NCBI GenBank assembly: GCA_020725525.1
Contig: DYEX01000127.1
Span: 62,001-126,000, forward strand
Direction: 5' to 3'
Length of the DNA stretch: 64,000 bases
DNA from: Desulfovirgula sp.
GTDB taxonomy: Bacteria; Bacillota; Desulfotomaculia; Desulfotomaculales; Desulfovirgulaceae
Part shown: piece after piece, positions 1 to 64,000 of the stretch
How the letters are laid out: each line of letters opens with the position of its first letter
How positions within the stretch are numbered: the stretch's first letter is position 1
Notes under the pieces: generated by a model
What the model was told of the DNA's origin: nothing
What the model saw: only the letters and a program-made list of their open reading frames with translations
Database searches by the model: none
Translations under genes and position numbers: made by a program

Positions 1-2
1 CC

Positions 3-1640
3 CTTTCATCCGCCCAGGTGCAGGCACTGGCCCGGCACCGGCGGGTTATCCTGGCTCTGGACGATGACGATGCTGGAAAAAAAGCGACAGAAGCGGCGGT
101 GCAAAAACTTACCGCCGCCGGGGTAAAAGTGTACGTCATACCGGGTTTCGGTGGTGTAAAAGACCCCGATGAGTTTGTCCGAGCCAGCGGCCTTGCCGCC
201 TTTGCGGAACTTGCCCGACATGCTGTGGCCGGTCATAAATGGCTAACCGACCGGCTGATTCCTGCCGCAGTACCACCTGCGGATATAGAACGGGACGCGG
301 TACTAGAGAAGGTCCTGGACCTGGCCGAATCTTACCACCGCACCGACCCGGTGGCGGCGAAAGAAGTCCTGGACATGGCCGCCGCCCGGCTGTGCCTGGA
401 CCCGGTTGCCCTGGCCCAGGCAGTGGAGCGGCTGGCGGAAAGGCGCAGGGTGCAGGAAGCGGAAAACCTGGTCAGGGCGGCCATCCGGGAAGCCGCCAGC
501 GAAAAGGATTGGCGGGAGGCGGCCCGGAAGGTGGCCGAGGCGCAGGAGCAGGCAGCGGCCATCCTCCAGGAGCCGCCCAAGCCGATAGACCCGGCGGCGC
601 TGGAGTATGAAATAGCGCACGCTCCTGAAGGACTGCTCTTCCCGTGGCCTGCCTTAAGCGGGTTATGTAGAATTGACCTTGGCGGCCTGACGACCATTTA
701 TGCGGCGTCGGGTTTCGGGAAAACGAATGTTCTGTATAATTTACTGTTATTCTACCTGGAAAAGTATCCAGGTGCAATAATTCTCTGGTCAGGCGAAATG
801 GCCCCCCGCAGGGTGTATCACCGTTTAGTGTCTATCCTTTCCAGTGTTGATTACGGGGAAGTGGGGCGAGGGTTTCGAACGGGAGAAAAGAAGCCGGAGA
901 TGATTGCCGCGCAGGAAAAGCTTCGTGCATACGCCGAAAGGCTGTATATCCTGGAGCCTCCGAAACCGGCTGATGTAGCCGACCTGGAAACAATGGTGGA
1001 CGCTATTTCCCGGCGGCAGCCGGTTACGGCGGTTATGGTTGATTACCTACAGCAGCTTGCGCCGCCGGGGAAAATAGACGGCACTATAAAATACGGGACC
1101 AGGGAGCAGGAAGTTACCACCGTGGCTAAAGAGTTGCACGGGCTTGGGCAGACCCAAAATATCCCGGTCGTGGCCGCAGTCCAGATCAACCGGATGGGGG
1201 GATTACAGCGAAAGCCACAGCAGGACGACGCCCGAGAATCTGGTGCGATAGAACAGTATTCGCAGTTGGTTCTCGGCCTCTGGAATGCCGGTCGTGCTGG
1301 CGTTCACGCGCTCCGGGACGGCTGCGTTCCCGCCGCGCCGCCGAATGGCTGGTACTGGCAGGATGATGACATTGCTACCCGCCAGGCGGCGGCGATGGCC
1401 GAGAGTCACGGCGCGGTGTTGCTGGAGTGCGCTATTTTAAAGTCCAGGTATTATGGTCACGAGAACATGGCCGTGCCGCTGATGTATTATGGCCCCACCG
1501 GCAGGGTGGAGCCGCTGCGCACCACGCACGGTAAATTGTACGTACCGGTACCGCCGGGAGGGGTGAGCGGTGAAAAAGGCGGCAAAAAACCGTCGAAGAA
1601 GTCAGCCCGCGCGGTTACGGTTTTGGCCGGGGGTAGGTAG
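3..1640 (+). CDS. Primase-helicase (Toprim plus DnaB-type helicase), 5' truncated
   Basis: The frame is open to the window edge, so the N-terminus is missing. The visible start is the end of a DnaG-like Toprim domain, with the acidic motif ILALDDDDAGKKA near residue 15. A helical linker runs to about residue 190. A RecA-like DnaB C-terminal helicase domain follows, with Walker A AASGFGKTN, a Walker B-like VMVDYLQQL and a VQINR motif. This layout is typical of bifunctional phage or plasmid primase-helicases that load and prime at a mobile-element origin. The protein is probably cytoplasmic and acts in element replication. The next gene overlaps its 3' end, which suggests translational coupling. 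The family call is confident; the exact role in the element is inferred. Confidence 0.85.
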   Translation, partial: LSSAQVQALARHRRVILALDDDDAGKKATEAAVQKLTAAGVKVYVIPGFGGVKDPDEFVRASGLAAFAELARHAVAGHKWLTDRLIPAAVPPADIERDAVLEKVLDLAESYHRTDPVAAKEVLDMAAARLCLDPVALAQAVERLAERRRVQEAENLVRAAIREAASEKDWREAARKVAEAQEQAAAILQEPPKPIDPAALEYEIAHAPEGLLFPWPALSGLCRIDLGGLTTIYAASGFGKTNVLYNLLLFYLEKYPGAIILWSGEMAPRRVYHRLVSILSSVDYGEVGRGFRTGEKKPEMIAAQEKLRAYAERLYILEPPKPADVADLETMVDAISRRQPVTAVMVDYLQQLAPPGKIDGTIKYGTREQEVTTVAKELHGLGQTQNIPVVAAVQINRMGGLQRKPQQDDARESGAIEQYSQLVLGLWNAGRAGVHALRDGCVPAAPPNGWYWQDDDIATRQAAAMAESHGAVLLECAILKSRYYGHENMAVPLMYYGPTGRVEPLRTTHGKLYVPVPPGGVSGEKGGKKPSKKSARAVTVLAGGR

Positions 1641-2181
1641 TTTAATTAGGGGCGGCATAGTTGTGTCGCCCCCGACATTATCGCCGATCTCCGAACCCGT
1701 TTCACCGGAACCCAGACCGCCCCAACCCGAACCTCCCGCTTTGCCGCTCACTCCCAACTCGGAACTCCACCCGGCCGCCGACCGCTTCCTGCTTGAGTGC
1801 TGGTTAAACCGCCACCGCCCCGACCTACTGGCCCGGATCCGCCGGGCTGAGGCCCAGGTTGGAGCAGCCTGGTGGGACGCCCGGGCGGAAGCGGCTCTGG
1901 AGGCGGCGGTGGCCGCTGGCCAAAAAGCCATGCAGGAGGCCCTGGATGTCGGGCGGGAACCGGCCCCGGAACCGCCGGGACCGGGCGGCTTCGTTTTGGC
2001 CGAACGGGAGTTTGGGGGATTTGAAAAGGTGTGGGACCTCACTTCCAGCCAGGCCGCCCGGATGGAAGCGGTGTTTGCGGAGAAGGGGCCAGTGGCGGTG
2101 CGGACACGCCGGGGCTGGCATTCTGCTGTGGAGTGGGCGGAACGGATGGGAGGCCGTCCGGCAACCGGGACGCGGCGGTAA
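1570..2181 (+). CDS. Hypothetical protein with proline-rich N-terminal region
   Basis: I do not recognise a family. The GTG start at 1570 has a GGAGGGG-type ribosome site inside the end of the primase-helicase gene, so the two overlap by 71 bases; a GTG at 1663 is the alternative start. The protein has a proline-rich stretch around residues 35-60, an alanine-rich helical middle with tryptophans, and a basic C-terminus. A strong terminator follows. Coupling to the helicase suggests a replication accessory role, but nothing in the protein itself shows that. Confidence 0.55.
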   Translation: MKKAAKNRRRSQPARLRFWPGVGSLIRGGIVVSPPTLSPISEPVSPEPRPPQPEPPALPLTPNSELHPAADRFLLECWLNRHRPDLLARIRRAEAQVGAAWWDARAEAALEAAVAAGQKAMQEALDVGREPAPEPPGPGGFVLAEREFGGFEKVWDLTSSQAARMEAVFAEKGPVAVRTRRGWHSAVEWAERMGGRPATGTRR

Positions 2182-2211
2182 AGTTGTATGCGCACGCGCG
2201 TGCGCAGGTTG

Positions 2212-2240
2212 CCAGGGCTGTGTGCCCTGGTTTTTTATTT
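2212..2240 (+). terminator. Intrinsic terminator
   Basis: A six-pair stem CCAGGG/CCCTGG with a seven-base loop is followed by TTTTTTATTTT. It ends directly upstream of the ribosome site of the next gene, a layout that recurs through the element. Confidence 0.8.
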
Positions 2241-2255
2241 TAGGGGGGTGATACA

Positions 2256-2582
2256 ATGAACAAAAGGGTGACCGTCCGCGAAATTCGCGGGCTGGCGCGG
2301 ACGTTATCTGAAGCGGAGTGGGCCAGGACGCATCAGTATCTTAATGACTTGGCGTCGGCGATGTCCAAGCTGTCGCTCCGCCAGCGGGAAGCCACAGCGG
2401 AAGCGGTAAAGGCTGCATTCCAGGTGGGCGTGGCTGCGGGTAGCGCCCACGCCCTGGGTTATATGTTGGAAAAGACCGGTATGGGGCGGGAGTTTCAGGA
2501 TTACGCAGTACCGATCTTCCAATGGGTGGTAAATCGGGTACTGGATGCTGTATACCCGGAGACTGCCGGATATCTCAACTGA
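2256..2582 (+). CDS. Hypothetical protein, 108 aa
   Basis: The ATG start has a TAGGGGGGTG ribosome site right after a terminator hairpin. The protein is mostly helical with no recognised motif. It precedes an XRE-type regulator by 18 bases and is likely expressed with it. Confidence 0.6.
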   Translation: MNKRVTVREIRGLARTLSEAEWARTHQYLNDLASAMSKLSLRQREATAEAVKAAFQVGVAAGSAHALGYMLEKTGMGREFQDYAVPIFQWVVNRVLDAVYPETAGYLN

Positions 2583-2600
2583 AAAAAGGGGGTTAAAATT

Positions 2601-2987
2601 ATGGACGACAAGGTAATCTCCATTTTTTCCTTACGGGAAGAAGCCGCCCGCCGGGCCAGGGAACGGGACGCGGCACTGGACGCCGCATTCAATGAGTTTA
2701 CCGAAAAATTTTTGAACCTTGTTGACCCCGACCGGCGAAGAACCAAGGCAACGGTGCATGCCGCCAACCATGCCCAAGAATGGCGCGAAACAGGCCGACA
2801 ACTCCAAAGCCTGCGGGAGCAGGCCGGAGTGACCCGGACGGCCCTGGCGAAGGCCCTGGGGGTGTCGCCGCAGCGGATTGCCCGGCTGGAACAGGGCCTG
2901 CCGGTGCGGGACGCAAAATTACTCCGGGCGGCGGTTATGATGTACCTTGAAAATATTTGTAGGGAAGGAAATAAGCCAGGATTATAA
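2601..2987 (+). CDS. XRE-family helix-turn-helix regulator
   Basis: The N-terminal half (residues 1-65) is charged and helical with no recognised domain. Residues 68-115 form a Cro/C1-type helix-turn-helix; the segment RTALAKALGVSPQRIARLE is the classic HTH signature. It is probably a DNA-binding repressor or an antitoxin-like regulator of the element. A GGGGG ribosome site lies about nine bases before the ATG. The family call is firm; the target is unknown. Confidence 0.75.
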   Translation: MDDKVISIFSLREEAARRARERDAALDAAFNEFTEKFLNLVDPDRRRTKATVHAANHAQEWRETGRQLQSLREQAGVTRTALAKALGVSPQRIARLEQGLPVRDAKLLRAAVMMYLENICREGNKPGL

Positions 2988-3001
2988 GGAGGGGTAGTAT
3001 A

Positions 3002-3163
3002 ATGCTAAAAAACAAAGGCTGCCAGTATAACTACAGATATTGTTTTGATGGCGATATGCGCATAACTAAATTAGCTTGCAGGTCGTGCCGGATTCCGCTG
3101 GAAAGGGTGATGTTAGAAGCGAAGAAGCGGGAGCAGGGGAGGTTGAAGTTGATTGTTACTTAG
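3002..3163 (+). CDS. Small cysteine-containing protein, 53 aa
   Basis: This gene is too short for the supplied ORF track. The ATG follows AAGGAGGGG by eight bases. The 53-residue product begins MLKNKGCQYNYRYCF and contains a CRSC pair plus two upstream cysteines, so a small zinc site is possible. It is followed immediately by an intrinsic terminator. I support it on ribosome site, tight packing and cysteine pattern; no function is assigned. Confidence 0.55.
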   Translation: MLKNKGCQYNYRYCFDGDMRITKLACRSCRIPLERVMLEAKKREQGRLKLIVT

Positions 3164-3164
3164 T

Positions 3165-3195
3165 GGCCGGGCCACGTGCCCGGCCTTTTTATTTT
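3165..3195 (+). terminator. Intrinsic terminator
   Basis: An eight-pair stem GGCCGGGC/GCCCGGCC with a five-base loop is followed by TTTTTATTTTA, just after the stop codon of the 53-aa gene. Confidence 0.85.
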
Positions 3196-3309
3196 ATGAG
3201 AACCTTTTCCGGCCCCAATCCTCCGGCGGGAAGGGGGTGGAGTACAAAGCCGGGTGGGGCGCGGGGGAGGGCGCGGGAGCACGTTGGTTCTTCAGCCAGG
3301 TTTTGCACT

Positions 3310-3347
3310 TGCACCAGACTTTACTGGTGCAGGCTCCTTTTAATTTT
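3310..3347 (+). terminator. Terminator-like hairpin before a ribosome site
   Basis: The stem TGCACCAG/CTGGTGCA with a six-base loop is followed by CTCCTTTTAATTTT and then by the ribosome site of the next gene. It may attenuate the downstream secreted-protein gene. Confidence 0.7.
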
Positions 3348-3359
3348 AGAGGGGGTGAG

Positions 3360-4217
3360 ATGGTAATGCGCAAGTTGTTTTTTATAACTGCGGTAGTGGC
3401 CGGGGTGTTTTTAGCTCTGGCCAAAAGCTGGACGGGTATTTCTGTAGCCGAAGAAACTTATGCGGATGTAACTTTACAGGAATCCCAGGCTGAGCAGATA
3501 TTACCTTCATCCAGCGGCCCGACGGTGCAGGTAATTGCGGATACGAACCCACTGCCGGATGGTCTGGCTCAAACCTTCGTAACCCGTGCCGAAACTCTGA
3601 GCGGGCAGTCTTCCGCCACCTTCGGGCAGAGAGTATATATTTATGCCCAGGTACGGGACGCCCAGGGGCAGGTGGTGCGTCAGGGGGCACAAATCCTGAT
3701 TGACGGCCAGGAGCGGTTTGCTGCTTCCTGCCCGGCGTTCTATTACTACGCCGTGGCAGAGAAGTACGCCGTGCCCGGCCTGGGACTGGGCGGCGGGACG
3801 CACACCGTTGTGGCCAGGACGGTGGTGAACGGGCAGACGGTGGAATCCGCGCCGTTCATGTTAGAAATCAAGCCGTTGGAGGTAGAAACCTCCTGCACTC
3901 TTACGTTCGACAAGCAGACGGCGCGGCGCGGTGAGCAGGTGACCGCCACGGTGACGGTATCCCACAGCCTGCCCAGCGCGTTCTGGTCTAACCTGGGCGC
4001 TTCCGCCCAGTTCCTGGGGCACGGTGCGGAGGTGAGGCTGGAGCGCGTGGACACCGGTGTGGTACTGGGCACGGGCACGCTGTCCCGCATCCAGGGCCAA
4101 CAGAAGGGGCAGTGCACTATTACCTTCACCGTACCGCAGGACGCGCCTAACAGCCTTACGGTGCGGGCCGTTTTCCGGGGTAAAGCCGTGGCAGTATCGC
4201 AGGTGCTTACGCCGTAA
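3360..4217 (+). CDS. Secreted protein with Ig-like beta domains
   Basis: I place the start at the ATG at 3360 behind GAGGGGGTGAG, not at the upstream start in the ORF track, because this gives a good signal peptide (MVMRKLFFITAVVAGVFLALA). The mature part is rich in beta-strand sequence with two likely Ig-like modules, roughly residues 45-150 and 165-285. Export across the membrane is strongly suggested. It is first in a run of secreted proteins between the regulators and the segregation genes, and could be an element-encoded surface protein used in mating contact; that role is inference only. Confidence 0.65.
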   Translation: MVMRKLFFITAVVAGVFLALAKSWTGISVAEETYADVTLQESQAEQILPSSSGPTVQVIADTNPLPDGLAQTFVTRAETLSGQSSATFGQRVYIYAQVRDAQGQVVRQGAQILIDGQERFAASCPAFYYYAVAEKYAVPGLGLGGGTHTVVARTVVNGQTVESAPFMLEIKPLEVETSCTLTFDKQTARRGEQVTATVTVSHSLPSAFWSNLGASAQFLGHGAEVRLERVDTGVVLGTGTLSRIQGQQKGQCTITFTVPQDAPNSLTVRAVFRGKAVAVSQVLTP

Positions 4218-4235
4218 GCACCTGTTATTTTTTAA
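4200..4235 (+). terminator. Intrinsic terminator overlapping a stop codon
   Basis: An eleven-pair stem (CAGGTGCTTAC with GTAAGCACCTG) and three-base loop contains the stop codon of the preceding gene and is followed by TTATTTTTT. Confidence 0.85.
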
Positions 4236-4254
4236 GGGAAGGGGGTGAAGTCGG

Positions 4255-4722
4255 ATGAGGCGCAAGGCGATGATTTTGCTTGCCATTGCCGCACTTCTGG
4301 CACTGGCTACAACACCGTATGCCTTTGCCGCCGGGGAACTGGTGTTTGACGCCGGGGAGGCCCAGACCAATGTAGACATCGCGGGCATCCAGGTGCCGGT
4401 GGCGGTCACGGCCACGGTCACGACCGCGCCGCCGTATCGTCCGCTGAGACCGATTACGGTCCATATAGAGGTGGCCTTCACCCTTGACGAAGCCACCAGG
4501 ACCGGCCTGGGGTTTGCGGCCGACCAGTACCTGCTGGAGGGCAAGACGGTGGAGTTGCGCCACGCGACAACCAACCAACTACTGGCGACTGGGACGCTGA
4601 CCAAGAAAACTGTCAGCGGTGACCAGAACGTAGGCCAGGTTGACCTGACCTACACCCCGGTTAAGGCTGGTGCGCTGGCATTGAAGGCGGTCCTGCCGCC
4701 CACCACGGTGGACGCGCCGTAA
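4255..4722 (+). CDS. Secreted beta-rich protein, 155 aa
   Basis: The ATG follows AAGGGGGTGAAG. Residues 1-25 form a signal peptide ending PYAFA-A. The rest looks like one Ig-like or fibronectin-like beta domain with alternating valine and threonine. It resembles the C-terminal half of the upstream secreted gene in style, so the two may share an extracellular complex. No catalytic motif is visible. Confidence 0.6.
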   Translation: MRRKAMILLAIAALLALATTPYAFAAGELVFDAGEAQTNVDIAGIQVPVAVTATVTTAPPYRPLRPITVHIEVAFTLDEATRTGLGFAADQYLLEGKTVELRHATTNQLLATGTLTKKTVSGDQNVGQVDLTYTPVKAGALALKAVLPPTTVDAP

Positions 4723-4736
4723 AAAAGTTAAAAACG

Positions 4737-4820
4737 CCGGGTGACAGCGGCAAGGCCGCATCACCCGGCTCCCATCCCAGGGGCGACAGCGGTAAGGCCG
4801 CATCGCCCTTTTTTATTTTA
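4737..4820 (+). terminator. Tandem hairpin pair ending in a terminator
   Basis: Two near-identical hairpins follow the stop codon. Each has an outer stem (GTGA/TCAC, then GCGA/TCGC), a CA/A internal loop, an inner GCGG/CCGC stem and a five-base loop (CAAGG, then TAAGG). The second ends in TTTTTTATTTT and probably terminates transcription. The T-A to C-G change in the outer stem is compensatory, so the fold itself seems conserved. Confidence 0.7.
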
Positions 4821-4835
4821 TCAGGAGGTGGTGAT

Positions 4836-6209
4836 GTGAGGATAGTGAGGATAACAAAAATTGCCGTTGTGTCTCTGTTTTTGCTTTTGCTTCACCTGCC
4901 GTTTGCCCGGGCCGCGCCGCAGGGGTGGAGTGAGAAAGTGCAACCTTCCGTGGCCCTTTCCGGCAGGGCCACCTGGCTGGCGGTAAACCACCAGGATGGC
5001 TGGGCGAAGGGGGTATGGTATGTTGCCGGTGACGGGATATATCAGGTGTCCTTCAATGATACTGCACCAATGCAGGTGTTTGCTTACACCCGGGGTTCAA
5101 CCGGTACTTACAACGACCGGGTGCGGTTTATGGGAGGCACCACCTGGTGGTGCATTAGCACAACATCCACGTCCAGCAAATACGGCCTTTACCGGGATGG
5201 CACCCGCGTCCTGGCGCAGCGGGTAGCGGACGTGGCCTACGTCAACGGCACCTGGTATGCTGCCACGGGCGCGGGGCTGTACACGTCTACAGACGGGCAA
5301 ACCTGGGCGCAGGCGGACACAGTACCCACATACGCGCTTGCGCCCTGGAGCGGGACGGTGCTTAAATTCACCAAACCCTCCGGGGGCACCTACCGGGTGG
5401 TGCGGCACGACACCGGTGCAGTGGTGTGGGATACCGGGCTGACCGGATTCACCACCGGCGGCGGCCTGCACCTGGAGGCGGACTCGGGAGGGTACGTGCT
5501 GGCGCTGGCGGGGCAACAGGCACCCAGGATTATTGCTCCAGGCGGCAGTGTCGTCACATTGTCTTCCCTGCCGCCTGGTATCAATACTGCCTGGGGCTGG
5601 CTCTACTGGCGCGGCGCTTCGCCTTTGCCGGGCGGCGGCTGGGCGGTAGCGTATTCGGACGGGATAAACGCCGGAGTAGCGGAGTTACGGCCGGACGGCA
5701 CCTGGGGTACAGCCTGGGCGACGTGGCCCACATCCGACCTTTCGGGCTGCCCCCCGGCGGTGGACACTTACGGCACGGTGTGGTGCAGCACGTCCAGGGC
5801 TTCACCTTACGCGGTCACCAGGTGGGTCCGGGACGTGGACTTCAGTGAAGGTGCCCGTACCGAAGTGGTGTTTACGCCGGAACCTTCCGCCTGGCGGGTC
5901 GGGCAGCAGGTAACGGCGCGGATAACTGTCCATATGCCCGTGCCCATTAGGGTACAGGGTATATGGAACAGAGAGCTGTACCAAAACAGGAGTATATACC
6001 CCTCGGCAGTTTATATAGAATACGGCCCGGAGGGGAATACATCCAGGGCTTCAGTTGCGGCACTTCCTGTTGGCAACGAAGTACAGGCTAGCTTCACTTT
6101 CCAGTTGCCGTGGAGGCGCTGTAACTATGTTTTCCGCGCCGTGCCGCCGAAAGTGCGGGTAGTATGGGAAAACGGCAGCTTAACTACCACGGAAATCCCG
6201 CCGTGGTAA
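4836..6209 (+). CDS. Secreted propeller-like protein with Asp-box motif
   Basis: The GTG start at 4836 follows AGGAGGTGGT. A signal peptide occupies residues 1-27 (ALFARA-type end, FARAAPQ). Residues 30-340 carry repeated short blades such as WYVAGDGIYQVS and WYAATGAGLYTSTDGQTW; the last contains an Asp-box (S-x-D-G-x-T-W), a hallmark of beta-propeller repeats in sialidases and BNR proteins. Residues 345-457 form a further beta-rich, Ig-like domain. No sialidase active-site set is visible, so I read it as a binding or structural extracellular protein. It sits in the secreted cluster of the element. Confidence 0.6.
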   Translation: MRIVRITKIAVVSLFLLLLHLPFARAAPQGWSEKVQPSVALSGRATWLAVNHQDGWAKGVWYVAGDGIYQVSFNDTAPMQVFAYTRGSTGTYNDRVRFMGGTTWWCISTTSTSSKYGLYRDGTRVLAQRVADVAYVNGTWYAATGAGLYTSTDGQTWAQADTVPTYALAPWSGTVLKFTKPSGGTYRVVRHDTGAVVWDTGLTGFTTGGGLHLEADSGGYVLALAGQQAPRIIAPGGSVVTLSSLPPGINTAWGWLYWRGASPLPGGGWAVAYSDGINAGVAELRPDGTWGTAWATWPTSDLSGCPPAVDTYGTVWCSTSRASPYAVTRWVRDVDFSEGARTEVVFTPEPSAWRVGQQVTARITVHMPVPIRVQGIWNRELYQNRSIYPSAVYIEYGPEGNTSRASVAALPVGNEVQASFTFQLPWRRCNYVFRAVPPKVRVVWENGSLTTTEIPPW

Positions 6210-6226
6210 GATGGGAGGTGAGAAAA

Positions 6227-6748
6227 ATGCGGCGGCCAGTCGCTGTATTAATAATGGCACTGGCAATATTTGCCAGTGCGACTTATATAGGAGTAATTTT
6301 TCCGCCGGGCCGGTCGGTGGCGCAGGACATAATTCTGCGCCCGTCCAGCGCCGAGCATGGCGTCCAGGCCCAGGGGGGAAACCAGGGAGGGAGTCAGAGC
6401 GGGAACCGGATACAATTTTCGGGCGCGTCCGCCCCGGTAACGCTGCAGGTGGAGGACGCTGCCCCGACTTCTCCGGCTCCTGGCCCGACTTCTAATCCTG
6501 CTCCTGCTCCGACTTCAGCTCCAAAACCAACTCCAACTCCTGCTCCGGCTTCAGCTTCAAAACAAGCTACAACTACAGCGACCGATACAGATACAGTAAA
6601 GATAAACGTGTGGGTAGAGGGAAGTGACCCGCGCGTAGACATATCCTTCCCATCTACCCTAACTAAAACGAATAACGTTAGTGTGGATGTCAGGGTAGTG
6701 AAGGAAGGTAGGGAGCAATATGCTACATCTCCGCCACCCCGGAGTTAA
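6227..6748 (+). CDS. Exported protein with Pro/Ala/Thr-rich linker
   Basis: I chose the ATG at 6227 behind GGGAGGTGAG. A hydrophobic N-terminal segment (residues 6-25) is a signal peptide or anchor. Residues 75-115 are a low-complexity linker of alternating Pro, Ala, Ser and Thr, typical of wall-spanning stalks. A short beta-type region ends the protein. It is likely part of the same extracellular set as the three upstream genes. Confidence 0.6.
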   Translation: MRRPVAVLIMALAIFASATYIGVIFPPGRSVAQDIILRPSSAEHGVQAQGGNQGGSQSGNRIQFSGASAPVTLQVEDAAPTSPAPGPTSNPAPAPTSAPKPTPTPAPASASKQATTTATDTDTVKINVWVEGSDPRVDISFPSTLTKTNNVSVDVRVVKEGREQYATSPPPRS

Positions 6749-6767
6749 TCCCGGGGTTTTCTTTTTT
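6736..6767 (+). terminator. Intrinsic terminator
   Basis: The stem ACCCCGG/CCGGGGT is followed by TTTTCTTTTTT and overlaps the 3' end of the exported-protein gene. Confidence 0.8.
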
Positions 6768-6799
6768 AAGGAGATTTTTACTTGGGGGGTGGTAATGTA

Positions 6800-7075
6800 A
6801 TGCGTGAGGCAGTGAACACGAAAGAGACGGTCAAGGAAATCAGTAAGCGCATGGGCTGCTACGCCAAGGATGTGCGGGAACTCCTGCTGGAGCATTTTCC
6901 TGCCGTCCTGGTGGAGGCGGTATCCCAGGGCAAAAAAGTCCACCTGGCGGGGTTGGGGACTTTCTACCCACGCCGGGGAAGGAAGGGCCTGCGGGTGGCC
7001 TTCAGGCCCGCGCGGGGTCTCCTGCGGGCCGTACAACAAGCCATAGAAGAAGCAGATAAAAGTGACAAAATTTAA
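6800..7075 (+). CDS. HU/IHF-like DNA-binding protein
   Basis: The ATG at 6800 lies eight bases after GGGGGGTGG and fits better than the upstream TTG. The 91-residue product has the HU-type helical dimer region followed by HLAGLGTFYPRRGRKG, matching the conserved IPGFGTF-type turn of HU and IHF. It differs from the canonical HU gene at 9557 and probably belongs to the element. It may bend DNA at a partition or transfer site, since an actin-type segregation gene follows. Confidence 0.7.
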   Translation: MREAVNTKETVKEISKRMGCYAKDVRELLLEHFPAVLVEAVSQGKKVHLAGLGTFYPRRGRKGLRVAFRPARGLLRAVQQAIEEADKSDKI

Positions 7076-7097
7076 AAAACGAGATGGGAGGATTTTT

Positions 7098-7379
7098 ATG
7101 GACGCAAATTTCGGCGCATACAGGGAAGTCGCGGAAAAGACCATTACGGAACTTTCCAGCCGGATAAAAAATGCTTATCCGGAATTGGCTGTGCCGGTAG
7201 ACGCTTTAATAAATGCCGCACGTCTGGCGGAGTTGTCTGGCTTACTGGTATTTTTCCAAACAAGAACTAATGTTCCCCAGAGTATAGCTGAAGCCATAGA
7301 TGAGTTTGCGCGTGAAGTAGAGCCGCTGATGCGGGATATATCGTCCAGGTTGAATCCTTTTTCTGGGGGGCATGAGTGA
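7098..7379 (+). CDS. Hypothetical helical protein, 93 aa
   Basis: The ATG at 7098 follows GGGAGG. The protein is helical and acidic without a recognised domain. Its stop overlaps the start of the ParM-like gene, so it is likely translated with it and may be part of the segregation module. Confidence 0.55.
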   Translation: MDANFGAYREVAEKTITELSSRIKNAYPELAVPVDALINAARLAELSGLLVFFQTRTNVPQSIAEAIDEFAREVEPLMRDISSRLNPFSGGHE

Positions 7380-8383
7380 TGATAGGAATTGATGTTGGGT
7401 ACGGCTTTGTAAAGGCTGTCTCTCTTACTGGTCAGAAAGTATGCTTCCCTTCTCTGGCCGCCCCTGCGGGCCACGACCAGGCTCTGGACCTGGGCTTCGG
7501 CGGCCCCACCCCCGACCACCGGGTGACGGTGCGTAGGGTCAACGGGCAGGCGCAGGAGTACCTGGTGGGCGAGGCGGCTCAGGACAGCTTCCTGGCGACC
7601 GGTTTTCTGGGAGCGGAGAAACCGGCGGAGCTGCATGATTTACTCCTTTTGACCGCGGCCTATCTGGTGGGGGCCGGTTCCACAGGGTTCCCCCCGGCGC
7701 AGGTGGATCTGGCTGTAGGTTTGCCGCTGGCGTTTTTCAAAAGCCAGAAGGACGCCCTCAAGGCCCGCCTGGAGGCCCTGGCCGCTCATGTTTCCGTGAA
7801 CGGCGGGGGAGAGCGGTACATTTCCTTCCGCAAGGTACTGGTGATCCCACAGGGGGCCGGGGTGGTGTTCGCGCAGGGCCTGCCGAAGGGCAGGGGCTAC
7901 GCGGCGGTGGTGGATGTGGGGCAGTACACCACGGATTACCTGCTGGTAGACCTGCGCACCGGCAGGCCGGTGGTGGAGGCTTCCGGTTCCGTAGAAGCGG
8001 GCTGCCATTTAGTGGCCCAAAGGGTGGCCCAGGCTTATCTGGCAAAAACGGGCAGGCCGCTTCCGCCTCGGATGGAGCGGAGAATATTGGAGGACCTGGC
8101 CGAGAGCGGGAAGGTGATTTTCCGGGGTGAGGAGCTTGACCTGTCCAGGGAATACCGGGAGGCCGTGGATGACACCGCGAAGGCGGTGGCCCGGCAGGTT
8201 TTGTCCGCCTGGCGGGATTTAGTGGACTCCGTGGCAGTGACCTACCTGGCGGGCGGCGGTGCCCTGTTGCTGGGGGAAACCCTGGCGAAAGCTTTCCCCA
8301 ACCCGGTGCCGATAGACGACCCGGTGTATGCGAACGCCCTGGGATACTTGCGGATGCTGTCCGGTAAGCCGGAAGCCCGGTAA
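7376..8383 (+). CDS. ParM/StbA-type actin-like ATPase
   Basis: Residues 3-14 (GIDVGYGFVKAV) form phosphate-binding loop 1. VVDVGQYTTDYLLVD near residue 180 forms loop 2, and YLAGGGALLL near residue 295 forms the adenosine-binding motif. Length (335 aa) and motif order fit plasmid-segregation actins, which polymerise with ATP to push sister plasmids apart. An ICE carrying such a gene may replicate and segregate while excised. The start is GTG 7376 or ATG 7379, overlapping the upstream stop. Confidence 0.8.
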   Translation: MMIGIDVGYGFVKAVSLTGQKVCFPSLAAPAGHDQALDLGFGGPTPDHRVTVRRVNGQAQEYLVGEAAQDSFLATGFLGAEKPAELHDLLLLTAAYLVGAGSTGFPPAQVDLAVGLPLAFFKSQKDALKARLEALAAHVSVNGGGERYISFRKVLVIPQGAGVVFAQGLPKGRGYAAVVDVGQYTTDYLLVDLRTGRPVVEASGSVEAGCHLVAQRVAQAYLAKTGRPLPPRMERRILEDLAESGKVIFRGEELDLSREYREAVDDTAKAVARQVLSAWRDLVDSVAVTYLAGGGALLLGETLAKAFPNPVPIDDPVYANALGYLRMLSGKPEAR

Positions 8384-8418
8384 TGAAAGGCTTCTACGGT
8401 AAATCTTAAGGTGTTTTA

Positions 8419-8479
8419 TCCGGTAAACGGGGCGGGAGTGTCGTGGGGCTATCTGCAGGCCCCGTCGCCCTTTACCGGA
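8419..8479 (+). promoter_or_regulatory. Long structured leader before the ParM-partner gene
   Basis: A nine-pair stem TCCGGTAAA/TTTACCGGA encloses GGGCG/CGCCC and an apical GGGGC/GCCCC hairpin. The stem ends at the AAAGGAGG ribosome site of the next gene. It could be a translational control hairpin or, as DNA, a centromere-like site for the partner protein. Both readings are inference. Confidence 0.5.
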
Positions 8480-8493
8480 AAGGAGGACTGAAG

Positions 8494-8766
8494 TTGGGGC
8501 GTAAAGGCCGAAAACGACTGGAGTTGTGGTTGCCGGACAGTCATTTCATCTGGGGGCTGCCGAAAGGGAGCCGGGCTACTTTTGCAGTGTCCTGCCTGGA
8601 CCTGGCACCCGTGCTGTCCCGCCTGGAAGAGCGTTTGGCCGCCATAGAGGAAGCCTTAACCCGGCTGGAGGAAGCGGTGCGTGCTGGCCCGGCCAATACT
8701 GGCCCGCAGGAAAAAGAGACCGCCACCATACCCGACCCGGACGGCTTTCTGGCGGCGTTCGAGTAG
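8494..8766 (+). CDS. Small coiled-coil protein, possible ParR-like partner
   Basis: The TTG start at 8494 lies behind AAAGGAGGACTGAAG. The 90-residue product has a basic N-terminus (GRKGRKRLELWL), then a heptad-type helix (LSRLEERLAAIEEALTRLEEAV) and an acidic tail. Position directly after a ParM-type gene, small size and basic start fit a ParR-like DNA adaptor. Similarity to known ParR families cannot be shown here. Confidence 0.5.
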   Translation: MGRKGRKRLELWLPDSHFIWGLPKGSRATFAVSCLDLAPVLSRLEERLAAIEEALTRLEEAVRAGPANTGPQEKETATIPDPDGFLAAFE

Positions 8767-8812
8767 GCTTGCGCCGGGCAGGGGCGCGGTGGTACCATTG
8801 TTCCTAACCGGG

Positions 8813-8842
8813 TCTAGAGGTGCAAAATTTTGCACATCTAGA
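8813..8842. repeat. 30-bp palindrome
   Basis: A perfect 16-bp palindrome GTGCAAAATTTTGCAC is flanked on each side, one base away, by TCTAGA. Only one base pair of the whole 30 is mismatched. It precedes a run of membrane-protein genes and is a good operator candidate. Confidence 0.7.
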
Positions 8843-8863
8843 CGCAAAGGTGGTGATAATGGC

Positions 8864-9136
8864 TTGAAGCCCGAGAGGCGCGAAATTGCCCTGGCGTCCA
8901 TATTGGGGTTGTTAGCCGGACCGTGCTACCTGGTCGCGGGGCCGGAGAGGTTTTTAACGTGGTACGCCGTGATTCTATACGGGGGGATTTTCTCTACGGC
9001 GCACTGGTTGAAGGAGATAAAGCCGTCCCGCTCCGTGCTGTTCACCTGGCTGGCCTGGCCGGCAATGATGATGGCGGGGGCGGCGGCGAGCATGGTTGTC
9101 TGTCTGTTTATCCAAAAATTTTTCTTGAGGGGGTAA
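8864..9136 (+). CDS. Small membrane protein, 90 aa
   Basis: The TTG at 8864 lies eight bases after AGGTGGTG. Three hydrophobic segments are visible (about residues 8-25, 33-50 and 58-83). No family is recognised. It starts a run of membrane genes that leads to the VirD4-like coupling protein, so a role in the transfer apparatus is plausible. Confidence 0.6.
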   Translation: MKPERREIALASILGLLAGPCYLVAGPERFLTWYAVILYGGIFSTAHWLKEIKPSRSVLFTWLAWPAMMMAGAAASMVVCLFIQKFFLRG

Positions 9137-9142
9137 AGGAAA

Positions 9143-9508
9143 ATGCCGTTCGATATGAGTTTTGTTTACGACCTGCAGAATGCCATATTCCAGTTTGAAA
9201 AGATTGCCATCGGTCTACCCGTGTTAATCATTGCTGTTTCCCTGACCCGGATGATTCTATGGGCTTTGCTCACGCCGGTTTTCGGCAGGATGGCCGGACT
9301 GATTTCCGGTATGTGCATGTGGGCGTTTGCCGCTCTGCTTTTAGCCAGACCGGACCTGGGGATGGCGGCGTTAAACTACTCTTACGCCGTGGCGTCGCGG
9401 TTCATCGGTGCTGGCCTGCCGGGTGTCCCTGATATGGGCGGGTTAGGCGGGCTGGAGGATGCAGTGAACGACGCTGTGAATCAGATTCGCGGCGCTTTTC
9501 CGTTTTAA
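9143..9508 (+). CDS. Membrane protein, 121 aa
   Basis: The ATG is preceded by AGGGGGTAAAGG. Two strong membrane helices occupy about residues 20-45 and 48-70. A glycine-rich C-terminal tail with an amphipathic end follows. Size and topology resemble small inner-membrane parts of type IV secretion systems (VirB3 or VirB2 class), but sequence identity with them is not evident. Confidence 0.55.
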   Translation: MPFDMSFVYDLQNAIFQFEKIAIGLPVLIIAVSLTRMILWALLTPVFGRMAGLISGMCMWAFAALLLARPDLGMAALNYSYAVASRFIGAGLPGVPDMGGLGGLEDAVNDAVNQIRGAFPF

Positions 9509-9509
9509 G

Positions 9510-9536
9510 ACCGGCATTATGGCCGGTTTTTATTTA
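9510..9536 (+). terminator. Intrinsic terminator
   Basis: The stem ACCGGC/GCCGGT is followed by TTTTTATTT, directly before the HU gene's ribosome site. Confidence 0.75.
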
Positions 9537-9556
9537 GAAAGGGGGTGAAAACAGCC

Positions 9557-9829
9557 ATGACCAAAGCGGACCTGATTAAAGCCGTGGCCGAAAAGGCCGT
9601 CATGAAGCAGAAGGACGCGGCCCGCGCGGTGGACGCACTGCTGGAAGCGGTGCAGGAAGCCGTGGCCAGGGGTGAGGAAGTCCGCATCCCAGGCTTTGGG
9701 GCATTCGTGGTGAAGGAGCGGGCCGAGCGCCAGGGCCGGGACGTCCGCACCGGAGAAACTATCACTATCCCGCCCCGGAAAGTGGTAGCTTTCAGGGCAG
9801 GTAAAGAGTTAAAGGAAGCGGTGAACTAA
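9557..9829 (+). CDS. HU-family DNA-binding protein
   Basis: The ATG at 9557 gives the canonical HU start MTKADLIKAVAEKA. The 90 residues match the family length. The conserved IPGFGAFVV turn and the RNPRTGE-like arm (RDVRTGETITIPPRK) are both present. HU dimers bend and compact DNA and assist replication and recombination. This is the second HU-like gene in the element, placed close to a candidate transfer or replication region. Confidence 0.9.
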   Translation: MTKADLIKAVAEKAVMKQKDAARAVDALLEAVQEAVARGEEVRIPGFGAFVVKERAERQGRDVRTGETITIPPRKVVAFRAGKELKEAVN

Positions 9830-9837
9830 CCAGCACA

Positions 9838-9876
9838 CCGGCAGCCTGTTCCAGGTTGCCGGTTTTCCTTTTTTAT
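9838..9876 (+). terminator. Intrinsic terminator
   Basis: The stem CCGGCA-CCT/AGG-TGCCGG is followed by TTTTCCTTTTTT after the HU gene. Confidence 0.85.
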
Positions 9877-9879
9877 ACA

Positions 9880-10120
9880 GGACTCCCCCTCCGCTCCGCT
9901 CCGGCGTCTTACAAAATATCCCCATAAAGTAGAACAGATGTAATACACCTGTCCGGCCCAGCCGCTTGGCTGTCTGGGGTGTCTTACACGCCTTATTTTT
10001 ACAAAATCGGTGCTGTGGGGGCCTGCGCCGCGCCTGTAATGGTACGTCTTACACCAGGCCCTGGGGCCGGGCGCGTGCCGGGGGCCAGGCAGGTCCAGGA
10101 AAAATCCGGGAGGTGATACC
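9880..10120. other. Repeat-bearing intergenic region before the RHH gene
   Basis: The octamer GTCTTACA occurs three times (9906, 9981, 10046). TTACAAAAT occurs twice (9909 and 9999), and a related GTAATACA lies near 9939. Repeats in a gap beside a ribbon-helix-helix gene are typical of operators, transfer origins or iteron origins. I cannot tell which applies here. Confidence 0.4.
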
Positions 10121-10122
10121 TT

Positions 10123-10416
10123 ATGAAAAAGACCGAAGTGGTTTCCTACCGGCTGCCTGCGGGTTTACCGGCCCGGCTGCGCCAGCGGGCCAGGGAGGAA
10201 GGGCGGACAATAACGCAGGTACTGGCCGACGCCATAGAGCTGTACCTGGCCGTGGGCGGCCGGGAGGGGGTCCTGGCCGAAGCCAGGGCCGCGAAGGACT
10301 ACGCTTACCTGGCCGCCGCCCTGGTTGCTTGGCCGAAGAAGCCGAAAGAGCAGGGCATAGACGACTTTCTGGCCGAAATTTCCCGGCAGGTGCTGGGCAG
10401 GGGACCGGGTGAGTGA
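10123..10416 (+). CDS. Ribbon-helix-helix (CopG/Arc-type) protein
   Basis: Residues 3-45 fit the RHH fold: a short strand EVVSYRLPAGL, then two helices LPARLRQRAREEG and TITQVLADAIELYL. Such proteins act as autorepressors or as relaxosome accessory factors on mobile elements. The C-terminal half is helical and unrecognised. The repeat-containing gap just upstream is the likely binding region. The ATG follows GGGAGGTGA. Confidence 0.65.
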   Translation: MKKTEVVSYRLPAGLPARLRQRAREEGRTITQVLADAIELYLAVGGREGVLAEARAAKDYAYLAAALVAWPKKPKEQGIDDFLAEISRQVLGRGPGE

Positions 10417-10419
10417 AAA

Positions 10420-10884
10420 ATGCCTTCCCGTGAAGAGAGCAAGAAATGGAAGGTGGTGGCCTTCCCGCTTTACAGCGAAAGGAAAGTACTGCGGCTTTTG
10501 AACAGGATTAAGCCGCTCCGCGACGTTCGGGGTGAGATTTCCCCGGCGCAGTGGTGGGCCGGGGGGCACTTCACCCACCCGGCCAGGCCGAAGGTGGTCG
10601 TCCTGGTGCTCAAACCGGGGAAGCCGGTAAACCTTGAAAGGCTGGTATTCAGGGCGGCGGGGGTCCTGGCGGAAAACTCGGGCAAAACCCTGGACTGGGC
10701 CTGGGGCGAACGCGGGGGCAGGGTGTACCTGGTGGTCAAGACGCTGGCGAAGGACAGGGAGACCGGGAGGAACGTGTTATTCAGGCTGGGCAGAAAGACT
10801 CTAGGGGAGCTGGTGGATCTGGTGCCGGGAAAGCCCCGGGGGAGAGAGCGGGAGTTGAGGGGACGGGAAAGGGAAAGGAGGTGA
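10420..10884 (+). CDS. Hypothetical basic protein, 154 aa
   Basis: No family is recognised. The protein mixes alpha and beta sequence with a very basic, arginine-rich tail (RGRERELRGRERERR), which suggests nucleic-acid contact. It starts three bases after the RHH gene and is likely part of the same transcript leading to the coupling protein. Confidence 0.55.
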   Translation: MPSREESKKWKVVAFPLYSERKVLRLLNRIKPLRDVRGEISPAQWWAGGHFTHPARPKVVVLVLKPGKPVNLERLVFRAAGVLAENSGKTLDWAWGERGGRVYLVVKTLAKDRETGRNVLFRLGRKTLGELVDLVPGKPRGRERELRGRERERR

Positions 10885-10891
10885 CGCGGCA

Positions 10892-11122
10892 GTGCGCGAG
10901 AGAGCGGTAAAAATTTTCGTCGGCCCGCCGGAAGATGTGGAGCGCCGGGCCAACGAGTTCCTGGCGGAGGAAGCGGTGGCCCTGGCCGACCGGGTGACTA
11001 TCAACCACTGGGGTACCGACCCGGTGTCCCTGGTCGTTTACGTAGAACGCGACCCGGATGGTCCGGGAATAGAGGCGTACTACAGGAGGGTGGTGGAAGC
11101 CATTCGCCGGGGAGCTAACTAA
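10892..11122 (+). CDS. Hypothetical protein, 76 aa
   Basis: The GTG lies behind AAAGGAGGTGA. The product is a small alpha/beta protein with no recognised motif. It sits between the RHH/basic-protein pair and the VirD4-like gene. Confidence 0.55.
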   Translation: MRERAVKIFVGPPEDVERRANEFLAEEAVALADRVTINHWGTDPVSLVVYVERDPDGPGIEAYYRRVVEAIRRGAN

Positions 11123-11142
11123 TCGGAAGGAGGGACGGTTGC

Positions 11143-13158
11143 ATGAGCAAATGCATGAGCAAAGCAAAACTTGCGACCTTCGCCGCCCTGGGGCTGGCGG
11201 GCATAGCCCTGGTCGCGGCGCTCCCGGTGGGCGTGCTGGTGGCGGCGGCGGCTTTCGGCGCGTCCCGGTACACCCGCCGGGCGGCGGCCGCCCTGTTCCC
11301 CCTGGCCCTGGGGGTGGGGGTGGCGCTGGCGTTCTGGTGCGCGGCCGATTTGATGGGCACTTTAAAGCATTTAGGGGAAGCTAAACCTGCCGTGCCCCTG
11401 GACGTGGCCGGGTGGCTGACGATGGACCGGTTGGACCCGGCCAACCGGGCGGCCAGGGCCGGGCTGGTCCTGGGCGCGCTGGGCGGGGTAGTACTGGCCC
11501 TGGCCCGGGGGCGGGGCGGAGAATTGCACGACGAGCGGCACGTCCACGGCCTGCGGGTGGCCGATAACGCGGCCAAGGGGACCAGGCGGTGGGCGGGTGA
11601 CCGGGACATAGCCCACATCTGCGAGTTTGGCCCGCCCAGGATGGGAGATAAGTTTGGCGGCGGCATAGTCCTGGGCAGGCTGAAGGGCCGGATCGTCCGG
11701 GCGCAGCCCAGCTTGAAGGGGAAACCGCCTTTGCCGGGTCACGCGATGGTGGTAGCCGGGACGGGTGCGGGCAAGACGTACTCATTCGTTATCCCAAACA
11801 CTGTCGCGGCGGCCTGCACGGGGGAAAGTATAGTGGTGACCGACCCCAAGGGGGAGCTGACCTGCCTTTTAGCGCCGTGGCTGAAGAGCTTAAAGTATGA
11901 CGTGTATATCTTCAACCTGTCCCACCCTGAGTACGGCGACCGGTGGAACCCGGTACTGGAGTGCAGGGACAACGAGGAAGTGACGGCCTTCGCCACGGCG
12001 ATAGTCCACAACGCGGCCAAGGACAGCAGCGGGTATTTCGTCATGAAGGAGATTCAGTTACTCAAAGCGCTGGTCTACCTGCTGCGGGCCGACTTCCCGC
12101 CGGAACAGGCGCATTTAAGGAGTGTGCTTTCTCTCCTGGCCTGGCCGGTGGAGGCGCTGGACGAAAGGTTCCAGAACGCATACCGGGTCGGGCGGCTGCC
12201 CAGGGAGGGGTTGGAAGAATGGCGCGGTGCGGTGTCCAGCAACATCGACAACGCCATTTCCGGCCTGACGGCCAAACTGGGCGTGATCCGGGCCGAACCG
12301 GTGGCGAAGCTCCTGACCGGGATGCCGGGGGACATGATTGACCTGTCGGCCCTGGGCCGCAAGAAAGCGGCGCTGTTCTGCGTGTTACCGGTGAACAGCG
12401 GCCACCTGAAGCCGGTGCTGGCGACGTTCTACTATTTCTTCTTCCGGCGCCTGTACGGCCTGGCGGCGGAGAACGGCGGGAGGCTCCCCACCCCGACCCG
12501 CTTCCTGTTGGACGAGTTCGCCAACATCGGTCAGGTGCCGGGGTTTACGGAGACCATCTCCACTGCCAGGAGCCTGGGGATACAGGTACAGTTTATACTC
12601 CAGAGCCTGAAGCAGCTGGCGGACGTGTACGGGGCGAACGAGCTGGAAGTCATCACGGGCAACTGTCCGGTAAGGCTGTTCCTGGGCGGGGACGACCGGG
12701 CGACTACCACGTACTTCTCCCAGCAGCTGGGGGAAGCGGCGGTTTACAGCGTGAACGAATCCAGGGACGTGACCATGCCTTGGGACCGGCTGGACGTTGC
12801 GAAGCGCCGGGAGACAATAACCCGCCGGGCCTTAATGGAGCCTGAAGAGCTGGCAGGGATGGACTCCATGGCGGCGGTGTGTCTGCTGCGCTGGTGCCTG
12901 CCCCTGTACCTGACCAAATTGGGCTGGGAGGAACTGCCGCAGGCGAAGGAGATAAAGGAGCTGGCGGTCCTCACGCTGGCGGACGTGGCCCCGAAAAAAG
13001 ACTTCCGGCTTGAGCTGCCGGAGATGCCGGAAATAACCGAAGAACCGCCCAAGGAAAGGGATAGGAAGCGCGGGAGCGAAAAGAAGCCGAAGAAAAAAGA
13101 TGACGACGGCGAAGGCAGCGGGGACTGGTTAGACGAGTTATTCGGCCCGGCCCAATAA
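11143..13158 (+). CDS. VirD4/TraG-type coupling ATPase (T4CP)
   Basis: Two to three membrane helices occupy residues 1-75 and 100-125. The ATPase domain has Walker A VAGTGAGKTYSFVIPN (about residue 205), the TraG-type VVTDPKGEL and Walker B RFLLDEFANIG (about residue 455). The tail is highly charged and lysine-rich. Coupling proteins bring the relaxase-DNA complex to the secretion channel at the inner membrane. Length (671 aa) is typical. No VirB4 or relaxase is visible in this window, so the rest of the machine must lie elsewhere or be divergent. Confidence 0.9.
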   Translation: MSKCMSKAKLATFAALGLAGIALVAALPVGVLVAAAAFGASRYTRRAAAALFPLALGVGVALAFWCAADLMGTLKHLGEAKPAVPLDVAGWLTMDRLDPANRAARAGLVLGALGGVVLALARGRGGELHDERHVHGLRVADNAAKGTRRWAGDRDIAHICEFGPPRMGDKFGGGIVLGRLKGRIVRAQPSLKGKPPLPGHAMVVAGTGAGKTYSFVIPNTVAAACTGESIVVTDPKGELTCLLAPWLKSLKYDVYIFNLSHPEYGDRWNPVLECRDNEEVTAFATAIVHNAAKDSSGYFVMKEIQLLKALVYLLRADFPPEQAHLRSVLSLLAWPVEALDERFQNAYRVGRLPREGLEEWRGAVSSNIDNAISGLTAKLGVIRAEPVAKLLTGMPGDMIDLSALGRKKAALFCVLPVNSGHLKPVLATFYYFFFRRLYGLAAENGGRLPTPTRFLLDEFANIGQVPGFTETISTARSLGIQVQFILQSLKQLADVYGANELEVITGNCPVRLFLGGDDRATTTYFSQQLGEAAVYSVNESRDVTMPWDRLDVAKRRETITRRALMEPEELAGMDSMAAVCLLRWCLPLYLTKLGWEELPQAKEIKELAVLTLADVAPKKDFRLELPEMPEITEEPPKERDRKRGSEKKPKKKDDDGEGSGDWLDELFGPAQ

Positions 13159-13178
13159 AGGGTCGGGCGTTCTTTTTT
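13145..13178 (+). terminator. Intrinsic terminator
   Basis: A nine-pair stem (GCCCGGCCC with GGGTCGGGC) overlaps the stop codon of the coupling-protein gene and is followed by TTCTTTTTTT. Confidence 0.85.
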
Positions 13179-13194
13179 TAAAAAACTGGCGGGG

Positions 13195-13214
13195 TCAGTC
13201 AGCTAGCTGACTGA
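13195..13214. repeat. Perfect 20-bp palindrome
   Basis: TCAGTCAGCTAGCTGACTGA is a perfect palindrome lying between the terminator and the next ribosome site. It is an operator candidate for the downstream pair of genes. Confidence 0.7.
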
Positions 13215-13247
13215 TTACTGGAATTTTTAAAAAGGGGTGATTTATAC

Positions 13248-13823
13248 GTGACCGGTTCGACGCACTTCGCGGCTGGGGCCGCCCTGGGCGCGGCGGTGGG
13301 CGCTTTAACCGGACAGCCCGTTGCCGGGACCGTGCTGGGCGGCGTGGCCGGTCTGCTGGCCGACATAGACCACCCCGGCTCGAAACTGGGCCGGAAAATC
13401 CGCCCGCTGGCGGTTGTGCTGGAGGAAAGATGGGGCCACCGGGACAGCCCCACGCACACGGTGATGTTCTGCCTGCCCGCCGGTCTGTTTTTGGGTATGC
13501 TGGCGGGGCTTTTTCTAGGTACTCCAATGCTGGCGATTTCCGGCGTCCTGGGGGCGGTGTCGCATTTAATCCTGGACGCCATGACGAAATCCGGGGTGAG
13601 GCCGTTCCGGGTGTGGCTGCCGAAACTTCCCCTGCCCGGCTTCCTGCCGGAACAGGCGAAGGGGCGGCTGGAGCGGTGGAACTCCTGGGCCGCTGAGGTG
13701 GAAAAACGAACTGGGAAACGACACTACAAAGGGGAGGTGGTGACCGGGCAGGACTACAGGGAGCATATCATTGCAGCGTTTTCCTGGGTGGTTGTAGCCT
13801 TAGTGATAACTATTAGTAAGTAG
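13248..13823 (+). CDS. YdjM/DUF457-type membrane metal-dependent hydrolase
   Basis: The GTG follows AAAAGGGGTGA. Conserved metal-site motifs are visible: THFAAG at the start, LLADIDHPGSKLG near residue 40, HRDSPTHT near residue 65 and SHLILDAMT near residue 105. Several glycine-rich membrane helices surround them. Proteins of this family sit in the membrane and are annotated as putative hydrolases of unknown substrate. The C-terminal third is more hydrophilic and ends in another membrane segment. Confidence 0.75.
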   Translation: MTGSTHFAAGAALGAAVGALTGQPVAGTVLGGVAGLLADIDHPGSKLGRKIRPLAVVLEERWGHRDSPTHTVMFCLPAGLFLGMLAGLFLGTPMLAISGVLGAVSHLILDAMTKSGVRPFRVWLPKLPLPGFLPEQAKGRLERWNSWAAEVEKRTGKRHYKGEVVTGQDYREHIIAAFSWVVVALVITISK

Positions 13824-13841
13824 AAAGGGGAGAAACAATTC

Positions 13842-14669
13842 ATGAGTGCATTCATTCCGAAACCCGAAGGTTATGAAGTTGTGGCTGACCGTTGGGAGTA
13901 CCTTTATTTCGCTAAGGAGCGCGGCGTCCCGGTTGAAGCGGCGGTAGAGAAAGTTACCTGGCCGGAGAACCTGGACACGGCAGTTTGGGAGCTGGACCTG
14001 GGCGGCGGCATTAAAGGCGTGGTGCCCGCCTCTGAGACCGGCCTGGCTGACGTTTCCCTTATGCCCCGCTTCGTGGGCCAAAAAGTCCTGGTCAAAATCA
14101 GGGGGCTGGACAGGGAGAACGGCGTGGCGGCCTGCTCCAGGAGGGAGGCCATCGCGGATGCCCAGGAGAGGTTGTTCCGGGCGCTGAAGCCGGAGCAGGT
14201 TATTGACGTGGTGGTGAAGGCCGTACTGCCGCCGGACCCGGCGAACAATAAGCCCGCCTCCCTGGTGGTTGACGCGGGCGGGGGTATCCTGGTGGAAGTG
14301 CCCCGGAAGCTGGCCACCCGGAGCAGGGCGCACCGGCTGAATGAGCTGTTCCGGCCCGGCCAGGCGGTGAAGGCGAAGGTGATCCATGTGGACCCGCAGG
14401 CGGGTGCAATAAGGCTGTCGCTGGTGGACGCTGAACCCGACCCGTGGGATGGTTTAGTGTACAAGCGGGGGGACGTGGTGGCCGGTACCGTGGTGGGCCA
14501 GGCGGAGAAGGTGGTGTTCCTGGAGGTAAAACCCGGCGTGGTGGGTATAGCCCCGCCGCCCCTTAGAGGTGTGCTCCGCCGGGGGGACAGGGTGGCGGCT
14601 GTGGTCACCAGTTTCGACCGGGAGAAGAAAAAGCTGCACCTGCGGCTGCGGGGCGGCAGGCTGGCGTAA
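13842..14669 (+). CDS. S1-like RNA-binding repeat protein
   Basis: At least two S1/OB-type modules are visible: roughly residues 30-95 (GIKGVVPASETG...VGQKVLVKIRGLDREN) and residues 195-275 (YKRGDVVAGTV...GDRVAAVVTSFDREKKKLHL), with a third related stretch between them. This is the repeat pattern of S1 RNA-binding domains such as those of RpsA. An element-borne S1-like protein next to many structured leaders could act on RNA, but that link is inference. The ATG follows GAAAGGGGAG. Confidence 0.65.
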   Translation: MSAFIPKPEGYEVVADRWEYLYFAKERGVPVEAAVEKVTWPENLDTAVWELDLGGGIKGVVPASETGLADVSLMPRFVGQKVLVKIRGLDRENGVAACSRREAIADAQERLFRALKPEQVIDVVVKAVLPPDPANNKPASLVVDAGGGILVEVPRKLATRSRAHRLNELFRPGQAVKAKVIHVDPQAGAIRLSLVDAEPDPWDGLVYKRGDVVAGTVVGQAEKVVFLEVKPGVVGIAPPPLRGVLRRGDRVAAVVTSFDREKKKLHLRLRGGRLA

Positions 14670-14674
14670 ATAAC

Positions 14675-14706
14675 GTCCGGCTGAAAAGGCCGGACTTTTT
14701 CTTTTT
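14675..14706 (+). terminator. Intrinsic terminator
   Basis: The stem GTCCGGC/GCCGGAC with loop TGAAAAG is followed by TTTTTCTTTTT. Nearly the same hairpin recurs at 19922. Confidence 0.85.
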
Positions 14707-14792
14707 GTAGTGGCCAGTTTTTCCGGCGGGAAGGAGGGGTGTAATCAAGCCGGGTGGCTCCGGAAAAGTTTTCGGAAGGAGGTGGAAGGGCA

Positions 14793-15131
14793 ATGCAAAA
14801 AGCAGTGGCCGTACTTCTCGCGCTCATGGTCCTCGCCCTGGTTGCGGTTCCCGCTTTCGCCACGGAGACCAACGCACAGGCTTCGCCCCCGGTGGTTACC
14901 ACCGCGCCGCAGCAGACCGATACCGGCGGCTTCCTGCAGGGCCTGCAGGAGCGGCTGACCGCGATAGGCAGCGCCCTGGTGGTTGTAATGCTGATAGTGG
15001 CGGGTATAGTCTTTATGGTGGCAAAAGAGACGGGCAAGAAGCTGCTCATTGCCGTGGCGGTGGGTGCCGTGATAATTCTGGGCGGCTGGCAGTTAGTGGT
15101 GATGCTTATCCGCGACCTGCTGGGCCGCTAA
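14793..15131 (+). CDS. VirB2/TrbC-like pilin
   Basis: The ATG at 14793 lies behind GGAAGGAGGTGGAAGG, so I prefer it over the upstream ORF start. A signal peptide (residues 1-24, ending VPAFA) is followed by a short polar stretch and two membrane helices (about 53-72 and 80-102). Signal peptide plus two helices in ~110 residues is the usual build of conjugative pilins. It is likely the pilus subunit or channel lining of this element. Confidence 0.6.
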   Translation: MQKAVAVLLALMVLALVAVPAFATETNAQASPPVVTTAPQQTDTGGFLQGLQERLTAIGSALVVVMLIVAGIVFMVAKETGKKLLIAVAVGAVIILGGWQLVVMLIRDLLGR

Positions 15132-15138
15132 CTTACCC

Positions 15139-15165
15139 GCCGGGCCGGGTTTTTCCCGGCCCGGC
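15139..15165 (+). repeat. Stable hairpin between pilin and next gene
   Basis: An eleven-pair stem (GCCGGGCCGGG with CCCGGCCCGGC) and T5 loop has no T-run after it. It may stabilise mRNA or cap the pilin message rather than terminate. Confidence 0.6.
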
Positions 15166-15196
15166 AGAACCACAAAAAAAGGAGAGTGGCTGGAAG

Positions 15197-15619
15197 ATGA
15201 GGACTGAAACGGAGATTGGAGCGGTACAGGAACAGCGGCGGGAGCTGGCGGAAACGCCGGGGCCGCCGAAGAAGGGGTTGGGCGGGCTGGTCGGCCTGGG
15301 GGCGGCGCTCCTGCTGGCCCTGGTCCTTATTTTCGGCGTGATACAGGGGCAGTCAACCCCGGCGCTGAAGTCCAGCATACAGGCGTCCGGGGGTAGACTA
15401 ATCGTCACAGTGACGGACGCCAGCGGCACCAGGACGTACCAGGCTCCTTGTGTTTTCCCAGGCCCCAGAAACGGCACTATAACTGTTAGCACGCCGGACC
15501 CCGGACCCGTGAGCTACCGGGGAGAAATCTCCATCGGCAGGCACCGGGTCAGCGGTACGGTCACGCCGGGATCCCCGGTGACGTACCGTACCGATGACCG
15601 GGGCGACCTGGCGCAGTAG
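15197..15619 (+). CDS. Single-pass membrane protein, 140 aa
   Basis: A cytoplasmic N-terminus of about 30 residues is followed by one membrane helix (LGAALLLALVLIFGVIQG). A beta-rich outer part (residues 55-140) comes after it. It lies in the transfer-apparatus run; a VirB8-like bitopic role is conceivable but unproven. Confidence 0.6.
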   Translation: MRTETEIGAVQEQRRELAETPGPPKKGLGGLVGLGAALLLALVLIFGVIQGQSTPALKSSIQASGGRLIVTVTDASGTRTYQAPCVFPGPRNGTITVSTPDPGPVSYRGEISIGRHRVSGTVTPGSPVTYRTDDRGDLAQ

Positions 15620-15640
15620 CAAGTAAAGGAGGGAGCGTCA

Positions 15641-16480
15641 TTGGAAGCTGTACGAAAATTTATTCAGGAAATGGTAGACAGGATAAAAACGCTCTGGCAG
15701 AAGTCCCCCCACCTGGTTTTTATAGTGGGGATAGGGCTGTTCGCCCTGCTGGTGATAGTGGTAACTCTTATCGGTAGAGTACACCCGAACCCGCCGATCA
15801 GTCAACCGGTCAACCAGCCGGTGCGCCAGGAGCAGGCGGCGCAGCGGGAGGGACGGCCGCAGCCGCAGCAGCCGCAACCACAACAACAACCGCAACAGCA
15901 GCCGCAACAGCCACAACAGCAGCAGGCACAACAGCAGCAGGAACAACAGCAGTCCGGCGGCCAGGCAGTAGTGAGCTGGCAGGGCATTTACCCGCAGGTT
16001 GCCGGTCCGGTGGAGTTGGTCCTGTTCAGCGGAACATCCCTGGCCGGTACGGACTATTCCCATCCCGGCCTGCTGGTACAGCCCGGCAGGAACAGCGGGA
16101 GCGACTATTCCGCGTCAATCGTTTTTCCCCTGGGTGGGCGGTATAAGTCCGTCAGCTTCACCCTGGCGCAGCCCAACAGCATGGGCAATTTAAACGGGTA
16201 CGCCTACGGGGCGGCCCTGGAAATCATTCTTGACGGGGAAAAAGTCCTGAGCCGGGATATCGCAAAGGACAACCTGGTGTCCCGCGACGAGCCGATGACC
16301 ATCGACCTGACCGGTAAAAGCCAGATGGTGCTCAAGCTGGCCACGTTTGGAAAAAAGGTTGAAAAGGACGGCTACACCAGCATCACGGACCAGTATGGGC
16401 CGTTCATGCCGGTAGTCCTGGCCGACCTCAATTTCACCCTGAAACAGAAAGGAGAGAGCGTCAGTGCGGTTCAGAACTAA
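15641..16480 (+). CDS. Membrane-anchored protein with polyglutamine linker
   Basis: The TTG start follows AAGGAGGGAG. One membrane helix lies at residues 25-44. Residues 60-108 are a low-complexity Gln/Pro linker. Residues 110-279 form a beta-sandwich that resembles NPCBM-type carbohydrate-binding domains (for example GAALEIILDGEKVLSRD). This build fits a wall-spanning surface binder on the transfer machine. Domain assignment is tentative. Confidence 0.55.
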   Translation: MEAVRKFIQEMVDRIKTLWQKSPHLVFIVGIGLFALLVIVVTLIGRVHPNPPISQPVNQPVRQEQAAQREGRPQPQQPQPQQQPQQQPQQPQQQQAQQQQEQQQSGGQAVVSWQGIYPQVAGPVELVLFSGTSLAGTDYSHPGLLVQPGRNSGSDYSASIVFPLGGRYKSVSFTLAQPNSMGNLNGYAYGAALEIILDGEKVLSRDIAKDNLVSRDEPMTIDLTGKSQMVLKLATFGKKVEKDGYTSITDQYGPFMPVVLADLNFTLKQKGESVSAVQN

Positions 16481-16952
16481 TTTCCTGGCGGCCGCCGTCC
16501 TGGTGGCCGCCGCCCTGTCGGTTTTTACGGTACACGTTGCAATGAGGACCGCTTCCACGGCTTCTAAGGCGGCGACCGGCGCGGTGAAGGGCGCGGTCCA
16601 GCAGATTCAACAAGTTCAGCAGAATGGTACCGGCAAGCAAACCTATGTCCTGACTTATTCCGGCGGCGACTTCCCCCTGCTGGTAGATATAACGCCTTCC
16701 GACCGCACTTCTCCGCCGGAACACGCTAAACTCGACCCGGGGGAATCGTTCACGTTCACTGCGGGGCCGGACGACATGCTCACGGTGAAAAGGGACATCA
16801 ATAACCCGTACCAATCCGTGGGCCAGCAGTGGACGTGCCAGTATACCATCCGCGAACAGCCGGATGACGGCAGTTTCTATCACGGCGTCATAAGTGAGCT
16901 TAACCCGGAAACGAAATGTGTCATGTCAGGGTTGGAATTCAGCATCCCATAA
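16464..16952 (+). CDS. Exported hypothetical protein, 162 aa
   Basis: The GTG overlaps the upstream gene by 17 bases, so translation is coupled. A hydrophobic N-terminus (residues 7-25) serves as signal or anchor. The outer part is beta-rich with two cysteines far apart (CQYT and KCVM), which could form a disulfide. No family is recognised. Confidence 0.55.
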   Translation: MRFRTNFLAAAVLVAAALSVFTVHVAMRTASTASKAATGAVKGAVQQIQQVQQNGTGKQTYVLTYSGGDFPLLVDITPSDRTSPPEHAKLDPGESFTFTAGPDDMLTVKRDINNPYQSVGQQWTCQYTIREQPDDGSFYHGVISELNPETKCVMSGLEFSIP

Positions 16953-16965
16953 AGGAGGGTGGGGT

Positions 16966-17226
16966 ATGTTCGGATTCGGTGCTCTGCTGGAGCTGATGAT
17001 GCGGGCATTTATATTTCTTTATATCCAGGCGTGGCCCCTGGGAGCCGGTCTGATAGCGTGGTCCCTGGTTTCCGGGGCCACGCGCAACGACTTCCTGGCG
17101 GCCCTGGTCGGTATGGCGGTATTTTCCGTGGCCGTCACGTTCCGGTTTTTTACCCGTTACCCGTCGGCCTGGCCGACGTGGAAGCGGCACTTTAAAATTC
17201 TGATTACCAGAAAGGTGGCTGATTAG
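16966..17226 (+). CDS. Small membrane protein, 86 aa
   Basis: The ATG at 16966 lies behind AAAGGAGGGTGGGGT. Two membrane helices and a basic C-terminus suggest an inner-membrane subunit of VirB3 type. It directly precedes the AAA+ ATPase. Confidence 0.55.
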   Translation: MFGFGALLELMMRAFIFLYIQAWPLGAGLIAWSLVSGATRNDFLAALVGMAVFSVAVTFRFFTRYPSAWPTWKRHFKILITRKVAD

Positions 17227-17227
17227 C

Positions 17228-19897
17228 GTGAACAGGAATCCCCAGTACGTTCAACCCGACTGGCTGGACACCAGCGCCTACTACGTCCTGCGGGCGGCGG
17301 ACTTTGCATGCCGCCACTGGCCGGTGTCCTTTTCGGCCCTGGTGGGACTGCTCCTTGTGGCCCTTTTGAAGAACGGGCTGGCGGGCGCGGCGGCAGTGCT
17401 CATGGTGGGGGCCGGTGCGTTTTACGAGTACCGGTTCCTCCCGCCCGTCCCGGAGGACGCGTTTTCCCAACCCCAGCCGGAAGGCGTCCCGCAGGGGCAG
17501 CCGCTGGCCGGTGGAAACCGGCTGCCTGCAGGTGTGGAATATTTTCCGAAGAAGCAGCCCGACCCTGCAGCCTTTGACCGCATAATCGGCCTGGAGAAGG
17601 CGAAGGAAGCCACCAGGGACGCGCTCACTGCCGCCCTGGATCCGGCACAGCGGGAGAAATTCCAGCGGTACGGCATCAGGCCGCCAAAAGGGTTATTGTT
17701 GTACGGCCCTCCCGGTACCGGCAAGACCAGCTTCGCGCGTGCGGCGGCGGAGATGTTCGGCACGGCGTTCTACGTGGTGAACGCATCATCCATCATCAGC
17801 GGCTACGTGGGCGGGACCGAAGAAAATATCAGGAACTTATTCGCCCACGCCAAGGCCAACAGCCCGTCGGTGATATTTTTTGATGAGTTTGACGCTATAG
17901 GCCAGAAGAGAACGGGTCATTCAATCAACAGCCCGTCCGACCTGGCCATTAATACCCTTTTAGCCTGCCTGGACGGTTTCTCCGGCAGTGACGGGGTGTT
18001 CGTCATCGCGGCCACGAACAGGCCGGACACCTTAGACGAAGCGTTGACCCGCCCTGGTCGCTTCGACTTAAAGGTGGAGATTGGCAATCCTGACGAGAAG
18101 GCCAGGTTGAAGCTGTTTGAATTATACCTGAAAGACCGGCCCAATAATGTGAGCAGAGACGACCTGAAGTACCTGGCCCGCGTCACGGACGGCATATCCC
18201 CCGCCGGGATACGGGCGGCGGTTGACCGGGCGGCCCTGTTCGCGGCCAAAGAGGGCGTCGAAATCACCCGCCAGCACGTGCTGGACGCCCTGAAGGACGT
18301 CACCGGCAGGGGTGCGCAGGTGAACGCCCGCCCGGTAGAAGAAGTCTTAAAAGAGCTGGACGCCATGCCGGGGCTGGCAGGGGTGAAAGCCCAGGTGAGA
18401 AAATTGCTGGCGCTGGCAGAGGCGCAGGTGAAGAGAAGGGAGCAGGGGCTGCCGCCGCTGAAACAAAGCCTGCATATGGCCTTTACCGGCAACCCCGGCA
18501 CGGGGAAAACTACCGTTGCAAAGCTTATCGGAGAGCTTTTCGCCGGTCTGGGGCTTTTGAACTCCGGGCACCTGGTCACTGCGTCCAAGTCTGACCTGGT
18601 GGCCGGTTACGTGGGCCAGACCAGCGGGGCGGCCAGGCGGGTCATCGAGAAGGCCCTGGACGGCGTGCTGTTCATTGACGAAGCGTATGAACTGGCCGAC
18701 CGGGGTTTCGGCAGTGAGGCAATCACGGAGCTTATCCAGGCTATGGAGAACCACCGGTCCCGCCTGGTGGTCATCGTGGCCGGGTATTCGGACGTGGTGG
18801 AAAAGCTCAGTAAGGCGAACGAAGGCTTCAAGTCCCGTATCGGCCAGGTGATAGAGTTTCCCGACTACAGGGCCGACGAGCTGGCCCAAATCGCGGCCCT
18901 GGTCGCGAATGGGCAGGGGTTTGCCCTGGATGAACAGGCCCGGACCGCTCTCCTGGCGCATTTCCAGCGGGTGGAGGGGCAAATCGGAAAGCTGGGCAAC
19001 GGCCGCTATGCCCGGAACGTGGTGGAGAAGGCCATTTCAGCAGCTATTGAGAGAGACCCGTCCGCCAGCGTCATCACCAGGGGCGACATCGCGGCGGCTG
19101 TAGGTACCGCCGCCGTCACGAAGCGGACGGCTGAAGAAATCTGGCGTGAGATTAACTCTCTGGTGGGCCTGGGTAGCGTAAAAACCTTCTTGCGGGAAGT
19201 GGAAGCGATTGCCCGCGCCAACGTCGCCCGCCGGGAGAAGGGCCTGCCGCCCCTGAAGCAGTCCATGCACATGTGCTTTTTAGGAAACCCCGGTACGGGC
19301 AAGACCACCGTTGCCCGCCTGGTAGGAGAACTGCTGGCGGCCCTGGGCGCTTTGCCTTCGGGCCATCTGGTGGAAGTTGACCGCTCCGGCCTGGTGGCGG
19401 GCTACGTGGGCCAGACGGCGCAGAAGGTGCGGGAAGTGCTGGACAGGGCTATGGGCGGCGTGCTGTTTATCGACGAGGCGTATTCCCTGGCCCGCGGCGG
19501 CCCGCAGGACTTCGGGGCCGAGGCCCTGGACGCCATCATAAAGGCTATGGAGGACCACCGGGACAAACTGGTGGTGATCCTGGCCAGGTATACCCGCGAA
19601 ATGCAGGACCTGTTCACCCTGAACAGCGGGCTGGAAAGCAGAATTGCCTTCACCTGCGAGTTTCCGGACTATACCCCCGCCGAGTTGGTAGAAATCTCTC
19701 GGTTAGAAGCCCGGAAGCAGGGATTTGCCCTGGGTGACGGCACGGAACCCGTCCTGCTGGAGATGTTCAAGCAGGTAGACATCGGGACCGCCGGGAACGG
19801 GCGCTACGCCCGGAAGCTGGTGGAACAGGCGGTCAGGAAGGCGGTGCTGGCTGGCAGGGTGGACACGCTGGAACCGGAGGACTTCGCGCAAAGCTAA
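17228..19897 (+). CDS. Membrane-anchored triple AAA+ ATPase (FtsH-like plus two CbbX/SpoVK-like)
   Basis: A hydrophobic segment lies at residues 30-65. AAA domain 1 (about 120-370) is FtsH/CDC48-like, with LLLYGPPGTGKTSFARA, SVIFFDEFDAIG and RPGRFD. AAA domains 2 (about 385-640) and 3 (about 645-885) are CbbX/SpoVK-like, with TGNPGTGKTTVAKL and LGNPGTGKTTVARL, and with GVLFIDEAYEL and GVLFIDEAYSL. All three sites look intact. The third domain reads ILARYTREM where the second has IVAGYSDVV. With no VirB4 here, this protein could power a step in transfer or assembly; that is inference. Confidence 0.8.
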   Translation: MNRNPQYVQPDWLDTSAYYVLRAADFACRHWPVSFSALVGLLLVALLKNGLAGAAAVLMVGAGAFYEYRFLPPVPEDAFSQPQPEGVPQGQPLAGGNRLPAGVEYFPKKQPDPAAFDRIIGLEKAKEATRDALTAALDPAQREKFQRYGIRPPKGLLLYGPPGTGKTSFARAAAEMFGTAFYVVNASSIISGYVGGTEENIRNLFAHAKANSPSVIFFDEFDAIGQKRTGHSINSPSDLAINTLLACLDGFSGSDGVFVIAATNRPDTLDEALTRPGRFDLKVEIGNPDEKARLKLFELYLKDRPNNVSRDDLKYLARVTDGISPAGIRAAVDRAALFAAKEGVEITRQHVLDALKDVTGRGAQVNARPVEEVLKELDAMPGLAGVKAQVRKLLALAEAQVKRREQGLPPLKQSLHMAFTGNPGTGKTTVAKLIGELFAGLGLLNSGHLVTASKSDLVAGYVGQTSGAARRVIEKALDGVLFIDEAYELADRGFGSEAITELIQAMENHRSRLVVIVAGYSDVVEKLSKANEGFKSRIGQVIEFPDYRADELAQIAALVANGQGFALDEQARTALLAHFQRVEGQIGKLGNGRYARNVVEKAISAAIERDPSASVITRGDIAAAVGTAAVTKRTAEEIWREINSLVGLGSVKTFLREVEAIARANVARREKGLPPLKQSMHMCFLGNPGTGKTTVARLVGELLAALGALPSGHLVEVDRSGLVAGYVGQTAQKVREVLDRAMGGVLFIDEAYSLARGGPQDFGAEALDAIIKAMEDHRDKLVVILARYTREMQDLFTLNSGLESRIAFTCEFPDYTPAELVEISRLEARKQGFALGDGTEPVLLEMFKQVDIGTAGNGRYARKLVEQAVRKAVLAGRVDTLEPEDFAQS

Positions 19898-19921
19898 CAT
19901 CGGTCAAATTGTCCGAAGTGC

Positions 19922-19953
19922 GCCCGGCTGAAAAGGCCGGGCTTTTTCTTTTA
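19922..19953 (+). terminator. Intrinsic terminator
   Basis: The stem GCCCGGC/GCCGGGC with loop TGAAAAG is followed by TTTTTCTTTTAT after the AAA+ gene. Confidence 0.85.
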
Positions 19954-20118
19954 TAGGGGCCAGTTTTTCCGGCGGGGAGAAGGGGTGAGGACAGCCCGGG
20001 TGGCTGGCAGATACCCCACCGCTGTTGCTGTAAGAATCCCTAGTATGTTTTTCTTACCAGATTGGAGGAATTTGTCCAGTTATGATGAATAATCTGAAAA
20101 AAAGGGAGGTCAAGAATA

Positions 20119-20505
20119 GTGGATAATGCCTGTATTCAATCTTCGCACATTGGGCGTGTAACCCTTAGAAATGAGTATGTGGTCTATAAAGCAACGAATT
20201 TGCCTGATACATATATAGTGAAGAAGTATAGCAAGCATCAAGTATTTGAAAGTTATGTACCCGCAAGTAATGTAAAAACTCTTTACAATGCATTAAGGGG
20301 TAGATTAATAAGCATAAATGATGTTTGTGATGAATTTTCAAAAGGATTATTGCAAGGCTTAAAATTGCAATCTTTTCGTGATTGGAAACAGCGTTATGAA
20401 ATTCAAGATATTTTGGTTGTTATGTGTGCTTTAGGTTTAGCAACTGCAGAAAAACAGGGGAAAGGTTTTGTATATTGGATTAAAAGTGATAACGTTGTTT
20501 TATGA
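20119..20505 (+). CDS. Hypothetical AT-rich cargo protein, 128 aa
   Basis: The GTG lies behind AAAGGGAGGT. No family is recognised. Base use is clearly more AT-rich than its neighbours, with many TAT, AAA and TTA codons. With the next gene it forms a two-gene insert between ICE backbone genes. Confidence 0.6.
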   Translation: MDNACIQSSHIGRVTLRNEYVVYKATNLPDTYIVKKYSKHQVFESYVPASNVKTLYNALRGRLISINDVCDEFSKGLLQGLKLQSFRDWKQRYEIQDILVVMCALGLATAEKQGKGFVYWIKSDNVVL

Positions 20506-20540
20506 TGGTTTACAAAAGCCTAAATTAGGGAGGTAGGTAT

Positions 20541-21062
20541 ATGAGCACAATTACAGCACAAATACTGGTAGGCAAGGAACACCAAAATCATGGTGGCATT
20601 ATACCTTCACATGTTCTATATCTTACTGAGAATAGCAGACCAACATGGATTCTATTGCCTCATGACATTTTTTCAGGCCTGAAAGGTACAAAAATCAACA
20701 AAGTTGTATGGATTCCAACTGTAGATAAAATGCTAGAAGATGCTTTGCTGATGATTGGTTTAATAGTTCTAAAAGATGAACAGCTTTTAAAAATAGCAGA
20801 AGAAATCTTTCACGACGCATACTATACAATTGATAAGCCCCTAATGTTATATAATTATGATTTGGATTCACTATATGAAAGATGCAGAGCAATTAAAACT
20901 GATTGCAAGCTGGTCATAACAGTTCTCGATGGATCAACAATAAAGAGCCAGCTAAAAATCCTGGAAAAGTATAATAACTTTTATACAGAAGTTTGCATAA
21001 CGAGTTATTACAGAAGGTATTCTGTATGGAACGAATCTGTAGTAACTGGTGGAAATCTCTAA
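20541..21062 (+). CDS. Hypothetical AT-rich cargo protein, 173 aa
   Basis: The ATG follows AGGGAGGTAGG. It is an alpha/beta protein of unknown family, with the same AT-rich codon use as the upstream gene. The pair could be a recently acquired toxin-antitoxin or defence cargo, but no motif supports a specific call. Confidence 0.6.
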   Translation: MSTITAQILVGKEHQNHGGIIPSHVLYLTENSRPTWILLPHDIFSGLKGTKINKVVWIPTVDKMLEDALLMIGLIVLKDEQLLKIAEEIFHDAYYTIDKPLMLYNYDLDSLYERCRAIKTDCKLVITVLDGSTIKSQLKILEKYNNFYTEVCITSYYRRYSVWNESVVTGGNL

Positions 21063-21114
21063 TATTCTAGATGAAAATGTCCCAGAAAAGGGTGAAAGAA
21101 AAGTTTTATTAAAT

Positions 21115-21147
21115 CCGGCCTTTTGTGTGGCCGGCTTTTCTTTTTTA
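21115..21147 (+). terminator. Intrinsic terminator (copy 1 of a repeated sequence)
   Basis: The stem CCGGCC/GGCCGG is followed by CTTTTCTTTTTT. Essentially the same 30-odd bases recur at 22705-22737. Confidence 0.85.
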
Positions 21148-21178
21148 TAGAGCTTTTCGAGAAGGAGGTGAATATACC

Positions 21179-21577
21179 TTGCGCGGGAAAACTGTTTTTG
21201 CGCTGCTGCTGACCTTAACCGTCCTGGTGACTGCCGTCCCCGCCTGGGCCTACGAAGGCCCCGCGCCGTACACCACGCCCGGGGGCGTTTTCATGGTGCC
21301 CCTCCGGTGGGTGGCTGCGGCCAACGGCGCGGACCTGCTGGTGGGTGCTGACGGCAGCGTGGTGGTGACCGCCCGGAAGGTGGAACCGCCCGTACTGGAC
21401 GAGTTTTACCTGCCGGTCAGGCCGGGCAGGACGCTGGAGCGGGTGACCGTTTTCCGGGTCGGCCAGGCTAAAGCGTGGGTGAGGGGCGTGGAAATACCCA
21501 TGCCTGCGCCCGCCGAGGTCAGGGACGGCAGGCTCTTCGTGCCGGTGCAGTTCGCGCTGCTGGCCACGCGGATATAG
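21179..21577 (+). CDS. Secreted stalk-domain-like protein
   Basis: The TTG at 21179 lies behind GAAGGAGGTGAATATACC. A signal peptide occupies residues 1-23 (VPAWA-Y). The motifs FMVPLRWVAAANGADLLVG and RLFVPVQFALLATRI match the copper amine oxidase N-terminal-like (stalk) domain used in Firmicute secreted proteins. Similar domains occur at 36938 and 54819. Confidence 0.65.
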   Translation: MRGKTVFALLLTLTVLVTAVPAWAYEGPAPYTTPGGVFMVPLRWVAAANGADLLVGADGSVVVTARKVEPPVLDEFYLPVRPGRTLERVTVFRVGQAKAWVRGVEIPMPAPAEVRDGRLFVPVQFALLATRI

Positions 21578-21581
21578 CGGT

Positions 21582-21625
21582 GAGGCCCGTACGGAGCGAT
21601 TTCCGTGCGGGCCTCTTTGTTTTTG
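21582..21625 (+). terminator. Intrinsic terminator
   Basis: A fourteen-pair stem (GAGGCCCGTACGGA with TCCGTGCGGGCCTC) is followed by TTTGTTTTTG. Confidence 0.85.
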
Positions 21626-21760
21626 CGTGGGCCTATTTTTCCGGCGAGAAGGAGGGAGGAATAACCGGACCGGACGGCCCTGGAAACTTCACGAAAGGCC
21701 GTCACCATTTTGATGATCCCTTTTAAAAAGCAAGTACAAAAAGCGAAAGGAGTGGTTTAC

Positions 21761-22702
21761 GTGAACCCCACTGTTATCCTGGAAAGCAGGACGCTGCGCG
21801 ACGAGCTTACGGCAAAAACTTATGTGCTGGAAAAGGTGAAATTCCTGCGGCTGTTGCCGGACAACCAGCACGCCACAACGGAGATGGTTGCTAATTATTA
21901 CGAGGTACCGGAAAAGACCGTACAATCAGTATTAAGGCGTCACCGGGACGAGTTTCTGACAGACGGGTACAAAGTATTTACCCGAAACGAGCTGTTTAAC
22001 CATCCAGATTTTGCCACCTTCACAATGAAGGCGGCAAATATTGCCAGTAAGTCCAGGCGTGTTGCTTTGTTTCCCCGCCGGGCCATCCTGCGTATGGGTA
22101 TGCTCCTGGAAGAATCTGAAGTGGCGGCGCAAGTCCGCACCTACCTGCTAGACGCTGAACACGTCACGACCGCCCAGGACCTGGACCGCGTGAAACTGGA
22201 GCTGGCTTTGCTGAAAGAAAAATATGCCTTCAAAGAGCTTGAGATCAGAGAGCTTCAATTGCAGGCTGAACGTGAGAAAAACCAGCGGCTGCTGGAGGCT
22301 GTGTTGAAGCTCCCGCTCCCCGCCGACTTCCAGAAGGCCGTTATTTCCCGCCTGGCCGGGCTGGAAGTCCAGCCGACGGTCAAATACTACGCCACGGAAG
22401 AGCTGGCCGGTAAGTTTACCTTCGAGTTTGGGACTAAGATTACCGGTATGAGGCTGGCGATGCTGGCGAAGGCCCACGGCGTCCGGCCCAACAAAGAGGC
22501 TGGGGAGATGGAGAACGAGTTTGCCGTGGTCAGCGTGGCCCCCGCCGTAAACAGAAAGACCGGCAGGGTCATCGAAGGTAAGGTTGTGGAGCAAATACTC
22601 TACAAAGAGGCTGCCGTGCCCGTCCTGCGCTCCCTGGTGCGGCAGTGGCTCGACACCCAACCGGTGAACCCCAGGAAGAAACCCAGAAAATCCGAGGCTT
22701 GA
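21761..22702 (+). CDS. Phage-antirepressor-like DNA-binding protein
   Basis: I place the start at GTG 21761, nine bases after AAAGGAG. Residues 1-110 include a helix-turn-helix-like MVANYYEVPEKTVQSVLRR and the motif RRAILRMGMLLEESEVAAQVR, a pattern seen in Rha and antirepressor-type phage regulators. Residues 125-180 are coiled-coil, and the C-terminal 130 residues are a separate unassigned domain. It could relieve repression of the element. The role is tentative. Confidence 0.55.
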   Translation: MNPTVILESRTLRDELTAKTYVLEKVKFLRLLPDNQHATTEMVANYYEVPEKTVQSVLRRHRDEFLTDGYKVFTRNELFNHPDFATFTMKAANIASKSRRVALFPRRAILRMGMLLEESEVAAQVRTYLLDAEHVTTAQDLDRVKLELALLKEKYAFKELEIRELQLQAEREKNQRLLEAVLKLPLPADFQKAVISRLAGLEVQPTVKYYATEELAGKFTFEFGTKITGMRLAMLAKAHGVRPNKEAGEMENEFAVVSVAPAVNRKTGRVIEGKVVEQILYKEAAVPVLRSLVRQWLDTQPVNPRKKPRKSEA

Positions 22703-22704
22703 AT

Positions 22705-22737
22705 CCGGCCTTTTGTGTGGCCGGCTTTTCTTTTTTT
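22705..22737 (+). terminator. Intrinsic terminator (copy 2 of a repeated sequence)
   Basis: It has the same hairpin and T-run as at 21115 (CCGGCC, loop TTTTGTGT, GGCCGG). Confidence 0.85.
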
Positions 22738-22754
22738 GCGAGGGGGTGCCGACA

Positions 22755-23132
22755 GTGAAGCAGTTTCAGGACCGCATACAGGACCGCATGCGAGAGTTTT
22801 TGGACGCGGGGGACAGGGGGAAGGCCCTGCTCCTGGTGTACCGCGAAGTGTTTCACCCGCTCATATCCATCACTGTGGTCCTTCTTTGGGCGGCGTACTA
22901 CCACCTGCTGCCCTGGGGCTTCTGGACCAATATGCTGGTCTCCGGCATGGCGGCCAGTACGGCCAGCCCGCTGTTTCGGGCGTACATGGTCGCGGTGTGG
23001 GAGGCAGCGAAATGTGAAGGGGTGGACGTCCCGGCGCTTCTAGCCGGACTGGTGGAGCGGGTGCGGTCCGAGCGGGTCTCCGGTGTGGCGGCGGCCTTCG
23101 CGCTGCTGGTTTTTGTTTACTGGAGGTGGTGA
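22755..23132 (+). CDS. Membrane protein, 125 aa
   Basis: The GTG at 22755 follows GAGGGGGTG. Hydrophobic segments lie near residues 38-60 and at the C-terminus. No family is recognised. It overlaps the next small gene's ribosome site. Confidence 0.55.
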   Translation: MKQFQDRIQDRMREFLDAGDRGKALLLVYREVFHPLISITVVLLWAAYYHLLPWGFWTNMLVSGMAASTASPLFRAYMVAVWEAAKCEGVDVPALLAGLVERVRSERVSGVAAAFALLVFVYWRW

Positions 23133-23134
23133 AG

Positions 23135-23347
23135 TTGAACCAGACGGCAGCGGTGATTAGCCTTATCAAACCCGGCTCCAGGGTGGCGGTTTTCTACCGG
23201 GACACAGGCTTATACCCAAAGACCTTTATCGGCACGGTGGAGAAGGTATACCCGAAATTTGCCGTTGTCCGGACTACCGGCGGCTATAGGACAACCGTTC
23301 ACGTGACGGACTACGGCCTGGTCAGGAAGGCGGGTGATACTGAATGA
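23135..23347 (+). CDS. Small beta-rich protein, 70 aa
   Basis: The TTG at 23135 follows GGAGGTGGTGAAG. The sequence looks like a small SH3-like barrel (RVAVFYRDTG...TFIGTVEKVYPKFAVVRTTGGY). Its stop overlaps the next start, so it is translated with that gene. Confidence 0.55.
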   Translation: MNQTAAVISLIKPGSRVAVFYRDTGLYPKTFIGTVEKVYPKFAVVRTTGGYRTTVHVTDYGLVRKAGDTE

Positions 23348-23595
23348 AGTTGCCCTCCCTGACGTTCAAAGAACGGCAGGCCCTGGTGAAAGCCTTCGGC
23401 TCCAGCCTGCGGGGCCTGGGGTCTCCCGTGGTGGTGGGCAAAAACCGGGATGGCAAAACCTTCACCGTCCACTACCATCTGGGGCGAAGGCTGGACCGGC
23501 GGGAGGTGTCGGTCATGCTCAAGCGGCTGGGTGTAACGCCGGAAGAGTTTCTCCGGTGGTACAGGGGGAAGAAGTATGCTAGTACAAAACACTAG
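23344..23595 (+). CDS. Hypothetical basic protein, 83 aa
   Basis: The ATG overlaps the upstream stop (ATGA). The protein is basic, with a helical C-terminus (VSVMLKRLGVTPEEFLRWYRGK) that looks like a DNA- or RNA-binding helix pair. Its stop codon lies inside the ACTAGT dyad at 23577. Confidence 0.55.
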   Translation: MKLPSLTFKERQALVKAFGSSLRGLGSPVVVGKNRDGKTFTVHYHLGRRLDRREVSVMLKRLGVTPEEFLRWYRGKKYASTKH

Positions 23596-23597
23596 TA
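23577..23597. promoter_or_regulatory. ACTAGT dyad, copy 1
   Basis: Two CTAGT/ACTAG half-sites lie 13 bp apart (centre to centre) in a 21-bp dyad. The same site recurs at 36674 and 52646. It lies just before the next ribosome site. Confidence 0.55.
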
Positions 23598-23613
23598 TCA
23601 GGAGGTGGGGAGG

Positions 23614-24111
23614 TTGGTGTTGTGCGACCCGAAGAAAATTGAACCGGGGATAATCTCTTCTAACAAGGCCCTGGCCGCGCTGGAGTTTTTGGAAAGCTGT
23701 GGGGGTGCCCCGGAATCCGCCGTGGCCCTGCTGTTCCCGCGCCACTACCGGAAGTCCCTGCGTATCTTGCGCGGCTCGGGCTACGCCCGGCGGTGCTGGA
23801 CGCCGGGGCAGGACCCTTTCTGGTGCCCGGTGACGTTCCCCGTGCCCAGGACAGTGGAAGAGTACGACGTTCGGTGCGCCCTGGGCTGGCTGGCGGCCAG
23901 GCTGGTGGAAGTGGGCGGGAGGCTGGAAGGGAGGCAGGCGGTGCTCCCGACCGGCAGGACGTACAGGGTATGCGTCTGGCCGGGGAAAATACCGGAAGGC
24001 CCGGCGCTGGTGGTGTCAGTGACCGGGGAGAAGCCGGGATCCGGGGACCTGTGGGCGGAATACGAATGCCTGAAGGAGAGGGGGTTAAGGGAATGTCTGA
24101 AAAGGATTTAA
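23614..24111 (+). CDS. Hypothetical protein, possible replication-relaxation-type fold
   Basis: Several starts are possible (TTG 23614, GTG 23617); all follow AGGAGGTGG. Residues 10-60 look like a winged helix (ALAALEFLESCGGAPESAVALLF...SLRILRGSGYARR). The rest fits the plan of plasmid replication-relaxation proteins. The match is weak and I give it only as a possibility. Confidence 0.5.
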   Translation: MVLCDPKKIEPGIISSNKALAALEFLESCGGAPESAVALLFPRHYRKSLRILRGSGYARRCWTPGQDPFWCPVTFPVPRTVEEYDVRCALGWLAARLVEVGGRLEGRQAVLPTGRTYRVCVWPGKIPEGPALVVSVTGEKPGSGDLWAEYECLKERGLRECLKRI

Positions 24112-24449
24112 GGCGGTGGGCGGTGGAAGTGCTGTGGTTCCTGGGCAGGGCGTACTGCCGCTTTGCCCTGGCGGTCCTGTACGCGGTGGCGGCGGCTGCC
24201 CTGGGCGGCATTATAGCGGCCCTTGCCCGCAGGGAAGCGGCGGAGACGGCCTTCCATCTGGCGTTCTGGCTGGGATGGGCGGCGTTTTGCCTGAGAGGCC
24301 CCTGTCCGGAAGAAGGCGAGGACAGGGAGGGTTATCTGTCCCAATTTGCGCTCCCGTGGCTGACCGGGACCGGCCTGGCGGCATGGGCGGTGGTACGCTG
24401 TGTTTTGCCTTATGCGGGCAAGGTATTAAAAGTATGGGGCCTGGCATAG
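24093..24449 (+). CDS. Membrane protein, 118 aa
   Basis: The ATG at 24093 overlaps the upstream gene by 19 bases. Three membrane helices are visible (about residues 18-45, 50-68 and 88-110). No family is recognised. A terminator follows at once. Confidence 0.55.
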   Translation: MSEKDLRRWAVEVLWFLGRAYCRFALAVLYAVAAAALGGIIAALARREAAETAFHLAFWLGWAAFCLRGPCPEEGEDREGYLSQFALPWLTGTGLAAWAVVRCVLPYAGKVLKVWGLA

Positions 24450-24459
24450 TATAAAAATC

Positions 24460-24486
24460 AAGCAAAACTCCGGTTTTTTGCTTTTT
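24460..24486 (+). terminator. Intrinsic terminator
   Basis: The stem AAGCAAAA/TTTTGCTT with loop CTCCGGTT is followed by TTTCG. It closes the 21,100-24,450 gene run. Confidence 0.7.
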
Positions 24487-24492
24487 CGTGTT

Positions 24493-24522
24493 TTGACTTT
24501 TTTGGGCTGAAGGGTATATAAT
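24493..24522 (+). promoter_or_regulatory. Sigma-A type promoter (upstream of two)
   Basis: TTGACT, an 18-bp spacer and TATAAT give a near-consensus promoter. The transcript would begin near 24529 in a non-coding stretch and soon meet a CCCTCC/GGAGGG hairpin followed by TTTTTGTT. Confidence 0.65.
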
Positions 24523-24528
24523 TTTTTC

Positions 24529-24575
24529 AGTGTGATATGCTGGCCCTCCGGGGATGGAGGGAAAGGTTTTTGTTG
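24529..24575 (+). ncRNA. Candidate short RNA
   Basis: It runs from the predicted start of the first promoter to a CCCTCC-GGGGAT-GGAGGG hairpin with a U-rich tail. No open reading frame with a ribosome site is visible. Support is promoter plus hairpin only. Confidence 0.35.
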
Positions 24576-24661
24576 CCTTCGAGAAGCCAAAAAGATGTCA
24601 CAATTATGACCACTACCGGAATAACGCCCGCGCACGCTGCAGCGGGCATTAAAATTCCCTG

Positions 24662-24690
24662 TTGACGGCTTTGATGAGCGGTGCTATAAT
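24662..24690 (+). promoter_or_regulatory. Consensus sigma-A promoter of the structured RNA
   Basis: TTGACG, exactly 17 bp and TATAAT. A short inverted repeat, ATTGTTC/GAACAAT, starts at the end of the -10 box and may be a 5' hairpin or an operator. Confidence 0.8.
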
Positions 24691-24696
24691 TGTTCG

Positions 24697-24957
24697 TGCC
24701 AGAACAATCCTTTTTGCGCCTGAGTGCGTATGCCCTTGTGAGGGCTTCCCGTTTACCGCTCTATAAGCGGTCAATGCTGGGACTTTTCCCGGCGAGGCTT
24801 CGGCCCGGTTGTGGCGGCAACCGCAAAACTTCCGCCTGTCGCAGGTGAAGGCAGCCGAACAGACCACTTGCGGCAAGCGTTCTCCGGCGGCTGTACGGGG
24901 AACGAAGGTTAACCAGGTGAGTTGAAGAGACGCCAGGAAAGGCGTCTTTTTGCTTTT
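24697..24957 (+). ncRNA. Structured non-coding RNA of unknown class, about 260 nt
   Basis: It is bounded by a consensus promoter and an intrinsic terminator (GACGCC-AGGAAA-GGCGTC-TTTTTGCTTTT). Hairpins visible in order include GCCCT/AGGGC, ACCGCT/AGCGGT, GGTTG/CAACC, CCTG/CAGG and TTCTCC/GGGGAA. No open reading frame with a ribosome site is seen. I compared it by eye with tmRNA, SRP RNA, RNase P RNA, 6S, T-box and cobalamin signatures and found none, so the class is unknown. Confidence 0.65.
24929..24957 (+). terminator. Intrinsic terminator of the structured RNA
   Basis: The stem GACGCC/GGCGTC with loop AGGAAA is followed by TTTTTGCTTTT. Confidence 0.85.
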
Positions 24958-25016
24958 GTCCGGCGGTATTTCCGGCCAAAAGGCCGGTAAATATACAAGC
25001 AGGCTTTCTCCCTCAG

Positions 25017-25076
25017 CCTGCGCCCTTTAAATCTCCTAAAGGAGGTGAACGGGGCGCAGGGGAGGGAGCCTGCGCC
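25017..25076 (+). promoter_or_regulatory. Switch-like leader element, copy 1
   Basis: The 5' arm CCTGCGCC (25017) and 3' arm CCTGCGCC (25069) are identical and both complement the middle arm GGCGCAGG (25053). Between 5' and middle arms, ATCTCC-TAAA-GGAGGT hides the ribosome site in its own stem. The GTG start of a 37-aa frame lies seven bases after the 3' arm. Confidence 0.65.
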
Positions 25077-25083
25077 GGAAGCG

Positions 25084-25197
25084 GTGGAAAAGACGCTGTT
25101 TCAAACTGCGGCTCTTGTCCTGGCAAGCTGGCACGCCCGTATGGCGATGTGGTTGGTGGTGATTAAAAGAGCCGCAGGAAAGATTGCCGGGGCGTAA
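25084..25197 (+). CDS. Small hydrophobic protein, 37 aa
   Basis: This frame is not in the ORF track. The GTG at 25084 stands seven bases after the 3' arm of leader copy 1, the same position as the starts of the seven other leader-controlled genes. The product (MEKTLFQTAALVLASWHARM...) has one hydrophobic, membrane-type helix and a basic end. A strong terminator follows. Support comes from its equivalent placement, not from homology. Confidence 0.5.
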   Translation: MEKTLFQTAALVLASWHARMAMWLVVIKRAAGKIAGA

Positions 25198-25215
25198 GCC
25201 CCAATGAAGGCAATA

Positions 25216-25290
25216 ACGGCCCAAACAGGAGAGTTCTCTACGGTGCGCGGTAGAGATTTCCGGCCTCCCCTGTTTCGGGCCGTTTTTGCG
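25216..25290 (+). terminator. Large terminator hairpin
   Basis: ACGGCCC-AAACAGG pairs with CCTGTTT-GGGCCGT around an inner CTCTAC/GTAGAG hairpin and is followed by TTTTGCGTTT. It closes the 37-aa gene. Confidence 0.8.
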
Positions 25291-25310
25291 TTTACATAGA
25301 CACCAGGGGC

Positions 25311-25377
25311 GGCGGCCCCAGAAGTCATCTCATTCAAGGAGGTGATTGAAGGGGCCGCCAGCCGGAAGGCGCGCCCC
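25311..25377 (+). promoter_or_regulatory. Switch-like leader element, copy 2
   Basis: The 5' arm GGCGGCCCC pairs perfectly with the middle arm GGGGCCGCC. The middle arm can also pair with the 3' arm GGCGCGCCCC, with one internal loop. The ribosome site GGAGGTGA is the loop of a TTCAA/TTGAA hairpin. The ATG lies eight bases after the 3' arm. Confidence 0.65.
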
Positions 25378-25385
25378 GGTGTGTC

Positions 25386-25916
25386 ATGGAAGCATTGTTG
25401 GATCTTGTTTGGGACTATAGGAGGGGAGTTTACGTCAGCGAACGTCATGCCCCCCTGCGCTACCGGGCGCGGCGCTTCCTGGAAAAGCGGGTTGTTCCCG
25501 CTGCCAGGGAGATGGCCGCCACCGTAGCGGCCATAACCGGTACATGGGCGGTGACCTTTTTACTCCTGCTGGCCATCCTGGGCGATTTGAGCCAGCAAGG
25601 GGTAAAAAAGCTGGCCAGCCTGCCGCACCACCGCTACCTCAGCGCCGTGGAGCGCGGGGTTTTGCGCGGGTGCAGCGATTGGGAGAAGATCCTGTTTGCT
25701 ATTTTATTTGTCCTGCCCATCTCGGCGGCGTACATGGCTGCCGTGGCGGGGCTGTTCCTGCTGGCGGGAGTTTTCCTGCTGGCAGGTAGGGGCGCGAGGC
25801 AAGTCCTGGCCCGGTTCGGGCTGGACTGTGATGAAATAACCGGCCGTACGATTCGTGCCAGGAGACGCACTGCCCGGCGACACCGGCCTAGACCGGGGCA
25901 CCGCCGGGCCGCGTAG
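25386..25916 (+). CDS. Membrane protein, 176 aa
   Basis: The ATG at 25386 is placed by the leader element. Membrane helices lie at about residues 52-72, 102-120 and 122-142. The C-terminal 25 residues are Arg/His/Pro-rich and are encoded by the first of two tandem RNA hairpins, so that tail may be dictated by the RNA structure. No family is recognised. Confidence 0.55.
   Translation: MEALLDLVWDYRRGVYVSERHAPLRYRARRFLEKRVVPAAREMAATVAAITGTWAVTFLLLLAILGDLSQQGVKKLASLPHHRYLSAVERGVLRGCSDWEKILFAILFVLPISAAYMAAVAGLFLLAGVFLLAGRGARQVLARFGLDCDEITGRTIRARRRTARRHRPRPGHRRAA
25872..25909 (+). repeat. Internal-loop hairpin, copy 1 of tandem pair
   Basis: The outer stem GCCCGGCG/CGCCGGGC, the internal loop ACA facing GGCAC, the inner stem CCGG/CCGG and loop CCTAGA define the motif. 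It lies in the 3' end of the membrane-protein gene. Confidence 0.6.
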
Positions 25917-25932
25917 CAAGCACCCCGCCCGA

Positions 25933-25968
25933 CCGGGCGACACCGGATAAAACCGGGGCACCGCCCGG
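25933..25968 (+). repeat. Internal-loop hairpin, copy 2 of tandem pair
   Basis: It has the same internal loop and inner stem as copy 1, but the outer stem is CCGGGCG/CGCCCGG and the loop is ATAAAA. The paired changes keep the fold. A further CCCCGCC/GGCGGGG stem encloses this copy. Confidence 0.6.
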
Positions 25969-26061
25969 CGGCGGGGACTCAGGCCGGGGAGTGAAATTGT
26001 GATGAAAGGCCGTTTGACGGCCTTAAAAGGTGACAAAAGTATGAAAGGAGATTGGTATAGT

Positions 26062-26577
26062 ATGGAAAAAGTGACATGCGTTGAATGCGGGAAGAGGGCG
26101 TGCAAGGATTTTGTGTTTGAGGACGGGACGGCATACTGCACCGCTTGCGCCAGGGAAAAAGGTTTTGCATGCCAATGCGGCCGTCCGGCTGTAGTAGACG
26201 TGCCTTCAGATGGCCCGAGATGTCGTTCTTGTCTGGCTGATCTCTACGGCTATGTATTTGCTGAGGAAGTAGAACTGGATGAGTTTAAACCAAAGAAAAA
26301 CTATTCTGTGGTAAGCGTGTACTTTGCGTATGCACACCATCACCTGGTCGTTCCGCCAAAGCAGCCGAAAGCAGTAACGGAGAAGTTGATCAACAAGCTG
26401 CGTGAAGCGCTTCGTGTGGACCGCGATCTGGTGCACGGGAAGGTACGGCAGGAGACCTGGCAGGGCATGGAGTTATTAGAAGAATGGGCAACTAGCTCTC
26501 CTGGCTCTCCTGTCCGGAAGTATTTCGGTGTTTTTGATGGTTCAACCGTGCAGGAGTATGTTCAGGAATATGTTTAA
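26062..26577 (+). CDS. Zinc-finger-type hypothetical protein, 171 aa
   Basis: The ATG at 26062 follows AAAGGAG by twelve bases. Residues 5-60 hold several Cys pairs (CVEC, CTAC, CQC, CRSC) spaced like treble-clef or LIM-type zinc sites. The remainder is alpha/beta and unrecognised. It could be a nucleic-acid or protein-binding factor. Confidence 0.6.
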   Translation: MEKVTCVECGKRACKDFVFEDGTAYCTACAREKGFACQCGRPAVVDVPSDGPRCRSCLADLYGYVFAEEVELDEFKPKKNYSVVSVYFAYAHHHLVVPPKQPKAVTEKLINKLREALRVDRDLVHGKVRQETWQGMELLEEWATSSPGSPVRKYFGVFDGSTVQEYVQEYV

Positions 26578-26649
26578 AAAGTTGAGAGAGGCCGCCGCAG
26601 GCGAAAGTTAACCGCCCGGCGGCCTTAAATTTTAAATAATCCGGGAGGT

Positions 26650-27279
26650 ATGAATATGCAGGATATTGTAAGTGCACTACTTGACACTACCGGGATAGGG
26701 TCTACCGCCCACCGTGCCTTTTCCGCGCGCTGCCGGATCTATGATCTGGACGCGCGGATAAAGGCCGCGGAAGCCGCCGTACCCCCGAACCAGCGGGCAA
26801 ACTCCCCGGAGCTGGCGAAGCTTCACCAGGAGCTCAACCAGGCCCGGGCCGAGTACGCCGCTTCGGAAGCCAGACTGGAGGCGTTAAAGGCCCGCCACGC
26901 CGGGGCCGTCGCGCTGGCAAACCTGCTGGCCGCGATGGTACAGGCCGGGCGGGACACCCAGGCGCTGGAGGCAGTCATAGCGGAGACGCTGGGCGGGAAG
27001 CAGGCGCAACCGGACCAGCAGGCACAGCCGGACGGCCAGGGGCAGAACGCCGGGGACGGCACGGAGACCGGCACCTTTAAGGTGCTGGAAGTCCGGTCCG
27101 GCAAGTCCCCCGGCGTCGTCAGGGCCTACTGCCAGGCCATAGACGGCACCAAACACGCCGTCTACGCCAAAAACGGCGCGGGCCAGGCCCTGGCCGGTGC
27201 GGTGGGCAAGCAGGTGGAAATTAAATACCGGCAGGGCGACAAGGGACTGATTGCCTTTAGCGTCCGCCTTGCCGGTTAG
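26650..27279 (+). CDS. Hypothetical protein with coiled coil and C-terminal beta domain
   Basis: The ATG follows CCGGGAGGT. Residues 25-85 form an alanine-rich coiled coil (LAKLHQELNQARAEYAASEARLEALKARH). A Gln/Pro/Gly linker at about 115-135 leads to a C-terminal OB- or SH3-like beta domain. No family is recognised. Confidence 0.55.
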   Translation: MNMQDIVSALLDTTGIGSTAHRAFSARCRIYDLDARIKAAEAAVPPNQRANSPELAKLHQELNQARAEYAASEARLEALKARHAGAVALANLLAAMVQAGRDTQALEAVIAETLGGKQAQPDQQAQPDGQGQNAGDGTETGTFKVLEVRSGKSPGVVRAYCQAIDGTKHAVYAKNGAGQALAGAVGKQVEIKYRQGDKGLIAFSVRLAG

Positions 27280-27295
27280 ACCGGTCTGTGGTAGA

Positions 27296-27577
27296 ATGGA
27301 AGTGACGAAATTGCCTGTAATCTGTGAGTTTGCAGGGATCAAGATCTGCATGTACTATCACGACCACCTGCCGCCCCACGTCCACGTCCTGGCTCCCGGT
27401 TTCCAGGCGCTGGTTTCCATACCCGGCGGCGAGGTTCTGGCCGGGAAGCTGCCTGGAAAAATAAAGGACCGGGTTATCGACTGGGTGCGGGGAAACGGCA
27501 GGGAGCTGACGGAAAACTGGTATAGGGCGCAGAAGGGCGAACCCATCGTGAAGATGCGGCCGCCCCAGGAGAGGTGA
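27296..27577 (+). CDS. DUF4160 protein (toxin-like partner)
   Basis: The motif FAGIKICMYYHDHLPPHVHVLAP and the end ENWYRAQKGEPIVKMRP match the DUF4160 family. Members are usually encoded just before a DUF2442 gene and are regarded as a putative toxin-antitoxin pair. Length (93 aa) fits. The next gene overlaps it by four bases. Confidence 0.8.
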   Translation: MEVTKLPVICEFAGIKICMYYHDHLPPHVHVLAPGFQALVSIPGGEVLAGKLPGKIKDRVIDWVRGNGRELTENWYRAQKGEPIVKMRPPQER

Positions 27578-27876
27578 TAAGTAACGTGTTTGGTCAGGGA
27601 GTGAAAAGCGTCCTCCACGCGGTCCGGAGCGCCTACCCGGTGGGGGACCGGTATCTTATCCTGGAGTTCGACGATGGGGAGTACAGGGTGGTCGATGTAA
27701 GGCCGTTTATGGTGGGGCCGGTCTTTGAGCCTTTAAAAGACAGGGCTTTCTTCCGACAGGTGAAGGTCGATGCCGAAACGGGGACCGTAACCTGGCCGAA
27801 TGACGCCGACCTCGATCCGGACGTGCTTTACGCGAAGAGCATACCGCTGGTGCTTCCCGAAGAGGCTTTTGCTTAA
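27574..27876 (+). CDS. DUF2442 protein (antitoxin-like partner)
   Basis: The sequence has the DUF2442 pattern (SVLHAVRSAYPVGDRYLILEFDDGEYRVVDVRPF...FFRQVKVD..TGTVTWPNDADLDPDVLY). Start GTG 27574 overlaps the DUF4160 gene; GTG 27586 is the alternative. It is the presumed antidote or regulator of the pair. Confidence 0.8.
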   Translation: MISNVFGQGVKSVLHAVRSAYPVGDRYLILEFDDGEYRVVDVRPFMVGPVFEPLKDRAFFRQVKVDAETGTVTWPNDADLDPDVLYAKSIPLVLPEEAFA

Positions 27877-28004
27877 GCGGGAGACTGGAGAGGTCGATAT
27901 ACCGGATAAAAATGCTGGCCTTCCTTGCGGGTCAAACCGGCGTCTTGATCCTGGTGATGAGACTGCCGCTGGGCAAGCGGCAGAAACAAAAACCGTGAGC
28001 ATTT

Positions 28005-28040
28005 AAAGGCAACTCCCTTTTTTGAGGGGTTGCCTTTTAT
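28005..28040 (+). terminator. Intrinsic terminator
   Basis: AAAGGCAACTCCC pairs with GGGGTTGCCTTT around T6G, with TTTTAT after. It closes the DUF4160/DUF2442 pair. Confidence 0.85.
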
Positions 28041-28048
28041 GTTTCCCA

Positions 28049-28120
28049 GGCGGCCCGGCCCGCCTCAAACTCACTTCAATCAGGGAGGTGAGAGGGGCGG
28101 GCCGCCGGGAGTCCGCCCTT
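28049..28120 (+). promoter_or_regulatory. Switch-like leader element, copy 3
   Basis: The 5' arm GGCGGCCCGGCCCGCC pairs with the middle arm GGGGCGGGCCGCC, which can instead pair with the 3' arm GTCCGCCCTT. The ribosome site lies in a CTCAC/GTGAG hairpin loop. The ATG lies six bases after the 3' arm. Confidence 0.7.
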
Positions 28121-28126
28121 GTAATT

Positions 28127-28570
28127 ATGCCAGCGAAAAGAGTTAATATAGTATCCGTCCGTTTGGTAAGGGAATCCAGCGTGCCCTATGCGGCGCGCAG
28201 TGTAAACGGGCCGGAGGAAGCAGTGTTCATTCTCAGGCCTTTCCTGGAAGGTCAGGACAGGGAAAACTTCGTGATTCTCTGCCTTGACACAAAAAACAAG
28301 CCGACGGCCATTCATACGGTGTCAGTCGGTACGGTTAACAGCAGCCTGGTCCACCCCCGCGAGGTGTTCAAGGCTGCTATTCTGGCTAATGCATCGGCAA
28401 TCGTCCTGGCCCACAACCACCCCAGCGGCGACCCGACGCCGAGCAGTGAGGACAAAGAAGTTACCGCCCGGCTCAATCAGGCTGGAAAAATTTTGGGAAT
28501 AACGGTATTAGACCACCTGATTATTGGTCATAACGACTTTTTCAGTTTTGCAGGAAAAAGGTTGCTATGA
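28127..28570 (+). CDS. RadC/JAB-domain protein
   Basis: The start ATG 28127 is fixed by the leader element; the ORF-track start at 28022 is inside the terminator. The JAB metal site AHNHPSGDPTPSSEDKEVT lies near residue 100, and DHLIIG near residue 130 is also typical. This is a short RadC (147 aa) lacking the N-terminal helix-hairpin-helix. Such RadC-like proteins are common on mobile elements, where their role is unclear. Confidence 0.85.
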   Translation: MPAKRVNIVSVRLVRESSVPYAARSVNGPEEAVFILRPFLEGQDRENFVILCLDTKNKPTAIHTVSVGTVNSSLVHPREVFKAAILANASAIVLAHNHPSGDPTPSSEDKEVTARLNQAGKILGITVLDHLIIGHNDFFSFAGKRLL

Positions 28571-28577
28571 TTACAAA

Positions 28578-28650
28578 GGCGGCCCGGCCCGCCTTCACCC
28601 AGAAATCTTTTCGAGGGGGTGATTGGGGCGGGCCGCCGGGGGCCTGCCCC
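28578..28650 (+). promoter_or_regulatory. Switch-like leader element, copy 4
   Basis: The 5' arm is the same GGCGGCCCGGCCCGCC as in copy 3, with middle arm GGGGCGGGCCGCC and 3' arm GGCCTGCCCC. The SD hairpin is TCACCC/GGGTGA, so its stem differs from copy 3 while the placement is kept. The ATG lies five bases after the 3' arm. Confidence 0.7.
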
Positions 28651-28655
28651 GCGAT

Positions 28656-28862
28656 ATGTACGAAGTGAGCTACTACGGGGATATGTGTTACGAGAAAATG
28701 CTGGTGGAAGCATTCACACCAGAAGATGCTATCTTAAGGACATACAGACACGCGAACACTCTTTATATGTCAGTCCACGGCCACGGCGATTACCGCATTA
28801 TTATGGGCCTGGACGGGCAGGTGAGAGTGGTCCGGCTGCGCGATTGGGTGCGTGCAAGCTAA
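28656..28862 (+). CDS. Small hypothetical protein, 68 aa
   Basis: The ATG at 28656 is set by leader copy 4. The product (MYEVSYYGDMCYEKM...) has an alternating strand-helix-strand pattern with no recognised family. It is one of four small leader-controlled genes in a row. Confidence 0.6.
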   Translation: MYEVSYYGDMCYEKMLVEAFTPEDAILRTYRHANTLYMSVHGHGDYRIIMGLDGQVRVVRLRDWVRAS

Positions 28863-28875
28863 TGTCGGGTCTTTT

Positions 28876-28934
28876 CCGGCCCAAACCATTCTCAAGAAAG
28901 GAGGAATGGGGCGGGCCGGATGAAGGCCCGTCCC
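28876..28934 (+). promoter_or_regulatory. Switch-like leader element, copy 5
   Basis: The 5' arm CCGGCCC pairs with the middle arm GGGGCGGGCCGG; the 3' arm is GGCCCGTCCC. The SD hairpin is CCATTC/GAATGG with AAAGGAGG in it. The ATG lies seven bases after the 3' arm. Confidence 0.7.
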
Positions 28935-28941
28935 GAAAAGA

Positions 28942-29103
28942 ATGAAAAAGAGCGTACTGTGGTATTACCACCGGCCAGGGATGGTCTATGCGGTGGACTT
29001 CAGGTTTAAGCGGCCTGTTTCCGAGCGCGAAGCCCGGCGCTATATTCGAGAGTATTTCGGCTGCCGGAAACTGCCGAAAGAAAGCGCCGTATGGCCCGCG
29101 TAA
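28942..29103 (+). CDS. Small hypothetical protein, 53 aa
   Basis: This gene is missing from the ORF track. The ATG at 28942 stands seven bases after the 3' arm of leader copy 5. The product begins MKKSVLWYYHRPGMVYAVDF and is basic with an alpha/beta pattern. It is supported by its placement in the leader series. Confidence 0.55.
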   Translation: MKKSVLWYYHRPGMVYAVDFRFKRPVSEREARRYIREYFGCRKLPKESAVWPA

Positions 29104-29106
29104 ATT

Positions 29107-29167
29107 CCGGCCCGAGCCATTTCCACGGAAAGGAGGGAATGGGGCAGGCCGGATAAAGGCCCGTCCC
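29107..29167 (+). promoter_or_regulatory. Switch-like leader element, copy 6
   Basis: The 5' arm is CCGGCCC, the middle arm GGGGCAGGCC and the 3' arm GGCCCGTCCC (one A-C mismatch in this copy). The SD hairpin is CCATTTCC/GGGAATGG. The ATG lies seven bases after the 3' arm. Confidence 0.7.
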
Positions 29168-29174
29168 GGAGAGA

Positions 29175-29408
29175 ATGAAATTTGAGAGGATTAAGCCGGG
29201 GATGCTGTTCCGTACCCCGTGGCACAAGGAACACCTGTTCTATAAGGTCCCGGACCCCCAACCCTGGCCGGAACTCGGCCCCTGCTCCGCGTGCGGCACC
29301 ATTGCCGTATGGAACGCTCGGGCCGTCGAAACCGACCGCCTGGTGCACTTCTGCCGGGGTGAGGAAGTCATTCCGGTGAAAGTGGAAGGGGGAAGGGAAA
29401 ATGACTAA
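29175..29408 (+). CDS. Small cysteine-containing protein, 77 aa
   Basis: The ATG at 29175 is set by leader copy 6. The product has a CSACG pair and a later Cys/His, so a zinc site is possible. It overlaps the next start (ATGACTAA). Confidence 0.55.
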   Translation: MKFERIKPGMLFRTPWHKEHLFYKVPDPQPWPELGPCSACGTIAVWNARAVETDRLVHFCRGEEVIPVKVEGGREND

Positions 29409-29595
29409 GCCCGAGTACCTGCAGGGCGACGACGCGCAGCGGCTTCTTAGAGAGGGGTACTGCGAGGCCTGCCTGCGTCCGGCAGATGAATGGGCCGAAG
29501 AGGACCGGTTTGGGTGCGTGAAAGTCCACGGCGATTACGACCGGGACGGCAACCTGTGCGGCTTCTTATGCCCGGACTGCGTGGGAGCGAGTTAA
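29401..29595 (+). CDS. Small zinc-ribbon-like protein, 64 aa
   Basis: Two Cys pairs (CEAC and CPDC) about 35 residues apart suggest a zinc ribbon. The start overlaps the upstream gene by eight bases, so translation is coupled. No family is assigned. Confidence 0.55.
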   Translation: MTKPEYLQGDDAQRLLREGYCEACLRPADEWAEEDRFGCVKVHGDYDRDGNLCGFLCPDCVGAS

Positions 29596-29613
29596 CCGGA
29601 TAATCAGGGCCAC

Positions 29614-29674
29614 CCGGCCCGCAGACCATTTCCACAAAAGGAGGGAATGGGGCGGGCCGGGATGGGCCTGCCCC
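29614..29674 (+). promoter_or_regulatory. Switch-like leader element, copy 7
   Basis: The 5' arm is CCGGCCC, the middle arm GGGGCGGGCC and the 3' arm GGCCTGCCCC (ten pairs). The SD hairpin is CCATTTCC/GGGAATGG. The ATG lies seven bases after the 3' arm. Confidence 0.7.
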
Positions 29675-29681
29675 GGAAGCT

Positions 29682-30638
29682 ATGAAAAACCTTGAAACAG
29701 CACCCAAACACCGGTATAATACTGAAAAAAAGGGTGTCAGGCGAGTGTACTGGGTCAACCGGACCAACGACTATGTTTTCAAACGTATCTTCGGTTCTGA
29801 AGAAGGTAAGGAGGCCCTGCTGGGTTTTCTCAATGCCGTGTTCAAGCTGCCGCCCGGCAAAGGGTTGACCGACGTAAAGCTGCTGGACAGGGAGATTGAC
29901 CCGGAATACCTTCTCGACAGGGCTGCCCGGCTGGACGTGCTGGCGAAGGCAGCTGACGGGTCGCTGATTAACGTCGAAGTACAAATTGCCAACAGGTTCG
30001 ATATCGACAAGCGGACGCTGTTCTACTGGGCGCGGCTGTACGGCGGCCAGCTGAAGTCCGGCCAGCAGTTCTCGGAGCTGCGGAGAACAGTCACTATCAA
30101 TATCCTGTGCTTTGACTGGTTTGCCGACGAGCGGTACCACCACGTCTTCCGTATCCGGGACATCGAGACCGGGGAACCGATGAACGACCACCTGGAAATT
30201 CACTTTCTGGAACTGAATAAGGTGCGGAGACGTGAATGGAACCCGGACGACCCGCTGGAAGCGTGGCTGATGTACCTGAACAACCTGGAAGGGGAGGGGT
30301 TGAGGGTGATTGCGGAAAAGAACCCGGCAATCAAGAAGGCCCTGACCGTTGAAGAAATCTTCAGGAAGGACGAGGCGGAACGCCGCTTATACGAGCTTCG
30401 TGAAAAGGCCATCCATGACGAGGTGTCTATGATAGCAGGCGCAAAAGCGGAAGGTATGGTGGAAGCCAAACAGGACACCATCATCCGGTACCTGAAGAAG
30501 AGGTTCGGGACCGACTGCGAGACCAGGATACGGCAGGTCAAGGACGTCGGGACCCTTGATGAGCTCTTCGACAGCCTGCTCGACGCCGGGACGCCGGAAG
30601 AAGCTGGCGAGATTATAGCCCGTGTGCTGCCGCAGTGA
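29682..30638 (+). CDS. Rpn-family PD-(D/E)XK nuclease
   Basis: VNRTNDYVFKRIFGSEEGKEALLGFLNAVF at the N-terminus and the nuclease core LDVLAKAADGSLINVEVQIAN match the Rpn (recombination-promoting nuclease / putative transposase) family. ARLYGGQL and the C-terminal MVEAKQDTIIRYLKKRFG are also typical. The leader places the start at ATG 29682. A consensus promoter inside the first codons and a GTG at 29745 offer a second, shorter form that matches the usual family start better. The product probably nicks or cuts DNA in recombination. Confidence 0.85.
   Translation: MKNLETAPKHRYNTEKKGVRRVYWVNRTNDYVFKRIFGSEEGKEALLGFLNAVFKLPPGKGLTDVKLLDREIDPEYLLDRAARLDVLAKAADGSLINVEVQIANRFDIDKRTLFYWARLYGGQLKSGQQFSELRRTVTINILCFDWFADERYHHVFRIRDIETGEPMNDHLEIHFLELNKVRRREWNPDDPLEAWLMYLNNLEGEGLRVIAEKNPAIKKALTVEEIFRKDEAERRLYELREKAIHDEVSMIAGAKAEGMVEAKQDTIIRYLKKRFGTDCETRIRQVKDVGTLDELFDSLLDAGTPEEAGEIIARVLPQ
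29692..29720 (+). promoter_or_regulatory. Internal sigma-A promoter in the Rpn gene
   Basis: TTGAAA, exactly 17 bp and TATAAT, ten bases after the leader-directed ATG. A transcript from here would use the GTG at 29745. Confidence 0.65.
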
Positions 30639-30674
30639 CGCTCCCCTGCGGGCAGAATAAAAAACTTGTAAGTT

Positions 30675-30712
30675 AAGGACGGTCCTGTAAAGAGACCGTC
30701 CTTGCCATTTTC
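30675..30712 (+). terminator. Intrinsic terminator
   Basis: AAGGACGGTC pairs with GACCGTCCTT and is followed by GCCATTTTC after the Rpn gene. Confidence 0.7.
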
Positions 30713-30720
30713 AGGGCCGA

Positions 30721-30779
30721 CCGGCCCAAACCATTTCCACGGAAAGGAGGAAATGGGGCGGGCCGGTAGGGTCCGCCCC
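30721..30779 (+). promoter_or_regulatory. Switch-like leader element, copy 8
   Basis: The 5' arm is CCGGCCC, the middle arm GGGGCGGGCC and the 3' arm GGTCCGCCCC (ten pairs, with changes that keep pairing relative to copy 7). The SD hairpin is CCATTTCC/GGAAATGG. The ATG lies seven bases after the 3' arm. Confidence 0.7.
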
Positions 30780-30786
30780 GCAATCC

Positions 30787-31635
30787 ATGACGATTACCGA
30801 GAAAGCGCAAGAGGTTTTAAACCGGCTCTTAGAGATGTTTAGGACAGGCAATTTACCCGCCGCCGTGGCCCGGACCGTCATCCGGGCAAAGGCCGGGTAC
30901 GAGAGGCCGTCCGACAGATGGAGCCTGGGCAACCGGCTGCTGATGTACCTGGCCGGGACGGAGGACGCCAGGGGCTACAGGCAGTGGGAAGAAGTAGGGC
31001 GGCACGTCAGGAAGGGCGCAAAGGCGTTCTACATCCTGGCACCCATGACCAGGAAGAAAACGGTCAGGGAGCGGGAAGTGGACCCGGAGACCGGCGAAGA
31101 GCGGGAAGTGGAGCGGGAGCGCACGGTCATTACCGGCTTCCGGTGCGTCCCGGTGTTCCGGTACGAGGACACCGAGGGCGAACCCCTGCCGGAAGCGGAC
31201 TATACTCCCCCGGAACCGCCGCCGCTGTTCGACGTGGCCCGGAAATTTGTGGGTGACGTGAGATACCGGCCCTTCGTGGGCAGGTACTACGGCTATTTCG
31301 ACCCCGCCAGGGGTGAGATAGTCCTGAGTACCCACGACGCGCATACCTTCTTCCACGAGCTGGCCCACGCCGTCCACCACCAGGTGAAGCCGGGCGGGTT
31401 AAAGCCGGGCCAGCACGCGGACCAGGAAATTGTGGCCGAAGTAGTGGCCGCCGCCCTGTGCGAGATGTACGGCTTTTCCGGCTACATCTGGCACGGGTGG
31501 GAATACATCCGGCACTACGCCGGGCAGGACGACCGGAAGGCCCTGAAGGCCGTGATGGGCGTCCTGGCCGACGTGGAGAAGGTGCTGGACGTTATCCTTG
31601 GCGCGGCGGAAGAAGAGGCGGTGCGGGCGGCATGA
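30787..31635 (+). CDS. ArdC-like antirestriction protein (ssDNA-binding domain plus metallopeptidase)
   Basis: Residues 1-85 match the ArdC N-terminal domain (DRWSLGNRLLMYLAGTEDARGYRQWEEVGRHVRKGAKAF is its core pattern). The C-terminal half is a zincin-type metallopeptidase with FFHELAHAVHH (HExxH) near residue 190 and a second acidic helix EIVAEVVAAALC. ArdC proteins enter or act with incoming single-stranded DNA and protect it from restriction. Its placement in the last leader-controlled slot fits early expression after transfer; that timing is inferred. Confidence 0.85.
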   Translation: MTITEKAQEVLNRLLEMFRTGNLPAAVARTVIRAKAGYERPSDRWSLGNRLLMYLAGTEDARGYRQWEEVGRHVRKGAKAFYILAPMTRKKTVREREVDPETGEEREVERERTVITGFRCVPVFRYEDTEGEPLPEADYTPPEPPPLFDVARKFVGDVRYRPFVGRYYGYFDPARGEIVLSTHDAHTFFHELAHAVHHQVKPGGLKPGQHADQEIVAEVVAAALCEMYGFSGYIWHGWEYIRHYAGQDDRKALKAVMGVLADVEKVLDVILGAAEEEAVRAA

Positions 31636-32045
31636 GAAACGCCTGTAACGCCTGTTATGTAGAAATCCACTGCGACGGTTCCCACATGCCCCGGGACGGT
31701 GCCGCCTATGGGGGCTACGAGGCCAGGGTTGACGGCCAGCTTGCCCGCCGGTGGAAGGGCCGGGTAAAGGCCGCCGATTCCCTGGAAGCGGAGTTTCAGG
31801 CGGTCATAAGGGCCTTGAGGTGGGCAGTCAAGAAGGGGTACCAGCACGTGGTGGTCTTTACCGACTGCATGGCGCTGGTGCGGATGGTCCGTTCCGGGCC
31901 GAGACCGGGCGGGAAATATGCCCGGTTTATCCGGCGGGTGGCGGCGCTGGTGCAATTAATCGGTCGGGTGTGGTTTGAATGGGTGCCGAGAGAAAGAAAC
32001 CGGCAGGCCGATGTGCTCTGCCGGATGGCAAGGAAGTACGCTTGA
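31632..32045 (+). CDS. RNase H-like protein
   Basis: The ATG overlaps the upstream stop. The carboxylates of the RNase H fold are in order: HCDGSH (Asp15), EAEFQAVIRAL (Glu52-54), VFTDCMALV (Asp78) and RERNRQADVLCR (late Asp). The 137-residue length fits a stand-alone RNase HI-type domain. It could remove RNA-DNA hybrids during element replication. The catalytic set appears complete. Confidence 0.75.
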   Translation: MRNACNACYVEIHCDGSHMPRDGAAYGGYEARVDGQLARRWKGRVKAADSLEAEFQAVIRALRWAVKKGYQHVVVFTDCMALVRMVRSGPRPGGKYARFIRRVAALVQLIGRVWFEWVPRERNRQADVLCRMARKYA

Positions 32046-32050
32046 GATTT

Positions 32051-32083
32051 GGGCCGGGAGGACTTGCAGCCCGGCCCTTTCAT
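32051..32083 (+). terminator. Probable intrinsic terminator
   Basis: The stem GGGCCGGG/CCCGGCCC is followed by a short T-run (TTTCATT) after the RNase H-like gene. Confidence 0.6.
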
Positions 32084-32091
32084 TAATTATG

Positions 32092-32129
32092 GCTATTGTA
32101 TTGACAATAGCAATATGCGGACTTAAAAT
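32092..32129 (+). promoter_or_regulatory. Promoter and operator of the brnT/brnA pair
   Basis: TTGACA, exactly 17 bp and TAAAAT give a strong promoter. The inverted repeat GCTATTG-N6-CAATAGC overlaps the -35 box and is a natural operator for the BrnA-type antitoxin. The predicted start of transcription is close to the toxin start codon, so the mRNA leader is very short. Confidence 0.75.
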
Positions 32130-32146
32130 GGAAGTGGGTGTTGTCG

Positions 32147-32419
32147 GTGAAAATAAGCCGGTTTGAGTGGGATGCCCGGAACATCGGGCATATAGCCAGG
32201 CACGGAGTTAAACCTGACGAAGCAGAAGGTGCGTTCCAAAACGAACCGGTTTTTCGTAAGGGACGCAGCGGGTTTCATATCGTGTACGGCCGCACCGAGG
32301 AAGGGCGTTATCTGTTCGTGGTGTATGTGCGGAAGGCCGGTGGCACAGTCCGAATTATCACGGCCCGGGATATGACCCCAAGCGAAAGACGATACTACCG
32401 CCGACAAAGGGGTGAGTGA
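32147..32419 (+). CDS. brnT: BrnT-family toxin
   Basis: FEWDARNIGHIARHGVKPDEAEGAF at the N-terminus and the RIITARDMTPSERRYYRR end match BrnT (DUF497), a RelE-fold ribonuclease toxin. GTG 32147 gives the family's usual N-terminus. The antitoxin gene follows at once. Expression is probably held down by the BrnT-BrnA complex at the upstream inverted repeat. Confidence 0.85.
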   Translation: MKISRFEWDARNIGHIARHGVKPDEAEGAFQNEPVFRKGRSGFHIVYGRTEEGRYLFVVYVRKAGGTVRIITARDMTPSERRYYRRQRGE

Positions 32420-32423
32420 GTCA

Positions 32424-32747
32424 ATGCCTAAGAAGCTACCTGAATTCAAGGGTGACGAGATACCTGAGTTTGCTACTGAGGAAGAGGCCGCTGAATTCTT
32501 TGCCAGCTACAGTTTCGCGGAAGCTATGGAGAAAGGGTTATTTGAACCTGAAGAGGTTGAATTAGACCCCGAACTGGCCGCAAAAATCCGCGAGCGGGCA
32601 CGGACCAAACAGGTGACCCTGCGCCTGCGGGTGTCCCAAATAGAGGCGGTAAAAGAGATAGCCAGGAGGAAGGACATCCCCTACCAGACCCTGATCCGGT
32701 CGTGGATCGCGGAAGCCATACGCCGGGAGCAGGGCAGCGGGGCATAA
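32424..32747 (+). CDS. brnA: BrnA-type (CopG/RHH) antitoxin
   Basis: The ATG at 32424 lies behind AAGGGGTGAGTGAG. MPKKLPEFKGDEIPEFATEEEAAEFFASYS and the C-terminal ribbon-helix-helix QVTLRLRVSQIEAVKEIARRKDIPYQTLIRSWI fit antitoxins paired with BrnT. It should neutralise the toxin and repress the operon. Confidence 0.8.
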   Translation: MPKKLPEFKGDEIPEFATEEEAAEFFASYSFAEAMEKGLFEPEEVELDPELAAKIRERARTKQVTLRLRVSQIEAVKEIARRKDIPYQTLIRSWIAEAIRREQGSGA

Positions 32748-32798
32748 CATAAATCAAAAACCAGAGGGAGACCACTGGCCGGGTATATTAACCCCCTT

Positions 32799-32853
32799 AT
32801 CTCTCTGCGAAGAGATGCCGGGAGTTTACGAAAACCCCGGCCTTTCTTTTTTT
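32799..32853 (+). terminator. Hairpin pair with terminator
   Basis: An ATCTCT/AGAGAT hairpin is followed by GCCGGG/CCCGGC and CTTTCTTTTTTT, directly before a small gene. Confidence 0.75.
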
Positions 32854-32857
32854 GAAG

Positions 32858-33049
32858 ATGACGTGGTGGATGGGGAGAGACCTGGAAGAGATTGTCGCTG
32901 AACTCATGTCCCGCCTGCCCCACTACCGGGACGACCCGTACTGCCGTGGGGTGTGGGACGGGGCCATGATGGTGATCGCTCACTGCGCCCCGGAGCTGTT
33001 TTACAGGTTACTCCGGGAGCGGGCGAAAGCTGAAACAAAGGAGAGTTAG
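32858..33049 (+). CDS. Small hypothetical protein, 63-65 aa
   Basis: The start is ATG 32858 or TTG 32852; the T-run of a terminator lies directly upstream and no clear ribosome site is seen. The product (MTWWMGRDLEEIVAELMSRL...) is helical. Codon use fits the neighbourhood. Confidence 0.5.
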   Translation: MTWWMGRDLEEIVAELMSRLPHYRDDPYCRGVWDGAMMVIAHCAPELFYRLLRERAKAETKES

Positions 33050-33102
33050 GCCGGTAGGAAAACTTCCGGCCTGTAAAATTAAAATCCAGGGAGGAATGAA
33101 GA

Positions 33103-33516
33103 ATGCAGGTAAATGAGTTTTTAGCTGGCGAGATGTCCAGGGGGATGTCTGAACGGAACAAGGGCGTTGTTGCCGTCGCCCATCTTGCGTGCCAGTTTGC
33201 GGACACCAGGAAAGTTGCGTCCACGGAAGAAGGTGTTATCCACAACCTGATTCCCATGATAGTAGAGGAAAACCTTTCCGGCAAACAGGTAGCAAGGCTG
33301 CTGGTGATGGGGCTGATGGAACTCGGCCAGAAGGCCCTGGACAGGGACGACATGGGCGAATTCCTGCTGGTCCTGTCGGATATTATCGCTGTGGCTACCT
33401 ACCTTAGAGTTACGGGACGCGCCGACGCGGATTTCCTGGACGAGCTGGACAACAAGATAGCAAACATGGTTATGCTGCTGGCCGCGCACACTCAGCCAGA
33501 CAGTTTCGTTAACTAG
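33103..33516 (+). CDS. Hypothetical helical protein, 137 aa
   Basis: The ATG follows CAGGGAGG. The protein is nearly all helical with no recognised motif. It lies between two hairpin/terminator modules and just before the topoisomerase-like gene. Confidence 0.55.
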   Translation: MQVNEFLAGEMSRGMSERNKGVVAVAHLACQFADTRKVASTEEGVIHNLIPMIVEENLSGKQVARLLVMGLMELGQKALDRDDMGEFLLVLSDIIAVATYLRVTGRADADFLDELDNKIANMVMLLAAHTQPDSFVN

Positions 33517-33529
33517 AAAAGGAGAGCTG

Positions 33530-33566
33530 GGCCGGAAGAAAAAAACTTCCGGCCTTTTTAATTTTT
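33530..33566 (+). terminator. Intrinsic terminator
   Basis: GGCCGGAAG pairs with CTTCCGGCC and is followed by TTTTTAATTTTT, directly before the ribosome site of the next gene. Confidence 0.85.
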
Positions 33567-33583
33567 CAGGGAGGGATGCTCGA

Positions 33584-34960
33584 ATGACCGGCTACGAAAA
33601 AATTAAAGCCCTGGCCAGGAAAAGGAACTGCCCGGTAAGGGACCTGCTGGCCCTGGCGCCTAAGAACGACCCTTACTACGCGGGAAGCGAGGGGAGCAGG
33701 CAGAAAGCGGAGTGGTTCGCCAGCCTGTGGCGCAGTTTCGGTTACGAAGGCAAGACCGGCATTCACCTGCGCCGGGTGCACTACCAGCTTGTGAGCCAGC
33801 CGGACCCTTTAAGGTGGGACGGCAGGCCCTACGAGAACACCGAAAACAACTGGAAAGACTTATGCGAGGCGGGCAAACAGGCCCGCTACCTGGGCCTGGT
33901 GGACCCGGAAGCCTTCGTGGACAGAAGGAACCCGGAGCCGCACATCTTCCGACCTGCCGATTACCCTGAGCGCCCCGGCTGGCGCTCTACCGGATGCTGG
34001 TGGTTCATGCCCGAGATCCGGGCCGACCTTTCCGGGGACCTGGACTGGTCGCTGCCCTGGTTTGAAATTACCGGGCTTGACTACACTGAAGCCATGCAGC
34101 CGTACCATTTGGAAATCTGGGTAGAGAAGTCAACGATGGACGACGTGCTTATTCCCCTTTGCCGGGGTTACGGCGTCAACCTGGTGACTGGCCTGGGCTT
34201 CATGAGCATTACCAGCGTCATCGCCCTGATCCGGCGGGTTGCCGGGTCGAGGAAGCCGACCAGGATTTTCTACGTGTCCGACTTCGACCCGGCGGGGGAC
34301 GGGATGCCGGTGGCCGTGGCCAGGCAGATCGAATACTGGCTGAACCAGTACGCGCCGGGCCTGGACGTGAAGCTCAACCCCATCGTCCTGACCAGGGAGC
34401 AGGTGGAAAAGTACCGCCTGCCCCGGATCCCGGTCAAGGACTCCGACCGGCGGAAAGCGCACTTCGAGGAACGCTACGGTGAAGGCGCTGTGGAGCTGGA
34501 CGCGCTGGAGGCCCTTTACCCCGGTGAACTGGCGCGGATAGTGGCTGAGAACATCAGGCGGTTCAGAGACGAAAAACTGGCCCGGAAAGTCCAGGAGGCG
34601 AAGAGAGAGTTTGAGCGGCGTTTGGAAGAGGCATGGAAGAAAAACGTCTTGCCGTACCGGGGCAAACTGGACGAGTTGAGGGAAAAAGTAGAAATTGTGG
34701 CAAGGTACTACCAGGACAAACTTTACGACCTGAAGTGCCGGATGGAAGATGATTTATACGAGTATTCCCTGGAGCTGGAAGAGTTACGGCAAGCCGTAGA
34801 GAAGGCGGTGAACGAAATCAGCGTGGAGGCCCCGGAGCTTCCCGAAGCGGAGACGCCGCCGGAGCCGGAAGATTGGCTTTTTGACAGCTCAAGGAGCTAC
34901 GAAGAGCAGCTTGCGGCGTACCGGGAGCGGAAAAATGGGAACGCTGAAGAAGAGGATTGA
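33584..34960 (+). CDS. Topoisomerase VI-A/Spo11-like (Mini-A-like) protein
   Basis: Residues 55-75 (TGIHLRRVHYQLVSQ) fit the winged-helix part of TopoVI-A/Spo11 with its catalytic tyrosine, here Tyr67. A Toprim domain follows: WVEKSTMDDVLI supplies Glu181, GVNLVTGLGFMSIT is the next strand, and FYVSDFDPAGDG supplies Asp233, Asp235 and Asp239. A long coiled-coil tail (about residues 310-425) ends in an acidic stretch. No B subunit (GHKL ATPase) is encoded nearby. Solo A-type proteins on mobile elements have been called Mini-A. It may nick or break DNA in replication or transfer. Confidence 0.65.
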   Translation: MTGYEKIKALARKRNCPVRDLLALAPKNDPYYAGSEGSRQKAEWFASLWRSFGYEGKTGIHLRRVHYQLVSQPDPLRWDGRPYENTENNWKDLCEAGKQARYLGLVDPEAFVDRRNPEPHIFRPADYPERPGWRSTGCWWFMPEIRADLSGDLDWSLPWFEITGLDYTEAMQPYHLEIWVEKSTMDDVLIPLCRGYGVNLVTGLGFMSITSVIALIRRVAGSRKPTRIFYVSDFDPAGDGMPVAVARQIEYWLNQYAPGLDVKLNPIVLTREQVEKYRLPRIPVKDSDRRKAHFEERYGEGAVELDALEALYPGELARIVAENIRRFRDEKLARKVQEAKREFERRLEEAWKKNVLPYRGKLDELREKVEIVARYYQDKLYDLKCRMEDDLYEYSLELEELRQAVEKAVNEISVEAPELPEAETPPEPEDWLFDSSRSYEEQLAAYRERKNGNAEEED

Positions 34961-35001
34961 GACCGGCTTTTCCGGCAACTGAATAATAATTAATTAAGAT
35001 G

Positions 35002-35045
35002 GCCCGGTCAGGGGATAAAGCCCTGACCGGGCGTCTTTGCTTTTT
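35002..35045 (+). terminator. Intrinsic terminator
   Basis: GCCCGGTCAGGG pairs with CCCTGACCGGGC and is followed by GTCTTTGCTTTTT. Confidence 0.85.
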
Positions 35046-35081
35046 AAGGACCGGTTTCGGCGGGAAAGGAGGTGGCGTGCA

Positions 35082-35276
35082 GTGGTTGAGACGTGGGCTT
35101 ACGGCGATAAGGCCGTCCTGTACTCCGAGGACAGCCGGGTGTGGCAGGCCGCCCTGGAAGCCGGGCTGAAACCGATGGCCGAGTACCGGCGGCCCGATGG
35201 GGTGCTGTTCGCGAAGCAGTTTGTGGGAGACAGGGAGGCGGTGCGGGAAGTGGTGAAAAAGTATACCCCCGCGTAA
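35082..35276 (+). CDS. Small hypothetical protein, 64 aa
   Basis: The GTG at 35082 lies behind AAAGGAGGTGGCGTGCA. The product is a small alpha/beta protein (VETWAYGDKAVLYSEDSRVW...) without a recognised family. Confidence 0.6.
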   Translation: MVETWAYGDKAVLYSEDSRVWQAALEAGLKPMAEYRRPDGVLFAKQFVGDREAVREVVKKYTPA

Positions 35277-35280
35277 TCAC

Positions 35281-35381
35281 TTAGACGAAAAAGACCGGAA
35301 GTCGGCTTCTGGAATTCTTGATTTTCAAGGCTTCAGGCCATGTACATTTCAAATTGTGAACCGAGCCTATATAAGAATACC
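35281..35381 (+). repeat. 101-bp direct repeat, copy 1 (promoter-like)
   Basis: This region and 35788-35888 share about 80% of positions. The last 45 bases are almost identical, and both carry a CTTGA-N3-TCAAG hairpin with different loops. The conserved end (CATTTCAAATTGTGAACC then TATAAGAAT) looks like a promoter or operator for the next gene. Confidence 0.65.
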
Positions 35382-35444
35382 TATCATCAAAAACCCCCTC
35401 TTAAAAACCCTTACAGAAAGAGGGCAGGAAAGGGTGAATGCCGG

Positions 35445-35783
35445 GTGAAGCTGGTTACCTGCCGCTGGTGCGGGAAAGAATTTAAGCCGCGCAAGAACAG
35501 CCAGAAGTATTGCGACGAGTGCCGTTCCGACCCGGAAGTGGAGAGGGCGAGGGCGCGGGAGCGGAAGCGGAAGCAGCTGGAGCGAAAAAAGAAAGCCGGT
35601 AAAAGAAACGACCGGCAGAAGAAAGAAAAGCGGTGCCTGTACTGCGGCAGGAAGCTCGACCCGTCGAGCAACCGCCAGGTCTGGTGCGAGAAATGCCGGA
35701 AAAACGGCTACCGCGACACCCGCGCCCTGTACATGAAAAAGTGGCGGGCAAAGAGCCGGGCAACAGGGTACCCCATCGCGTGA
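35445..35783 (+). CDS. Zinc-ribbon protein, basic, 112 aa
   Basis: The GTG at 35445 follows AAAGGGTGA. Two ribbons (CRWCGKEF...YCDEC and CLYCGRKL...WCEKC) are separated by a very basic helix (ERARARERKRKQLERKKK). A nucleic-acid-binding role is likely. Its second ribbon resembles that of the gene at 36042 (SNRQ-W/Y-C-x-x-C). The gene is bracketed by the 101-bp direct repeats. Confidence 0.65.
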   Translation: MKLVTCRWCGKEFKPRKNSQKYCDECRSDPEVERARARERKRKQLERKKKAGKRNDRQKKEKRCLYCGRKLDPSSNRQVWCEKCRKNGYRDTRALYMKKWRAKSRATGYPIA

Positions 35784-35787
35784 CGAA

Positions 35788-35888
35788 TTAGACGAAAACG
35801 GTCAGAAACCGACTTCTAGAAGCCTTGAAAATCAAGGCTTCCGGGCATGTACATTTCAAATTGTGAACCAAGCCTATATGATAATACC
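35788..35888 (+). repeat. 101-bp direct repeat, copy 2 (promoter-like)
   Basis: This is the second copy of the repeat described at 35281. Here the hairpin stem is longer (GAAGCCTTGA-AAA-TCAAGGCTTC) and the promoter-like end reads TATATGATAAT. A terminator follows within 30 bases, so this copy could drive only a very short RNA. Confidence 0.65.
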
Positions 35889-35913
35889 CGTCAGATTTGT
35901 GCCATTTTATACC

Positions 35914-35960
35914 AATCCGGGAAGCCAGTAAAATCAAGGCTTCCCGGATTCAGTTTTTTA
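35914..35960 (+). terminator. Strong intrinsic terminator
   Basis: AATCCGGGAAGCC pairs perfectly with GGCTTCCCGGATT (13 pairs), followed by CAGTTTTTTAG. Confidence 0.85.
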
Positions 35961-35996
35961 GACGGCTTTCTAGAATGGCCTACAAAGGGCTTTTAC

Positions 35997-36016
35997 CGTA
36001 ATATCGTGATATTACG
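35997..36016. promoter_or_regulatory. 20-bp palindrome upstream of zinc-ribbon gene
   Basis: CGTAATATC-GT-GATATTACG is a nine-bp-arm inverted repeat, 26 bases before the GTG at 36042. It is an operator candidate. Confidence 0.6.
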
Positions 36017-36041
36017 ATAAATAGCAAGGGGGTGGTTATCC

Positions 36042-36482
36042 GTGAAAACGCCGGTAATTAGACCGCCTGAAGGTTTTTCCCCGGCTTTACAAAAGGCCCT
36101 GGCCTGGTGCCCCTACTGCGGGGAGGAAAAACCTTTCGGCCTGGACAGCCGTTTGGGGTACGCCCGGTGCGTGGGGTGCGGCATTTCCGAGCGGGATTTC
36201 TACGTGCGGCAGTTCAACGGCCTGTGGTCTGACGACGCGCTGGACAAATTTGTCCGCGCCGTGGAAAAAAGCCGCCGGAAATACGACAGGCCGTTCCCGT
36301 GGGAGACCGGCGTTATTGTAGGGGACCCCAACAAGTCCCAGGTCCCGTTTGACCCGGTGGGACGCGCGGGGAGTAAGTGCGAACGCTGCGGTAACTCTAT
36401 CGAAGCCGTCAGCAACCGGCAGAGATATTGTCCCGAATGCGCAAAAATCGTCCGGCGGGAGAAAAGGCGCAAAGAGAGGTAA
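36042..36482 (+). CDS. Zinc-ribbon protein, 146 aa
   Basis: The GTG follows AAGGGGGTGG. Cys motifs CPYCG...CVGCG (about residues 23-47) and CERCGN...YCPEC (about 112-135) form two ribbons. The tail is very basic (VRREKRRKER). It resembles the protein at 35445 in its second ribbon. A DNA-binding or replication role is plausible. Confidence 0.65.
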   Translation: MKTPVIRPPEGFSPALQKALAWCPYCGEEKPFGLDSRLGYARCVGCGISERDFYVRQFNGLWSDDALDKFVRAVEKSRRKYDRPFPWETGVIVGDPNKSQVPFDPVGRAGSKCERCGNSIEAVSNRQRYCPECAKIVRREKRRKER

Positions 36483-36937
36483 TGATAGTGCAGCCGCTCG
36501 AACGTCTTGCCGCGCTGATGCGGCCCTGGCGGAGATAGTCGGGTGGGGCGTACCCTGGCTCACCGGTACCGCCGGTCAGGCGTACGCGCTGTTCCCTAAA
36601 AACCTTTAAAACCTTTATCCGGGTAAAACTCTTCCGCCAGCGGCCGGTACCGGCGCTTGACGCCGGTTTATTGTACTAGTGTTTAACACTAGTATCCCCT
36701 TCAAACATACCCGGCAGTGCATAACGCGCGTTATAAATTTTAAGGCTTTCTCCGACACCTGCCGCCTAGCAACCTGGCGCGATCAGGACCATACTCGCAA
36801 ACAGAAGTAATAAAAAGAGGGGGTTAAGAGGGACCCAAATTACGCAACCACCACCCGACAAAACCCGGAAGGGGTTAGGAACGGATCCTCCCCATCCGGG
36901 TTCTGTTTGGTGCCGAAATTAGTGCACAAAATTTTAC
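36483..36937. other. Non-coding stretch with a possible broken frame
   Basis: Just after the zinc-ribbon gene, ATG 36482 opens an 18-codon frame (MIVQPLERLAALMRP). The adjacent frame continues with a gene-like ending (EIVGWGVPWLTGTAGQAYALFPKNL, stop at 36609), so a small gene broken by a frameshift is possible. Further on lie a CCGGCG/CGCCGG hairpin (36653), an ACTAGT dyad (36674) and an AACCCGGA/TCCGGGTT hairpin (36873-36904) that could end transcripts from the minus side. Confidence 0.35.
36674..36694. promoter_or_regulatory. ACTAGT dyad, copy 2
   Basis: A perfect inverted repeat (TACTAGTGTT and its mirror AACACTAGTA, sharing the centre) has the same 13-bp half-site spacing as at 23577 and 52646. 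Confidence 0.6.
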
Positions 36938-37546
36938 TTATGGTTGCTGCTCTCCCGGTCTCAACTCCCGACCCAGGGCCTTTGCTTGGCCTTCCTTCAC
37001 TAATGCACCAACCGTATCGCCGGGCTTAAACCACTTCGTGAGATCGATCTTCTCGCCAGGTTTGTTCACAAAACGCATGCCGACCTGCACGCTGGTGTAC
37101 TCGTTGATGGTGATAGTGATGGTTCGTCCCACATCACCACCACCTTTTTCGACATTCATAGTCAGCTTATCTGGTTCGACTGAAATAACCTTCCCATGAC
37201 GAAACATCTTATTCAGTTCTTCCTGTTCTTTCTTTGCCGCCTCCTGAGCTTTTTCTTGTGCTATTACTTCAGCTGATTTGATATAAACAGCATTCTGTTC
37301 GTCGTTCCACTTAACTTCTGCTCCAAGATTTTCTGCAATAAATCTGAGAGGTACGAATACTCTGTTATTTACTATGATAGGCGATGGGTCACAAGAAACT
37401 TCCTTCCATTCACCATTCGTTTCGTGAGTTGCAATAAACAGCCTTATCTTTTCATTGGCATAGATATTACCCAGACAAAAACTTAATGACATCAGTAAGA
37501 CAAACGATGCTATAAACATTAATCGCCGTATACTCTTAAATGCCAT
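36938..37546 (-). CDS. Secreted protein with stalk domain
   Basis: The start is the ATG at 37546, seven bases after GGAGGG on the minus strand. Residues 1-30 are a signal peptide (MFIASFVLLMSLSFCLG core). Residues 35-90 match the copper amine oxidase N-terminal-like domain (PIIVNNRVFVPLRFIAENLGAEVKWNDEQNAVYI). A Lys/Glu/Gln helix then leads to a beta-rich end. It is AT-richer than the ICE core and opposite in orientation, so it may mark a separate insert. Confidence 0.7.
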   Translation of the reverse strand: MAFKSIRRLMFIASFVLLMSLSFCLGNIYANEKIRLFIATHETNGEWKEVSCDPSPIIVNNRVFVPLRFIAENLGAEVKWNDEQNAVYIKSAEVIAQEKAQEAAKKEQEELNKMFRHGKVISVEPDKLTMNVEKGGGDVGRTITITINEYTSVQVGMRFVNKPGEKIDLTKWFKPGDTVGALVKEGQAKALGRELRPGEQQP

Positions 37547-38098
37547 AAAATTTCCCTCCAGTTTTTTAATGAAATCGACCATTGATTCCAAAGTTACTTC
37601 GTTTACCTATTTCCAGTTTCAAAACAAAACTAACCATTGTGGAGACTATCATAATTTTACATTAACTAGGCGGTGACCTGAGTTTGTGTGAAGAATCTCT
37701 GTTAAAGATTTTGCGGGTGCTATCGGCAACTTCACGGGAGCGTAGAATTAATATCTTTCGCATTTTTAATACCTCATTTTTTCAATAAAAACTAGCAATA
37801 CATCCCTAAGTGAATCTTTTACCAAAATGCGGCAGCAGTTTTTACACTATTTATATCACAAATAGTAAAGAATCCCTTTTTAAGACTTTTTTACGACGTT
37901 AAGAATGTAAATCCTTTGTCAGTTTAAACAAACTTATCGACATAATTCGCAAAAAACGACAAAGAAATGGCTGTTAACTTTTCACAAAACGGCCCTTTTG
38001 TGAATTAATCACCCCGAAAAGGACGCAAAAGGGAGGCTGTAGAAAGCATTTAAGGCCGGAATTTCAATTCGCAAAAGGAAAATGGAGGGAAACGTCGA
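37547..38098. other. AT-rich gap between stalk gene and recombinase
   Basis: There is no convincing gene. A 33-codon minus-strand frame (MRKILILRSREVADSTRKIF) starts near 37761 behind GAGGT and could be a small protein, but support is weak. Base composition is clearly more AT-rich than on either side, as expected at a cargo boundary. Confidence 0.4.
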
Positions 38099-38950
38099 AT
38101 GGATATACTGACCAGTTTCAAGAACAGCCTGCTGGCCAGGGGGCTTTCCCCCGGCACGGCGGAAATATACTCCGGGCACCTGCGCCGGTTCTTCGCCTGG
38201 GTGGAAGGGACCTACGGCGAACCCGACCCGGCGGCGGTCACTCCCCTGGACGTGGCCGACTACAGGCGTTATCTTCAGAACAGGAGCAGGAAACCCTCTA
38301 CGGTGAACAACGCCCTGGACGCCATCGGCAGCTTCTTCGCCTGGGCGAAGGAAGCCGGTATCGTCCAGGCCGACCCGACGGAGGGCGTGAAGCGGCTGCC
38401 GGAGCAGAAACCGGCCCCGAAGTGGCTTTCCAGGAGAGAGCTGGGCGCCCTGGTGCGGGCGGTCCAGAAGTACGGGAGCAGGAGAGACCAGGCACTGGTC
38501 ACGCTCCTTTTGCACACCGGGCTGCGGGTTTCCGAAGCGGTTTCCCTGCGGGTGCAGGACGTGGTTATCCGGGAGCGTTCCGGCCACGTCGCCGTCCGGC
38601 AGGGCAAGGGCGGCAAGTACCGGGAGGTGCCCCTGAACGCTACGGCAAGGCGTACCCTGGGGGAGTACCTTGCGGGACTTTCAGGTGAATGGTTCTTCCC
38701 CGGCAAAAACGGCCCCATGACCCGGCGGGCGGCGGAAAAGGTTCTGGCGAAGTACGCCCGATTAGCAGGGGTGGAGGCGACCCCGCACCGGCTGAGGCAC
38801 ACATTCTGCAAGATGTTGGTGGACGCGGGGGAGGCGCTGGACAGGGTGGCGGTGCTTGCGGGCCACGAGAACATGAACACCACCGCCAGGTACACCAGGC
38901 CCGGCAGGGCCGACCTGGAGGCGGCGGTGGAGAAGATAGCGTGGGAGTGA
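38099..38950 (+). CDS. XerC/D-type tyrosine recombinase
   Basis: The SAM-like N-terminal domain (residues 1-95) is followed by a catalytic domain with Arg in HTGLRVSEA, the pair TPHRLRHTF, His in LAGHENMNTTARYT and the final Tyr. The set is complete, so it should be active. Start ATG 38099 follows GGAGGG. It opens the defence island and may have mobilised it. It differs from the ICE integrase at 53449. Confidence 0.9.
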   Translation: MDILTSFKNSLLARGLSPGTAEIYSGHLRRFFAWVEGTYGEPDPAAVTPLDVADYRRYLQNRSRKPSTVNNALDAIGSFFAWAKEAGIVQADPTEGVKRLPEQKPAPKWLSRRELGALVRAVQKYGSRRDQALVTLLLHTGLRVSEAVSLRVQDVVIRERSGHVAVRQGKGGKYREVPLNATARRTLGEYLAGLSGEWFFPGKNGPMTRRAAEKVLAKYARLAGVEATPHRLRHTFCKMLVDAGEALDRVAVLAGHENMNTTARYTRPGRADLEAAVEKIAWE

Positions 38951-38953
38951 AAG

Positions 38954-39847
38954 ATGGAAATGACACGCAAAGAAAGAATCGGTCTTTTAATGAAAACAGC
39001 TCTTCAGGGGATTAAAGAAAACGGCGGGCAGCTTCCTGTTCGGGATGTTTTGCGCTACGTGGAAGAGCATGTCCAACTTACCGAACATGAAAGACAAAGG
39101 TACGAGAAATCAGGGTATGTAAGATGGGAAGCACTTATCCATTTTTATTCCATTGATTGTCTGAAGGCTGGCTGGCTAAGGAAAAATAAGGGGATATGGT
39201 ACATTACGGACGATGGGATAGATGCCTTAAGGTTATCTCCAGAAGATTTTATTAGACAGGCCCAGGAAAAATACCGCGAATGGAAAAGCAAACATTCGAT
39301 TAAGGAAGATAAGGAAGAATCAACTGAATTGGAGCAAGAAACCGAAGTTATACGCAGGACAGCTTACGAACAAGCCGTTTCTGTAGCCAGAAAAGAAATA
39401 GAGGAATATATCTCTCAATTGGGAGCTTACGAATTCCAGGATTTAGTTGCTGCTTTACTACGGGGGATGGGTTATTATACTCCCTTTATCTCACCGCAGG
39501 GGAAAGACGGCGGGTTTGATATTCTGGCATACAAAGATCCCTTTGGAAGCACAACTCCCAGGATAAAGGTCCAGGTGAAACACCGGAACCAAAAAGTGAC
39601 CGTTAAAGAAGTAAGAGAGCTTGCCAGTCTCCTTAATAAAGAGGGTGAAATGGGACTGATCGTTTCCTCCGGAGGATTTACTGCGGATGCAGAGGTAGAA
39701 ATTCGCAGGTCAGCTCGCCACATTGAGAAAATGGACTTAAATGATTTTATTGGACTCTGGGAGGAATATTACGATAAGATGCGCGAAGAGGATAAGATTT
39801 ACCTGCCATTGCGGCGCGTCTCTTTTTTGGCCCCGCCGAAGGAGTGA
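38954..39847 (+). CDS. Mrr-type restriction endonuclease with N-terminal winged helix
   Basis: Residues 1-85 resemble the Mrr N-terminal winged helix. Residues 135-250 carry the Mrr catalytic fold: YEFQDLVAALLRGMGYYT, then GKDGGFDILAYKDPFG and the PD-(D/E)xK core with IKVQVKHRNQ (Q-x-K). Such enzymes usually cut modified DNA. It starts three bases after the recombinase and precedes the helicase, so it may be the nuclease arm of the defence cluster. Confidence 0.85.
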   Translation: MEMTRKERIGLLMKTALQGIKENGGQLPVRDVLRYVEEHVQLTEHERQRYEKSGYVRWEALIHFYSIDCLKAGWLRKNKGIWYITDDGIDALRLSPEDFIRQAQEKYREWKSKHSIKEDKEESTELEQETEVIRRTAYEQAVSVARKEIEEYISQLGAYEFQDLVAALLRGMGYYTPFISPQGKDGGFDILAYKDPFGSTTPRIKVQVKHRNQKVTVKEVRELASLLNKEGEMGLIVSSGGFTADAEVEIRRSARHIEKMDLNDFIGLWEEYYDKMREEDKIYLPLRRVSFLAPPKE

Positions 39848-39942
39848 TTAAATCATGGTTACTCGGCTTTTATTTTTATGAAACTGCCCTATCTAGTTGA
39901 ACCCATGTTTAAAAATCACGTGAATATCAGGGGGCAAAAAAA

Positions 39943-42900
39943 GTGAGTTTACAACCAGGAGATATAATAACTGGTTCTATTTTCTCTGAGCCTGTGAAGG
40001 TGCTGGCGTACAGAACCATCAGCCCGTCGCTGACCAAGATCGAGGCTGTCGGCCTTCACTCAAAGAGGTACTACGATCCCATCCTTAATCCCGCCGAACT
40101 GGCCGCGCTTACCAAATCTTCGGAGCAACACCTTGAGTTTACAGGCGAAGCCGAAAACGTCTTTCTATTTCTTGAGGGCATGCGCGTCCGCAACGCCTTC
40201 CAGTTTGACCCCTTATACGGGGTAAGCATTTCCCAAATTCACCCGCTACCTCACCAAATTGAAGCAGTGTACCACCACATCCTGAAAAACCCGAACATTC
40301 GCTTTCTTTTGGCTGACGACCCTGGCGCGGGCAAAACCATTATGGCCGGGCTTCTCTTTAAAGAGTTAAAATACCGGGGCTTGGTCAACCGCGTTCTGAT
40401 CGTCGTTCCCGGCCACTTAAAAGACCAGTGGCTCAGGGAAATGAAAGAGCGCTTTGGTGAAAAATTCCTGGTCGTCGACCGCGGCGTGATGAACGCCAGC
40501 TGGGGGCAAAACATCTGGACCGAAAATAACCAGATCATTACCTCCCTGGATTTTGCCAAACAGGAAGACGTTATGTTTGCTTTAAAGGACTCCTCCTGGG
40601 ACCTGGTAATCGTGGACGAAGCCCACAAGATGTCCGCCTACCGGTACGGCGACAAGATAAGCAAGACGGCCCGTTACCAGTTTGGCGAACTGATTTCCCA
40701 GATAACTAAATACCTTCTTTTCCTTACGGCCACGCCCCACCGCGGAGACCCGGAGAATTTCCGTTTGTTCCTGGACCTCCTGCAGCCCGGCTTTTTTGCC
40801 AGTTCGGAAATGCTGGCCGCTTCCATTCAAAACAAAGATAACCCCCTTTTCTTAAGGCGGCTCAAGGAGGATTTAAGGAATTTCGATAACGCCCCTCTCT
40901 TTCCACCCCGGCAGGTGGAGACCGTCAAATACAAGCTGAGCGAAGCCGAAATGGAACTTTACAATGCCGTAACCACCTATGTTGAGCAGAACTTCAATAA
41001 AGCCCTCCAGAAAGAAAAGCGCAACGTCACCTTTGCCCTGACCATCCTCCAGAGGAGGCTGGCCTCCAGCGTCAGGGCCGCCCGCAAGTCGCTGGAGCGT
41101 CGCCGGGACCGGCTGCAGGAACTATATAAAAAGGGGCAATTGCTCCAGGACCTGGGCTACACCGAAGATTACGTGGAAGACCTGGAAGAGAACATCCGCT
41201 GGCAGAAAGAAGAAGAACTTTTAGAAAAACTTACCTCCGCAGAAACTTTAGAGGAACTGAAAGAAGAGATTGAAAAGCTAGATGAGCTCGTGCTCCTGGC
41301 CAAAGAAGTGGAAAAGCAAGAAATCGAAACCAAACTGAAACGCCTAAAAGAAGTTGTTGAAGAGGAAAGGCTCCGGGAGACCGGCACCAAGCTCCTCATT
41401 TTCACCGAATCGAGGGACACGCTGGAGTACCTGGCCGAAAAAATCGGCAAGAAGTGGGGATACTCCGTTGCTACCATTCACGGCGGCATGGGTATGGACG
41501 CCCGCATCCGGGCGGAGCACGAATTTAAAAACCGCGCCCAGGTGATGGTGGCCACCGAGGCGGCAGGAGAAGGGATCAACCTGCAATTCTGCTGGTTGAT
41601 GGTGAATTACGATATTCCCTGGAACCCGAACCGCTTGGAGCAGAGGATGGGGCGCATTCACCGCTATGGGCAGCGCAATGAGGTGCACATTTACAATTTG
41701 GTGGCCGCAGATACCCGGGAAGGAAGAATTCTAGAAAAACTTTTTGAGAAACTGAACCGCATGAGAGAGCACCTGGGTTCCGACCGGGTTTTTGATGTCA
41801 TTGGCGACATCCTGCCGGGGGTCAGCTTAAAAGACCTTATCCTGGAAGCAATTGCAGGTAGGCGAACGATGGAAGAAATCCTGGCCGAGATAGAGCGGGT
41901 GCCGGACGAAGAGGCCATCCTCCGGGTAAAAGAAGCGACAATGGAGGCCCTGGCCACCCGCCACCTCGACCTTTCCCGGATCATTGGTGACCAAAGGATT
42001 GCCAGGGAAAACCGGCTGGTGCCGGAGTACATCGAAAAGTTTTTCCTGCGGGCGGCCCAGAAGCTCGAAATAAAGTGCGAAAAACGTCAGGACGGTTTCT
42101 GGCGAGTAAGCTCAGTTCCCTTTGAGGTGCGCAACCAGCCGTATGAATTCAAAATTAAATACGGAGAGGTGCATCGAGAATACCTGAAGGTGGCTTTCGA
42201 TAAAGAAGCGGCCTTTAACGCTCAGGCAGAGTTTGTCACGATGGGGCATCCTTTGATGGAAGCCGTACTGGAAACCGTATTTAAAAAATATCAGCAGGAC
42301 GCTGCCCGGGGTGCGGTCTTTATCGACCCCGACGGCAGGAAGAACGGCCTGTTGTGGTTTTTAACCGGCGAGATTAAAGACGGCAGAGGGGAAGTTGCCG
42401 GCCGCCGTTTGCTCTGCATCTATCAGGCAGTTGACGGCAGATTTTCTTCCGTCAACCCTTCGGTGATCTGGGACCTCAAGCCGCGTGATGAAGGTGGGCC
42501 AGTTGAACAGGAAACAGCGGCCTTGTCTACTTCCAAAGAAGACGTGATTGCTTTCGCTTTGAATCACCAGCTGCTTCCGTACCGTGAAGAATTATTGCAG
42601 CAAAGGCAGCGGGACGCCGCCCTTAAGGAAAAATACGGGCTTAGGTCCATCGAATCTATGATTTTAGAGTCCGAAGCCAAACTTGCCGACTACGAAACGA
42701 GGAAGATAAAAGGTGAGAATATTCCGGAAGTAACGATTATCCAGGAGAGCCGCAAAAGGGAGGAGCTGGAGCAGAAAAAAATCCGGCTGCAGGACGAAAT
42801 CCGCGCCCAGACCAGCCTTTACCCTTCCGAACCGGAGGTTCTGGCCGTAATCCGCGTATTGCCGGGAGTGTCCCTGCCGGACGGGATGGCTAGCGACGAA

Positions 42901-43272
42901 TCAATCGAGCAGGTGGGGATGGAGCTGGCCATGAGGTACGAGCGGGAGCAGGGGAGGGAACCCGAGGACGTCTCGGCGCAGGCTTTGGGTTACGACATCC
43001 GCTCGGTTGACGCAGCCGGGAACTGCCGCTACATCGAGGTGAAAGCCCGGGCAAAAAGCGGTGCCATAGCCTTGACGCCGAACGAATGGCTGTTGGCCAA
43101 CCGCTTGGGAGACGAATATTGGCTGTACATTGTGGAGCAGGCTGCTACTGCACCGGTACTATACACACTACAAAACCCGGCAGCACACCTGAAGCCGGAG
43201 GAAGTGGTAGAGATTGTGCGGTATGTGGTAAAGGATTGGCGGAACGTGGCAAGGAGAGCAGAGACAAATTGA
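39943..43272 (+). CDS. SNF2-like helicase with C-terminal DUF3883-like domain
   Basis: Helicase motifs in order: LLADDPGAGKTIMAGLL (Walker A), LVIVDEAHKMSA (DEAH), LFLTATPHRG (motif III) and GINLQFCWLMVNYDIPWNPNRLEQRMGRIHRYGQ (motifs V-VI). Coiled coil fills residues 370-460. The last 130 residues (ALGYDIRSVDAAGNCRYIEVKARAKSG) match the DUF3883-type domain, often linked with restriction. At 1109 aa it resembles the DrmD-like helicases of DISARM-class systems. GTG 39943 follows a GGGGG site. DNA translocation or remodelling on invading DNA is the likely role. Confidence 0.85.
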   Translation: MSLQPGDIITGSIFSEPVKVLAYRTISPSLTKIEAVGLHSKRYYDPILNPAELAALTKSSEQHLEFTGEAENVFLFLEGMRVRNAFQFDPLYGVSISQIHPLPHQIEAVYHHILKNPNIRFLLADDPGAGKTIMAGLLFKELKYRGLVNRVLIVVPGHLKDQWLREMKERFGEKFLVVDRGVMNASWGQNIWTENNQIITSLDFAKQEDVMFALKDSSWDLVIVDEAHKMSAYRYGDKISKTARYQFGELISQITKYLLFLTATPHRGDPENFRLFLDLLQPGFFASSEMLAASIQNKDNPLFLRRLKEDLRNFDNAPLFPPRQVETVKYKLSEAEMELYNAVTTYVEQNFNKALQKEKRNVTFALTILQRRLASSVRAARKSLERRRDRLQELYKKGQLLQDLGYTEDYVEDLEENIRWQKEEELLEKLTSAETLEELKEEIEKLDELVLLAKEVEKQEIETKLKRLKEVVEEERLRETGTKLLIFTESRDTLEYLAEKIGKKWGYSVATIHGGMGMDARIRAEHEFKNRAQVMVATEAAGEGINLQFCWLMVNYDIPWNPNRLEQRMGRIHRYGQRNEVHIYNLVAADTREGRILEKLFEKLNRMREHLGSDRVFDVIGDILPGVSLKDLILEAIAGRRTMEEILAEIERVPDEEAILRVKEATMEALATRHLDLSRIIGDQRIARENRLVPEYIEKFFLRAAQKLEIKCEKRQDGFWRVSSVPFEVRNQPYEFKIKYGEVHREYLKVAFDKEAAFNAQAEFVTMGHPLMEAVLETVFKKYQQDAARGAVFIDPDGRKNGLLWFLTGEIKDGRGEVAGRRLLCIYQAVDGRFSSVNPSVIWDLKPRDEGGPVEQETAALSTSKEDVIAFALNHQLLPYREELLQQRQRDAALKEKYGLRSIESMILESEAKLADYETRKIKGENIPEVTIIQESRKREELEQKKIRLQDEIRAQTSLYPSEPEVLAVIRVLPGVSLPDGMASDESIEQVGMELAMRYEREQGREPEDVSAQALGYDIRSVDAAGNCRYIEVKARAKSGAIALTPNEWLLANRLGDEYWLYIVEQAATAPVLYTLQNPAAHLKPEEVVEIVRYVVKDWRNVARRAETN

Positions 43273-44105
43273 TTGTGTTTTTCATTGTAATGCTCACTTT
43301 CACCCTTGTTTCATTATGTATCTATCGGCCATTCTGGCAACCCTGGTCATCTTTAGCTAGCATCATAATGGCTGGGGTTACTGCAATAATGGCTTTTTAC
43401 ACTAAAAGGATGGCAGATGAAGCAAGGTTGAGTCGCTTGGAAGGCGAAAGATACAAGGAGAAGGCCGCTTTTCAGAGAGTGCTGGCCATTTTAGCTTGGG
43501 ATATTCAACGGCATGACCGGTGGTTTAAACAGGCTACTGCTTCCTCTATAGATCGGTTTTCTGTATTTCTTCCGGACCTGGAGGCAGTTTTCCGTTTAGG
43601 CCAGGTACATCATAGTCTGTTAAGCTTACTTGACGAGGTTGTGTTACCTTCTCCCCTTCTCAGGAGATTCATGGGGTTATTGTTGTATACACAGGAATTA
43701 AACGCGAAGTTGTTAAATGATTTGGCATTGTTAAAGGATGAATTAAGAGAATCTATGAATGTAGAGCTACAGAATAGATTGGAGCGCTCTCTCCATGACT
43801 TCAAAAGGGAATGGTTAGTCCTCCGGTTTTACCAGCGAGAGTTTGCCTGTTACATCGTGGCGGAGACAAAGAGACGAGGTTTCCAAGAAATAGCGGAAGC
43901 GTTTGAAGTAACTTCGGTATTCGAGCCCACTCCAGACATGGCTAAGTTAAATTCATTAGAAAGCCAGTTTTCTTTATTGCCACCGGAACCAAACGAGCCC
44001 GATTACCTAAAATGTAAACGTGAGGAACTTCTCATAAAAGCTAAGCAGAGAGCCGAAGAAGAAGCCAGAACTGTGAAAGAGTTGCTCGATGCGGGGGGTG
44101 TGTGA
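43269..44105 (+). CDS. Membrane protein of the defence cluster, 278 aa
   Basis: The TTG at 43269 follows AAGGAGAGC and overlaps the helicase stop. Two N-terminal membrane helices (residues 1-18 and 27-45) precede a cytoplasmic helical region of about 230 residues. No family is recognised. A membrane protein between helicase and methylase is unusual for this cluster type and could be an abortive-infection effector or anchor; this is inference. Confidence 0.6.
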
Positions 44106-46794
44106 GATTAGAAACAAAGCTTTCATCGAAAGCTCTTTTCCTGTAAAAGAGGTCAGCCGGGAGTCGGCGCGGGAGAAAAACATCCGCCACGGGCACATCT
44201 CCACCCTGCACATCTGGTGGGCGAGGCGGCCACTGGCAGCCTCCCGGGCGACAATTTACTCGGCGCTTGTTCCGGAGCCAAATGACGAACAGGAGCGACT
44301 CACCCGGGCAAGCTTCATCCATGAACTATGTAAGTGGGAAAACTCCCTTAACCCCTATTACATTGAGCGGGCCAAGAGAGATATTATTGCGGCAAATAGC
44401 GGTAAGCTTCCGAGGATTATCGACCCCTTTTCTGGCGGAGGAAATATAGCGTTAGAGGCCCTGCGCCTCGGATGCGAAACCTATGCTTCCGACCTCAACC
44501 CGGTGGCGGTATTGATTGAAAAGGCTACTTTGGAGTTTCCTCAAAAGTACGGCAGGCCGGTCAAGCGTAAAGAAAAGACACCACTGGGTGAAGTGGAGCG
44601 CGAAGTCAACCCCCTTTTAGAAGACGTTAAGCGCTGGGGGGAATGGGTTCTGGAGGAAGCGCGTAAGGAGATGGGGTGTTTCTACCCCTCCGATCCCGAC
44701 GGTAGTATTCCGGTAGGGTACATCTGGGCAAGGACGGTTAAGTGCAATAACCCGGCCTGTGGGGCGGAGATACCTCTCCTGCGCCAGACCTGGCTAGCCA
44801 AAAAAGACAATAAACAGGTGGCCCTTAAAATTATCCCATTGGGGAATAAAATAAGGTTCGAGATTATGGAAGGAGCGGCCATCAACTTCGACCCCGGGGA
44901 AGGGACCGTTGCGCGGGCCAGAGTGATCTGCCCCTGCTGCGGCAGCGGTTTGACCGACAAAGAGGTTCGGAAGCAGTTTCAGAAAGGCCGGGTCGGTCAG
45001 CGGCTGGTGGCGGTAGTCTTGCACCACCCGGACCGGCAGGGGAAGACTTACCGCCTGGCGACGGAAAAGGACATGGAGGTTTTCCGGAAAGCCGAGGAGT
45101 ATCTGGAACAAAAGCGGGAGGAGTTGTGGGGCAAGTGGGGCTTTGACCCGGTACCGGATGAACCTATACCAACTCCTTGTCATGACGTTGATCGCCCACC
45201 AATGTACGGAATGTACACTTGGGGCGACCTCTTCAACCCCCGCCAGAAGCTGGCGCTGATCACTTTTGCAGAGAGGGTGCGGCAGGCACACGAGTTGATG
45301 CTGGCGGAGGGGTATAAGGAGGAGTATGCCAGGGTGATAGTGACATATTTGGCACTGGGGTTGGATAGATTAGCGGATTATAATTCTGGAATCTCAACAT
45401 GGGTCCCTCATGGAGAGTTTGTTGGACATACCTTCACCAGACAAGCTTTACCAATGGTATGGGATTATTTCGAACTAAGTCCCTTCAGCGAAGCTACGGG
45501 TGATTGGAACTCAGGGTTGGATTGGATCTTAAGGGTTGTCGACCATTGCTCCCAAACCAACTCCACCCCCGCCACCGTCACACAGGCCTCCGCCACTGCT
45601 CTGCCCTATCCCGACAACTACTTCGACGCCGTGGTCACTGACCCGCCGTACTACGATAATGTTGGATACGCCAATTTATCGGATTTCTTTTATGTATGGC
45701 TAAAGAGAACCATAGGAGACTTTTATCCTGAGCTTTTTGCCACTCCGCTAACCCCAAAGAGTCAAGAATGTGTCCAAGATCCTTACCGATACGGAAGCAA
45801 GGAGCAGGCCAAAGTCTTTTTTGAAGAATGCATTACTAAAGCCTTTAAAGAAATCCACCGAATTTTAAAACCCGAAGGTACTGCTGTCATTGTCTTTGCA
45901 CACAAGACCACCGCGGCCTGGGAGACCATCATCAATGCACTTTTAAACTCTGGTCTTTACCTTACCGCCTCCTGGCCGTTACACACAGAAATGAAGGCTC
46001 GCTTATTGGCCAAGGAATCGGCGGCCCTTGCCTCCTCCATCTACATGATCTGCCGCAAGCGTACTACCAGGGAAACTGCCTATTATAACGAGATCAAACC
46101 CCTGGTAGAAGAGAGGATCCGGCAAAAGCTGGATCAGTTCTGGAACGAGGGGATCGGTGGCAGCGACTTCTTCATCGCCGCCATCGGCCCGGCTTTAGAG
46201 GTTTTCGGCCGTTACGAGAAGGTGGAGACCTACGCGGGCGAGGAAGTTTCGGCTCAGGACCTGCTGGAATTTGTCCGCAAGACGGTGAGCGAGTACGCCC
46301 TGGCCAGGATTCTTAAAAACGGCAACCTGGGAGGTATTGACGCCACCGCCCGATTCTACCTCCTCTGGCGCTGGACCTACAACGGGGCAAGGGTTCATTT
46401 TGACGAGGCGCGTAAGCTTTCTTCTGCCTGCGGCGTCGAACTGGAGCAGTACTGGAACGGAGGCCTTGTTAAAAAAGACAAAGAGTACATCAGCGTCTTG
46501 GGGCCAAAAGAGAGGGATAGAAAGTTTTTGGAGAAGGAAAAGTTTAACAGTATGGTGGACGTCCTTCACGCCTGCCTGTTGCTGTGGGAGAAGAGCCAGC
46601 GCATGAAAATAACCGAAATCCTGCAATCATCAGGCAACCTCCACAACAACGCCTTCTGGCAACTGGCCCAGGCCGTTTCGGACATTTTGCCGGAGGGAGA
46701 CAAAGAGAAGCAAATGATTCAAGGTTTCCTTTACGGTCGGGATAGCTACCACAAAGCAGCAAACGGCACCGGGCAGCAATCCTTCGGTTTTTAG
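44089..46794 (+). CDS. DUF1156-type adenine-specific DNA methylase
   Basis: The N-terminus [28 protein letters not shown] is the DUF1156 signature. Methylase motifs are [17 protein letters not shown] (SAM-binding) and [13 protein letters not shown] (DPPY catalytic motif). A zinc ribbon (CNNPACG...CPCCGSG) lies between them. At 901 aa it fits the large methylases encoded with DUF499 ATPases. It should methylate adenine to mark self DNA. It overlaps the upstream gene by 17 bases. Confidence 0.9.
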
Positions 46795-46810
46795 AAAGGG
46801 CGATAGTTAA

Positions 46811-46915
46811 ATGATGGTCATTTTTCTCCCGTGGTGCCCATTAAACAAAGAATATGCGAGGAAAGGAATTAAGCCATTACCATATTCTACTGATTTGGAT
46901 GAAGCAAGAGCTTAA
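46811..46915 (+). pseudogene. Short gene remnant, 34 codons
   Basis: The frame MMVIFLPWCPLNKEYARKGI... looks like the start of a larger protein that breaks off. A second 37-codon frame starts on its stop codon (46915). Neither has a good ribosome site. I read the 46,797-47,081 gap as residue of a lost gene between methylase and winged-helix gene. Confidence 0.3.
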
Positions 46916-47081
46916 TGAAGTCTGGGGATTTGTGTTTTTCTGATCTGGCGAAACGCGAGCTTTTTAAGGCTTACGGTTCTTACTGTAACCGTGACAATTC
47001 GACGGAAGTATTTCCAGAAAGTAATTGAGAAAGAAGTGTTAGCGTTTATGGGTAAGTTGTCCCCAGGGGGAGAGGGACAGA

Positions 47082-47678
47082 ATGACTGATCAGAATAATG
47101 AGGTAATAAAATCTTTTGATTCACTTCTTACCAAAATTGATGCTATAGGCGAATGGTTTCGCCAAAGAGGGATAAAGGCGCTCAATACAGGGGACTACGA
47201 GACGGCGGAAAAAATAATTAGCCAGGCCAAGAAGATGGCTACTTTTCGGGAAAGGATTATGGAGCTAAAAGTTGAGTGGCAAAAGAGTTTTTCCCAGGAA
47301 GTCGATGAAACTGCTACAGATAAAAAACTAACAAGTACTTTACCCAAAGGGCCGGAACCGGTTCAAGGATTAAACATACGCACGCAAGAAAAGGAATTTC
47401 GCCGTCCGATTCTGGAAGCGCTAGAAGAACTTGGCGGTGCGGCTCATCCTAATGAAGTTCTAAAGCTCGTTTATGAAAAAATGAAGGAGCGGTTGAGCGA
47501 GTATGACCACCAGTTGCTTCCTGGGGGGAGAGAAGTGCGCTGGCGCAATACGGCTCGATGGTGTCGTAAGCACATGGTAAAAGAAGGGTTATTAGCTTCC
47601 GATTCTCCGCCTGGTATCTGGGAAATCACTCCTGCAGGACGGATAGAGTTGGCACGTCTACGAAAAACTGAAGAGTAA
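47082..47678 (+). CDS. Winged-helix protein (Mrr N-terminal-like), 198 aa
   Basis: The ATG follows GGGGGAGAGG. Residues 1-65 are helical. Residues 105-195 (EFRRPILEALEELGGAAHPNEVLKLVYEKMK...RWRNTARWCRKHMVKEGLLASDSPPGIWEIT) match the winged helix found at the N-terminus of Mrr enzymes, here without a nuclease domain. It may help target the cluster to DNA. Confidence 0.7.
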   Translation: MTDQNNEVIKSFDSLLTKIDAIGEWFRQRGIKALNTGDYETAEKIISQAKKMATFRERIMELKVEWQKSFSQEVDETATDKKLTSTLPKGPEPVQGLNIRTQEKEFRRPILEALEELGGAAHPNEVLKLVYEKMKERLSEYDHQLLPGGREVRWRNTARWCRKHMVKEGLLASDSPPGIWEITPAGRIELARLRKTEE

Positions 47679-47725
47679 TTTTACTGGGTTTCTGAAACAG
47701 TTCTCGATCTAGGGGAGGGAGAAAA

Positions 47726-50383
47726 TTGGCCTTACCAGCTTGGTGGCAGGTGGTTACGCCCCACAAGGACATTAGGGAGAAGTCTTTCACGGAGGCGGTT
47801 TTCGCCGCCGATCTGGGCGATGTGTTAAGCGGTACGGCACCGGAGGAGTACCGCGACCCGCGCCTCTTTTTTGCCAAGACATACCTTACGGCGGGGCTGA
47901 AAAACCTGGCCCGCAACGTAATAGAGCGTTTAACCTCCGGCCGGGGCAACCCCGTGATCCAGCTCCAGACCCCCTTCGGCGGCGGCAAGACCCACGCCCT
48001 GATCACCCTTTACCACCTTGTAAAATCTTTTTCAGAAATAAATCACATTGAACAGGTGAAGGAACTGGTGTCGGAGACCATCGGGTTTACCGGGGTGCGG
48101 GTGGCAGCCTTTGTAGGCACGGCGGCTGACCCCGTAAAGGGAAAGACGCCCTGGGGAGAAATTGCCCATCAGCTCGGCTGCTATGAAGTGGTCAAGGATC
48201 ACGATGTGCGTCGGGTGGCACCGGGCAAGGAACGGATCAAAGAAATCCTCCAGAAAGGCGGGCCAGCCCTTATCCTCATCGATGAGCTGCTGGAGTACAT
48301 CGTCAAGGCCAACCGGGTGGAAAAGGTGGAAAGGATCACCCAGGGCCAGACCCTGGCGTTCCTTCAGGAGCTTTCGGAGTCGGTGGCCGCTTCGGGAAAA
48401 ACGGCTTTAGTTTTGACGCTTCCCGCAAGCATCCTGGAACATTATGACGAAGAAGCCGAAAAGGCCCTTGCTCAGTTGCAGAAGGTTTCCGGAAGGGTAG
48501 AGAGCATATACGTCCCAGTAGAGGGAATGGAAGTCTACGAAGTGATCCGGAAGAGGCTATTTGAAGACCTGGGCGACCAGAAGGTCCATCGCCAGGTAGC
48601 AGAGCAATATCTCAAGCTTTACCAGGGGTTGGGTACCGAGGTTCCAGGTGAGGTAAAGGAAACAGCCTTCCGGGAAAAAATCGAGCGGGCCTACCCTTTT
48701 CACCCGGAGTTTATCGACGTTTTGTACGAACGCTGGGGGTCGTATCCCACTTTTCAGCGGACGCGGGGCGTTTTAAGGCTCCTGGCCCAGGTGGTGGGCG
48801 ATCTTTACGAACGGAAGGTTTCTGGTCCCCTCATTCAATCGTCGCTGGTAAACCTGTCGTCCCTTCCGATCAGGCGGGAGTTCGTCAAGCACATCGGCAA
48901 CGAATACGATAGCGTCATTAACTCCGACATTCACGGTAAAGCAGCACGGATCGACCAGGAGATGGGCAGCGAATACGAAAAATACGGGATTGCCAGAGGG
49001 CTGGCCACTGCTGTTTTCCTTTACTCTTTCAGCGGTGCCCAGCGGCGCGGCGTGACCCTGCCCTGGCTAAGGGTAGCCCTCTTGCGGGAAGGGATCCCTA
49101 CCACTATCGTCGGCGATGCGGTAAATAAACTGGAAGAATCGCTCTGGTATTTCCACGCGGAAAAGCACGTCTACAGCTTTAAGAACCAGCCGAACCTCAA
49201 TAAAGTCATCACCGACAGAGAAGAAACGATTGAGGAAGGCCAAATCCGGGAGGCCCTTTCCGAAAACCTGACCAGGTTGGCAAAAGAAGGGCCTTTCGAG
49301 GTATATCTGTGGCCGCGGGAAGCAACTGGCGTATCAGATAACAGGCGGCTGAAACTGGTGGTGTTTGACCCCGAGCTCAAGGAAGGTGCGCCGGAGACAA
49401 AGGCTTTTGCAAAAGAGCTTTTGGAGAAAGCCGGAGCTACTTTTCGGGTTTACCGCAACATTGTTTTTGCCCTGGCGGTAGATCAGGACGCCTACACTGG
49501 GCTAAAAGGAAAGCTCAGGCGGTACCTCGCCTTAAAAGATATAGCAAAGGATACCTCATTGTCTTTAGCACCTGCTTCCCGCGAAGATCTGCAGGCTAAA
49601 TTAAAGCAAGCAGAAAAAGATATCCCTTTCCAGGTCATCAACGCCTACCGTCACGTAGGCTGGGGCGGCAACGGCGGCGTTGTCTGGCGGGACATGGGGC
49701 TGCCGTCAACTGGGGAAGGTTCCCTTACGGGACGGGTATTCCGCTATCTCAAGGACGAAAAGCCGATCTTGTCCTCCATAACGCCAAAACTGGTTTTGGA
49801 GAAGGGTATAGGCCAGGACGAAGAGGAAAAGAGCATCCAGGAGATTTACGACATCTTCTTGAAAACGCCCGGCTTTCCCTGCTTGGAAAACGAGGAGGTA
49901 TTACTGAAGGCCGTCAGAGAGGGGGCCGAAAAGGGCGTTTTTGGTGTTCGCACGGGAGACAGACTGTTTTTCAGGGAATCTCCTTTAAATCCGGAATCTG
50001 ATTCCCTGATAGTGCGACCGGAAAAGGCCGCCCAGGAGAAAAAGTCTTCGTCCGACAAGCCGGGATATGAGAGAGAAACCGTTCCTGGTGGTACAGAAGA
50101 GGTGAAAGAAAAACCTGAATCGGAACCAGGAAGTTCGCCGAGTGGCGATAAAGAAAAGCGGCCGCGTAAACTTGTGATAAAAGCAAGCGTCCCCTGGGAC
50201 AAACTTTCTTCTATCGTCACCGGCGTGATCAGGCCCTTAAAGACGTCCGGGGCAGAACCGGAAATCACCATTGAAATCAAGGCCGAAACCCCCGGTGGTT
50301 TTGACCGTACCACGTTGGATACTAAGGTAAAAGAAACTCTTTCGCAGTTGGGGGCGAGGATCATGCAGTGGGATGAGGAATAA
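47726..50383 (+). CDS. DUF499-type AAA ATPase of the defence cluster
   Basis: The TTG follows AGGGGAGGGAG. Near residue 75, QTPFGGGKTHALI is Walker A; near residue 190, ALILIDELLEYI is Walker B. The N-terminal PHKDIREKSFTEAVFAADLGDVLSG is typical of DUF499 proteins. The C-terminal 150 residues are charged. Such ATPases accompany DUF1156 methylases and helicases in defence clusters. The product should be a large ring-forming or clamp-like ATPase acting with the methylase. Confidence 0.85.
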   Translation: MALPAWWQVVTPHKDIREKSFTEAVFAADLGDVLSGTAPEEYRDPRLFFAKTYLTAGLKNLARNVIERLTSGRGNPVIQLQTPFGGGKTHALITLYHLVKSFSEINHIEQVKELVSETIGFTGVRVAAFVGTAADPVKGKTPWGEIAHQLGCYEVVKDHDVRRVAPGKERIKEILQKGGPALILIDELLEYIVKANRVEKVERITQGQTLAFLQELSESVAASGKTALVLTLPASILEHYDEEAEKALAQLQKVSGRVESIYVPVEGMEVYEVIRKRLFEDLGDQKVHRQVAEQYLKLYQGLGTEVPGEVKETAFREKIERAYPFHPEFIDVLYERWGSYPTFQRTRGVLRLLAQVVGDLYERKVSGPLIQSSLVNLSSLPIRREFVKHIGNEYDSVINSDIHGKAARIDQEMGSEYEKYGIARGLATAVFLYSFSGAQRRGVTLPWLRVALLREGIPTTIVGDAVNKLEESLWYFHAEKHVYSFKNQPNLNKVITDREETIEEGQIREALSENLTRLAKEGPFEVYLWPREATGVSDNRRLKLVVFDPELKEGAPETKAFAKELLEKAGATFRVYRNIVFALAVDQDAYTGLKGKLRRYLALKDIAKDTSLSLAPASREDLQAKLKQAEKDIPFQVINAYRHVGWGGNGGVVWRDMGLPSTGEGSLTGRVFRYLKDEKPILSSITPKLVLEKGIGQDEEEKSIQEIYDIFLKTPGFPCLENEEVLLKAVREGAEKGVFGVRTGDRLFFRESPLNPESDSLIVRPEKAAQEKKSSSDKPGYERETVPGGTEEVKEKPESEPGSSPSGDKEKRPRKLVIKASVPWDKLSSIVTGVIRPLKTSGAEPEITIEIKAETPGGFDRTTLDTKVKETLSQLGARIMQWDEE

Positions 50384-50714
50384 CTGTTTATTTGGTTCTT
50401 TGCTAATTCGTGTGGGTAAACATTTGTTCTTGTTTAATTCATACGGCCATTCACCGGAGCGAAGCAAATGCCCTTGACATGGAGAATGCCCGCGTTAGCC
50501 TTGATTGGCAAGGAACCTGAGTAAAGCGGGGCTCCCTCCCGGCTCCTTAGAAACACAGTGCGAGGCTCCATGTCAAGGGCGATCGCAGGTATGGAAAGTG
50601 CCCTCTCAAAAAAAAGCGAAGAGCCAAATTATAAGTGAATCTACGAAGAAATTAATATTTGGCGGATAAATAAGCTTTAAATATTAACTCAAGTATCTAG
50701 TTGATCCTGTTGGT
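50384..50714. other. Gap between defence operon and SIR2 gene
   Basis: There is no coding frame of note. The main content is a 111-nt inverted-repeat element (50470-50580). This is where the plus-strand defence operon and the minus-strand SIR2 gene converge. Confidence 0.5.
50470..50580. repeat. 111-nt element with 15-bp terminal inverted repeats
   Basis: The arms GCCCTTGACATGGAG and CTCCATGTCAAGGGC are perfect complements. Inside, CCCGC/GCGGG encloses CCTTG/CAAGG, and a GGG/CCC hairpin follows. It could be a small structured RNA, a MITE-like insert or a bidirectional terminator. Confidence 0.55.
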
Positions 50715-51710
50715 TTACGACGGTTTCATAAGATGAGCTATATCGCGTGCATTAAGTTGCGAAGTGATCCCTGGTCCTACATAAATGCTTACAGAATCTC
50801 TGGAGTTACCGAGAAGATCACGGAGCTTGTCTTTGACAGGCTTTGGTTTAACATCTAAGATGATTATTCTCTTAACATTCTTTATCGAATTCTTCAGCAA
50901 ATCTTTCACAGCCTGGTCATAATCAGGTATGCTATATCCACAGAATATCCATATATTTGCAGCTCTAAGAATCTGCCCAGCGTGCTCCCATACAGGTTGC
51001 AATTTATCATGTTTTATGCCTGCTCCTGGAGGAATGAGTAAAACTTCGTATCTCCGGCCTCGGCTGGGCCGAGAATCAATGTACTTTAAAATTTGACCGT
51101 CTGAAGAAAGAGTCCAATTCAGCGAGCCGTTTAGTTTAAGGAGAGGGATCTTACCAGTAACAGTGATGGGTCCATAAGTCCACTGAGAACTGAGAGGATG
51201 ACGCCCTAGAAGATGTTCTCCAACTTTACCATAATTGAAGCCACCGAGTCTTCCACTAGACGTGGGACCTAGTAATTTCTCAATGACTAGGTCGTAATTG
51301 GTAGTGACTATTCCAATTAAATCCACATTCTTTAAAACCTTGAGAAATTCCTGATAGCATTTTGGTACAACTTGCTGTTTCCGGATATGGTCGCCTGTGC
51401 CCCATTTGGTTTCATGGGCTGTTCCCACTTTCCAGTGCTTCGAAGATAATCGAAGCGCAAGAAACGACGCAAATTCTTCAAAAGAGAGTTCGTATTCAAA
51501 TTGCTGAAGCATTCTTGCGAATTCATCCACCACTCCTTTATGTGTAGGTTTCGTGGCATCCCAAACAGCCTTAACCTTGTCAATGAGCTTTCTCTGCCAC
51601 TTCCCAGGAAATAAGTTAGTGCGAATATCTCGCATATCCATAATCTCACTTGCAAGTGGTAATCCCCAAGCCTTTGAGAAACCTGCACCTATGAACATGG
51701 CAATTTTCAT
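50715..51710 (-). CDS. SIR2-domain protein
   Basis: MKIAMFIGAGFSKAWGLPLA is the SIR2 NAD-binding start. IGIVTTNYDLVIEKLLG supplies the Asn-Tyr-Asp motif, LLKLNGSLNW the next conserved turn, and IWIFCGYSIPDYDQAV the late motif. The protein is a stand-alone SIR2 domain of 331 aa. In phage defence such domains usually deplete NAD+ on infection. It converges on the defence operon from the minus strand, so it may be a separate system in the same island. Confidence 0.8.
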   Translation of the reverse strand: MKIAMFIGAGFSKAWGLPLASEIMDMRDIRTNLFPGKWQRKLIDKVKAVWDATKPTHKGVVDEFARMLQQFEYELSFEEFASFLALRLSSKHWKVGTAHETKWGTGDHIRKQQVVPKCYQEFLKVLKNVDLIGIVTTNYDLVIEKLLGPTSSGRLGGFNYGKVGEHLLGRHPLSSQWTYGPITVTGKIPLLKLNGSLNWTLSSDGQILKYIDSRPSRGRRYEVLLIPPGAGIKHDKLQPVWEHAGQILRAANIWIFCGYSIPDYDQAVKDLLKNSIKNVKRIIILDVKPKPVKDKLRDLLGNSRDSVSIYVGPGITSQLNARDIAHLMKPS

Positions 51711-51985
51711 TATCGCATCGACCCCCTAAAATTGAACAATTAGCCTTTTTACCAATCATCTTGAGTACCTGCGAAACTTCAAAGCCTTGATTTCCAAGGA
51801 TTTTTTGGACCCATGATGCGAGCTTTACCTAATTCCTTCTTAATTTGCTTTAATTCCACACGTTTCCACTCCATTCCTCTTTGGGCGGTGCGTTTCGGAC
51901 AGAGAGAACAAAAAAAACAACCCCGCATAGCAACGCCCATTGATTTTTGATTTTGTAGTCGGTTCTGCTAAAATAAGCCAAAAAG
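51711..51985. other. Gap upstream of the SIR2 gene
   Basis: A 31-codon minus-strand frame (MEWKRVELKQIKKELGKARI) with a GAGG site lies near 51,780-51,880 and might be a small gene. The motif CTTGGAAATCAAGGCTT (minus strand) resembles the hairpin inside the 101-bp repeats at 35.3 and 35.8 kb. Nothing else is supported. Confidence 0.3.
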
Positions 51986-51987
51986 AA

Positions 51988-52381
51988 AGCCCGCTAAGGG
52001 TAGGAAAATCGCACAAGGCAACCCGAAAAAGTGGAGGGAGGTGCCCGTCCCGCGGCCAGGAAAGTGCTGCGGGCCTGGCTTGAGGCGCGGGAAAAGAAAT
52101 ACCTCGGTTCGCCGTGGCTTTTCCCCGGCGCTTCGGGCGAAAAGCCCCTGACGGAGTGCGCCGCCTGGCGGGTGGTGAAGAAGTACGTATACCGCGCCAG
52201 GATACCCGGCTTGCATCCGCACACCCTGCGACACACCTGCGCCACGAACATGCTCCGGGCCGGGGCGGACCTGGTGACAGGGGCCACGGCGCTGGGATAC
52301 TCTCGGCTGGATACGGTGATGGCCTACACCAAGCCGAAGGTAGCCGACATGGAAAAGGCCCTGAAGAGGGCAGAAGCGTAG
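51988..52381 (+). pseudogene. Truncated, frameshifted tyrosine recombinase
   Basis: The 3' part encodes a recombinase C-terminus (HPHTLRHTCATNML and ALGYSRLDTVMAYTKPK). Just upstream, another frame reads KGRKIAQGNPKKWREVPVP, the usual strand before this region, so a frameshift lies near 52,040. The N-terminal domain and first catalytic Arg are missing. It is a relic, perhaps of the recombinase that once bounded this island. Confidence 0.75.
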
Positions 52382-52505
52382 GACAGTATTTTATGCGGCA
52401 GCACTAATGCGGCGAAAGCAACAGCGTTCTAAGGCTTTAAAACGACAGTTCTAAAATCGGTACCGTTGCTGCGGCGGTTCTATAATACATCCTCCCAAAA
52501 GACCA

Positions 52506-52541
52506 AAAGGCACGGTTTCACCCCCGTGCCTTTCGCTTTTT
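52506..52541 (+). terminator. Intrinsic terminator
   Basis: AAGGCACGG pairs with CCGTGCCTT and is followed by TCGCTTTTT. Confidence 0.8.
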
Positions 52542-52554
52542 CAAGGGAGGTGAC

Positions 52555-52656
52555 GTGACCGTGCGCGTAAAGCTGGCCGCCGGGCGACACTTTTTTCAGA
52601 TTGCCGACACCGGCAGTTTGCCCCGCCGCCCGCGCCCCGGTATAATACTAGTGTAA
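52555..52656 (+). CDS. Possible small protein, 33 aa
   Basis: The GTG at 52555 follows AAGGGAGGTGAC. The frame (MTVRVKLAAGRHFFQIADTG...) runs through the next promoter and ends in the ACTAGT dyad. The ribosome site is strong and the placement right after a terminator fits other genes here. It may still be a chance frame. Confidence 0.35.
   Translation: MTVRVKLAAGRHFFQIADTGSLPRRPRPGIILV
52618..52646 (+). promoter_or_regulatory. Sigma-A promoter of the RHH regulator
   Basis: TTGCCC, exactly 17 bp and TATAAT. The last base of the -10 box is the first base of the ACTAGT dyad, so a protein on the dyad would block transcription. Confidence 0.75.
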
Positions 52657-52666
52657 TATACTAGTA
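52646..52666. promoter_or_regulatory. ACTAGT dyad, copy 3 (operator)
   Basis: ACTAGT-N7-ACTAGT with outer T and A, at the transcription start of the RHH gene. Spacing is identical to the copies at 23577 and 36674. Confidence 0.65.
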
Positions 52667-52684
52667 CAGGGGTGGCACTGGAAC

Positions 52685-52981
52685 ATGCGGGACAGAAAAG
52701 TGATGCTGTACCTGGAAGAATTCGAGTACCGTCGGCTGAAGGAGCTGGCCGGGCGGGAAGGCAAAAGCATGAACGCTTTCGTGGTTGGGCTGGTCCGGAA
52801 TTTCGACATGCCGAAGCGGAAGGCGGTCGAGTGCAGTGAATACCGGTGCCGGGAATGCGGCAGGTCCACCTGGGCGGACATGTGGCAGACTGCCGCTCCC
52901 CCGGCCAGGTGCCCCTGGTGCGGCGGGGAGCTTGCCGACTGCGGACGGTGGGGCACGGTGGTCCTGGGAAGGGTGGAGTAA
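52685..52981 (+). CDS. RHH/zinc-ribbon regulator, 98 aa
   Basis: Residues 5-40 look like a ribbon-helix-helix (KVMLYLEEFEYRRLKELAGREGKSMNAFVVGLVRNF). Residues 52-85 form a rubredoxin-type zinc ribbon (CRECGR...CPWCGG). It sits behind a promoter overlapped by the ACTAGT dyad and is the natural candidate for the protein that binds it. That assignment is inferred. Confidence 0.65.
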   Translation: MRDRKVMLYLEEFEYRRLKELAGREGKSMNAFVVGLVRNFDMPKRKAVECSEYRCRECGRSTWADMWQTAAPPARCPWCGGELADCGRWGTVVLGRVE

Positions 52982-53106
52982 GTCCCCGGGCGGGGCGGCG
53001 CGGGCGACGCTCCGGCTTTCCGGCCTTCCATAAGATATGGGACAAATAGGACGAAAAAACAGGCGAAAACCGCCGGACTAACGACCGTCCGGCAACCAGA
53101 TACTAT

Positions 53107-53163
53107 CAAAGGGCAATAATTGCCCTTTGGTCCCGGGCTGTAAACGCCCGGCTTTTTTTGTTT
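53107..53163 (+). terminator. Palindrome followed by terminator
   Basis: CAAAGGGCAAT-A-ATTGCCCTTTG is a perfect dyad. CCGGGC/GCCCGG with CTTTTTTTGTTTT follows and ends just before the excisionase ribosome site. Confidence 0.75.
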
Positions 53164-53182
53164 TGTGGGAGGTGATTCGTCC

Positions 53183-53404
53183 ATGCTCACCGAGCGGGAA
53201 ATTGAATCCATGCCCGCTTTCCTCACCGTGGAGGAAGCGGCTGGAATCCTGCGGCTCAAGCGGTCTACGGCTTACGAGTACGTGCGGCAGGGGATTATCC
53301 CCAGTATCCGCCTGGGCAGCTTCATCAGGGTGCCCAAGGCACGGCTTGTGGAGTGGATGAAGGCGGACGGGCAGGAAGAGGGCGGGAGGACGGCGAATCT
53401 CTAA
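53183..53404 (+). CDS. Excisionase-type helix-turn-helix protein
   Basis: The ATG at 53183 follows GGGAGGTGATTCG. FLTVEEAAGILRLKRSTAYEYVRQGIIPSIRLGSFIRVPKARLVEWM is the MerR-like winged HTH of the excisionase (HTH_17) family. It lies 44 bases before the integrase and should steer excision of the element. Confidence 0.85.
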   Translation: MLTEREIESMPAFLTVEEAAGILRLKRSTAYEYVRQGIIPSIRLGSFIRVPKARLVEWMKADGQEEGGRTANL

Positions 53405-53448
53405 CCCGTCCCTCCGCCCGCAGTCAATGCGGGAGGTGTAAATAAGTC

Positions 53449-54591
53449 TTGCGGGGACATATTAAAAAACGGTCAAAGGACTCCTGGACTGTGGTCATTG
53501 AACTGGGACGCGACCCAGAGACTAACAAACGGCGGCAGAAGTGGATCACGGTGAGGGGTACCAAGCGCGAAGCGGAGGCGGTTTTAGCTGAAGCCCTGGT
53601 AGCCGCTGCACAAGGAAAATTCGGCTTGGCCCCCAACACCCTGACCGTAGCGGGGCTGTTGTCGGTCTGGCTCGATGCTTCGCGGCGTAAGTGGAAACCG
53701 ACGACAGAAGCATGTATGCGGTCGGGTGTTGACGTATGGGTGGAAGTCCTGGGGACAGTCCCTGTAGCAAAACTGACCGCCGCCGACATAGAGCGGGCGC
53801 TGACCCTGTTTGAGAAGGAGAGAAAATACGCGCCCAAGACCTGCCGTCGGCTGTTCGCGACCCTGCGGTGCGCCATGCACTGGGCGGTTAAGAGAAAACT
53901 TGTGGGGAGCAACCCGGTCGATGATGTGGAACCGCCCGCTATCCCGCGCCGGGAAGTGCGGGTCTGGACAGAAGAGGAAGTGTCGCGTTTCCTGGCGGTG
54001 GCTGTAAGGACGGAAAAAGCCATGCTGTTCCGTATGGCGCTGGCAACGGGAATGCGCCTGGGAGAACTCCTGGCCTTGAGGTGGGAGGACGTGGACTTTA
54101 AGTCAGGTGTGGTCTATGTACGCCGGACACTTGCAGACAAGGCTGCAGTTAAGGGGATAATCTTTCAGGAGCCGAAGTCAGCGGCGTCCATCCGGCGGGT
54201 ACCGCTTGACCCCGGTACAGTGCAGGCACTGAAAGAGCACAGAAAAAAGCAGGCCGCAGTCCGGCTAAAGGCGGGAGAAAAGTGGCAGGACTACAGCCTG
54301 GTTTTTTGTACAAAAAACGGTACGCCTTATGCTCACAGTGACGTGCGGCAGGCCATGCGAAGGCTCGTCAGAGAGGCAGGTGTACCGCGTATCCGTTTCC
54401 ATGATATTCGACACACACATGCCTCACTCCTGCTACGGCACGGCGTACACCCGAAAGTAGTGGCTGAACGGCTGGGACATGCCAGTGTAAAGACCACACT
54501 GGATATATACTCCCACCTGCTGCCGGACACCCAGGCAGCGGCTGCCGCAGCTATCGGGGAGGTATTGGGCGACGGCGTTAGCAAGCGTTAG
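53449..54591 (+). CDS. ICE-type tyrosine integrase
   Basis: The TTG follows GGGAGGTGTAAATAAG. The AP2-like arm-binding domain (residues 1-55), SAM-like core-binding domain (65-160) and catalytic domain (175-370) are in order. Catalytic residues: Arg in ATGMRLGELLAL, Lys region EPKSAASIRRVPL, HDIRHTHASLLL, GHASVKTTLDIYSHL (His and Tyr). It is complete at 380 aa. Host genes begin directly after, so the right attachment site should lie within 54,592-54,800. Confidence 0.9.
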   Translation: MRGHIKKRSKDSWTVVIELGRDPETNKRRQKWITVRGTKREAEAVLAEALVAAAQGKFGLAPNTLTVAGLLSVWLDASRRKWKPTTEACMRSGVDVWVEVLGTVPVAKLTAADIERALTLFEKERKYAPKTCRRLFATLRCAMHWAVKRKLVGSNPVDDVEPPAIPRREVRVWTEEEVSRFLAVAVRTEKAMLFRMALATGMRLGELLALRWEDVDFKSGVVYVRRTLADKAAVKGIIFQEPKSAASIRRVPLDPGTVQALKEHRKKQAAVRLKAGEKWQDYSLVFCTKNGTPYAHSDVRQAMRRLVREAGVPRIRFHDIRHTHASLLLRHGVHPKVVAERLGHASVKTTLDIYSHLLPDTQAAAAAAIGEVLGDGVSKR

Positions 54592-54818
54592 CAAACCGCC
54601 AGGAGCGGGCCTGGAACCCTTGCGGCGCAAGGGATTCCGGCCCTACCCTTGATGCGTATTATTTGAAGTGTTTTGTGCTTCAGGTATGGTGATAAAATTC
54701 TCAAGCGCCTGTTGAAATAAGCAGCAATGGAAAAAAGTTGGCCCTTCACCCCTTAAAACTGACTGGCCAATCGTATAAAATGTACGAAGCAATAAACAAA
54801 AGAATGGAGGGTGGTTTT
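54592..54818. other. Probable right end of the mobile element
   Basis: The stretch holds a CCCTTGCGGCGCAAGGG hairpin (54617) and then AT-rich DNA with a TATAAA-type -10 near 54775 for the next gene. No tRNA gene is visible, so the target may be intergenic. The attachment core cannot be defined without the left end. Confidence 0.4.
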
Positions 54819-55826
54819 ATGAAGGGGTTGAAAAAGTTTTTCTCCCTGGCACTGGTTATTGTACTGATCTTTTCCCTGGCGGCCGGTGCGTGGGCCGCGC
54901 CAAAGGGTGGGGGGCAGTCCGGCCAGGCCAGAGGACATGTTGAACGGAACATGGAGCATGAACATGAAAGGAACATGAATGAAGGGGCCACGGTTGAGGA
55001 AAAAGAGCGGAACCAGAATAAGGAAAGAGAACGGGAAATGCATGAACAGAAGAAAGATCTGGAACAGGAGAAAAACGGGCTAAAAAAGCAGGAAAAAAAG
55101 AAGAGTGTGGCAGAACACGTTTATAAGGGTGTAGAAAACGCCCTGCATCATGTGAAAAACCCGGTGGCCCGGGCCGCTCTGCAGGCCATTTTGGAAGGGA
55201 GAAGCGTTGCTCAGGCGGTTTATGAAGCAAAGCAGTGCCTTAAGGATTGGAACGACCAGAATGAGATCGTCATCGTAGCCGGGGAATTGAAAGAGGCGCT
55301 GGAAGAGGATGTGTCTGCCGATAGCCTTACCAGGGCACAAGGCTATAAGCACCTGGGCGAGATGTTCATTAAGGCCGGAAAAATGGAGGATGCCCGTTCG
55401 CTGTTGGAGCAGGCCCTGAGGAACAACCCGGGTGACGATGAAATCTATTCTGTCTTAAATAAGGTTTTTGCTAAAGTAAAAGATAATAATAAGGTAAAAG
55501 TGTATATAAAAGGAAACATCCCCATGTTTGATGTGGCCCCCGTGGTTGAAAATGGTCGCGTCCTGGTGCCGCTCCGGGTACTGGCAGAGAGCCTCGGTGC
55601 CGCCGTTGATTACAAGGATAACACCATTAACATTCAACTCAACAACTCCACCGTGAAACTGGTAGTGGGCAGCGGGAAGGCATTGGTTGACGGAAACCCG
55701 GTTATGCTGGAGGTTCCCGCCAGGGTTGTTGACGGACGGACACTGGTACCTCTGCGCTTTATCGGGGAAGGTTTGAAAGCTAAAGTAAATTACTACCGGG
55801 AAGGCAACCTTGTGGCGGTAGAATAG
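54819..55826 (+). CDS. Secreted stalk-domain protein with coiled coil and TPR-like region
   Basis: The ATG at 54819 follows GGAGGGTGG. A signal peptide (residues 1-28, ending AWA-A) is followed by a highly charged Glu/Lys coiled coil (about 40-105), a helical TPR-like part (GYKHLGEMFIKAGKMEDARSLLEQALRNNPGD) and a C-terminal copper amine oxidase N-terminal-like domain (VENGRVLVPLRVLAESLGAAVDYKDN and VDGRTLVPLRFIGEGL). It is probably a host cell-envelope protein beyond the element end. Confidence 0.75.
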   Translation: MKGLKKFFSLALVIVLIFSLAAGAWAAPKGGGQSGQARGHVERNMEHEHERNMNEGATVEEKERNQNKEREREMHEQKKDLEQEKNGLKKQEKKKSVAEHVYKGVENALHHVKNPVARAALQAILEGRSVAQAVYEAKQCLKDWNDQNEIVIVAGELKEALEEDVSADSLTRAQGYKHLGEMFIKAGKMEDARSLLEQALRNNPGDDEIYSVLNKVFAKVKDNNKVKVYIKGNIPMFDVAPVVENGRVLVPLRVLAESLGAAVDYKDNTINIQLNNSTVKLVVGSGKALVDGNPVMLEVPARVVDGRTLVPLRFIGEGLKAKVNYYREGNLVAVE

Positions 55827-55843
55827 TAAATAAAATGCTCGCA

Positions 55844-55872
55844 AAAGCCACCCTATCGGGTGGCTTCGATAT
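55844..55872 (+). terminator. Probable intrinsic terminator
   Basis: AAGCCACC-CTATC-GGGTGGCT is followed by TCGATATT after the stalk-protein gene. Confidence 0.6.
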
Positions 55873-55990
55873 TATGATCCCCTGAACTGGGGCCAGGTTG
55901 CCCCACGATGAGAACCGCCGGGGTAAGTGGCCTATGCTGTGTTTACGGCCACTCACCCTTTATCCGGCCTTTTCCGCATCCGCTTCCAGG

Positions 55991-56821
55991 CTATGATATG
56001 TGGCTGCTTACCGCCATTTTTATCTCTCCGGTTATAATTCCTGGTTGTCCGCTTCCGATGGGGCGGTCATAAATTTTTACCAGGGGCATTACCATCATTA
56101 AAGAATTGGTCAGGAAACACTCGTCGGTATCAAGCAGTTCATGCGGGGAGACCGGCCGCTCCTGTGCCGCAATGCCCAGCCGGCGGCAGGTTTCCAGCAC
56201 CACCTGCCTCATGATGCCGGGCAGCAACCCCTGATCCGGAGAGGGAGTAACCACCTGGCCGTTTTTAACCAGGAAGATATTGCTCACCGCTCCTTCTGCC
56301 ACATAGCCGGCGGTGTTCAAAAAAAGTGCCTCATCCCACCCTCTTTCCCGGGCTTCCTTTTTGGCCAGCACATTTTCCAGGTAGTTTAAAGTTTTGAATT
56401 TTACCAGAGGAGATTGTTCATTACGCCGGAAAGATGACCAGCCGGCCCGAAACCCCTTCTGGTAGTCCAGGGTGCTGTAAGGCAGGGGGCGGGTGGAGAT
56501 GACCAGGTTGCCGGCGGCTTCGCCCGGGGCCGTTCCGGCGGAAAGGGTTAGACGCAGGGCGCCGTCAACGGTATTGTTTAGTTTTATTGTTTGATGTACC
56601 AGGCTGCCCAACTCAGTCAGTAACAGGGGCAGGGCCATCCCCAGGGCTGTGCATCCCTTCTCCAGCCGTTTCAGGTGTGCTTCCAGCAACACGGGTTGAC
56701 CCCCACGTACCAGGATGGTCTCAAAAAGGCCGTAGCCATAAAGGAATCCCTGGTCCAGTGCGGGAATTTGAGCGCGGCTTGCCGGCAGAAACTGGCCGTT
56801 TATACATATCACGGTGTTCAA
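55991..56821 (-). CDS. pabC: Aminodeoxychorismate lyase-type PLP enzyme
   Basis: It is a class IV PLP aminotransferase-fold protein: GFLYGYGLFETILVRGG at the N-terminus, KTLNYLENVLAKKEARERGWDEALFLN (with the PLP lysine) and GYVAEGAVSNIFLV. Length (276 aa) fits. As the last gene of a pabA-pabB-pabC operon it should cleave 4-amino-4-deoxychorismate to p-aminobenzoate and pyruvate for folate. A D-amino acid transaminase is the main alternative, but context favours PabC. Confidence 0.85.
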   Translation of the reverse strand: MNTVICINGQFLPASRAQIPALDQGFLYGYGLFETILVRGGQPVLLEAHLKRLEKGCTALGMALPLLLTELGSLVHQTIKLNNTVDGALRLTLSAGTAPGEAAGNLVISTRPLPYSTLDYQKGFRAGWSSFRRNEQSPLVKFKTLNYLENVLAKKEARERGWDEALFLNTAGYVAEGAVSNIFLVKNGQVVTPSPDQGLLPGIMRQVVLETCRRLGIAAQERPVSPHELLDTDECFLTNSLMMVMPLVKIYDRPIGSGQPGIITGEIKMAVSSHIS

Positions 56822-56883
56822 TTATCTATCACCTCACCGCATCCTCGTCATTACGGTTTTGCTGAACATTCACTGGTATTCGA

Positions 56884-58449
56884 TCACCTGGTTGATCGAT
56901 GCTCCTCAGGCACCACCGGCCTGACGGCCAGGGAAGCAAAAGCCTGCCGGTCATCCAGACCCAGCGCCCGTACCAGTGCCCGGGCCTTGTCCAGCGTTTC
57001 TACATACTCCATGTAAGGATCTGAATCGATGGTAATGCCACCGCCAACCTGGAAGTAGATTTGTTCCCCTTTAAATATCAGCGTGCGGATCACTATATTT
57101 AAATCGGCGTTACCGTCAAAGCCGATGTAGCCGATGGAGCCGGTGTAAATACCCCGGCGTACCGGTTCCAGCTCCTCAATGATTTCCATGGCCCGGATCT
57201 TTGGCGCCCCGCTGATGGAGCCGCCGGGAAAGGCCGCCGCCAGCAGGTCCACCACATCTTTATCCGGGGCCAGTTCCCCTTCCACAGTGGAAACCAGGTG
57301 AAATACGGTGGCGTACTCCTCCAGCCGGTAAAGTTCCGGCACCCGCACCGATCCCGTCCGGCAGACCCGTCCCAGGTCGTTGCGCTCCATATCCACAATC
57401 ATCACCAGTTCGGCCCGGTCTTTTTCACTGTTCCACAACTCCTCCCTGAACCGCATATCGCTGGCCGGGTCTTTTCCCCGGGGGCGGGTTCCTTTTATGG
57501 GGCGGGTTTCCACCCGCCTGCCGGTTACCTTGAGGAAGCGTTCCGGTGAAGAGCAGACCACCTGGAATTCTCCGAAGTTCAGGTAGGCCGCCATGGGAGC
57601 GGCATTGATGGCCCTCAGGCGCTGGTACAGGGGCCAGGGCTCCACCACCCGGGGCAGGGAAAAGCGCTGGGACAGGTTGACCTGAAAGATGTCCCCGGCG
57701 GCAATGTAATCTTTGGCCCTCTGCACCGCCCGGCAGTAGCTGGTTTCGTCAAAATGGGCAAAAAGGACGGGCGCATTTCGTTTCCCGGAACGGCTTCCAT
57801 GGTGAGAGCTGTTTGCCCGCGGTATACCTGTGTCGCCGGCATGTGACCACGGTCCCCGGCTTGTTTCTACGGGAACGGTTACCATTTGTTGCCGCTGCAG
57901 ACCGCTGGCCAGCAAACTGCAGGTTTCAGCCAGCCTTTGCCGCGCCCGCCGTACGGCAGCTGCGGGACCGGTTTCCGGAAAACCGGTGGAAACCACCCAT
58001 ACTTCTCCCGTAACACGGTCCACCACCGTGACCACGTCGTAAAACCCCAGGCAGAGGTCGGGGGTCTGTAAATCGTCCACGGCCAGGGAAGGCATTTTTT
58101 CCAGTACCCGCCCCAGGTCGTAGCTGAAGTATCCCACCGCGCCGCCGCTGAAAGGAAGGGGACAGCTGCCCGGGGGCAGGCGATAACGGGCCAGTAAATC
58201 TTTGAGCTTTTCCAGAGGGTGGCCGGCTAAAAGAGTAGTTTCCCCTTCCCGTTCCAGCCATAAGCGTTTTCCCCGGGAGCGCAACACCAGAAAGGGATCT
58301 GTCCCCATCAGGGAGTACCGGCCCAGTCCCTGGACGACCAACCCGCTGTCCAGCAAAAAGCTGTAGGGGCGGGAGGATAGCCCTTCGAAGAGGGCCAATA
58401 CGTCTGCTGTTACCGGTATTTTCTTTATTAGAGGTAAACACACCGGCAT
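56884..58449 (-). CDS. pabB: Aminodeoxychorismate synthase component I
   Basis: The chorismate-binding domain carries RPIKGTRPRGKDPASD, AELVMIVDMERNDLGR and the end HLVSTVEGELAPDKDVVDLLAAAFPGGSISGAPKIRAMEII. The N-terminal 200 residues form the usual TrpE/PabB insert-bearing domain (GGAVGYFSYDLGRVLE). With PabA it aminates chorismate. Length (521 aa) is in the usual range. It starts 26 bases after pabA. Confidence 0.9.
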   Translation of the reverse strand: MPVCLPLIKKIPVTADVLALFEGLSSRPYSFLLDSGLVVQGLGRYSLMGTDPFLVLRSRGKRLWLEREGETTLLAGHPLEKLKDLLARYRLPPGSCPLPFSGGAVGYFSYDLGRVLEKMPSLAVDDLQTPDLCLGFYDVVTVVDRVTGEVWVVSTGFPETGPAAAVRRARQRLAETCSLLASGLQRQQMVTVPVETSRGPWSHAGDTGIPRANSSHHGSRSGKRNAPVLFAHFDETSYCRAVQRAKDYIAAGDIFQVNLSQRFSLPRVVEPWPLYQRLRAINAAPMAAYLNFGEFQVVCSSPERFLKVTGRRVETRPIKGTRPRGKDPASDMRFREELWNSEKDRAELVMIVDMERNDLGRVCRTGSVRVPELYRLEEYATVFHLVSTVEGELAPDKDVVDLLAAAFPGGSISGAPKIRAMEIIEELEPVRRGIYTGSIGYIGFDGNADLNIVIRTLIFKGEQIYFQVGGGITIDSDPYMEYVETLDKARALVRALGLDDRQAFASLAVRPVVPEEHRSTR

Positions 58450-58474
58450 AATCGATCCGCCCTTTCATTGGGAT

Positions 58475-59041
58475 TCAGGCCAGGGTCAGGAAATTTGCCA
58501 GCAGTTTTTTCCCCACCATCGTTAAAATGGATTCCGGGTGAAACTGTACCCCCTCCACCGGATATTCCCGGTGCCTCAAACCCATGATTTCCCCCTGATC
58601 GGTTTGGGCGGTAATGGTCAGGCAATCCGGGAGGGTTTCTCTTTCCACCAGCAGGGAGTGGTACCGGGCAGCGGCAAAGGGGTTGGGTAACCCGCGGTAA
58701 ATACCCGTGCCGTCATGGTAGACCAGGGAAGTCTTGCCGTGCATGGGCCGGCCGGCCCTTACTACCCGCCCGCCAAAGGCCTGACCGATGGCCTGGTGGC
58801 CCAGGCATACGCCCAGGATGGGGATGCGTCCGGCAAAGTGTTTGATTGCTTCCAGGGATATTCCTGCTTCATCTGGTGTGCAGGGACCGGGAGAAATCAC
58901 AATGTGGCTGGGAGAAAGAGCTTCCATTTCCTCCAGGGTCACCCGGTCGTTACGGAAAACCCGTACCTCTTGCCCCAGTTCCTGCAGGTACTGGACCAGG
59001 TTGTACACAAAGGAGTCATAGTTATCGATCATGATGACCAC
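58475..59041 (-). CDS. pabA: Aminodeoxychorismate/anthranilate synthase glutamine amidotransferase
   Basis: It is a class I glutamine amidotransferase: [29 protein letters not shown], the catalytic [15 protein letters not shown] (Cys) and [10 protein letters not shown] (His, Glu). GTG 59041 follows GGAGG by eight bases. It supplies ammonia to PabB and, in many Firmicutes, also to anthranilate synthase. A long regulated leader lies upstream. Confidence 0.9.
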
Positions 59042-59081
59042 AGTTACAACCTCCGGTATCGGTTATCCCGCTATGGTGCCG

Positions 59082-59178
59082 CCCAGCACTCACCACAATA
59101 TGGCTCTGCTCCTGATATTTCAGGTTCAATTGGTACCTCTGGTTTTACGAAGACCTGGTATTTCCAGTGAGTGCTGGG
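59082..59178 (-). promoter_or_regulatory. Multibranched hairpin element in the pab leader
   Basis: Arms CCCAGCACTCAC (59082) and GTGAGTGCTGGG (59167) are perfect complements separated by 73 bases. Between them lie two small similar hairpins, CCTGA/TCAGG and CTGG/CCAG, each with an AAATA-type loop. It sits between the attenuator and pabA. Confidence 0.5.
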
Positions 59179-59225
59179 TCCACGCTCACTCCAGTGCTCC
59201 GCGCTGACAAGTCACCCCGTACCGT

Positions 59226-59253
59226 AAAAACAAAAAACCAGCCCCTGGCTGGT
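59226..59253 (-). terminator. Attenuator terminator of the pab operon
   Basis: On the minus strand, ACCAGCC-AGG-GGCTGGT is followed by TTTTTGTTTTT. It lies about 185 bases before pabA and inside its leader, so it should act as an attenuator. Confidence 0.8.
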
Positions 59254-59254
59254 C

Positions 59255-59318
59255 CTCACCCCAAAATCTCCGAGTCGTCTCAAGCTCCCCCTGGCTCTTC
59301 CCTGCTCAGCTCAAACTC
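59255..59318 (-). promoter_or_regulatory. GAG-repeat region, TRAP-like binding site
   Basis: Eight GAG triplets occur in 64 nt of the minus-strand leader, with gaps of 3, 2, 7, 7, 3, 8 and 10 nt, right before the terminator hairpin. Repeated GAG triplets before an attenuator are the mark of the tryptophan-activated TRAP protein, which also controls pabA in Bacillus. The wider gaps make this tentative. Confidence 0.45.
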
Positions 59319-59338
59319 AGCTTTCAGTTGTCAAAGTC

Positions 59339-59368
59339 AGCTTAGCACAGGTTTTAACGGTGTGTCAA
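59339..59368 (-). promoter_or_regulatory. pab operon promoter
   Basis: On the minus strand, TTGACA, an 18-bp spacer and TAAGCT. The transcript would begin about 285 bases before pabA and read through the GAG repeats and attenuator. Confidence 0.65.
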
Positions 59369-59462
59369 GGAGGTTTAACGTAAAAATTACAAGGGTTTAA
59401 TGTGAGCTTAATTTGTATTTAACAGGTTCATGCCATAGTAAAAGTAAAATACGAAAATATAA

Positions 59463-59500
59463 ACCCGGTTCTTATGAGCCGGGGAGTTTTGTTTTAAGGG
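59463..59500 (+). terminator. Terminator-like hairpin between pab and phn operons
   Basis: CCCGGTTC-TTAT-GAGCCGGG is followed by GAGTTTTGTTTT on the plus strand, in the gap between divergent operons. No plus-strand gene precedes it. Confidence 0.5.
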
Positions 59501-59512
59501 GAACGTATCTAG

Positions 59513-59534
59513 ACATCTATATCTCTCGGATGTC
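59513..59534 (+). promoter_or_regulatory. Candidate operator of the phn regulator
   Basis: GACATC-N11-GATGTC is an inverted repeat about 60 bases before the regulator start, a usual place for a GntR-family operator. Confidence 0.45.
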
Positions 59535-59592
59535 CAATTTGCTGAGTTGATATCTCATTTGCGGGTCTAAATGATAAATGAGGTGTAAGTGT

Positions 59593-60345
59593 ATGCTGGA
59601 TAAGGCCAACGGCATTCCTTACTACCGGCAAATTGCACAGGATTTAGCAAGACAAATCCGGCAGGGGGCCTTCAGTGCTCAGGAGCGGTTGCCCTCTGAA
59701 TCGGACTTAAGTACGTATTACGGGGTCAATCGCCATACCGTGCGTCAGGCCATTGCCGAGTTGATAAATGCGGGCCTGGTTTACCGCCTTAAGGGGAAGG
59801 GAACCTATCCCGTACGGGGAGCGGAAAGGCAAATACAGTATAAGGTATCAAGCCGCACCTGTTTTACCCGAAACATTATGGAACTGGGGCATTCCCCTGC
59901 TGCAAGGATTTTGAAAGCGGTGGAGATGCCCCCCTCTCCCGAAGTGATCACAGAACTGAACCTGGATCTGAACCAGCGGGTCGTGGTTCTGGAAATTTTA
60001 CGCTCCGTAGACAATGAGCCCTTTTCCGTAGCCACCTCTTATCTCCCAAGCCATCTGGTGCCGGGCCTGTTGAATTTTCTGGAAGGATTCACCTCTCTTT
60101 ACCACCTCCTGGAAAAACACTATCAGCTGCGCCCCATCCGCGCTCGCTCAGCTTTGCGCGCCGTCCTGCCTACCGCTGATGATGCAGCAATATTGGAAAT
60201 TTCACCCAATGTACCGGTGCTGCAGGTGAAAAGTACCATGCTTACGGAAGGGGGGGTGGTAATAGAATACTGCGTCTCGCGATTCAGGGGAGACAGGAGT
60301 TGTTTGCAGGTAGATTTTTCCCGTGATCAAGAGGTTCGTAAGTAG
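59593..60345 (+). CDS. phnF: GntR/HutC-family regulator, PhnF-like
   Basis: ATG 59593 follows GAGGTG by seven bases and gives the canonical start LDKANGIPYYRQIAQDLARQI. The wHTH (residues 8-72, RLPSESDLSTYYGVNRHTVRQAIAEL) is followed by a UTRA effector domain. Position at the head of phnD-C-E-G-H identifies it as the phosphonate-operon regulator. It probably represses this operon until phosphate is short or a phosphonate is present. Confidence 0.85.
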   Translation: MLDKANGIPYYRQIAQDLARQIRQGAFSAQERLPSESDLSTYYGVNRHTVRQAIAELINAGLVYRLKGKGTYPVRGAERQIQYKVSSRTCFTRNIMELGHSPAARILKAVEMPPSPEVITELNLDLNQRVVVLEILRSVDNEPFSVATSYLPSHLVPGLLNFLEGFTSLYHLLEKHYQLRPIRARSALRAVLPTADDAAILEISPNVPVLQVKSTMLTEGGVVIEYCVSRFRGDRSCLQVDFSRDQEVRK

Positions 60346-60381
60346 GATGAGACCACAAACCCTGTGCAAGGAGGACAAAAA

Positions 60382-61290
60382 ATGATGACCAGGCTGTGGA
60401 GCAAACTTATAGTATTGCTGGCCCTGGGCAGCCTTCTCCTGGCAACTGCCGCCTGCGGCAGAAGCGGGGAAAAGAATCAGGGTTCCGCCGCCTCGCAGGT
60501 GACTGAACTTAGGATTGGGCTTATTCCGTCAGAAAATGCGGAAGAGATTATGAAGCGATATCAGGGGTTAGTCGACTACCTGAGCAAAGAGCTGAACATT
60601 AAGGTAACCCCCTATGTGAGTACCGACTATACGGGGGTAATAGAGGCTATGCGTGCAAAACATTTAGATGTAGCATTCTATGGCCCATTTTCCTATATCC
60701 TGGCTGCGAAGGAAGCTGGCGCCGAAGCTTTTGCCATTGGTATTGGCGAGGATGGAAAGGATACCTATCATTCTTTATTTATCACGCGAAAGGACAGCGG
60801 TATCAATTCCATCGCTGACCTAAGGGGCAAAACCTTCACCTTTGGTGACCCGGCCTCCACTTCCGGTCACCTGATTCCCCGTTACATGCTGACCAAAGCG
60901 GGGCTGGATCCCGATAAGGATATGAAGGTGCAGTTTTCCGGCGGTCATGATGCCACTGCCCTGGCGGTAAAGAACAAAAAGGTCGATGCAGGAGCCATGG
61001 CCAGTGAAATATGCGAGAAGCTGGTAAAGAACAACATTATCAGCCCCGATGAGGTTATCGTCTTTGCTAAGTCCGATCCGTTACCTCACAGCCCCTGGGC
61101 TTACCGGAATGACCTGCTCCAGGATCTCAAGGACAAAGTGAAAAAGGCTTTACTGGAAGTTGATCAGAAGGCTCCGGATGCCCTTAAGGGAACTAACTTT
61201 ACCAAGTTCAAAGAGGTGGATGACAGCCGCTACGATATAATCCGGGACGTGGCCAAAACCCTTAACCTGGACCTGAGAAAGTTGAAATGA
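60382..61290 (+). CDS. phnD: Phosphonate ABC transporter binding lipoprotein
   Basis: The ATG at 60382 follows AAGGAGG. The lipobox LLLATAACG sets the lipid-anchored Cys near residue 26. The fold signature RIGLIPSENAEEIMKRYQGLVDYLSKELN and the ligand region YGPFSYILAAKE with FGDPASTSGHLIPRY match PhnD. It captures phosphonates (or phosphite) outside the membrane. Confidence 0.9.
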   Translation: MMTRLWSKLIVLLALGSLLLATAACGRSGEKNQGSAASQVTELRIGLIPSENAEEIMKRYQGLVDYLSKELNIKVTPYVSTDYTGVIEAMRAKHLDVAFYGPFSYILAAKEAGAEAFAIGIGEDGKDTYHSLFITRKDSGINSIADLRGKTFTFGDPASTSGHLIPRYMLTKAGLDPDKDMKVQFSGGHDATALAVKNKKVDAGAMASEICEKLVKNNIISPDEVIVFAKSDPLPHSPWAYRNDLLQDLKDKVKKALLEVDQKAPDALKGTNFTKFKEVDDSRYDIIRDVAKTLNLDLRKLK

Positions 61291-61309
61291 CCAATGATGA
61301 ACATGGGTG

Positions 61310-61337
61310 GCGGTCGTCACCAGGTGACGGCCGCCAG
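61310..61337 (+). repeat. Stable hairpin between phnD and phnC
   Basis: GGCGGTCGTCACC pairs with GGTGACGGCCGCC around a minimal loop. Hairpins after a binding-protein gene often protect its message, giving more PhnD than transporter; this is inferred. Confidence 0.6.
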
Positions 61338-61412
61338 CCCAGGATTTTGGAGTAATATTTTGCAGTCAGGTAAGGTACAAGATAACAATTTATCAGGATG
61401 GAGGCGATAATA

Positions 61413-62192
61413 GTGATTCGCATAACTGACTTATCCAAGGAGTATCGGGGCGGCGTGAAGGCCGTGGTGGATGTCAACCTGGAGGTGCAGAGAGGGGAAT
61501 TTGTGGCCCTGCTGGGTTTAAGCGGAGCCGGCAAATCCACTCTTTTACGTTGTATTAACGGGCTGGTGCAGCCCACCACCGGGGAGGTGACGGTGGCAGG
61601 CCTTCGTGTCAACGGCCGGTCCAGAGAGCTTCGCGAACTGCGCCGCCGGGTGGCCATGATCTTTCAGCAGTTTAACCTGGTGAAACGGCTGACCGTACTG
61701 GACAATGTATTATGTGGGCGTTTGAGCTATTGCGGTATATTTTTCAGTTGTTGCCGTATTTTTTCAGCCACCGACCGGGAACTGGCCTGGCATGCACTGG
61801 CGAGGGTGGAACTGCAGGACAAGGCCTTCCAGCGGGCAGACCAGCTAAGTGGTGGGCAGCAACAAAGGGTAGGTATTGCCCGGGCACTGGTACAGCAGCC
61901 AGAAGTACTGCTGGCCGACGAGCCCGTGGCCAGTTTAGATCCTAAGTCCTCTCGGCGGGTAATGGATATTCTTGCCAGCATCAACCGGGAAGATGGCCTG
62001 ACTCTCCTGGTCAGCCTGCACGATGTGGACCTGGCCCTGGAATATGCTTCCAGGGTAGTAGGCCTGCGGGACGGTCGGGTGGTGCTGGATAAGCCCGCCC
62101 ATAACGTAAGCAAGGCCGACCTGGAATGGCTTTACCAGCAGCCCGGTGATTCAGCAGAGTTTGATACGATAGCGGAGGTTGCCTATGCCTAG
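61413..62192 (+). CDS. phnC: Phosphonate ABC transporter ATPase
   Basis: GTG 61413 follows GGAGGCG by eight bases. Walker A GLSGAGKST, Q-loop FQQFNLVKRLTVLDNVL, signature LSGGQQQRVGIARAL and Walker B VLLADEPVASLDP are complete. It energises uptake through PhnE. phnE starts inside its 3' end. Confidence 0.92.
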   Translation: MIRITDLSKEYRGGVKAVVDVNLEVQRGEFVALLGLSGAGKSTLLRCINGLVQPTTGEVTVAGLRVNGRSRELRELRRRVAMIFQQFNLVKRLTVLDNVLCGRLSYCGIFFSCCRIFSATDRELAWHALARVELQDKAFQRADQLSGGQQQRVGIARALVQQPEVLLADEPVASLDPKSSRRVMDILASINREDGLTLLVSLHDVDLALEYASRVVGLRDGRVVLDKPAHNVSKADLEWLYQQPGDSAEFDTIAEVAYA

Positions 62193-62997
62193 GCTTATTG
62201 AAGGTGCATCTATAAAATCAGCAGTACCGCGGCGGGAGAGATTTTTTACCTGGCAGAGGGTGCTGGTGGTGGCGCTAGTGGTGGTCGTCTACTGGCGCAG
62301 CGCAGTGGATTGTGAATTGAGCCCCGTGACCCTCATTCAGGGAACGCCCCATCTTGTGGATATTGTGAGCCGGATGTTACCCCCGAATTTTTCGATTATG
62401 GGATCACTCATACGGCCCACATTGGAAACGGTAGAAATGGCCATCTGGGGAACTACCCTGGCGGTAATAATAGCGATTCCCCTGGGGGTATTGGCAGCTC
62501 AGAATGTGTCTCCTCACCCCATTCTATACGCGCTTTCCAGGCTGATCCTGAATGCCCTGCGGGCCATCTCGGAGATGGTTTTTGCCTTGATTTTTGTAGC
62601 TGCTGTTGGTCTGGGCCCCTTCCCGGGGGTGCTGGCCGTAGCCATTCATTCCGCCGGACAGTTGGGCAAGTTTTATGCCGAGGCCATTGAAAATATTGAC
62701 CGTGGTCCGGTGGAGGCACTGGATGCCACCGGTGCCCATAAGATCCAAACATTGGTCTTTGCGGTAGTACCCCAGATTGTGCCTGAATTTATTACCTATA
62801 CCTTGTACCGCTGGGAGGTCAATGTGCGGGCGGCGACTGTGCTTGGCCTGGTCGGGGCTGGTGGTATCGGTTTTGAGTTGTTAACCAGTATGCGTTTGTT
62901 CCAGTATCAGGATACTTCTGCCATACTGCTGGTCATTCTGCTCACCGTGAGTATAGTGGATTTTCTTTCCAGCCGCATACGCAGCGCCATCATTTAA
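62185..62997 (+). CDS. phnE: Phosphonate ABC transporter permease
   Basis: ATG 62185 follows GGAGG. Five to six membrane helices are visible, with the EAA-type loop EAIENIDRGPVEALDATGAHKIQ that contacts PhnC. It is a full-length single permease (271 aa). It overlaps phnC by eight bases, so the transport genes are translationally coupled. Confidence 0.9.
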   Translation: MPRLIEGASIKSAVPRRERFFTWQRVLVVALVVVVYWRSAVDCELSPVTLIQGTPHLVDIVSRMLPPNFSIMGSLIRPTLETVEMAIWGTTLAVIIAIPLGVLAAQNVSPHPILYALSRLILNALRAISEMVFALIFVAAVGLGPFPGVLAVAIHSAGQLGKFYAEAIENIDRGPVEALDATGAHKIQTLVFAVVPQIVPEFITYTLYRWEVNVRAATVLGLVGAGGIGFELLTSMRLFQYQDTSAILLVILLTVSIVDFLSSRIRSAII

Positions 62998-63010
62998 GGA
63001 GTGAGGATAG

Positions 63011-63433
63011 ATGAACGAAGAACACCTCCGGACAATTTTGCACAGGGTGAATAACGGTATCCTCAGTCAACTGGCCCGCAGCGTGCTGGCTGCCTCTCCG
63101 GAAGTCAGGGTAATTAAGCCGCCTCAGGTGGGCCTGGTGATGATGCAGGCCCGGGAAACGGTGGAAAACGAGCCCTTCAACCTGGGGGAAGTTTTGGTTA
63201 CGGAATGTACTGTGGCGCTCGGGGAAGCTACTGGCTGGGGTTGTTGTCTTGGTGACGATCCGGAGCGGGCCTATCACCTGGCCGTGCTTGACCTGGCATT
63301 ACACCTGGGTGTGGGGCCGGTTGACGGAATAAGGGCGGCCCTGTTGGCTGAGGAGGAACGTATACTTCGAGAAGATGGGGCCGAATTTGCCAATATTGCC
63401 CGTTCACGGGTCCAATTTGAAGTCCTGGGGTGA
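63011..63433 (+). CDS. phnG: C-P lyase subunit PhnG
   Basis: It matches PhnG in length (140 aa) and motifs (VIKPPQVGLVMMQARETVENEPFNLGEVLVTECTVAL and GWGCCLGDDPERAYHLAVLDLAL). PhnG is part of the PhnGHIJKL core that breaks carb-phosphorus bonds. The next gene overlaps its stop. Confidence 0.9.
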   Translation: MNEEHLRTILHRVNNGILSQLARSVLAASPEVRVIKPPQVGLVMMQARETVENEPFNLGEVLVTECTVALGEATGWGCCLGDDPERAYHLAVLDLALHLGVGPVDGIRAALLAEEERILREDGAEFANIARSRVQFEVLG

Positions 63434-64000
63434 TGAAGGAGATGTGGGATATTTCCTGGTTTGACCCGGTTTACAGCAGTCAAAGGGTGTTTCGTCAATT
63501 ACTGGATTGCATGGCCAGGCCGGGAAAAATAGCCGAACTCAGGGGGGGTGAGGGAGAATCCGGGGACTTTCTCTACGTTGTTGCCCTGGCACTAACGCTA
63601 ATGGATGAGGAGACTACATTTGCTACACTGGGGCCGGGCTGGGAGGAATTTGTTTCGTTTTGCAAGTTTTACACCGGAAGCAGGCCAGCAGCTCCTGAGC
63701 AGGCAGATTTCGTGTTTATCGACGGAGATCGGCCGGGGCCGGAATTGATACAAGTTCGCCGCGGCAACCTGTTGTTTCCTGACCAGGGGGCGACTGTCAT
63801 CTGCCGTGTAAATGCCATTTATCCCGGTGCTTTTCAGTCAGCCGGAGAAGGAATTGTGCTGCGCCTGCGGGGGCCCGGAGTGCCGGGTGAACGAGAGCTC
63901 ACCGTGGCCGGGCTGGCCAGAGAGAACCTGGCTTGCCTGGAGAAACTTAACTCTGAATTCCCCCTCGGGGTAGACACCATCCTGGTGAGTGTTCAGGGTC
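63433..64000 (+). CDS. phnH: C-P lyase subunit PhnH, 3' truncated by window
   Basis: This frame runs off the window and is absent from the ORF track. ATG 63433 overlaps the phnG stop (ATGA type). The start FDPVYSSQRVFRQLLDCMARPGKI and the middle GPGVPGERELTVAGLA are typical of PhnH. It works with PhnG in the C-P lyase core; phnI and phnJ should follow to the right. Confidence 0.9.
   Translation, partial: MKEMWDISWFDPVYSSQRVFRQLLDCMARPGKIAELRGGEGESGDFLYVVALALTLMDEETTFATLGPGWEEFVSFCKFYTGSRPAAPEQADFVFIDGDRPGPELIQVRRGNLLFPDQGATVICRVNAIYPGAFQSAGEGIVLRLRGPGVPGERELTVAGLARENLACLEKLNSEFPLGVDTILVSVQG

Follow-up and report, generated by a model that had tools for sequence, protein, structure and literature searches.

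A study by Takahashi et al. in 2020 is said to deal with Mini-A proteins, which are already known from viruses and plasmids but are almost uncharacterized. Their function is unknown according to one review (PMC8084294), and no archaeal representative of either the Mini-A proteins or topoisomerase VIII (Topo VIII) has been characterized according to another (PMC8185306). Reviews describe Mini-As as small or truncated, although size is not used there as a strict criterion, and the published example is a protein of Pseudomonas phage NP1 (PMC7614492). The larger systems to which they are related are Topo VI, a holoenzyme whose A subunit cuts DNA and whose B subunit carries a GHKL ATPase, and Topo VIII, a type IIB topoisomerase encoded by plasmids and integrated elements, with its B and A parts usually fused in one polypeptide. 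Many of the published Topo VIII enzymes appear weak or partly inactive, and that of Ammonifex degensii showed ATP-independent cleavage only (PMC7614492). New here is the finding of a Topo VIII gene in the slot of a Mini-A gene in a collinear sister element, with the same leader and downstream terminators. A swap of this precision makes it possible to ask directly whether an A subunit on its own can do the work of a type IIB topoisomerase, a question that touches on the possible origin of Spo11 from Topo VI-A.

The Mini-A gene was found in the window, i.e. the whole stretch of 64,000 nucleotides that was analysed, as an intact ORF with the following parts.

33584..34960, + strand: Mini-A gene, long form, 458 aa, with an ATG start and without an internal stop
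33584..33688, + strand: N-terminal extension, residues 1–35, with DLLALAPxNDPFYxG, typical of the long clade (alignments)
33782..33784, + strand: codon for the presumed catalytic Tyr67 (RRVHY)
34124..34126, + strand: codon for the Toprim Glu181 (within WVEKST)
34280..34288, + strand: codons for the Toprim Asp233-Phe-Asp235 (DxD, within SDFDPAG)
34526..34813, + strand: C-terminal helical arm, approximately residues 315–410 (AF2 secondary structure)
34871..34939, + strand: conserved C-terminal motif LFDSxRxYxxQLxxYK, residues 430–452 (alignment of long members)

A blastp comparison with the NP1 Mini-A (gp49) gave an E value of 2e-15 over residues ~60–349 of the window protein; this core corresponds to the NP1 protein (300 aa) over its whole length, and the Tyr, EK and DxD motifs line up. 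A tblastn search gave a match at 1e-10 to a record annotated as Topo Mini-A. Because of this homology, with its motifs in register, the window protein is, judged by its sequence, a Mini-A of a longer variety (458 versus 300 aa, with extra N- and C-terminal parts) and is related, as a solo protein, to the A subunit of Topo VI. This agrees with the kinship proposed in an earlier note made from the DNA letters, which had also read RRVHYQLV as the Tyr motif and Glu181, Asp233 and Asp235 as a complete Toprim set. The residues had been placed correctly: across 42 aligned homologues Y67, E177, E181, K182, D233 and D235 were invariant and R63 was at least 90 % conserved, and the match of Y67, E181, D233 and D235 to the motifs is therefore more than chance. 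H66 was invariant together with Y67 in the 21 long-form members. No Pfam or NCBIfam family matched the protein above cut-off; PHROG 6247 (‘DNA topoisomerase’) matched its Toprim half with an E value of 9.5e-30.

Relatives of the window Mini-A were detected by tblastn in 67 phage records, many of which carry the annotation DNA topoisomerase, and in 47 plasmid records. Haloarchaeal plasmids gave the best matches (E values down to 9e-36). Scanning viral contigs with the single window protein yielded nothing, but alignment-based scans did find relatives. Mini-As proved to be abundant, with at least 526 short-form relatives in one viral-contig scan, and scans with the long-form alignment recovered 12 bacterial loci, from genomes of Pseudomonadota, Chloroflexota, Planctomycetota and Bacillota, and 10 viral contigs. 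Long members, the nearest of which were ~47–49 % identical to the window Mini-A, shared the N-terminal extension, an invariant His before the Tyr, the C-terminal helical arm and the LFDSxRxYxxQLxxYK motif; this last was also present in the aligned haloarchaeal and Bradyrhizobium members. The phylogenetic tree split long and haloarchaeal members from short members with support of 100/100 and grouped the window protein with five long members (95/98), some of the branches being long. Alignment and tree define what is, at the sequence level, a distinct long Mini-A clade spanning bacteria, haloarchaeal plasmids, phages and integrated elements. The window protein and the NP1-type Mini-A have in common a solo Topo VI-A core, the Tyr and Toprim set, sequence homology and coding by mobile elements (a 60.2-kb integrative element in the window; phages and plasmids for the homologues), but the window protein is longer, with the N-terminal extension, the His before the Tyr, the helical arm and LFDSxRxY, and belongs to a separate clade.

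Broken relics of long Mini-As were found at two loci, L003 (genome G073) and L006 (G085), as an N-terminal fragment (62 % identity) and a C-terminal fragment (37 %). A second match in the window's own genome (L002) was a partial one of 29 residues, probably inside an ABC-transporter gene, and was rejected as a chance match.

The structure of the window Mini-A was predicted with AF2 from the 42-sequence alignment (pLDDT 87.4, pTM 0.82); a model from three sequences was poor (pLDDT 59) and was not used. The model contained a winged-helix Tyr domain joined to a Toprim domain and, when compared with the PDB using Foldseek, had Topo VI A chains as its only matches with a probability of 0.99–1.00 (1d3y, the best, with an E value of 6.6e-6, and 9o0g, 9o8p, 2q2e, 9o7o and 2zbk), aligned over ~320 columns. 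The TM-scores against Topo VI A were modest (0.29–0.36 by query length) and the rmsd large, so that the two domains of the modelled protein are probably arranged differently from those of Topo VI A. A BFVD fold search with the model gave no strong match, and matches to apolipoproteins in a sequence-profile search of the PDB were discarded as uninformative, being caused by the coiled coil. Profile comparison of the Mini-A with the A half of Topo VIII gave a probability of 88–90 %, with Toprim opposite Toprim in both alignments and, in one (hhalign), Tyr67 opposite the Tyr of RQLYY. The earlier note had assigned the protein to the TopoVI-A/Spo11 fold and had proposed structure prediction and the conservation of Tyr67 as checks; both were carried out, and the fold assignment came through them, with Topo VI A chains matched rather than a different fold and with Tyr67 conserved throughout.

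In the model, the window protein resembles the Topo VI A subunit and Spo11 in fold, Tyr and Toprim residues; it differs from the Topo VI A subunit in that the Pfam Topo VI-A models miss it and in that the window genome, which is 99.99 % complete, contains no B subunit (no match to PF09239) and hence no Topo VI holoenzyme. No Topo VIII was found in the whole of this genome either. Topo VIII is encoded by the same kind of element, in the same slot of the sister ICE, and has a related A-half core, but the 458-aa Mini-A carries no GHKL ATPase domain and does not combine B and A parts. It is an A-subunit core alone, without ATPase half or partner, just as the solo protein without a B subunit that had been claimed for this locus. 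The JetD/DUF2399-type Toprim nucleases share a Toprim core with the window protein and gave a weak, sub-threshold Pfam match; kinship with them was rejected, as no match was significant and no Wadjet genes were recognized nearby.

The element that carries the gene is 60.2 kb in size, spans C101:56440 to window position 54654 and is inserted at the 3' end of rlmI.

C101:56402-56439, outside the window: attL, 38-bp imperfect repeat (33/38)
11143..13158, + strand: T4CP (TraG/VirD4-like) of the element (PF02534, E 5.6e-53; 88 % identical in G001)
53449..54591, + strand: tyrosine integrase, located at the element's right end (PF00589 and PF14657)
54655..54692, + strand: attR, which repeats the 3' end of rlmI directly but imperfectly (38 bp, 33/38; site unoccupied in G002)

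In the relative G002 the left and right flanks of the element are joined. The designation of the element as an ICE, which the earlier note had used, rests on the T4CP and the integrase. The att repeats and the empty site were found as well; no VirB4-like conjugation ATPase was recognized among the proteins examined. Other products encoded by the element include a primase-DnaB protein, an actin-like ParM, RadC and an ArdC-like protein, together with a defence cluster (38954-50383) in which PADLOC identified a PDC-S02-like nuclease and an Hma system (HmaA helicase, E 1e-213; HmaB methylase; HmaC ATPase). Beside the cluster lies a SIR2-like gene (50715-51710, − strand; PADLOC). The element, with its T4CP and without a recognized VirB4, also encodes a protein of 889 aa (17228-19897) that has three AAA domains and is IetA-like according to PADLOC, and small adjacent genes at 32138-32747, BrnT/BrnA-like toxin–antitoxin genes by eye, were conserved in sister elements. 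Remnants of ~3 kb in the rlmI–pabC region of G001 and G005 (L154 and L155), with matches to the window at 26.7–26.8 kb and 30.3–30.5 kb, suggest that the rlmI insertion site has been used repeatedly.

The sister element of G001, a member of the same genus, is collinear with the window element, and the comparison of the two delimits the slot.

33519..33583, + strand: slot leader, a terminator-like hairpin (33529-33555) and then AGGGAGGG upstream of the ATG; ~60 bp in common with the leader of the G001 Topo VIII
35002..35068, + strand: downstream end of the slot, with a terminator-like hairpin (35002-35032); 67 bp, 94 % identical downstream of the G001 Topo VIII
G001:C1:1586032-1588473: Topo VIII of the sister element, 813 aa (L177; PF21180, E 5.3e-7; HATPase_c, E 0.0016)

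Window positions 31001-33070, 33519-33578 and 35002-35068 matched G001 in this order with 93, 87 and 94 % identity, respectively (collinear stretch G001:C1:1590589-1585873), and the slot between the last two blocks holds the Mini-A in the window and the Topo VIII in G001. The latter combines a GHKL-like N-terminal half (ELVDNALDEAE, IRDNGPG and PTRGYLGNALKT) with a Topo6A/Spo11 Toprim. At the left junction of the swap are the terminator-like hairpin and a ribosome-binding site running to the ATG, and at the right junction the terminator-like hairpin stands just beyond the stop codon. The gene upstream (33103-33516) likewise differs between the window and G001. The possibility that the Mini-A is a truncated or decayed form of the G001 Topo VIII was rejected, as pairwise alignment of the two gave no meaningful match and other long Mini-As are up to ~49 % identical to the window Mini-A.

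The swap was observed in one pair of elements. The elements of G006 and G015, whose T4CPs are 63–70 % similar, had neither a Mini-A nor a Topo VIII at the slot, which may therefore be a cargo site. In G034 a Topo VIII gene and a homologue of the T4CP are ~3.5 kb apart, and genes or gene fragments related to the Topo VIII of G001 were seen in G034, G066, G076, G090 and G016. Homologues of the T4CP were present in 49 of 100 relatives and matches to the Mini-A in six of 100, the two occurring together in the window's genome only; none of the 48 other T4CP-bearing relatives has a Mini-A. Within this family of elements the Mini-A is an optional gene, since T4CP-bearing relatives and sister elements do without it, and the Topo VIII at the slot of G001 favours an optional role of the topoisomerase type. 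The swap suggests that a solo Mini-A can do a job related to that of Topo VIII. A stronger proposal, that the ATPase-less solo Mini-A is a functional, ATP-independent enzyme of type IIB standing in for a complete Topo VIII, the one gene having been traded for the other within a conserved regulatory slot of this ICE family, is put forward tentatively, as a possibility that falls a little short of probable; if it were true, the Mini-A/Topo VIII pair would be a natural complementation test.

The swap, the invariant active site and the replication and recombination genes near related Mini-As together favour a cleaving and resealing topology enzyme. The neighbours of several other long Mini-As included D5-type primase-helicases (L026 and L034), a Toprim primase (L027), DUF3987 (L040), a replication protein (L041), DNA polymerase III (L038), Erf (L039), ParB-like proteins (L033-L035) and, in haloarchaeal plasmids, MCM; tyrosine integrases alone recurred widely (nine of the 22 loci). 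Short-form Mini-As had diverse neighbours, with no single dominant partner. Most likely the window Mini-A would act as a homodimer that depends on Mg2+: Tyr67 from one protomer and the Toprim acidic triad from the other would form a transient, protein-linked double-strand break, and this break would then be resealed without an ATPase gate. On the element such an enzyme may serve an optional role in topology, relieving supercoils or crossings during replication or maintenance, a role that a full Topo VIII would fill in the sister. We regard this Tyr-dependent, ATP-independent cleaving and resealing homodimer as a moderately probable description of the protein. The Topo VIII of A. degensii provides a precedent for the ATP-independent cleavage; true strand passage is not expected of a Mini-A without an ATPase.

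The main rival, which we consider rather unlikely although still worth weighing, is a break maker like Spo11, leaving lasting double-strand breaks that are protein-linked at their 5' ends, with no resealing duty; such breaks would initiate recombination of the element, or its replication by a recombination-dependent route, or would be aimed at competitor DNA. The protein has the same core as Spo11 and no ATPase, and some phage Mini-As have annealing or exonuclease genes as neighbours: that of NP1 lies beside a Sak4-like protein and a Cas4-domain exonuclease, and an Erf-like protein is encoded next to L039. However, the window Mini-A stands where the sister element has a Topo VIII equipped with an ATPase half, no annealing protein was recognized next to it in the window, and Spo11 requires partner proteins, none of which was identified here. 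Less probable again is a cargo or regulatory protein at a neutral insertion site, which would bind DNA crossings or would have lost its activity. Such a protein would fit the differences among siblings in the genes adjoining the slot and the existence of long Mini-A relics, but all catalytic residues are invariant in the 42 homologues, the ORF is intact, and a conserved leader and terminator bound the exchange of single type IIB genes.

In line with the earlier note, which saw no relaxase, the whole window genome contained no relaxase of the MOB_P (PF03432) or MOB_T (PF02486) type, so that a T4CP family with members in 49 of 100 relatives occurs there apparently without either type. The note's further suggestion, that the Mini-A is a nicking or break-forming enzyme launching the element's transfer instead of a relaxase, could draw on this and on the T4CP of the element, but a dedicated transfer nickase is very improbable, since the linkage to T4CP genes that it proposed to look for among homologues was confined to the window genome, the sister elements of G006 and G015 keep a T4CP without a topoisomerase at the slot, G001 has a Topo VIII there, type IIB enzymes cut both strands, and the other long Mini-As are in phages and in elements without this T4CP, no homologue of it having been found within the loci examined around other Mini-As. 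We favour instead an optional role like that of a type IIB topoisomerase, for which Topo VIII and Mini-A would be interchangeable.

One gene downstream of the slot encodes a possible partner.

35340..35783, + strand: zinc-finger gene, neighbour of the Mini-A gene (comparison by eye; weak, generic motif)

A further separate zinc-finger gene follows at 36042-36482. Zinc-finger repeats were fused to the C terminus of the Mini-A relatives in L020 and L023, of which the one in L020 is without the normal N-terminal half.
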